Shown: positions 1 to 23,164 of the stretch, in pieces | How the letters are laid out: each line of letters starts with the position of its first letter | Numbering within the stretch: the stretch's first letter is position 1 | Virus record (IMG/VR): IMGVR_UViG_3300042691_050046 | Location: 1 to 23,164 of that record | Direction: 5' to 3' (one strand) | DNA length: 23,164 bases | Source of the DNA: a virus | Notes under the pieces: generated by a model | Databases searched by the model: none | What the model was told of the DNA's origin: nothing | What the model saw: only the letters and a program-made list of their open reading frames with translations | Program-made: the position numbers and the translations under genes

Positions 1-56
1 TAGTCTGCAATGGTATCTTTTCCTGAGCCAATAAATCCACAAATGCCAATGATCAT
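1..56 (-). CDS. Deoxynucleoside monophosphate kinase, N-terminal fragment (runs off the left edge)
   Basis: Only 18 codons plus two bases are present; the rest lies beyond position 1. The translation starts MIIGICGFIGSGKDTIAD. The segment GFIGSGKDT is a P-loop in the GSGKDT form, with Asp where the usual Walker A has Ser/Thr. T4 gene 1 dNMP kinase has the same form (GKDTTAD). Such enzymes phosphorylate dNMPs to dNDPs for phage DNA synthesis. The ATG (54-56) overlaps the TGA stop of the upstream exonuclease gene (53-55) as ATGA, which supports both the start choice and translational coupling. No Shine-Dalgarno is obvious, as expected for a coupled gene. Other small P-loop kinases of the AAA_18 type share the motif, so the assignment rests on a short fragment. 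Confidence 0.7.
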   Translation of the reverse strand, partial: MIIGICGFIGSGKDTIAD

Positions 57-574
57 GCCAGTTCCTTGATATTCAAATAAGTCAAGGTTGCTTGTAACAT
101 GTCAATTTGTCTGCGGCAGTCTTCCAGCGCATGATGGCTGGTAGGCGGCTTGGGCAACCCTGGGTACAGCTTATATACCGTGCGAGCATCACAGATCTTA
201 TAATATTGCCAAGGCAGGGGCTTGCTGTAACTCTTGTAGGCATGCTCAAGAATGTTGGCATCGTAGGTGGGACCGTTCATCCAGATGCGATTGCATTTCC
301 AACACAGTCGATGAAGTTCATCCAGGGCTTGGTCCAAGGGAATACGCCCTTGTTCATTAAACGCTTCGTCCCGTGCGGCTGCGGGTTGTGTGGCCCACCA
401 GTCTATGGTGCCTTGTTCAATGGTGCGATTTTCTTGGCTTTCAAGGTCAACTCGAGCATAGTATTTGTGCTCGTAATAGCCAGTGCCCAAGGGATCAAAT
501 GCCTGAGCCGCAATGGTTAGAATTGTGGTCTCAGGGCCTGTTGCCAAACCTTCGATGTCTATCATTAAGTCCAT
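53..574 (-). CDS. DEDDh 3'-5' exonuclease (phage exoribonuclease / Rv2179c-like type)
   Basis: 173 aa. The DEDDh metal-binding residues can be placed: D6 and E8 in MIDIEG, D105 in PTYDAN, then H148 and D152 in SHHALEDC. Spacing and overall size fit the small stand-alone 3'-5' exonucleases of the DnaQ/RNase T fold, in particular the 'MDxMIDIE' type common in T4-like phages (Rv2179c-like family). It probably trims RNA or DNA 3' ends during infection; the substrate cannot be read from sequence. M1 at 574 is preferred because related proteins begin MDxM, but M4 at 565 is also possible. There is no Shine-Dalgarno and a TATAAT lies six bases from the ATG, so the message may be leaderless. Its stop overlaps the kinase start (ATGA). 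Confidence 0.85.
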   Translation of the reverse strand: MDLMIDIEGLATGPETTILTIAAQAFDPLGTGYYEHKYYARVDLESQENRTIEQGTIDWWATQPAAARDEAFNEQGRIPLDQALDELHRLCWKCNRIWMNGPTYDANILEHAYKSYSKPLPWQYYKICDARTVYKLYPGLPKPPTSHHALEDCRRQIDMLQATLTYLNIKELA

Positions 575-579
575 GCCGC

Positions 580-608
580 ATTATAACAGGATTTTTGATA
601 AAAGTGTA
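580..608 (-). promoter_or_regulatory. Putative sigma70-like promoter before the exonuclease gene
   Basis: The minus strand reads CTGTTATAAT, with the -10 TATAAT at 585-580. The only -35 candidate, at 608-603 (TACACT, 17-base spacer), matches the consensus at just three of six positions. The decamer CTGTTATAAT recurs exactly in the promoter of the 378-aa gene. Transcription would begin at about 573-575, on or beside the ATG at 574. Confidence 0.45.
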
Positions 609-614
609 AGGAGT

Positions 615-1385
615 TTAGCCAATAACCCAGGTAAGTGGCTGTGACCCGTCCACATACATTTTGAGTTGTTCGATTAGGCCATCCATTTGAGTCTGTGCTT
701 CGGCTTTCATGGCTGCACCGTTTAGGCTGCCACCGCCCTGCGGTCCAGCAATGGTGCCAAACTTTTCACGTGCTTCACCAATGATCATTTTGCAGTTGGC
801 CACCATGTAGTCACGAATCCACTGACGTATCTGCATGTCACTGAGTAGGTTGATTTCAGGTTTTAAATTATAGGTCCACAGCAATACAACTTCACCTGAG
901 CCTTTGGGGTCACGAATCAACTGCAATTTCTTTGTCACAGGATTCCATGTGTAGTTCATGTAGGCACCAAACATGCGTCCAGCCAGTTCAATGTACTGTG
1001 TGTAGAAGTCATAGGTGGCCAAGCCTCCGGCCACGTTGAAATTCATGAGGTACACATTGATTGACGCCTGTGCAAACGGATCAAAGTTTGATGCAAACGG
1101 TCCTGAACTGTCACCAAAAGTTCTGCGAAAGATCTGACGTACACTCATGACTTCTTGAGGCAGTTCATAAATGTTAACATCTGTGACCAGCTGCATGAAA
1201 CTGTAACTTTCTTCATAGGCATTGTTGGCACGTTGGCGATAGGTACCTATGGTTTTTTGATAGGCAGTTTCGTAGTGTGCTGGATCAAGTTCTATATCAA
1301 TGATATCACCGCCCAACTGAAGTCTCACATATTCATTGAGATCTTGTTTGAGTGTTTGCAGTGATTGCTGTTGTTGTTCTGGCAT
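615..1385 (-). CDS. gp13: gp13-like neck (head-completion) protein
   Basis: 256 aa; T4 gp13 is about 309. The first 90 residues fit the family pattern as I recall it: an N-terminal helix with the 'LxLGG..IDIELDP' stretch (23-34), a tyrosine-rich helix (42-62), then 'YELPQEVMSVRQIFRR' (73-88). The middle holds aromatic 'YDFYTQYIEL' and 'RDPKGSGEVVLLW' beta segments; the C-terminus is helical. In T4, gp13 works with gp14 to finish the head after DNA packaging and form the tail-joining neck. Here gp14 lies on the opposite strand 2.8 kb away, behind accessory genes. The start at 1385 has a GGGAG Shine-Dalgarno (1391-1396, 5-base gap), and a late-promoter-like box lies 18 bases further upstream. 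The identification is by remembered pattern, not by alignment. Confidence 0.72.
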   Translation of the reverse strand: MPEQQQQSLQTLKQDLNEYVRLQLGGDIIDIELDPAHYETAYQKTIGTYRQRANNAYEESYSFMQLVTDVNIYELPQEVMSVRQIFRRTFGDSSGPFASNFDPFAQASINVYLMNFNVAGGLATYDFYTQYIELAGRMFGAYMNYTWNPVTKKLQLIRDPKGSGEVVLLWTYNLKPEINLLSDMQIRQWIRDYMVANCKMIIGEAREKFGTIAGPQGGGSLNGAAMKAEAQTQMDGLIEQLKMYVDGSQPLTWVIG

Positions 1386-1403
1386 CAGGGACTCCCGGTG
1401 CTG

Positions 1404-1411
1404 TATTTATT
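1404..1411 (-). promoter_or_regulatory. T4-late-like promoter box before gp13
   Basis: The minus strand reads CAATAAATAC; AATAAATA matches the T4 late box TATAAATA at 7 of 8 positions. With the usual -13 to -6 placement the transcript starts near 1398, leaving a 13-base leader that just contains the GGGAG Shine-Dalgarno. The 9-mer CAATAAATA also precedes the 276-aa structural gene at 22821. Confidence 0.55.
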
Positions 1412-2036
1412 GTTTTGACTGTATCCAATTTTGTAGTTTTTCGGCTATGAGATCATGCCCCAGTTGATTGGGATGAGCAAAATTTGGACGTATGTACGGA
1501 TTGCTTTGGACATTGACCAAGTGTTCGCCATTGTGATCGCTGGCGCCAAACCAATCAGCTGCTGTTTCTTGACCCTGTGCCCACACACGATCAAGATCAA
1601 CTCCGGGCAGCCAGCGAGTGTATCTTACCCAACCAGCAAAGTAGTAGTCGTCAATGTCAAAAGCGTCGCACCATTTTTGCAGTGCACTCACAGTGGCACT
1701 GTTGCGCATGACTTCATGTTCATCAGTGTGAAAATGAGTGTAAATTTGTTTGCTGTGAGCATCAGCATTGTCCCAACTTAAAAACCTGGGAAAGTGTGCA
1801 GTTCTAGCAGGGTTGGTTAGAAAAAACACCGCAGTGACCTCACAGTCAGCTGTGTGACGTTGTAGATAATCTTGTAACTGATACAGCATATCTTCATTAC
1901 TGGCACCACCTGATCCATAATTGATCAATTGATCAAACCCCATGGTGTCTTTTAGTATCTCGCCATAACGGCGGCCAGCGCCCAACTCAGCACCTTCTGG
2001 CCAACTGTCGCCCAGTGTGAGTAAAATCTTGGTCAT
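1407..2036 (-). CDS. SGNH/GDSL-type hydrolase-like protein
   Basis: 209 aa from the ATG at 2036. Block I is LTLGDSWPEG with the presumed nucleophile S11. A GSGGASN segment follows in the block II position, then FFLTNPAR as a divergent block III. A C-terminal FAHPNQLGH fits block V with the catalytic His188. The residue three before that His, Asp in most SGNH enzymes (DxxH), is Asn here, so the triad may be a dyad or activity may be reduced. Such enzymes are usually esterases or O-acetyl/lipid hydrolases; the substrate is unknown. A longer frame could begin at 2114, but the 2036 ATG overlaps the radical SAM stop as ATGA and puts GDSW near the N-terminus as in the family. There is no clear Shine-Dalgarno, so translation is probably coupled. 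Confidence 0.75.
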   Translation of the reverse strand: MTKILLTLGDSWPEGAELGAGRRYGEILKDTMGFDQLINYGSGGASNEDMLYQLQDYLQRHTADCEVTAVFFLTNPARTAHFPRFLSWDNADAHSKQIYTHFHTDEHEVMRNSATVSALQKWCDAFDIDDYYFAGWVRYTRWLPGVDLDRVWAQGQETAADWFGASDHNGEHLVNVQSNPYIRPNFAHPNQLGHDLIAEKLQNWIQSKQ

Positions 2037-2983
2037 GAAAATTGTGACCGGCTGTTGAGTTTTTTGCCTACAGCAAAAATTTTTGTGTTGTACTGATCTT
2101 TGGCACTGGGGCAAAATTTACACTGCGGTATGACTTGATCGATTTCACGTAAAAACTGCTGGCCGCGAGCAGGCAAGTCAGCAACGGTCAGCGGCTGATA
2201 AGCGGTCAATAGTGATCGATCCTGAGCAGAAATTTCAAATTGATGTTGCTGATCAAATTCTGGAAACAATGCCACAGGACCACATTTGTACAGTTTGGCA
2301 CGTATGAAATGATAGCATTTGAACTGTACAAATCCACATGCTGCATGACTTTGCTCAGGATCGTTATCAAATAAAGTGTACCGTCCTGCTGTATTTTTTT
2401 GCACGGCTGCGCGATAAAATGAATCATATTCCCAAACATGCACACGCATGCCATTGCTGTCGACAAAGGCATGATCGGCACCCCAGGTGTAAGCCACACC
2501 ATGTTCTTTGTTGTAGTATTCAACTGAGCCTTGAAGGAACTTGTGAATTTCATCAAAGCATTGTTGTCGATCATGACCGTTGTGCAAACTCACCCCAATC
2601 CAATTTTTGACCCAAGGCGTAGTGGGGTGACTGAATTGACTGATGCGATCATACAGGCCGGGCACATGGTTCAATCTAGTGCCATTGGTCAGTATCTGCA
2701 CTGACTTTTTCCACAGTTTGTTGATTCCATCTACCCAGTCACAGATGGAAGGATTCAGTAATGGTTCTCCTCCCAGTATGGTTATGCGTTGCAAACGCAC
2801 ATGACTGGCCCAAGTTTGATATTCTGATTCATAATCACTCCAACGTTGCCAGCCCTTGAAGTCATGATCATTGAACCTGTTGCAATTGCTACAGGTCAAA
2901 TTACAAACATTGGTGATGTAAAATTCTACATTGGGTACAAACAGTCGAGGATCCTCTGGATCCTCGTCAACAATATGATGCAT
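2033..2983 (-). CDS. Radical SAM protein with C-terminal extra cysteines (SPASM/twitch-like)
   Basis: 316 aa. The [4Fe-4S]-SAM motif CX3CX2C is present at C27, C31 and C34 (CNLTCSNC), followed by a LGGEPLL segment that matches the GGEP SAM-binding motif and by ILTNGT. The last third carries five further cysteines (ACGF, QFKC, LYKC and CKFC), as expected for an auxiliary Fe-S cluster of the SPASM or twitch type. Members of this class modify peptides, proteins or small molecules by radical chemistry; the substrate here is unknown and no precursor-peptide gene is visible beside it. The gene starts 7 bases after the 378-aa gene and is coupled by ATGA to the SGNH gene, so the two probably act together. 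A 9-bp hairpin lies inside the first 13 codons. Confidence 0.85.
   Translation of the reverse strand: MHHIVDEDPEDPRLFVPNVEFYITNVCNLTCSNCNRFNDHDFKGWQRWSDYESEYQTWASHVRLQRITILGGEPLLNPSICDWVDGINKLWKKSVQILTNGTRLNHVPGLYDRISQFSHPTTPWVKNWIGVSLHNGHDRQQCFDEIHKFLQGSVEYYNKEHGVAYTWGADHAFVDSNGMRVHVWEYDSFYRAAVQKNTAGRYTLFDNDPEQSHAACGFVQFKCYHFIRAKLYKCGPVALFPEFDQQHQFEISAQDRSLLTAYQPLTVADLPARGQQFLREIDQVIPQCKFCPSAKDQYNTKIFAVGKKLNSRSQFS
2946..2966 (-). other. Perfect 9-bp hairpin just inside the radical SAM start
   Basis: Arms CGAGGATCC (2946-2954) and GGATCCTCG (2958-2966) are perfect complements with a 3-base loop. In the minus-strand message the stem begins 17 bases after the start codon's first base, inside the region an initiating ribosome covers. 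It encodes the acidic stretch DEDPEDPR. It may dampen initiation or be a by-product of the repeated Glu-Asp-Pro codons. Confidence 0.5.
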
Positions 2984-2990
2984 GCTGTAC

Positions 2991-4127
2991 TTACCAGGCC
3001 TTGAGCACCATGAGATTCTCGGTGCCCCGAGCGTTCCATGCTGTTTCTGTAGTGGTCAAATCTTTGTAGATCTTACGTGCGGCAGGCTTGCCTGCGGCCT
3101 GCACTGCTTTGACAACATCTGCTGGCTTGCGCACAGTTTTTTGCATGGTCTCAATGGTACTGAACCCAATGATTGAGTTTGACTTCACAGTAAATGCCTG
3201 TGTGTGACTGTCAGCCACAAGGTGGATCAACTTGCGCTTTTTAGTGTCATACAACCAAGCTTCGGCCTTGTCCACAAGGCTTGCGGCTGGCAAGCCTTTG
3301 AGTTTGAGCTCAGGAAAATCCAACATGACTTTAAACTTGGCGGCACGTTTCTCAGGACTCACTGCCTTGACCTTGCGTGGCTTACGTTCTACTTTTTTGA
3401 TTTGCACGTATGCGCCACAATCATTGATTACTGTTTCGCAAAATTTTACAAGGTTGCGCATTTGAATTTTACTGAGATGTCCGTATCCCTCAACCAGCTG
3501 GGCATCTTTACCTTCAATCACAGTTTCAAACTCTGCCAACTTGCGTTTCCAGATGTCGGCAATATTAGATATCATTTGCGGAGCCACGTTCATGCCACGG
3601 ATCACTGTGATGGGTTTGTAGTCTGCTGACATCTTGGCACCGTTTACTAAAAATTCATCAAACATGCCATCTAGTTCACCGGCACATTCTGAAACCTTTT
3701 CACGCAATCGGTCTTGTATGTTGGGGCGGGCAGGTTCATCCACGGTTTGGACCTCTACTGCGGCCTGCTGTTTGAGATCCAGTAATTCTTTGATCAAGGC
3801 TTGCAGTTTGAGTTCTTCTGTGTCACTCAATTCCAAGCCCATCATTTGCATGCGGCACAACCAGCCTGTTGTGAGTCGCACTTGCGAATCTGGAAGTGTG
3901 CGGATTTTTTTGGCATCTCGTGTGCGTTCGTGCGCATCCAAATAGGCCGCAATCATGTCTTTGGCTTCTTTCTTGCCATAAAAGTAATTGTACCAGCCAA
4001 ACGCATAGCTCATGGCACTGATGCGATTGTCGGTGGGCTGGACCCGCCATGTGGGTTCAAGTCCAACATACTTGGTGTCGGCACTTTTGGGATTCATGGA
4101 TTTGAGTGCTGTGCGAGTTGCGTTCAT
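2991..4127 (-). CDS. Conserved unknown phage protein, 378 aa
   Basis: I recognise no family or catalytic motif. The N-terminal half (about 1-130) looks helical and contains aromatic runs (AFGWYNYFYG, 43-52) and an acidic-leucine stretch that could form a coiled coil (about 97-122). The second half has a strongly basic patch (KKVERKPRKVKAV, near 245-257) and a small mixed domain with AWLYDTKKRKLIHL, then ends in a Lys/Ala-rich tail, which would suit nucleic-acid binding (inference only). No signal peptide or membrane segment is visible. Proteins of similar look occur beside neck genes in aquatic T4-like phages as far as I recall, without known function. The start has an AGGAG Shine-Dalgarno (4133-4137, 5-base gap) and the best sigma70-like promoter in the window. 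It heads the leftward gene cluster. Confidence 0.75.
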   Translation of the reverse strand: MNATRTALKSMNPKSADTKYVGLEPTWRVQPTDNRISAMSYAFGWYNYFYGKKEAKDMIAAYLDAHERTRDAKKIRTLPDSQVRLTTGWLCRMQMMGLELSDTEELKLQALIKELLDLKQQAAVEVQTVDEPARPNIQDRLREKVSECAGELDGMFDEFLVNGAKMSADYKPITVIRGMNVAPQMISNIADIWKRKLAEFETVIEGKDAQLVEGYGHLSKIQMRNLVKFCETVINDCGAYVQIKKVERKPRKVKAVSPEKRAAKFKVMLDFPELKLKGLPAASLVDKAEAWLYDTKKRKLIHLVADSHTQAFTVKSNSIIGFSTIETMQKTVRKPADVVKAVQAAGKPAARKIYKDLTTTETAWNARGTENLMVLKAW

Positions 4128-4151
4128 GCGGGCTCCTGTAAATTATGTTTA

Positions 4152-4180
4152 ATTATAACAGAAATAGGATTATTGGTCAA
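4152..4180 (-). promoter_or_regulatory. Strong sigma70-type promoter for the leftward cluster
   Basis: On the minus strand TTGACC (4180-4175) is followed by exactly 17 bases and TATAAT (4157-4152), a 5/6 plus 6/6 match to the host consensus. Transcription would start near 4145, giving an 18-base leader with the AGGAG site of the 378-aa gene. The same DNA also reads TATAATTA, a 7/8 match to the late box, so both early and late use are possible. Confidence 0.72.
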
Positions 4181-4206
4181 CCCTGTGCAAAGTAAACCCA
4201 AAGTAC

Positions 4207-4214
4207 TATAAATA
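4207..4214 (+). promoter_or_regulatory. Perfect T4-late-like box before gp14
   Basis: TATAAATA (8/8 match) ends only four bases before the gp14 ATG at 4219. With T4 spacing the transcript would begin at the ATG itself. No Shine-Dalgarno lies in the gap, so the message would be leaderless. Confidence 0.6.
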
Positions 4215-4218
4215 TAAC

Positions 4219-5544
4219 ATGCCTCGCTTATCCCTATACCGCCCAAATCGCACCAGAGACTACCAATTTTTGGACCGTACCATACGTGAAATGTACACTG
4301 TGGGCGGACTGGATATCTACATCCACAAATACATGGGACCGCAGAGTGGCGGTGATGATTCGGCCTTGAGTGGCAACTTTGATGCCACACAGCCCACATA
4401 TGAAACAGTAGATGTACTCAACATTCAAGACTTGTTGTTGCTGGAAAATCGTGACAGAATCTACGACCCCGATGTGTATGTCATGCGCGGTGTATACAAC
4501 ACACAGGATGTGGACTTTGATTTGACACAGTTTGGTTTGTTTCTCAACAACGATACCATATTCATGACCTTTCACTACAACACCATGATTGACACCTTTG
4601 GTCGCAAGCTCATGAACGGTGATGTGATAGAAATTCCCAACTTAAAGGACTACCATCCTTTGAACAAGGCCATTCCCCGAGCCTTGCCTAGATACTATGT
4701 GATTCAGGATGCTGATTTTGCTTCCGAAGGATTTTCGGTAACTTGGTTGCCGCACCTGTGGCGTGTGAAATGCACTCCAATGAAGGACCAACAAGAGTTC
4801 AATACCATAACCAACAAACCGTTTGTGACGGAAAACATCTGGGACCCAGGTAATTTTTACCCTAGCAACACCATTGTCAATTATGGCGATACATATTATC
4901 AAGCTCAAGGCAACGTACCAGCTGGCACAGATATAACCAATACCAATTTCTGGGCACCTTATGATCCTGCCACCATTAGTGACATACAGGGCACACGCAC
5001 CAAGGACCTTGAAATCAATGATGCTATACTGATTCAAGCCGATGCTGAGGTACCACTGTCAGGTTACGAGGTTGACAAGTTTTATGTTCTGCCCACACAA
5101 AACGGTGAGCCAGCTAACCCTGCCAGTTTGAGTGCTGACGAAACTGTCACCGTGGATGGTACACAAGGCGGCATGAGTGTTACTCCCAAGGCAGATGGTT
5201 ACACTGTGGGTTACCTAACTGGTGATGGCATTGCTCCCAATGGATTGCCAGTGACCCCTGGAGTAAGTTTTCCACCAAATCCCGTCAGTGGCGATTATGC
5301 ACTGAGATTGGATTACAAACCCAATCGACTGTTCCGGTATGATGGCAAACGTTGGGTAAAAATTGAAGACAATGTTCGCACCAACCTCAACAATGGGCCA
5401 GTTAATAAGACCCTGCGCAGTAGCTTTGTAAATAACACTGACACAGTACAGACCACTGACTTGGGTCGAGTACCAAGTCGTCAGAGTTTGAGCGAGCTGC
5501 TTAAACCCCGTGCAGACAACGGTGACCAAGGTGGTTTCAAATAA
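4219..5544 (+). CDS. gp14: gp14-like neck protein with an inserted carbohydrate-binding-like module
   Basis: 441 aa; T4 gp14 is 256 aa. Residues 1-200 follow the pattern I know from marine T4-like gp14 proteins: MPRLSLYRPN, FLDRTI (17-22), LLLENRDRIYDPDVY (73-87), GVYNTQDVDFDLTQFGLFL (91-109), then the GD-I-IPNLKDYHPLN segment (134-149). In T4, gp14 forms the neck ring with gp13. Residues 207-248 (IWDPGNFYPSNTIVNYGDTY onward, to NFWAPY) look like a CBM5/12 fold: W, aromatic, V.Y.G..Y.A/Q, P.G, W. A C-terminal domain (356-415) has LDYKPNRLFRYDGKRWVK, also a family feature. There is no Shine-Dalgarno; a perfect late box lies 4 bases upstream of the ATG. The next gene, gp15, starts 12 bases after the stop. 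Confidence 0.75.
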   Translation: MPRLSLYRPNRTRDYQFLDRTIREMYTVGGLDIYIHKYMGPQSGGDDSALSGNFDATQPTYETVDVLNIQDLLLLENRDRIYDPDVYVMRGVYNTQDVDFDLTQFGLFLNNDTIFMTFHYNTMIDTFGRKLMNGDVIEIPNLKDYHPLNKAIPRALPRYYVIQDADFASEGFSVTWLPHLWRVKCTPMKDQQEFNTITNKPFVTENIWDPGNFYPSNTIVNYGDTYYQAQGNVPAGTDITNTNFWAPYDPATISDIQGTRTKDLEINDAILIQADAEVPLSGYEVDKFYVLPTQNGEPANPASLSADETVTVDGTQGGMSVTPKADGYTVGYLTGDGIAPNGLPVTPGVSFPPNPVSGDYALRLDYKPNRLFRYDGKRWVKIEDNVRTNLNNGPVNKTLRSSFVNNTDTVQTTDLGRVPSRQSLSELLKPRADNGDQGGFK

Positions 5545-5556
5545 TCAGGCAGCCCA

Positions 5557-6960
5557 ATGCAACAATTTTTTTACGATGAACAAATACGCAGATTCTTGTT
5601 ACAATTCACTAGAATCTTTTCTGGATTCCAAGTCGAATATGCCAACGAAAACGATGGTGTAAACGCCGCCACCTTGTTGCGTGTGCCTGTGCGTTATGGT
5701 GACGCCAGTCGTAATGCGCAGACCATTATACAAGAAAACAGCCGCAACAGTTTACCTTCAACTCCCTTGATGACATTTTACATCACTGGCCTAGACTATG
5801 AACAAAGTCGCATGCAAGAGCCTTACTTTGTGAGCAAGGTCAATGTGCGTCAACGCACTTATGACCCCAGTACCGAAACTTACGAAACCACACAAGGCAA
5901 TGCATTTACTGTGGAACGTTTGATGCCTGTGCCGTTTAAACTAACAATAAACTTAGACATCTGGACATCAAATACCAATCAAAAATTGCAGTTGTTGGAA
6001 CAAATTCTCACATTGTTCAATCCCAGTTTAGAAATACAAAGCACCGACAGTTTTATTGATTGGACCAGTTTGAGTGTGATGTATCTGGACCGCACTGCTT
6101 GGACCAGCAGAACCATACCCATTGGCACAGACAATCCCATTGACATTGCCACCCTGACTTTCAGCATGCCTATATGGATATCTTCACCAGCCAAGGTCAA
6201 GAAACTGGGTGTTGTGGAACGTGTGATTGCCAGCATGTATGATGCTCGAGGTGATTTGCATGACGCTGTCATGAATAACGATTTGCTGTTGGGCACCAGA
6301 CAAGTTATCACACCCTACAACTGGGCCGTGGTGTTGATAGGCAACAAACTGCAATGTTTGCAACAGGTATCTCTAGCTGAAGAGCCCGAAAACGACAGTC
6401 TTACACCGGTAGAAATTGTGCCAGATTCCAACTTGCTGTGGCCTGCTGTTGTGGGTGTATATGGTGCCCTGCGTCCCGGCGTCAGTCAAATTAGGCTGGA
6501 GCAGCCCGACGGTACTGAAGTAATTGGCACAGTAGTGATTGATCCCAATGATGATCGTTTTATGTTGTATGACGTTGATATTGATACCACACCACAAAAC
6601 ACTCTAGCACCAATTGATGCTGTGATAAATCCTTTGACTTCGGGGCCTGGCGATGGTTTAGACAGTGCCTTGGAAGGGCAACGGTACTTGCTGACTGAGG
6701 ATACTGGCAATGTCAACAATGAATTTCCAGCAACTGCCTGGGTTGGCGGCAATGGTCGTGCACTGGTGGCTCAAGCCAATGACATTATTGAGTATCGTGC
6801 TGGATATTGGCAAGTGAGCTTTAGAGCTGCCAGTGAAGAGAATGTAGCACAGTACGTCACAAACATCACTACAGGTATACAGTATCGCTGGACTGGCGAT
6901 TCATGGGTTAAAAGTTATCAAGGGGTGTACCCAGGAGGCACCTGGAGATTGGTTCTGTGA
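5557..6960 (+). CDS. gp15: gp15-like proximal tail sheath stabiliser / tail completion protein
   Basis: 467 aa; T4 gp15 is 272. The first 230 residues match T4 gp15 in layout: FFYDEQIRRFLLQFTRIFSG (4-23) against T4 'FYNSSFRRYATLMGDLFSN', then LRVPVRYGDASR (41-52), LPSTPLMTFYITGLDY (66-81), PVPFKLTINLDIWTSN (125-139) and LLEQILTLFNPSL (146-158), which corresponds to T4 'VEQILPYFQPHF'. In T4, gp15 caps the tail and sheath and docks to the neck. Residues 285-467 are an extra region not found in T4; its end (AQANDIIEYRAGYWQVSF, IQYRWTGDSWVKSYQG) resembles small beta modules of structural phage proteins. The order gp14-gp15 is conserved with T4. The stop TGA overlaps the GTG start of the Nudix gene. 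Confidence 0.8.
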   Translation: MQQFFYDEQIRRFLLQFTRIFSGFQVEYANENDGVNAATLLRVPVRYGDASRNAQTIIQENSRNSLPSTPLMTFYITGLDYEQSRMQEPYFVSKVNVRQRTYDPSTETYETTQGNAFTVERLMPVPFKLTINLDIWTSNTNQKLQLLEQILTLFNPSLEIQSTDSFIDWTSLSVMYLDRTAWTSRTIPIGTDNPIDIATLTFSMPIWISSPAKVKKLGVVERVIASMYDARGDLHDAVMNNDLLLGTRQVITPYNWAVVLIGNKLQCLQQVSLAEEPENDSLTPVEIVPDSNLLWPAVVGVYGALRPGVSQIRLEQPDGTEVIGTVVIDPNDDRFMLYDVDIDTTPQNTLAPIDAVINPLTSGPGDGLDSALEGQRYLLTEDTGNVNNEFPATAWVGGNGRALVAQANDIIEYRAGYWQVSFRAASEENVAQYVTNITTGIQYRWTGDSWVKSYQGVYPGGTWRLVL

Positions 6961-7382
6961 AAGCAGTAGGAGTTTGGTTTCGCAGCAGTGCCACAGGTAG
7001 GTATTTGTACCTGTTGAGAAATGACACTAGACATCCTGGATCTTGGGGCTTGCCTGGCGGCAAAGTGGAAACACAAGAAACATTGTTGGGGGCCATGGAA
7101 CGTGAGTGTATTGAAGAACTAGGTTCAATGCCTGATTATCAGCGTCTGGTCCCCCTTGAAAAATTTACCTCGGCTGATGGACAATTTGAATACAACACCT
7201 GGGGGTGTGTGGTGGAAAATGAATTTGTACCAGTGTTGAATCACGAGCACATGGGCTATGCCTGGATTGATCGGGGGCAATGGCCCAGACCCATGCATCC
7301 TGGCCTTTGGTCTACTGTGAACATTGAAGCTGTGCAAGGCAAGATAGATACTGTGGAACGATATCTTGCCTTGGGTTCTTAG
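6957..7382 (+). CDS. Nudix hydrolase
   Basis: 141 aa. The Nudix box GX5EX7REUXEEXGU lies at residues 35-57: G35, E41, R49-E50, E53-E54, G56, preceded by the usual WGLPGGK. The U position after RE is Cys51 rather than an aliphatic residue, and the final U is Ser57. Nudix enzymes cleave nucleoside diphosphates linked to another group; T4-like phages use them against nucleotide sugars, ADP-ribose, Ap4A or oxidised dNTPs, and the substrate cannot be inferred here. Translation starts at GTG 6957, overlapping the gp15 TGA (GTGA). An AGGAGG at 6933-6938 is 18 bases away, too far to be ideal, so coupling is likely. The last four bases overlap the end of the convergent 1318-aa gene, and the 3' end carries a 12-bp inverted repeat. 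Confidence 0.9.
   Translation: MKAVGVWFRSSATGRYLYLLRNDTRHPGSWGLPGGKVETQETLLGAMERECIEELGSMPDYQRLVPLEKFTSADGQFEYNTWGCVVENEFVPVLNHEHMGYAWIDRGQWPRPMHPGLWSTVNIEAVQGKIDTVERYLALGS
7335..7373. terminator. 12-bp perfect inverted repeat at a convergent gene junction
   Basis: Arms CAAGGCAAGATA (7335-7346) and TATCTTGCCTTG (7362-7373) pair without mismatch around a 15-base loop. It sits inside the last codons of the Nudix gene, 6 bases before the overlapping stops of two convergent genes. No T-run follows on either strand, so it is not a classical intrinsic terminator. It could mark or protect transcript 3' ends in both directions. Confidence 0.45.
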
Positions 7383-10300
7383 GCCTGGCTTTCTTCGAAA
7401 CTCAACTGAATCTCGCCCACTGGATTTGATGAGGTGCTCAATGCTGTGATCACCACGGCCAACACCTCGGGTCCGTTGGGGTAGGTACCTTTGCCGGGCA
7501 CAGCACTCTGCCCAATTTGTTTGATATTGGTCAAATCTAGGGTGTTGGTGCCTGTGGATTGAATTGGTATGGCAAACAGTCGTTCACCACCAGTTACGTC
7601 TGCACTCACCGCTGCAACTGTCAATGAAAGATCATTGGCTGGTGTAGATCCGCCCAGCGCATTGCCAAGAATCTTCACAGTGTCGCCCACAGCATAGCCT
7701 GACCCAGGATTTTGAACGCTGAGTGCTGTAGTGGTCACACTGTAAGAATTTTTGTTGGCCTGTAACTGCACTGTGACATTGGCTCCTGATCCCGAACTTG
7801 ACACATTGGTCAATGTCAAGTTAGCATAAGTTTTAAACGACCCACTGAGAACCATGGTACCTGAGCGTGAAAAACCACCAGTTGTATTAAGTGGGGCTGC
7901 CTGTACGCCGCCAGTTGATTCATCTGTGTAACGTGGTGCAACAGCAAATTGTGAGAAGCTGGGTTGATATCCACCACCTGCATTGTTTAATCCAGACCAT
8001 ACAGTGTTTGCTGAGTCAATGTTGTTGGGATTGAGAATACCTGTAACAAGATACCGTCCTGCTGTGACGTTGACTGTGAGTGTTTTCAGTGTTAATTGAG
8101 CACGATTGATCAATTCGCGCACACCCAAGTCACCAATGATGCCATTGCTGACACTGGGTGCTAGGCGCATCAAGAAAGCAGTCTGACTTGCACCCACTGT
8201 GGCTGGCAAACCATAGTTGCTGCGATTGTATGTGAACGAGAAACCTTCGTCGCCGTCAAAAGTACCGTCCATGATAATTGCTGATCCCCAGTGATTGACC
8301 AAAGGCACACAAGTATTTGATATCAAAATTACACCTGTGTTGTCGGCATGAGTGGTAGCTGCTGAGCTGGTGTAACTGCGACTTTGCCCTTCAGCCCACT
8401 GAGTGAATGTGGCTGCTCGAGTACAACCAGTAAGTGTGTTACCAGACTTGCCACTGTATCTTACAATTTCGCTTTCGATCATCACGTATGCAGGATAGGT
8501 CACTGATGCAGGCGGATAGTCAGTTGCGTCCACTAGGGGAATAGTGGTTTGGCTGCTGTCAATTGCACCATTCAGCGCACTGGTGGGGGTTTCGTTGATG
8601 GCTTCATAGCGTCCTGGTAGATTTCCTGATCGCATGAAGGCTTCGTTGTTCAAGTTGTTGTTGGGACGACGATGTGCCCAATTAAACTGACCGTCTTGGC
8701 CGCGAATCAACCAAATAATTGTACCTGCACCATACCAAGAATACTCCATGGCATACATTTGCATCTTGCTCACATCCAAGGTAAATCCAGAAGGTCCAGT
8801 ACCATCCAATCGGTCAATGTTGAAATCGCTCTGACGCACACGAAGTTCAGTCCGCAATGCCATTTTCACACGAGTTTGATTGGAGACTCCACGATAAGTA
8901 GGCACCACTGTCATGCGATTGTTGTTGGTGATTGATGCCACTGAGTGCGTCATACCTTTGATGACCACAGTATCTCCAATGTTGAGTTGATCCTGGAATC
9001 TGCATGTGCCATCGCCTGTGACCAAGTTTGATCCTACTGACACGTTGACAAAACCAGCCAATTGAAAAGTGCTTGAACGCAACACCGCATTGGTACTGAT
9101 ACCATCACACTCCCAGAATATTCCGTTTTGATCATCAAACATACCGGCTCTGATACTGGCGCCATGCCAAGCTGTTACATTGAGTCTGGGTTTTTGTCCC
9201 AACACAGGTGTTGCACTGCCCAGTACAACTTGTGCCTGCACCACAAATGTCAAATCACTGGTGATTGATGTTACAATATAGCCAGTTTGATTGTATCCAG
9301 ATGTGGTTATCCCACTCAAGGTCACAGTGGCACCTGCATTGAGTCCATGTTCAACATCAGTGGTAATGGAGATGTTGCTGTTGATTGCTGTTCCACTGGC
9401 TGTGACATTGGTTACGTCAAACGTGGGTGCTAACACAGTACCAGTGCTAAAGAATATACCTTTGCCTGATTGATAACGGAAATATTTCTTTGTGGTACGT
9501 GTTGCCGACGCACCACGTGTGGGAGTTCCTGGGCCAATTAAAACACCGCCATCAAATGATCTAGGCAAAAAGGCAGCGTTGCTGCGGACGTTAATGGTGG
9601 CAGCCAGGGATCCGCTGACCGCTGCTCCAGTTTTGGCTGTGAATTGAAAGGATGTAACACTGGGAACCGCGGTGATAAGAAAAGAACCTTCTGCATAACT
9701 TGCGTTGGTACCTGATGTCATATCCACAGTGATTGGACAACCCGGAAACAATCCGTGCGCATACACTGTGTTGACTGTGATCAAACTGGGATTGAGCCCA
9801 TCACTGGTCACGCTGGCAATGTCAAAATCAGCTCCCGAATATGGGAAGGCCTGGCGTATCAGTGTGTCAGTTTGATTTAATGGATATCCAGGTGGCACGT
9901 TTATTGCTCGACGTGGATAATATGCAAAGTTGTTGGTTTCTCCCAAGTACACAACACTGACGCCTTCAGCATTGCTGGCTGCTGTGTTTTGAGTACTGGC
10001 ATAATCGTTGGCATCCAATGGAGAATCTGTTACGTTTACTGTGACTGTTGGTATGGTATTTGAACCACCATAGAACAGTCCAGTCAAACGCACAAAAGGT
10101 GAACCAACACCGGCTGTGGTCAATGCTGTGGTATTGAATTGCCCACGAGCAATGGTTTGAGTGCCGTTGACACCGGTGGCGGCTGTGCTGTTTTTAACAA
10201 TTTCAACATTGCCGCTAAGAAGTTGGAACACAGAGCCTGCTACAAATGAATTGGCAGCAGAAATGTTATACCAACCACGATTCAACTGCAGAGTGGTTGC

Positions 10301-11335
10301 ATCAGTTACTTCTTGTACTTGGGCAATTTCAATTGTGCTCACAGCATACACATTCTTGCCGGTGGAAATATTAGCACCTGCCCCGTTGGTTTGATTGCTT
10401 TGACGAACCACAGTGAGTGCATTGGTTGATACTGAAGTCACTGCCATGACTTCATATACACCTGGTGAATCGGTTTGGACAATAATGTAAGTCCCTGCCA
10501 CAATGCCTGCACCAGCAGCACTGGTCACATTGACTGTGGTAGTGGCCACGCTGGTAATGTTGCTGACAGCCGTGGTGGTTCCGCCCGAAGACGGCAAACC
10601 AATTATGACAATGTGGTCACTGGCAGCAATGCCCGTGGTTGACGCCACAGTGAATGTACGCTCTGCCGAGCTGTTGACATTGGCTGTTATATAACTTGAC
10701 ACCAACGGAGTGGTGTTGCCTTGAGTTTGACTCACAATCAACACATAGTCATTGTTTACAAACTGCGGTGTGCCTTGATTTTCAGTGTTGACCGAAGTGT
10801 CTACAGCACTGGTCAAAAGGTTGGTACTGGACAACAGTGTGGCATAACCATTGGTATTGTACACCAGATCAGCACCAATATCTTCATAAAAGGTGGGGAT
10901 GTTGTTAGTGGTTGATACGTTTTGCCATTTGGTACTTTGCAAACCGTATTCAAAGTCAGCATCAATCAGTGATTCAGGATTGGCCACACGGCTGCGACCA
11001 ATTGCGTCCATTCCAAATTCCCAGGGTTGGCTGGGCAAGTAGCGATCTTCATAATAAATGGCCAATTCATCACCAGCACTCAAACCAGATGTATCTGCAT
11101 CCAAGGTCAGTGTTGTGACACCAGCATAAGCTGTGGGGAATGTGGCAGTGACACCATCTACCCAGACCGCTGTGCCACCTTGACTGGGTGCACCAAAATT
11201 GTAAATTGACGTATTGGTTGTAATATCATAAATGGCCAGGAAATCTTCCAGGTTCACACGATTAGGAACTTGAATTGTTCCCACGCCTGCTGTACCTGGT
11301 GTGAACGAGTACTCGTAAATTCTTTTTCTTGCCAT
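7379..11335 (-). CDS. Giant mosaic virion structural protein / adhesin, 1318 aa
   Basis: The N-terminus (MARKRIYEYSFTPGTAGVGT, then a DAIGRSRVANPESLIDADFE stretch near 110-130) matches a class of very large structural proteins seen in marine T4-like phages, position and role unproven but usually grouped with tail or fibre genes. It is a chain of small beta modules: two 'HGLxxG' modules near residues 525 and 663, a central block WYGAGTIIWLIRG near 872, an 'IESEIVRYSGKSGNTLTG' module near 955, and a conserved RELINRAQLTL segment near 1075. It is Thr/Ser/Asn-rich with no signal peptide, membrane segment or enzyme motif. The ATG has a GGAG Shine-Dalgarno 10 bases upstream and follows the 130-aa gene by 3 bases. 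Its TAA overlaps the end of the convergent Nudix gene by four bases. Confidence 0.8.
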   Translation of the reverse strand: MARKRIYEYSFTPGTAGVGTIQVPNRVNLEDFLAIYDITTNTSIYNFGAPSQGGTAVWVDGVTATFPTAYAGVTTLTLDADTSGLSAGDELAIYYEDRYLPSQPWEFGMDAIGRSRVANPESLIDADFEYGLQSTKWQNVSTTNNIPTFYEDIGADLVYNTNGYATLLSSTNLLTSAVDTSVNTENQGTPQFVNNDYVLIVSQTQGNTTPLVSSYITANVNSSAERTFTVASTTGIAASDHIVIIGLPSSGGTTTAVSNITSVATTTVNVTSAAGAGIVAGTYIIVQTDSPGVYEVMAVTSVSTNALTVVRQSNQTNGAGANISTGKNVYAVSTIEIAQVQEVTDATTLQLNRGWYNISAANSFVAGSVFQLLSGNVEIVKNSTAATGVNGTQTIARGQFNTTALTTAGVGSPFVRLTGLFYGGSNTIPTVTVNVTDSPLDANDYASTQNTAASNAEGVSVVYLGETNNFAYYPRRAINVPPGYPLNQTDTLIRQAFPYSGADFDIASVTSDGLNPSLITVNTVYAHGLFPGCPITVDMTSGTNASYAEGSFLITAVPSVTSFQFTAKTGAAVSGSLAATINVRSNAAFLPRSFDGGVLIGPGTPTRGASATRTTKKYFRYQSGKGIFFSTGTVLAPTFDVTNVTASGTAINSNISITTDVEHGLNAGATVTLSGITTSGYNQTGYIVTSITSDLTFVVQAQVVLGSATPVLGQKPRLNVTAWHGASIRAGMFDDQNGIFWECDGISTNAVLRSSTFQLAGFVNVSVGSNLVTGDGTCRFQDQLNIGDTVVIKGMTHSVASITNNNRMTVVPTYRGVSNQTRVKMALRTELRVRQSDFNIDRLDGTGPSGFTLDVSKMQMYAMEYSWYGAGTIIWLIRGQDGQFNWAHRRPNNNLNNEAFMRSGNLPGRYEAINETPTSALNGAIDSSQTTIPLVDATDYPPASVTYPAYVMIESEIVRYSGKSGNTLTGCTRAATFTQWAEGQSRSYTSSAATTHADNTGVILISNTCVPLVNHWGSAIIMDGTFDGDEGFSFTYNRSNYGLPATVGASQTAFLMRLAPSVSNGIIGDLGVRELINRAQLTLKTLTVNVTAGRYLVTGILNPNNIDSANTVWSGLNNAGGGYQPSFSQFAVAPRYTDESTGGVQAAPLNTTGGFSRSGTMVLSGSFKTYANLTLTNVSSSGSGANVTVQLQANKNSYSVTTTALSVQNPGSGYAVGDTVKILGNALGGSTPANDLSLTVAAVSADVTGGERLFAIPIQSTGTNTLDLTNIKQIGQSAVPGKGTYPNGPEVLAVVITALSTSSNPVGEIQLSFEESQA

Positions 11336-11338
11336 TTT

Positions 11339-11731
11339 TTAAACTCCAAATATGATTTGATTGGCAGTCAGTGTTGACTGTGTGTCATCACTGAATCTGT
11401 CGTAATTGATTGTGCCAGCAGCAATTTTGCTGTTTGTCACAGTGGCATCACTGGGTGTGCCTGTATATAGTGTATCTCCAAACAACAAGCCAAAGAATGG
11501 TGTGAATGCTGCAGGTGGTGAGGCAAAACTGATGGTGCTGCTTGAAATTGAAAAGTCTACTCCTGGGTTCAATATCACATTGTTCAAACTGATCATCATG
11601 GCATAGGATGTAGGCGGATTGAATGGCACACCACTGACGGTGATGTTGAACGTTTGAGTCACACCGTTGAACACAAGATTGTCCATTTTTCGATATTGAC
11701 CAATTTGCGGGGTATAGCCTAGATATGCCAT
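11339..11731 (-). CDS. Short fibre-adaptor protein, 130 aa, paralogue of the 1013-aa fibre N-terminus
   Basis: It starts MAYLG, as does the 1013-aa fibre upstream, and shares its first-domain plan: an FN-V-TFNITV strand pair, an LNNVILNPGVDFSIS turn matching 'STLQRPNTDYTANG', then ISFASPPA matching LLFASPPT. The end (SKIAAGTINYDRFSDDTQST) is typical of the segment that links this adaptor to a fibre shaft, but no shaft follows. Either it caps or plugs a fibre attachment site, or it is what remains after a fibre lost its shaft. The AAGGAA Shine-Dalgarno precedes the ATG, and the gene lies 8 bases after the 1013-aa stop and 3 bases before the 1318-aa start. Confidence 0.75.
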   Translation of the reverse strand: MAYLGYTPQIGQYRKMDNLVFNGVTQTFNITVSGVPFNPPTSYAMMISLNNVILNPGVDFSISSSTISFASPPAAFTPFFGLLFGDTLYTGTPSDATVTNSKIAAGTINYDRFSDDTQSTLTANQIIFGV

Positions 11732-11739
11732 TTTTTTCC

Positions 11740-14700
11740 TTATAGTCTTCCAACAACAATTTCAATTATACCAGTACCACCTGGATGGTCCTGTAATGCT
11801 TTACCAATCACTGCGCCCATTCTGGGTTCAGTACAGGCTTGTGCTCGACCGCCACCGGCTGTGACCATCATGTCACCTTTGGCAACCGGGCCTACCACCA
11901 ATGTTGGTACTCGACCGGTCAACGCCACTGCTGCCACATGCTGTGCTTTCAACCCTGAGTTCATGATGTGTGCAGGATTGGTAGATACCACACCTGCTAC
12001 ACGCACATCGTTTATACCAATGGCCTGGGTGACTTCTTTATCACCGCCAAATACCAGCACAGTACCCGGAGGGTAGTGAGCATCTGCTTCATACCATTCT
12101 GCCAAGTCAGCGTATTGTGCTGATGTGGCCTTGGCAAACACTGTGTTAAAATATCCTGTGGTTGAGCCAATATTGCCTACTCCATTGGCTTGTCCATTTG
12201 TGATGTCTTTGTTGACAATAACAGTGCCTGTTCCAGTTGGAGTTAGTATGATTGATGCATTTGCTGCTGTACTGGTAATTGTAGCATTGGCTGCAGAATT
12301 TAACACAGCACTGATCAAATTGCCACCAATAACATTGCCAATGACAGAAACTGTGGTGCCTGTGTGTGTTGTGGCATTGACATTTGCTCCACCCAAGACA
12401 TTGCCACCAGTGATATTACCAGTTACTGACACTGTGGTGCCTGTGTGTGTTGTGGCATTGACATTTGCGCCACCAAATACATTACCACCAGTGATGTTGC
12501 CCGACGCACTGATTGACACAGCATTGACTGCTGAGGTGGCAATGATATTTGCACCTGTGATATTAGATGCTGATATCAATGCACTTAACACATTGCCTGA
12601 CAGGCTGATACCTGTGGCATTCAAATTGCCACCAGTGATGTTACTGGCTGTAGAAATTGGTGATTGAACATTACCGGTTAAACTCAAACCTGATGCATTC
12701 AAGTTGCCAACCGATATGTTTCCTGCTACACTAAGGGCAGTATTGCTGGTATTGGCAATGACCACTCTTGTGGCTGCGGCAAATGTGGCTAGACCAGCAG
12801 CGGTACCGTTGGTGGTGGGACCAATATTGATGTTTGTGGTGGATCCAATGCCCCCATTTTCACCAATATTGACATTTTTAATATTGCCAGTGCCTGTTAT
12901 GCCGCCACCGATAAGCACAGTGTGATTTGCAGTGCTGATGCCAAGATATAATGCACCAGTTTGAGATATGCCACCAATGGTTATAATGCCTGTGGTTTGA
13001 CTGGTACCTATGTTGATGTTTGCTGTGGTTGCTACCAGAGCAACTTCTCCTGTGGCACTGAGTGTGGCAGTTTGCACCAGGCCAGCAGTGGTGATGTTAC
13101 CACCAGTCACATTGCCTGACACACTGACCAAACCAGTGACATAGGCACCAGTATTGGCAAATGCGGCCACATTACTTGTGCCATTTACGTTGACAGTGAT
13201 ATTACTGCTGTTGAGTATTTGAATATTACTGGTTCCGTTGGCAAGACCTGCATTGACAATGCCACTCAATTGACTGCCGTTGCCAAGGAAGTAGCTGGCA
13301 GTGATATTGCCTGTGGCTGTTACTACCCCAGTTGAAAAAACATTGCCAGCTCGTACATTGGCTGTGATATTGGCATCTGCAGCAGCGGTCAAATTGTTTG
13401 CCGCACTGATATTGTTTCCAAACACATCACTTACCGCAGATACAATACCCACTGTTCTTATATTGCCGCCTATGATATTGCCACCAGCACTGACCACCGA
13501 CACTGCTGTGACGTTGTTACCAACAACATTGGCCACTGTGGTGATCAAGCCACCAGTGATGATATTACCACCAGACACATTGCCTGCACTGGTTACATTA
13601 CCAGTTGAACTGAACAGCCCAGCAGTTTGAATATTGCCAGCAATTACATTTCCAGCCGCGCTGATTGTGGTACTGGCTGACAAAGTACCAGTCACCAACA
13701 CACCACTGCTTGACACCACTGCAACAGTGACACCGTTGACATTGTTGACAATATTGCCGTTGGCAGTTGGAATTGTTACTTTGCTGTCGTAATTGCTGAT
13801 AGTGTTAGAAGAACCGCTGGCTGCTACTCCAGTGAGAAAAGCGCCATTACCAAGCAAGTATGTGCCAGAAACATTACCGGTGGCGCTGATGTTGGCCAAT
13901 AACAAATCTGTGAGTTGAAAACTGGGCGCATTGATATCTACTTCAGTAGTGGGTTTGGGTAAAAGATTCGTGAACAGTTTGTATTTGGCATCGGTAATAT
14001 CCCGAAAATATCCTGTATAACGTGTGTCAGCGCCATCAAAATATTGAGAAATTACCCCAGTATCAAATGAATCACCCGGGTTGGCATTGGCCAAAAAGAT
14101 AAACGGATCAGTAACTGTGAGACTATCTGCACCTGTGGTAGTAAATGTACCATTCACTGTGAAGTCACCCACACATGTGATGTCGCCACCTACATTTAAA
14201 TTTCCTGTGACTCCAACACCACCTGCTGTGGTAATTGATCCTGTGCCAGTGTTTGAGCTTTGAGTGGTATCCGTAATGGAGATAGTACCGTTGGCATTGA
14301 TATTACCGTTGATGCCTATGCCTCCAGCCACTACCACTGCACCAGTGATGTTACTCACTGACACCGCATTGGCATTGAATACAGCACGATCCGCACCACT
14401 AACTGACACAGTCATTGAAGATGCATTAGCCCAGTATAGGCCTGTGTTGTTGGCTGCTAGACTAACCAACCCAGGTGCAGCGGCTGTACCTGCATTGACA
14501 GCTTCCACTGTGAGGTCAAGGCTGCTTAGAGCGCCAGCTCTATAAGTCACAGTGATATTATTAGTGCCAGCTGTGGGCGGTGAGGCAAACAATAATTCTG
14601 TGCCATTGGCTGTGTAATCAGTGTTGGGTCTTTGCAGAGTGCTGCCAATCATGACATCTAAATCAGATGCTGAAGCCACACTGCGTGCCAAAGTAAACTG

Positions 14701-14781
14701 GAACAATATGCCATCGCCGCTGAATGTTTCGGTGCTGGTGTTTAGCAGTGGGGTGTTGGGTTGAATACCAAGATATGCCAT
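11740..14781 (-). CDS. Repeat-rich tail fibre, 1013 aa, with a C-terminal maturation/chaperone-like domain
   Basis: Domains in order: adaptor (1-85, MAYLGIQPNT...), a transition with SITTAGGVGVTGNLNVGGD, a module around VTDPFIFLANANPGDSFDTG and YTGYFRD (about 215-285) that recurs in marine phage fibres, then GN-rich repeats (about 300-885) of the form TGN-(I/V)-TGGN with two YxLGNGxxLxG motifs, then a compact C-terminal domain (886-1013). The last begins QYADLAEWYEADAHYPPGTV and includes RVAGVVSTNPAHIMNS and ALTGRVP. It resembles the 'YADLAE...GxVS.NP' domain at the ends of many phage fibres and, distantly, the Peptidase_G2 self-cleaving chaperone of podovirus appendages (inference). Its start overlaps the stop of the 110-aa gene (TAATG). 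Probably a host-binding fibre or adhesin. Confidence 0.8.
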   Translation of the reverse strand: MAYLGIQPNTPLLNTSTETFSGDGILFQFTLARSVASASDLDVMIGSTLQRPNTDYTANGTELLFASPPTAGTNNITVTYRAGALSSLDLTVEAVNAGTAAAPGLVSLAANNTGLYWANASSMTVSVSGADRAVFNANAVSVSNITGAVVVAGGIGINGNINANGTISITDTTQSSNTGTGSITTAGGVGVTGNLNVGGDITCVGDFTVNGTFTTTGADSLTVTDPFIFLANANPGDSFDTGVISQYFDGADTRYTGYFRDITDAKYKLFTNLLPKPTTEVDINAPSFQLTDLLLANISATGNVSGTYLLGNGAFLTGVAASGSSNTISNYDSKVTIPTANGNIVNNVNGVTVAVVSSSGVLVTGTLSASTTISAAGNVIAGNIQTAGLFSSTGNVTSAGNVSGGNIITGGLITTVANVVGNNVTAVSVVSAGGNIIGGNIRTVGIVSAVSDVFGNNISAANNLTAAADANITANVRAGNVFSTGVVTATGNITASYFLGNGSQLSGIVNAGLANGTSNIQILNSSNITVNVNGTSNVAAFANTGAYVTGLVSVSGNVTGGNITTAGLVQTATLSATGEVALVATTANINIGTSQTTGIITIGGISQTGALYLGISTANHTVLIGGGITGTGNIKNVNIGENGGIGSTTNINIGPTTNGTAAGLATFAAATRVVIANTSNTALSVAGNISVGNLNASGLSLTGNVQSPISTASNITGGNLNATGISLSGNVLSALISASNITGANIIATSAVNAVSISASGNITGGNVFGGANVNATTHTGTTVSVTGNITGGNVLGGANVNATTHTGTTVSVIGNVIGGNLISAVLNSAANATITSTAANASIILTPTGTGTVIVNKDITNGQANGVGNIGSTTGYFNTVFAKATSAQYADLAEWYEADAHYPPGTVLVFGGDKEVTQAIGINDVRVAGVVSTNPAHIMNSGLKAQHVAAVALTGRVPTLVVGPVAKGDMMVTAGGGRAQACTEPRMGAVIGKALQDHPGGTGIIEIVVGRL
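12127..13884 (-). repeat. GN-rich protein repeat region of the 1013-aa fibre
   Basis: Degenerate units centred on TGN(I/V)xGGN(I/V) recur through the frame, many spaced about 17 codons, without frameshift. Repeat-to-repeat DNA identity ranges from loose to perfect. This is a coding array, probably a long beta-structured fibre shaft. Confidence 0.8.
12351..12468 (-). repeat. 37-bp perfect direct repeat, 81 bp apart
   Basis: Copies at 12351-12387 and 12432-12468 are identical and encode a segment containing NVNATTHTGTTVSV. The offset, 81 bases, is 27 codons. Identity at the DNA level suggests a recent internal duplication. Confidence 0.85.
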
Positions 14782-15113
14782 TAGGTAATTTCCATTATAC
14801 TCATGATTGCATCAAGGCTAGAACTTGCACTACTTTGAACCCACATAGAGTCCCCTGTGACCAAGACAATTTTTTGATCTCCGCCTACAACCACCAAACT
14901 GGCTCCTGAACTTATAGGCGAGTTGGCTACTACATAGGTATTGGCCACTCCATTGTTGATGTAAACATTGGCATTGACTGCGCTGCCAGTTTTGTTGGTA
15001 ACTGTCAATCCAATTATCACTGTTGATGTAGATGCGCCCACAGTGTAGCTGCCAACTTGAGTTGCAGTAGCCCCAATGTTTTGAGAAAGTTTTCGTGTAA
15101 AAGTATTTGCCAT
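14781..15113 (-). CDS. Small virion-associated protein, 110 aa
   Basis: MANTFTRKLSQNIGATATQV is followed by alternating beta strands: YTVGASTSTVIIGLTVTN (near 23-40), an AVNANVYINNG strand, and SGASLVVVGGDQKIVLVTGD. I know similar short proteins between fibre genes in aquatic phages; they look like small beta-sandwich structural or fibre-junction proteins. No catalytic motif, signal peptide or membrane segment. It sits between the 1485-aa and 1013-aa fibres, 3 bases after the first and sharing one base with the second (TAATG), so all three should be translated together. A TAGGAT Shine-Dalgarno-like site overlaps the end of the upstream gene. Function unproven. Confidence 0.75.
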   Translation of the reverse strand: MANTFTRKLSQNIGATATQVGSYTVGASTSTVIIGLTVTNKTGSAVNANVYINNGVANTYVVANSPISSGASLVVVGGDQKIVLVTGDSMWVQSSASSSLDAIMSIMEIT

Positions 15114-15116
15114 TTG

Positions 15117-18100
15117 TTATCCTAATGCTATTGCCAATGCTGCTGCATCATCAATTGTAGCCACTGGGGCGCCGTTAATATTTATTGACGCTGTGGCGTT
15201 GATATTGTTGGCGTTGACATTGGCAGTTGTTGTGACATTGGAAGTAAGATTGATTGCACTGATCACATTACCGCTCAAGCTCAATCCCACGGCATTTAAA
15301 TTTCCACCAGTGATGTTGCCTGTAGCAGTTATCAACCCTGCTGACGTAATATCAGCACCCAAGATGTTGCCTGTAGCAGTTATCAATCCTGCTGTTGCTA
15401 TGTTACCGCCGGTGATATTGGCAGTTGCGCTTAACGCTTGACCTTGGACCAAGGACCCAGCAATGACATTACCGCCCGACACATTGCCTGTGGCACTGAT
15501 CAATCCAGCTGTGTTGACATTGGCAGCCACCACATTTCCTGAGCTACTAATACTGCTGTTGATCACAGTGCTGGGAGTGACTATGTTGGCACTGGTTGTG
15601 ATATTTCCTGCAGCACTGAGTACACCTGCTGTGTTCAAGTTTCCAGTTTCAATATTGCCAGTCACACTCAAACTGGCCAACACACCAACACCAACAGCCT
15701 GTACGCCGGTCAGCAAACTACCATTACCAATGTAATACAAACCTGCAATGTTGCCCACTGCACTGATATTGCCACCAATGATATTGCCTGTGGCACTGAT
15801 CAATCCAGCTGTGTTGACATTGGCTCCAACAACGTTGCCACCCGAGCTCAACAGTGTGGTAGCCAAAATATTGCCACCACCTATGTTACCAATAGTGGTT
15901 GAGATATTGCCTGTAATGGTGGCAGCTCCGCCCACAGTCAAGTCACCGCCGTTTGTTGTTGTTACTGCTCCGCCCACTGTGAGTGCATTGGATGCGTCAT
16001 TGAAAGTGAATCCGCTGTCACCAAACACCACACCATTTTTATTGAACAGCACCTCACCACTGGTTCCAGTGATGGCAATTGATCCCACAATATTACCAAT
16101 AAAATATTGTGCAGTGACGTTGCCGCTAGAAATAATGTTGCCAGCACTGCTGATTGCACCGCCTGACATTATGTTTGCAGTTGACGATATAATGTTGAGT
16201 GAATTTACATTACCACTGATGATGTTGCCAGTAGCAGATATTTCACCACCTGTGAGTATGTTACCTCCAGCTATGTTGGCACTGGCAGTAACACTTGCAG
16301 CATCAACAGCTGAACTGACGATCACATTGTCACTGGTGACATTGCCTGTGGCAGTGACATTGCCGTATAATGTACCGTTGATGTTGGCACCAGTGACATT
16401 TCCGCTTACGCTAACTGTGGTACCAGTAACATTGCCTACCAAGGTGCCAATTACATTACCGCCTGTGATGTTGCCTGAACCACTCACTTGGCCAGTGCCA
16501 AAAGCAACATTGCCGCCGGTGATATTGGCAGAAGTAGTGATGTCTGACGTTGAGCTTATGGCACTGATCACGTTGCCACTTAGACTCAATCCCGCAGCAT
16601 TTATGTTACCACCGGTGATATTGCCAGTGGCACTGACCACTCCGGTCACCCTCAAACCAATTGTGGAGAACACGGCTACATTGCTTGTACCACCAATGCT
16701 GATGTTGGCATTGCCGCCAGTGGTACCAATGTTGGCTTCACTGTTGCCGTTGAAAATTTTAAAAGGTGTGAGTCCAGTAAGTGCTGCACCATTACCAATG
16801 AAATAGGCTGCTGTGATATTGGCTGATGTTGTGATATTGGCTGCTGATACCAGATCACTGATCACATTGCCACTTAGACTCAAACCCGCAGCATTTATGT
16901 TGCCGCCAGTGACGTTGCCCAATGCACTGATGCTGGCTGCGCTGACAGCAGCCGGTGTGATCAAATTTCCACCAGTAACGTTGCCGGTGGCCGACACCAC
17001 ACCAGCAGTGCGCAGATTTCCGCCTTGCACATTGCCTGTTGCGCTGACTGTGGTTCCGTACAATGTACCAACCACAAACGTGCCATAGCTGTTTACTGTG
17101 ACAATCTCATTGGCAATACTGACATTGGCTGCTGCAATGATATTGCCTGTGCTGTTTTGATATCCAATAAAAGCTGCATGTTCTGCACTGGAATAATAAT
17201 ACAGTTGTTCACCACGGTCTTTGCCATCATTGTTGACTAAAGGTGTGTTGTTGGCACCACGACCCAGTCCAATTATGGGGTCAGCCACATTGAAACTGGT
17301 GACATTGGTGTACTCGGTGTTGCCGTTGACTGTGAGATTGCCCCCAATCACTACATCGCTGGTGGTGGTGATATTGGCAGCAGTAATTGCTCCAGTGGTG
17401 GTGATATTACCACCAACAACATTGCCCACAGCACTGACAGCACCCAAAGAATTCAAGTTGCCAGTTCTTATATTTCCTGTCACACTCAGACTGGCAATAG
17501 TACCAATACCTGTGGCCAACACTCCTGTGAGCAAACTACCATTGCCAATGTAATAGCTACCGGCAATATTGCCCACAGCACTGACATTGCCCAAGGCATT
17601 GATGTTGCCACCAGTGACGTTTCCGGTGCTGGAAACCACTCCACCAGTGACCACATTGCCACCTGCCACGTTGCCAGTAGCAATGACGCTTACGGCACTG
17701 ATTGCTGCTGTGGCAACAATGTTGGCTCCGGTTATATTGGCCGATGCTGCAAGATTGGAAATTACATTACCACTCAAACTCAAATTCACAGCATTGACGT
17801 TATCACCTTTGACATTGCCCACTGCACTGACATTGCCTGATGTAATATTACCAGTCACGCTGGCTGTGGTGGCGTTGACTGCACTTGCCGAAACATTGGC
17901 AGTGGTTGTGATATTCAATGCCGAGTTAAGATTTGATATTATATTTCCGCTCAAACTCAACCCTGCGGCATTCAAGTTACCGCCAATCACATTGCCCACG
18001 GCTGTGACATTGTTGGTGGCAACTAAATTTGTAGTGTTCAGTGTGGTAGCTGATACTGTGGTGATTGTGGCACCCGGTGCTGAGACATTGGCCACAGCAT

Positions 18101-19574
18101 TGATATTGCCGCCAGTGACGTTGCCAGCAGTTGACAATGTTTGCAGCACAACAACATTGTTGGCTGTGATGGTACCATTGCCACCGTAGGTGTTGCCCAC
18201 ACTCAAGTTGTTAAGAATCCCCACATTGCGTAGACTGCTGTACAACACATTGGCACTCAGTGTGTTGCCAAACACCAGAGCTGCATTGCTGTTGATGGCA
18301 ATGCCTGACAAGTAAAAACCGTTGCCTACAAAATAGTTTGCAGAAATATAGTTGGCACCAACAATATTGCCACTGGCGCCTGTGGTATTAAATGTGGCTG
18401 CATTGACATTACCAACTGCGCTGATATTTGTTGTGGCATTGACATTGGCTGCCGCCACATTGCCTGTGGCATTCAAACCCACAGTGGCAATGTTACCATA
18501 AATGGTTGCAGCACTTGCTGCCAAACTTGTGCCTGAAACTTGAGCACCACTTATAATATTGCCTGTTGCCGACACTGTGCCTGTGGTCACAATGCCCGAG
18601 CTGGTAACTACCAAAACATTAGATACGCCGCCCACACTGATTCTAGCATTGCCATTGCTTGCAAGAATTTCTATGTTACTGGTGCCATTTTGCAATCTAC
18701 TAGAACTTGATATGCCCAAGTTGTTGACAATAAATTGTCCACCATCAGCATTGGTCAGTGTTAGGCCTTGATTGGTACTACTAATTACAGAGTTGCCCAG
18801 ATGTATGGTATAACCGCCCAGCCACAGATCTCGCCAAGGAGAGCCTCCACTGCCCAGATCATAAGTGTTGGCAGCAGCTGGCAGCACTGAGCCTGCAAAT
18901 ACAGTGTTGGTATTGCCAAATACCACAGTGTTTGCTACTCCCCGTACAGACACTGCTATATTGCCGCCGGGCACTGCAATGGCAATGTTGCTGTTTCCAT
19001 TGGAAACTCCGCCGCCACTGGCATTTATTCCTGTGAGAAATGCGCCATTGCCCAGAATGTAATTGCCGGTGATGTTGCCCACAGCCGACACTGTGCCAGC
19101 TGACAAGTTGCCGCTGATATTGGCGCCACTTGGTGAGAACACAGCAACATTGCTGGTGTTTGCAACTGATATAGAAACATTGCCACTTGAACTGACAATT
19201 TTTACATTGCTGGTTCCCCAAGTTATGTTGTTGCTGTTGCTGAGACCAGTAAGTTGTGAACCGTTACCTACAAAATACTGAGCATAAACTGTGTCAATTC
19301 TTTGACTGGAGGCACCAATATCATACACAGCATCAACGCTGGGCATGATAGAACTGTTGGCCTGAATGTTGCCAATTCCATTGGCTTTTAGCACCAAGTT
19401 GTTGTTGACACCAGTCACTGTGATGGTGTTGCCAATGATCACAACATTGCTACCCACTGGTCCAGCGGTGTAGATCTCTGTAAAATTGTCGTTTACAGCG
19501 GTGAATGCATCACGTAATGGTTCGCCGGTGCCATCATTTGCTGCTGCACCTGTGTCAATAATTTGTTGTGCCAT
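15117..19574 (-). CDS. Very large repeat-rich tail fibre, 1485 aa
   Basis: The N-terminus MAQQIIDTGAAANDGTGEPL followed by LRDAFTAVNDNFTEIY is a fibre-attachment module I recognise from marine phage fibres. The rest is mostly repeats of two kinds: GN units (TGNVTGGN-N-AAGLSLSGNVIS) and a longer unit with GNxxIxVxGxSNVxVF. Motifs of the form Y(F/Y/I)xGNGxxLTG occur at least six times and may mark module boundaries. Around residues 745-820 lies an inserted module (NLTVNGNTEYTNVTSF, DPIIGLGRGANNT, HAAFIGYQNSTGN) related to the one in the 1013-aa fibre. A block of YYIGNGSLLTGV plus about 50 further residues appears twice, some 600 residues apart. No C-terminal maturation domain: it ends NGAPVATIDDAAALAIALG. 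An AGAGGA site lies 12 bases before the ATG. Confidence 0.85.
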   Translation of the reverse strand: MAQQIIDTGAAANDGTGEPLRDAFTAVNDNFTEIYTAGPVGSNVVIIGNTITVTGVNNNLVLKANGIGNIQANSSIMPSVDAVYDIGASSQRIDTVYAQYFVGNGSQLTGLSNSNNITWGTSNVKIVSSSGNVSISVANTSNVAVFSPSGANISGNLSAGTVSAVGNITGNYILGNGAFLTGINASGGGVSNGNSNIAIAVPGGNIAVSVRGVANTVVFGNTNTVFAGSVLPAAANTYDLGSGGSPWRDLWLGGYTIHLGNSVISSTNQGLTLTNADGGQFIVNNLGISSSSRLQNGTSNIEILASNGNARISVGGVSNVLVVTSSGIVTTGTVSATGNIISGAQVSGTSLAASAATIYGNIATVGLNATGNVAAANVNATTNISAVGNVNAATFNTTGASGNIVGANYISANYFVGNGFYLSGIAINSNAALVFGNTLSANVLYSSLRNVGILNNLSVGNTYGGNGTITANNVVVLQTLSTAGNVTGGNINAVANVSAPGATITTVSATTLNTTNLVATNNVTAVGNVIGGNLNAAGLSLSGNIISNLNSALNITTTANVSASAVNATTASVTGNITSGNVSAVGNVKGDNVNAVNLSLSGNVISNLAASANITGANIVATAAISAVSVIATGNVAGGNVVTGGVVSSTGNVTGGNINALGNVSAVGNIAGSYYIGNGSLLTGVLATGIGTIASLSVTGNIRTGNLNSLGAVSAVGNVVGGNITTTGAITAANITTTSDVVIGGNLTVNGNTEYTNVTSFNVADPIIGLGRGANNTPLVNNDGKDRGEQLYYYSSAEHAAFIGYQNSTGNIIAAANVSIANEIVTVNSYGTFVVGTLYGTTVSATGNVQGGNLRTAGVVSATGNVTGGNLITPAAVSAASISALGNVTGGNINAAGLSLSGNVISDLVSAANITTSANITAAYFIGNGAALTGLTPFKIFNGNSEANIGTTGGNANISIGGTSNVAVFSTIGLRVTGVVSATGNITGGNINAAGLSLSGNVISAISSTSDITTSANITGGNVAFGTGQVSGSGNITGGNVIGTLVGNVTGTTVSVSGNVTGANINGTLYGNVTATGNVTSDNVIVSSAVDAASVTASANIAGGNILTGGEISATGNIISGNVNSLNIISSTANIMSGGAISSAGNIISSGNVTAQYFIGNIVGSIAITGTSGEVLFNKNGVVFGDSGFTFNDASNALTVGGAVTTTNGGDLTVGGAATITGNISTTIGNIGGGNILATTLLSSGGNVVGANVNTAGLISATGNIIGGNISAVGNIAGLYYIGNGSLLTGVQAVGVGVLASLSVTGNIETGNLNTAGVLSAAGNITTSANIVTPSTVINSSISSSGNVVAANVNTAGLISATGNVSGGNVIAGSLVQGQALSATANITGGNIATAGLITATGNILGADITSAGLITATGNITGGNLNAVGLSLSGNVISAINLTSNVTTTANVNANNINATASININGAPVATIDDAAALAIALG
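15179..15186 (-). promoter_or_regulatory. Possible internal late-like box before the 110-aa gene
   Basis: CAATAAATA on the minus strand, inside the last 25 codons of the 1485-aa fibre and 65 bases before the next ATG. It matches the box of gp13 and of the 276-aa gene, but could be chance codon use (Ser-Ile-Asn-Ile). Confidence 0.3.
15312..15394 (-). repeat. 32-bp tandem repeat, 51-bp period
   Basis: 15312-15343 and 15363-15394 differ at a single base. The 51-base offset equals one 17-codon protein repeat and encodes the AGLITATGN segment. It shows the repeat period directly. Confidence 0.85.
15483..15824 (-). repeat. 42-bp perfect direct repeat, 300 bp apart
   Basis: 15483-15524 and 15783-15824 are identical and encode ANVNTAGLISATGN. 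The offset is 100 codons, so a crossover between them would delete or add 100 residues in frame. Confidence 0.9.
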
Positions 19575-19596
19575 GGATAAACAAGGTCCTCTGGTG

Positions 19597-19604
19597 TATT
19601 TACC
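19597..19604 (-). promoter_or_regulatory. Weak late-like box before the 1485-aa fibre
   Basis: GGTAAATA matches TATAAATA at 6 of 8 positions, in the 50-base gap between the 546-aa and 1485-aa genes. The predicted start point (about 19591) falls inside the AGAGGA Shine-Dalgarno, which argues against it. This gap holds nothing else I can support. Confidence 0.25.
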
Positions 19605-19624
19605 AAAAGTCCAGGTTTGCTGTT

Positions 19625-21265
19625 TTAGCTAATTCTTGTGTAAGTCAGGTATGAACCACTTTGAATGTTCAAATTGGCTGCGCTGGTCTGCGCTTGTATG
19701 GCCACATTAGCGTTGCCTGCACTGTAGATTGTGCCTTGAATTCTCACTGCTCTGGGGGCGGTTCCAGTCATGGCCTGTGTGGCCGCTGCTGTACCTGACA
19801 CGTTGCTGGTGCTGGTTGAAAATGCTGAAGTTTGATCAGTTTGGGCTTCTACAGTGTAATAACAGGTACCTGCATCAAAATACGTGCTGAACCCAGTGGT
19901 TGTGCCACCATCTGGCAGTATGGGCATGAAGGCTTCGTATTTGTAAGTGGACCCTGCCAGAGCCAGAAAGCCCAACACACCCACATTGGCCTGGCTGGTA
20001 TTGGCAAATGCCACTGTGGTGGATTGCCATTTGATATTTTCTATACCAATACCGTTGCCGTAAATGTTGCCAGATACGTCAAGATTGTTGGTGACTACGT
20101 TGCCTGTGGTGTAAACATTTTGTACGCCCACAATGTTGGCACCTGTGATATTGCCTGTGGCCGAAATAACACCATCACTGTTGATGTTGCCACCGGTGAC
20201 GTTGGCAATAGAATAAATGTTTCCAGCAGAATATGTGTTACCAGCTGCTATGTACAATGCATAGGCGTTGGTAATGGTCATGTTTGTGCCTGCAGCCGGT
20301 GCATTGGCTATGTACAGTGTGGCTGCATCAGTAGTGGTCACAGTGGCGTTGCTGCCGGCCAGGGTGGGCTGTGCAATCACATGAATGTGATTTGTAGTGG
20401 CTGTGCCTGAAGCTGCTGTGCTAGAATCAGTATAAGTGCTGGCCACAGTTCTAATGCCAACGCCGGTGGTGGTCCAACTTGGAGTGCTGATTGCTCCAGT
20501 TACCACAATGTTGGCACTTTGACTGCGATTGGTCACAAGTGAATTACCACTAGAAACATTGGCGGCTGATACAATATTATTGCTGGCGTATATGTCTCCG
20601 GTCACAGCCAGGGCATGAAGTGGTGCTGAATTCGCAATGCCCACATTGCCTGATGCGCCAACCACAGTGATTCTTGTTGTGGGAGTTGCAGTACTGCCTG
20701 TTTGAATCTGAATATTGGCATTACCATTGGTGTCAGCGTACACTGCTTGTATTCTTGCAGTGATTCTAGCGCCGGCGCCGGTGGGGTCTGATGTGTGCCA
20801 TTCAATGGCACCAATGTTTGCACCCAGTGAAGTCACAGCAGTGTTAGCATCTTCAAATCTAATCATCTGGCTTGTGGTAGTTCCAGACGTTTGATGCAAC
20901 ACAATATTACCTGTTGTAATTGTAACATTGCCACCAGAAATATTGGCTGCTGTACTGAGATTGGCCCCGGTGATATTGCCTGACGCACTGAGCAGTCCAG
21001 TCAAGTATTCACCAGCAGTGGAAAACACTGCCACGTTGGCAACACCGCCAACAGTGATATTGGCATTGCCACTGGTGGTTGGAATTTCAACACTGGTGGT
21101 ACCGTTAAAAATTTTATCAGCATTAATATTGCCCACTAAAACTGCATTGCCGCTAACTGTTAAGTTACCGTTGATGTTTACAAATGGAGAGTTCAGATTG
21201 ACTACATCACCTGCATTTATGGTTTCTAAAGTGTAATCGCCGCTGACACGCTTGACTGTGCTCAT
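19625..21265 (-). CDS. Tail fibre protein, 546 aa
   Basis: N-terminus: STVKRVSGDYTLETINAGD, then a short module NINGNLTVSGNAVLVGNI (about 29-48). Residues 55-120 carry one GNANITVGGVANVAVF unit and GN repeats like those of the 1485-aa fibre. A middle domain (about 130-260) has IGAIEWHTSDPTGAGARITA and ends with ASGNVGIANSAPLHALAVTG, a variant of the 'GNVGIGT.SP...L.V.G' fibre motif. GN repeats return, then the C-terminal domain (about 420-546) resembles a beta-sandwich tip found in other aquatic phage fibres: LGFLALAGSTYKYEAFMPI, VRIQGTIYSAGNANV and final SGSYLTYTRIS. Probably the host-contact tip. The ATG directly follows the upstream TAA (TAAATG), with AAAGGA 7 bases upstream and a perfect late box. 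Confidence 0.82.
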   Translation of the reverse strand: MSTVKRVSGDYTLETINAGDVVNLNSPFVNINGNLTVSGNAVLVGNINADKIFNGTTSVEIPTTSGNANITVGGVANVAVFSTAGEYLTGLLSASGNITGANLSTAANISGGNVTITTGNIVLHQTSGTTTSQMIRFEDANTAVTSLGANIGAIEWHTSDPTGAGARITARIQAVYADTNGNANIQIQTGSTATPTTRITVVGASGNVGIANSAPLHALAVTGDIYASNNIVSAANVSSGNSLVTNRSQSANIVVTGAISTPSWTTTGVGIRTVASTYTDSSTAASGTATTNHIHVIAQPTLAGSNATVTTTDAATLYIANAPAAGTNMTITNAYALYIAAGNTYSAGNIYSIANVTGGNINSDGVISATGNITGANIVGVQNVYTTGNVVTNNLDVSGNIYGNGIGIENIKWQSTTVAFANTSQANVGVLGFLALAGSTYKYEAFMPILPDGGTTTGFSTYFDAGTCYYTVEAQTDQTSAFSTSTSNVSGTAAATQAMTGTAPRAVRIQGTIYSAGNANVAIQAQTSAANLNIQSGSYLTYTRIS

Positions 21266-21853
21266 TTACAGATCCTTTTGATTATTTATACGGTTCAAGA
21301 AGTCAGCCATGGGCATGTGCCGCATGTTTTTTATACCTGTCAACTCGGCTATTTCTGCTGTGGTGTCACCTACCACACGATGAAAACTGGTTGTAGGGAA
21401 ATCTCTTGTAACTGTGACAATTTGCCGCACCCAATTGCCGGTGAATGTGGGATTTGAATTGCTTTTTTTATAGAACTCTGTGTCAGCATACACATTGTTG
21501 AATCTGTTGTTGCCTGTTGGGCCCATGTCAAATCCTATGAGATACACCGCTAGATGTCGATCCATAGCTGCCACTCCCACTGCTATGGGCCCTGAACTGA
21601 ATCCATAATAGCTTTGCGGCACTGGTCTAGCACCCATCCCAGGCAAGGGTTTGCGAGTGTACATCACGTGTTCTCGGGCATATCCAGTGTGTTGTATGGT
21701 GTGTGCTATACCACGGTCTGTGCTGATCAGCACATCTGGAGAAAATTCCCGATACAGAGCATTGCAACCATAAATGGTGCCATGTGGTTTTAAAACTGAT
21801 AAATCAACAGCCAAACGGCTGATGCCATTGCCCAAAACAAATGCTGCGCTCAT
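21266..21853 (-). CDS. Sialyltransferase-fold (GT42 / DUF115-like) protein
   Basis: 195 aa. The N-terminus FVLGNGISRLAVDLSVLK then IYGCNALYREFSPDVLIS fits the nucleotide-sugar-binding half of GT42 sialyltransferases (CstI/CstII: 'GNGPSL..I....L....VFRCNQFY'). Residues near 86-115 (YYGFSSGPIAVGVAAM then AVYLIGFDM) match 'TSG....A.A.....IYL.GIDF'. It is shorter than CstII (about 260 aa) and the catalytic His cannot be assigned with confidence, so it may be a glycosyltransferase, an MptE-like enzyme, or a fibre-modifying protein of unknown chemistry. Its place between two virion genes suggests it acts on a virion or surface glycan (inference). The GGGAGGA Shine-Dalgarno is 6 bases from the ATG but lies in a hairpin arm. 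Confidence 0.65.
   Translation of the reverse strand: MSAAFVLGNGISRLAVDLSVLKPHGTIYGCNALYREFSPDVLISTDRGIAHTIQHTGYAREHVMYTRKPLPGMGARPVPQSYYGFSSGPIAVGVAAMDRHLAVYLIGFDMGPTGNNRFNNVYADTEFYKKSNSNPTFTGNWVRQIVTVTRDFPTTSFHRVVGDTTAEIAELTGIKNMRHMPMADFLNRINNQKDL
21283..21290 (-). promoter_or_regulatory. Perfect T4-late-like box before the 546-aa fibre
   Basis: TATAAATA (8/8) on the minus strand, inside the last codons of the sialyltransferase-like gene. The expected start at about 21277 leaves a 12-base leader beginning at the AAAGGA Shine-Dalgarno, as at gp13. Confidence 0.62.
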
Positions 21854-21859
21854 AAGAAA

Positions 21860-21884
21860 TCCTCCCAGTATGTAGCTGGGAGGA
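21860..21884 (-). promoter_or_regulatory. 9-bp hairpin that buries the Shine-Dalgarno of the sialyltransferase-like gene
   Basis: Arms TCCTCCCAG (21860-21868) and CTGGGAGGA (21876-21884) are perfect complements around a 7-base loop. On the minus-strand message the 3' arm is CTGGGAGGA, whose GGGAGGA is the ribosome-binding site. It could act as a translational switch, a processing site, or a partial terminator; no U-run follows (ATTTCTT). Confidence 0.65.
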
Positions 21885-21901
21885 CTCTAACACTTTACAA
21901 A

Positions 21902-22732
21902 TTAAGAAGTAACGCTGGCGATTTGAGCCAGTTGCAGACTTCCATTTTGTGCATTTGCACTGTTGATAAGTTCTGCGCCAGACCATGTCACTGTACCTTC
22001 ATCGGTGAAGAAGTTAGTGACATAGAAGTTTTCGCTGCTTTGGATGTTGACACCATAGTTGCTGTCAGCATAGTTGCCATAGGTCATGCCGTTCCAGTCA
22101 CGCACCCACTTGTTGGTGATATAACTGGCATACACTGCGGCGCTGTCGCCTACACTGTAGGCAATGCTCATGAAACCAGCAGCTGGCGTTGCAGTATTGC
22201 TCAACACACAGATGTCTACTGGATATGCTTCGCCAGTGCCTGCTCCGCCCACGCTGGTGGCAGTGAAGATGTCACCAGCAGCTACCGGGCTACCATTGGC
22301 TCCAGCAGCAGCCCAATCTGTGGTGCCTACCACAGCAATTTGATATGCTTGCCCCACAATGAAACTGCCGTCAGCAGTTGTGCTGGCTGTATAAGCCACC
22401 AAGAATTTGTGTGCGCCTTTTTGGCGTATGATACGACCAGCGCCAGCAGTGGTACTGGTGCCGTCTTGCAATGAAATGTTTACCACTGCGGCAATCTGTG
22501 GATTGGTAGCGGTAGCAACACTGCTTGCAGGACTGCCACCAACAACACCAAGGTATTGTGATGCATCAAGAGTTTGCACAGGTGCGTTGTAAACTGGATC
22601 AGTCAAAGATCCAAAGTTGGGATAACCAACGTCAACATTGACTGCGGCTGCAGGTTGGTTCACTGTGGTTGATGTTGGATATGTGACACCTTGCGCAGTG
22701 CCGTATTTTGCTATTTTGAGAGCTCTTCCCAT
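21902..22732 (-). CDS. Virion structural protein of the MGRALK type, 276 aa
   Basis: The start MGRALKIAKYG and the segments QYLGVVGGSPAS, GRIIRQKGAHKFLVAY, WNGMTYGNY and NFFTDEGTVTWSGAE match a protein common in marine T4-like phages, probably a virion component; its exact place is unknown. Between residues about 127 and 172 lies a distinct module (GQAYQIAVVGTTDWAAAGAN through GDIFTATSVGGAGTGEAYPV) that recurs in unrelated phage structural proteins in the form 'GTTDFTxxGA...G..FTATG.G.GTG'. It appears inserted between YTASTT and VDICVLSN. No signal peptide or membrane segment. TAAGGAG (22741-22747) is 8 bases upstream of the ATG. It heads the leftward structural cluster, with a late-like box 88 bases upstream. 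Confidence 0.78.
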   Translation of the reverse strand: MGRALKIAKYGTAQGVTYPTSTTVNQPAAAVNVDVGYPNFGSLTDPVYNAPVQTLDASQYLGVVGGSPASSVATATNPQIAAVVNISLQDGTSTTAGAGRIIRQKGAHKFLVAYTASTTADGSFIVGQAYQIAVVGTTDWAAAGANGSPVAAGDIFTATSVGGAGTGEAYPVDICVLSNTATPAAGFMSIAYSVGDSAAVYASYITNKWVRDWNGMTYGNYADSNYGVNIQSSENFYVTNFFTDEGTVTWSGAELINSANAQNGSLQLAQIASVTS

Positions 22733-22820
22733 TTTGATTTCTCCTTAAAGAAGCCCAATGCGGGTTCTAGCCGCTACGCAGAGGGTTAACACTGCATAAG
22801 ACGCAGAATTACGTCACAAG

Positions 22821-22828
22821 TATTTATT
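22821..22828 (-). promoter_or_regulatory. T4-late-like box for the leftward structural cluster
   Basis: The minus strand reads CAATAAATAC, identical to the gp13 box, in the 142-base divergent gap. Transcription would start near 22815, giving an 83-base leader, the longest in the window. The rest of the leader shows no convincing hairpin to me. Confidence 0.55.
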
Positions 22829-22862
22829 GGACTAGGGAAATAATTAACCACCCAGTATACTC

Positions 22863-22870
22863 TGTAAATA
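22863..22870 (+). promoter_or_regulatory. Late-like box directly before the TPR gene
   Basis: TGTAAATA (7/8) ends four bases before the ATG at 22875, the same geometry as at gp14. A TATACT (22856-22861) could instead serve as a host -10, but no -35 is visible at 16-18 bases. Confidence 0.4.
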
Positions 22871-22874
22871 TTGC

Positions 22875-23164
22875 ATGGAACAAGAAATCATTACAGACTC
22901 AACTAAATTGATCGAAGAAGGCAATCGTTTACGCGGCGAAGACCGTCCTGATCAAGCACTCAAATGCTACATGCTGGCCATGTGTCATGACCCAGATTCA
23001 TCTGCTGCGTTCAACAACTATGGCAATGTGTTGCGTGAATGTGGGCAAGCTCGTCGTGGTATCCCATTTTTGGAGCATGCCATTATTTTGGATCCCACCA
23101 GTGTCACAGCCCGATTCAATTTGGCCGTGAGTTATTTGATCATGGGCGACTATGCTCGTGGATG
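22875..23164 (+). CDS. TPR-repeat protein, N-terminal part (runs off the right edge)
   Basis: 96 codons are present. The translation begins MEQEIITDSTKLIEEGNRLR and continues with two tetratricopeptide units: one around DQALKCYMLAMCHDPDSSAA followed by NNYGNVLRECGQ, the next GIPFLEHAIILDPTSVTARF followed by NLAVSYLIMGDYARG. The A-20, Y/N-24 and P-32 positions typical of TPRs are met (DP at each unit's end). In aquatic phages such N-termini often lead into a glycosyltransferase or methyltransferase, but that part is outside the window. No Shine-Dalgarno precedes the ATG. It is transcribed away from the structural cluster. Confidence 0.72.
   Translation, partial: MEQEIITDSTKLIEEGNRLRGEDRPDQALKCYMLAMCHDPDSSAAFNNYGNVLRECGQARRGIPFLEHAIILDPTSVTARFNLAVSYLIMGDYARG

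Follow-up and report, generated by a model that had tools for sequence, protein, structure and literature searches.

An exchangeable radical SAM–SGNH gene pair between neck genes of freshwater T4-like phages, with a proposed role in glycan tailoring

What do a radical SAM enzyme and an SGNH-fold enzyme do between two genes of a phage neck cluster? The question is raised by IMG/VR virus record IMGVR_UViG_3300042691_050046, a 23,164-base fragment that was analyzed whole (the window) and that represents a lineage of freshwater phages within the T4 superfamily. On its minus strand, a 378-aa gene of unknown function (2991..4127; phrog_11903, E = 5e-56) and gp13, encoding the neck or head-tail adaptor Ad2 (615..1385; phrog_211, E = 6e-26), form the left and right flanks of a slot holding the radical SAM gene (rSAM; 2033..2983, 316 aa) and the SGNH gene (1407..2036, 209 aa from the ATG at 2036; the program-made list of reading frames gave 235 aa from an upstream TTG). 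The rSAM stop codon and the SGNH start codon share the sequence ATGA (2033..2036, minus strand; TCAT on the plus strand). The position of the pair and this overlap agreed with the preliminary description of the locus. The divergent neighbor (4219..5544, plus strand), labeled gp14 here, has a virion structural family as its sole match (phrog_11591, E = 8e-80), and gp15 was identified by its match to PF16724 (E = 2.6e-24). A nudix hydrolase gene (6957-7382, plus strand) begins 4 nt inside the end of gp15 and adjoins gp15 in relatives too. Much of the rest of the window (7379-21265, minus strand) is taken up by very long, fibre-like reading frames of 1318, 1013, 1485, and 546 aa, rich in Ser/Thr/Asn/Gly repeats, whose products are possible glycan acceptors.

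To define what occupies the slot, relatives were collected from three seeds, rSAM, SGNH, and gp13, the last of which gave a set independent of the cargo. The slot was often empty in the gp13-seeded sample, with only 26 bp left, and this was the case in many relatives with a near-identical gp13. The 378-aa gene adjoins gp13 in cultured PA5oct-type phages, and in PA5oct itself the two homologues are direct neighbors, 35 bp apart. Where filled, the slot reached up to 2.8 kb (range, 0-2.8 kb) and contained no fibre genes. Single-gene forms carried rSAM, C2, C3, or, at locus L137, SGNH; two-gene forms carried rSAM + SGNH, rSAM + C2, or two rSAMs; and larger forms carried rSAM + SGNH followed by C3, C6, or another rSAM. 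C2, the alternative partner of rSAM, is a protein of 355-364 aa that appears glycosyltransferase (GT)-like from a reading of its motifs; profile searches of Pfam, PHROGs, and PDB gave no match that would assign it to a glycosyltransferase family. Because the slot is empty or variable in relatives and its flanks are direct neighbors in PA5oct, the rSAM + SGNH pair is optional, exchangeable accessory cargo, separate from the neck machinery, and a tie to neck function was not supported.

Turnover at the slot was then mapped onto a gp13 tree of 89 rows, giving about 36 changes of slot state, an approximate count since many branches are weakly supported and two loci with rSAM + C2 (L084 and L105) are tagged as C2. 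The empty state did not cluster at all (15 rows, 15 changes), and two loci with an identical gp13 protein differed in their slot, one holding C2 (L109) and the other being empty (L110). In two relatives (L082:7654-8001 and L083:6002-6349) rSAM was cut to its first 115 codons and SGNH was missing, as in a decaying copy of the cassette. Slots with two radical SAM genes (L071, L195, and L173) drew them from different clades. A scan of genome contigs for a bacterial source of the cassette yielded only one 31-residue match. Searches of cultured phages gave no match to SGNH, to the alternative slot partners, or to C3, and two distant matches to rSAM.

rSAM and SGNH were adjacent in 55 distinct viral junctions, all tight, and such recurrence indicated that their adjacency is not due to chance. 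The junction was exact ATGA in 16 of the 55 and TAATG in 8; most of the remainder overlapped in other ways (by 8, 11, 29, or 32 nt), and a 1-nt gap also occurred. Five of the 55 had no ATG start near the expected site, and elsewhere the spacing ran from a 1-nt gap to a 32-nt overlap. Pairwise protein distances over 46 loci correlated much better between rSAM and SGNH (r = 0.78) than between rSAM and gp13 (0.30), and the former correlation persisted when gp13 was taken into account (partial correlation, 0.75). On the rSAM tree, partnership with SGNH required 9 changes versus 33 with shuffled labels, with the rSAMs tagged as alone including some (L020 and L067) whose contigs end with a cut SGNH downstream; the nine rSAMs partnered with C2 formed one clade (support, 99). 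These data indicated that rSAM and SGNH are co-inherited and move as one unit.

The preliminary description had read the overlap as a sign of a two-step reaction, and had taken homologues found apart, or loss of ATGA in related phages, to argue against a joint function. Judged by these conditions, the outcome was mixed. The overlap by itself is weak evidence, since pairs of rSAM with a GT-like gene and the gp15-nudix pair overlap too; what upholds the two-gene unit is the set of tight junctions and the correlated distances. Exact ATGA is missing from most relatives, yet tight coupling is kept. Separation of the two genes proved asymmetric: rSAM is common at the slot without SGNH, whereas SGNH almost never occurs there without rSAM (L137 being the one exception), in a search that was seeded from rSAM-linked members and may under-sample unlinked SGNH relatives.

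We also inspected the borders of the slot. In most relatives both junctions carry TAAATA, which contains a stop codon. In the window, TAAATA at 1404..1409 (minus strand), 18 nt before the gp13 ATG, includes the SGNH stop, and at the left junction (2984..2993, minus strand) the stop of the 378-aa gene is followed by TAAGTACAGC and the rSAM ATG. TAAATA is similar to the T4 late promoter core (TATAAATA, located ahead of late genes). The motif is not enriched in the window (8 occurrences versus 7.7 expected); it precedes five gene starts by 4-22 nt and is invariant ahead of gp13 in 18 leaders, a placement that is only suggestive of a late promoter.

The rSAM protein matched the Radical_SAM family above its cut-off (PF04055, E = 4.9e-9). 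Its cluster motif CX3CX2C (C27/C31/C34) was present in 26 of 26 homologues, and of the five C-terminal cysteines that had been noted before (C216, C223, C234, C288, and C291), all are invariant in this set except C223, which is kept in 19. The invariant four, C216-x17-C234-x53-C288-x2-C291, are spaced as expected for one auxiliary [4Fe-4S] cluster, which they are predicted to bind. The structure model (pLDDT, 89; pTM, 0.88) has its first strand at residue 14, leaving no N-terminal recognition domain, and it aligned best with SpeY (7wzv, 7wzx, and 7x0b; Z = 19.4-19.7 over 245-252 residues; rmsd, 3.3 over 245). BtrN (Z = 12.3) and SuiB (12.1) came next and viperin was lower (10.9). SpeY also ranked first with Foldseek (E = 4e-10) and in a sequence profile search (7wzv, E = 3.9e-5). 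It shares with rSAM the barrel + twitch fold, CX3CX2C, and two cysteines 18 residues apart around the twitch hairpin with a conserved His between them; they differ in sequence (16% identity) and in the setting of rSAM, which is paired with SGNH in a cassette among phage neck genes. SpeY is a "twitch radical SAM dehydrogenase" in the wording of its PDB title. BtrN (PDB 4m7t), of butirosin biosynthesis, is likewise a twitch dehydrogenase with a single four-Cys auxiliary cluster, as is expected for rSAM, but its structural match is clearly below that of SpeY (15% identity). The single auxiliary cluster of BtrN is held by four Cys and thought to accept the second electron, while MoaA, with three Cys, leaves a site open (PMC9012708). 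The model thus shows a SpeY/BtrN twitch architecture, and rSAM is probably a dehydrogenase of this type. Enzymes that do not act on sugars (MoaA and SkfB) also belong to the twitch group, which may count against a sugar substrate. Membership in the N_Twi_rSAM family (NF033640) was rejected, rSAM scoring 29.9 bits versus a cut-off of 170.

SGNH matched the GDSL family only below the cut-off (PF00657, E = 5e-4), though its fold is clear from the structure model (pLDDT, 88), which resembled TesA (Z = 13.2), followed by carbohydrate acetyl esterases and PatB (11-12); Foldseek matches to GDSL proteins started at E = 7e-5. The SGNH-like identity proposed earlier is retained. With TesA-type hydrolases, acetyl esterases, and PatB (1ivn, 7toh, and 7trr) the protein shares the fold and the Ser, Gly, Asn, and His residues of blocks I, II, III, and V (S11, G41/G44, N75, and H188), at ~13-17% identity. 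It differs at the position three residues before the His, a triad site outside the four residues that give the superfamily its name, where those enzymes have the usual catalytic Asp and the cassette protein has N185 in 17 of 17 sequences. Given this replacement, SGNH may work as a Ser-His dyad, and the invariant Asn could alter its chemistry. Its predicted role is that of a hydrolase or an acyltransferase.

Clues to a substrate came from the contigs of relatives, the window's own record being a 23-kb fragment. Among cultured phages, the only near-full-length relative of rSAM (25% identity) is in Synechococcus phage S-SCSM2R, where it neighbors glycosyltransferases, an aminotransferase, and an inosamine amidinotransferase. 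At locus L197 a member of the rSAM family lies outside the neck, in a cluster that also contains a GT25 protein (E = 1.9e-14) together with an SGNH from the cassette family. Ten lineage contigs of 90-349 kb (G001-G010) encode 5-19 radical SAM genes each, many with sugar-tailoring genes, and two further contigs (G015 and G017; 178 and 364 kb) encode 19 and 16, versus 0-4 in eleven cultured phages including S-SCSM2R. A sugar aminotransferase was found in 6 of the ten long contigs, the epimerase/dehydratase family in all ten, and a carbamoyltransferase in 8 of all 12. The closest relative, G001 (the contig of locus L002), has six N_Twi_rSAM proteins (218-401 bits), and its region 40000-66000 (loci L247 and L248) combines six twitch radical SAMs with carbamoyl-, amidino-, amino-, and methyltransferases as well as SGNH-like and GT-like proteins. 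The region includes an O-carbamoyltransferase (E = 1e-37), an FkbM methyltransferase (E = 1e-17), an amidinotransferase-like protein, a sugar aminotransferase, and a dehydratase/epimerase, a gene set typical of the chemistry of decorated aminosugars or aminocyclitols. Such genes are absent from the neck slot itself and occur beside the S-SCSM2R relative and elsewhere in related genomes; since the G001 cluster is ~80 kb from the slot, the two are linked by belonging to one genome, a case of guilt by association. Genes for Fe-S assembly also accompany radical SAM genes: at L024:4009-5653 rSAM is followed by an IscU-type gene (NifU_N, E = 1e-52) and an A-type carrier (E = 1e-18), and in G003 an A-type carrier lies ~1 kb after another rSAM-family member.

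With confidence that is about evenly balanced, we propose that the pair is an exchangeable accessory glycan-tailoring cassette, inserted as cargo between two conserved late genes, in which a dehydrogenase and an acyl-hydrolase or acyltransferase act on a phage-made glycan. The variable slot, the co-inheritance, the fold, the Cys pattern, and the genomic context are shown by the data, whereas we infer the substrate, the order of the reactions, and the target as follows. rSAM would use SAM and its CX3CX2C cluster to generate a 5′-deoxyadenosyl radical, which would abstract a hydrogen from a carbon that carries a hydroxyl in a sugar or aminocyclitol. An electron would then pass to the four-Cys auxiliary cluster, leaving a keto sugar, in a two-electron dehydrogenation as in BtrN. 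SGNH would subsequently act on that glycan by removing or transferring an acyl group; this order is proposed since SGNH hardly ever occurs in the absence of rSAM. In other versions of the slot, a GT-like protein would take the second position. Sugar and transferase genes located elsewhere in the phage genome probably make the glycan, and because the slot is part of the late structural region, display on the virion seems likelier than display on the host. The preliminary description had offered a virion protein, a host glycan, or a lipid as the modified substrate; a glycan is where the context points. A bolder version, which we advance tentatively and consider rather unlikely in its entirety, is that these phages make a bespoke, aminoglycoside-like aminosugar or aminocyclitol glycan by radical dehydrogenation, amination, amidination, and carbamoylation, using their own 5-19 radical SAM enzymes, with the neck slot supplying an exchangeable last tailoring step that changes glycan identity between close relatives.

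The same enzymes might instead alter the host surface, modifying the O-antigen or capsule during infection so that other phages are blocked. Such a role was proposed by the authors of the pelagimyophage study for the glycosyltransferases of those phages (PMC7029224), the GT25-type protein beside rSAM in L197 belongs to a family of lipopolysaccharide biosynthesis, and the slot turns over quickly, consistent with an arms race. The late structural position of the slot and the TAAATA before gp13, however, suggest late expression, at which time exclusion would be of little help, and we regard the host surface as a possible target, if on the unlikely side. T4-like phages can glycosylate DNA, and a cassette that tailors sugars on phage DNA against restriction would draw on this ability and on the abundance of radical SAM and transferase genes in the lineage genomes. 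A thymidylate-synthase-type base hydroxymethylase (PF00303), the one route to hypermodified DNA that was covered, was absent from all 12 long contigs (0/12), and DNA appears to be a very improbable target.

Two further readings concern rSAM itself. SuiB, SkfB, and other maturases share its fold (Z = 11-12), and its S-SCSM2R relative is annotated as a maturase of the SkfB/NifB/PqqE family, as would fit a peptide or protein maturase, acting on a RiPP-like precursor or a virion protein side chain, whose product SGNH trims. SpeY, however, scores ~7 Z units above any maturase, the rSAM model is without the N-terminal recognition domain, and no precursor reading frame of at least 40 aa is common to the cassettes. 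The SPASM motif has seven Cys (PMC6231123), whereas rSAM has four invariant C-terminal Cys and a fifth in 19 of 26 homologues. Maturation is accordingly improbable in our estimate. Viperin models were the top NCBIfam and PADLOC matches by E-value, as expected if the cassette produced antiviral nucleotides against competing phages, but the Viperin score (NF038283) was 38.9 bits versus a cut-off of 180 and reflected the shared core only. rSAM also has the four extra invariant Cys, and viperins aligned at Z = 10-11 versus 19.7 for SpeY; a viperin-like function is extremely doubtful.

The preliminary description gave radical SAM and SGNH proteins no standard place in a phage neck cluster, but enzymes near neck genes do have precedents. 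Pelagimyophages possess a hypervariable island with glycosyltransferases, adjoining gp14 and differing by radical SAM cassettes (PMC7029224). This host recognition cluster resembles the slot in that variable cargo, with both glycosyltransferases and radical SAM cassettes, adjoins neck genes; it differs in averaging 44.6 kb between vrlC and gp14 (PMC7029224), compared with a slot of at most 2.8 kb, from the 378-aa gene to gp13 and free of fibre genes. TARA_ERS488813_N000010, a T4-like environmental genome reported in 2017, has 12 radical SAM genes and, like the lineage studied here, combines such richness with Fe-S assembly genes; it is marine, and where that report describes these genes they count among Fe-S genes at large, with no connection drawn to sugars or a neck slot (PMC5332604). 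T4-like phages rich in radical SAM genes (PMC5332604) and such cassettes next to neck genes (PMC7029224) are already on record. Within a partial literature search, the SpeY-like family at the slot, the exchange of its partners, and its combination with aminosugar-type tailoring genes appear to be new. The proposal gives concrete, testable chemistry to phage cargo previously labeled just "radical SAM"; the slot shows how enzymes come and go between conserved neck genes; and lake phages carry sets of radical SAM and sugar-tailoring genes missing from the cultured relatives examined.

Two minor features were observed around gp13. In its leader (1386-1409), as in those of relatives, TAAATA is followed by a candidate hairpin around the ribosome site (CAGGAAC-CGGA-GTTCCTG, GAGAC..GTCTC, and GGGGAC..GTCCCC). 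By eye, it shows apparent paired changes in some relatives, and others lack it; RNAalifold, run on a short and badly aligned set of these leaders, found no pair. On the other side of gp13, the interval up to an exonuclease gene is a second variable one, measuring ~40 bp in the window and expanding to 0.7-2 kb in several relatives (for example, L010:2902-4883, L011:8036-8802, and L032:1423-3013).
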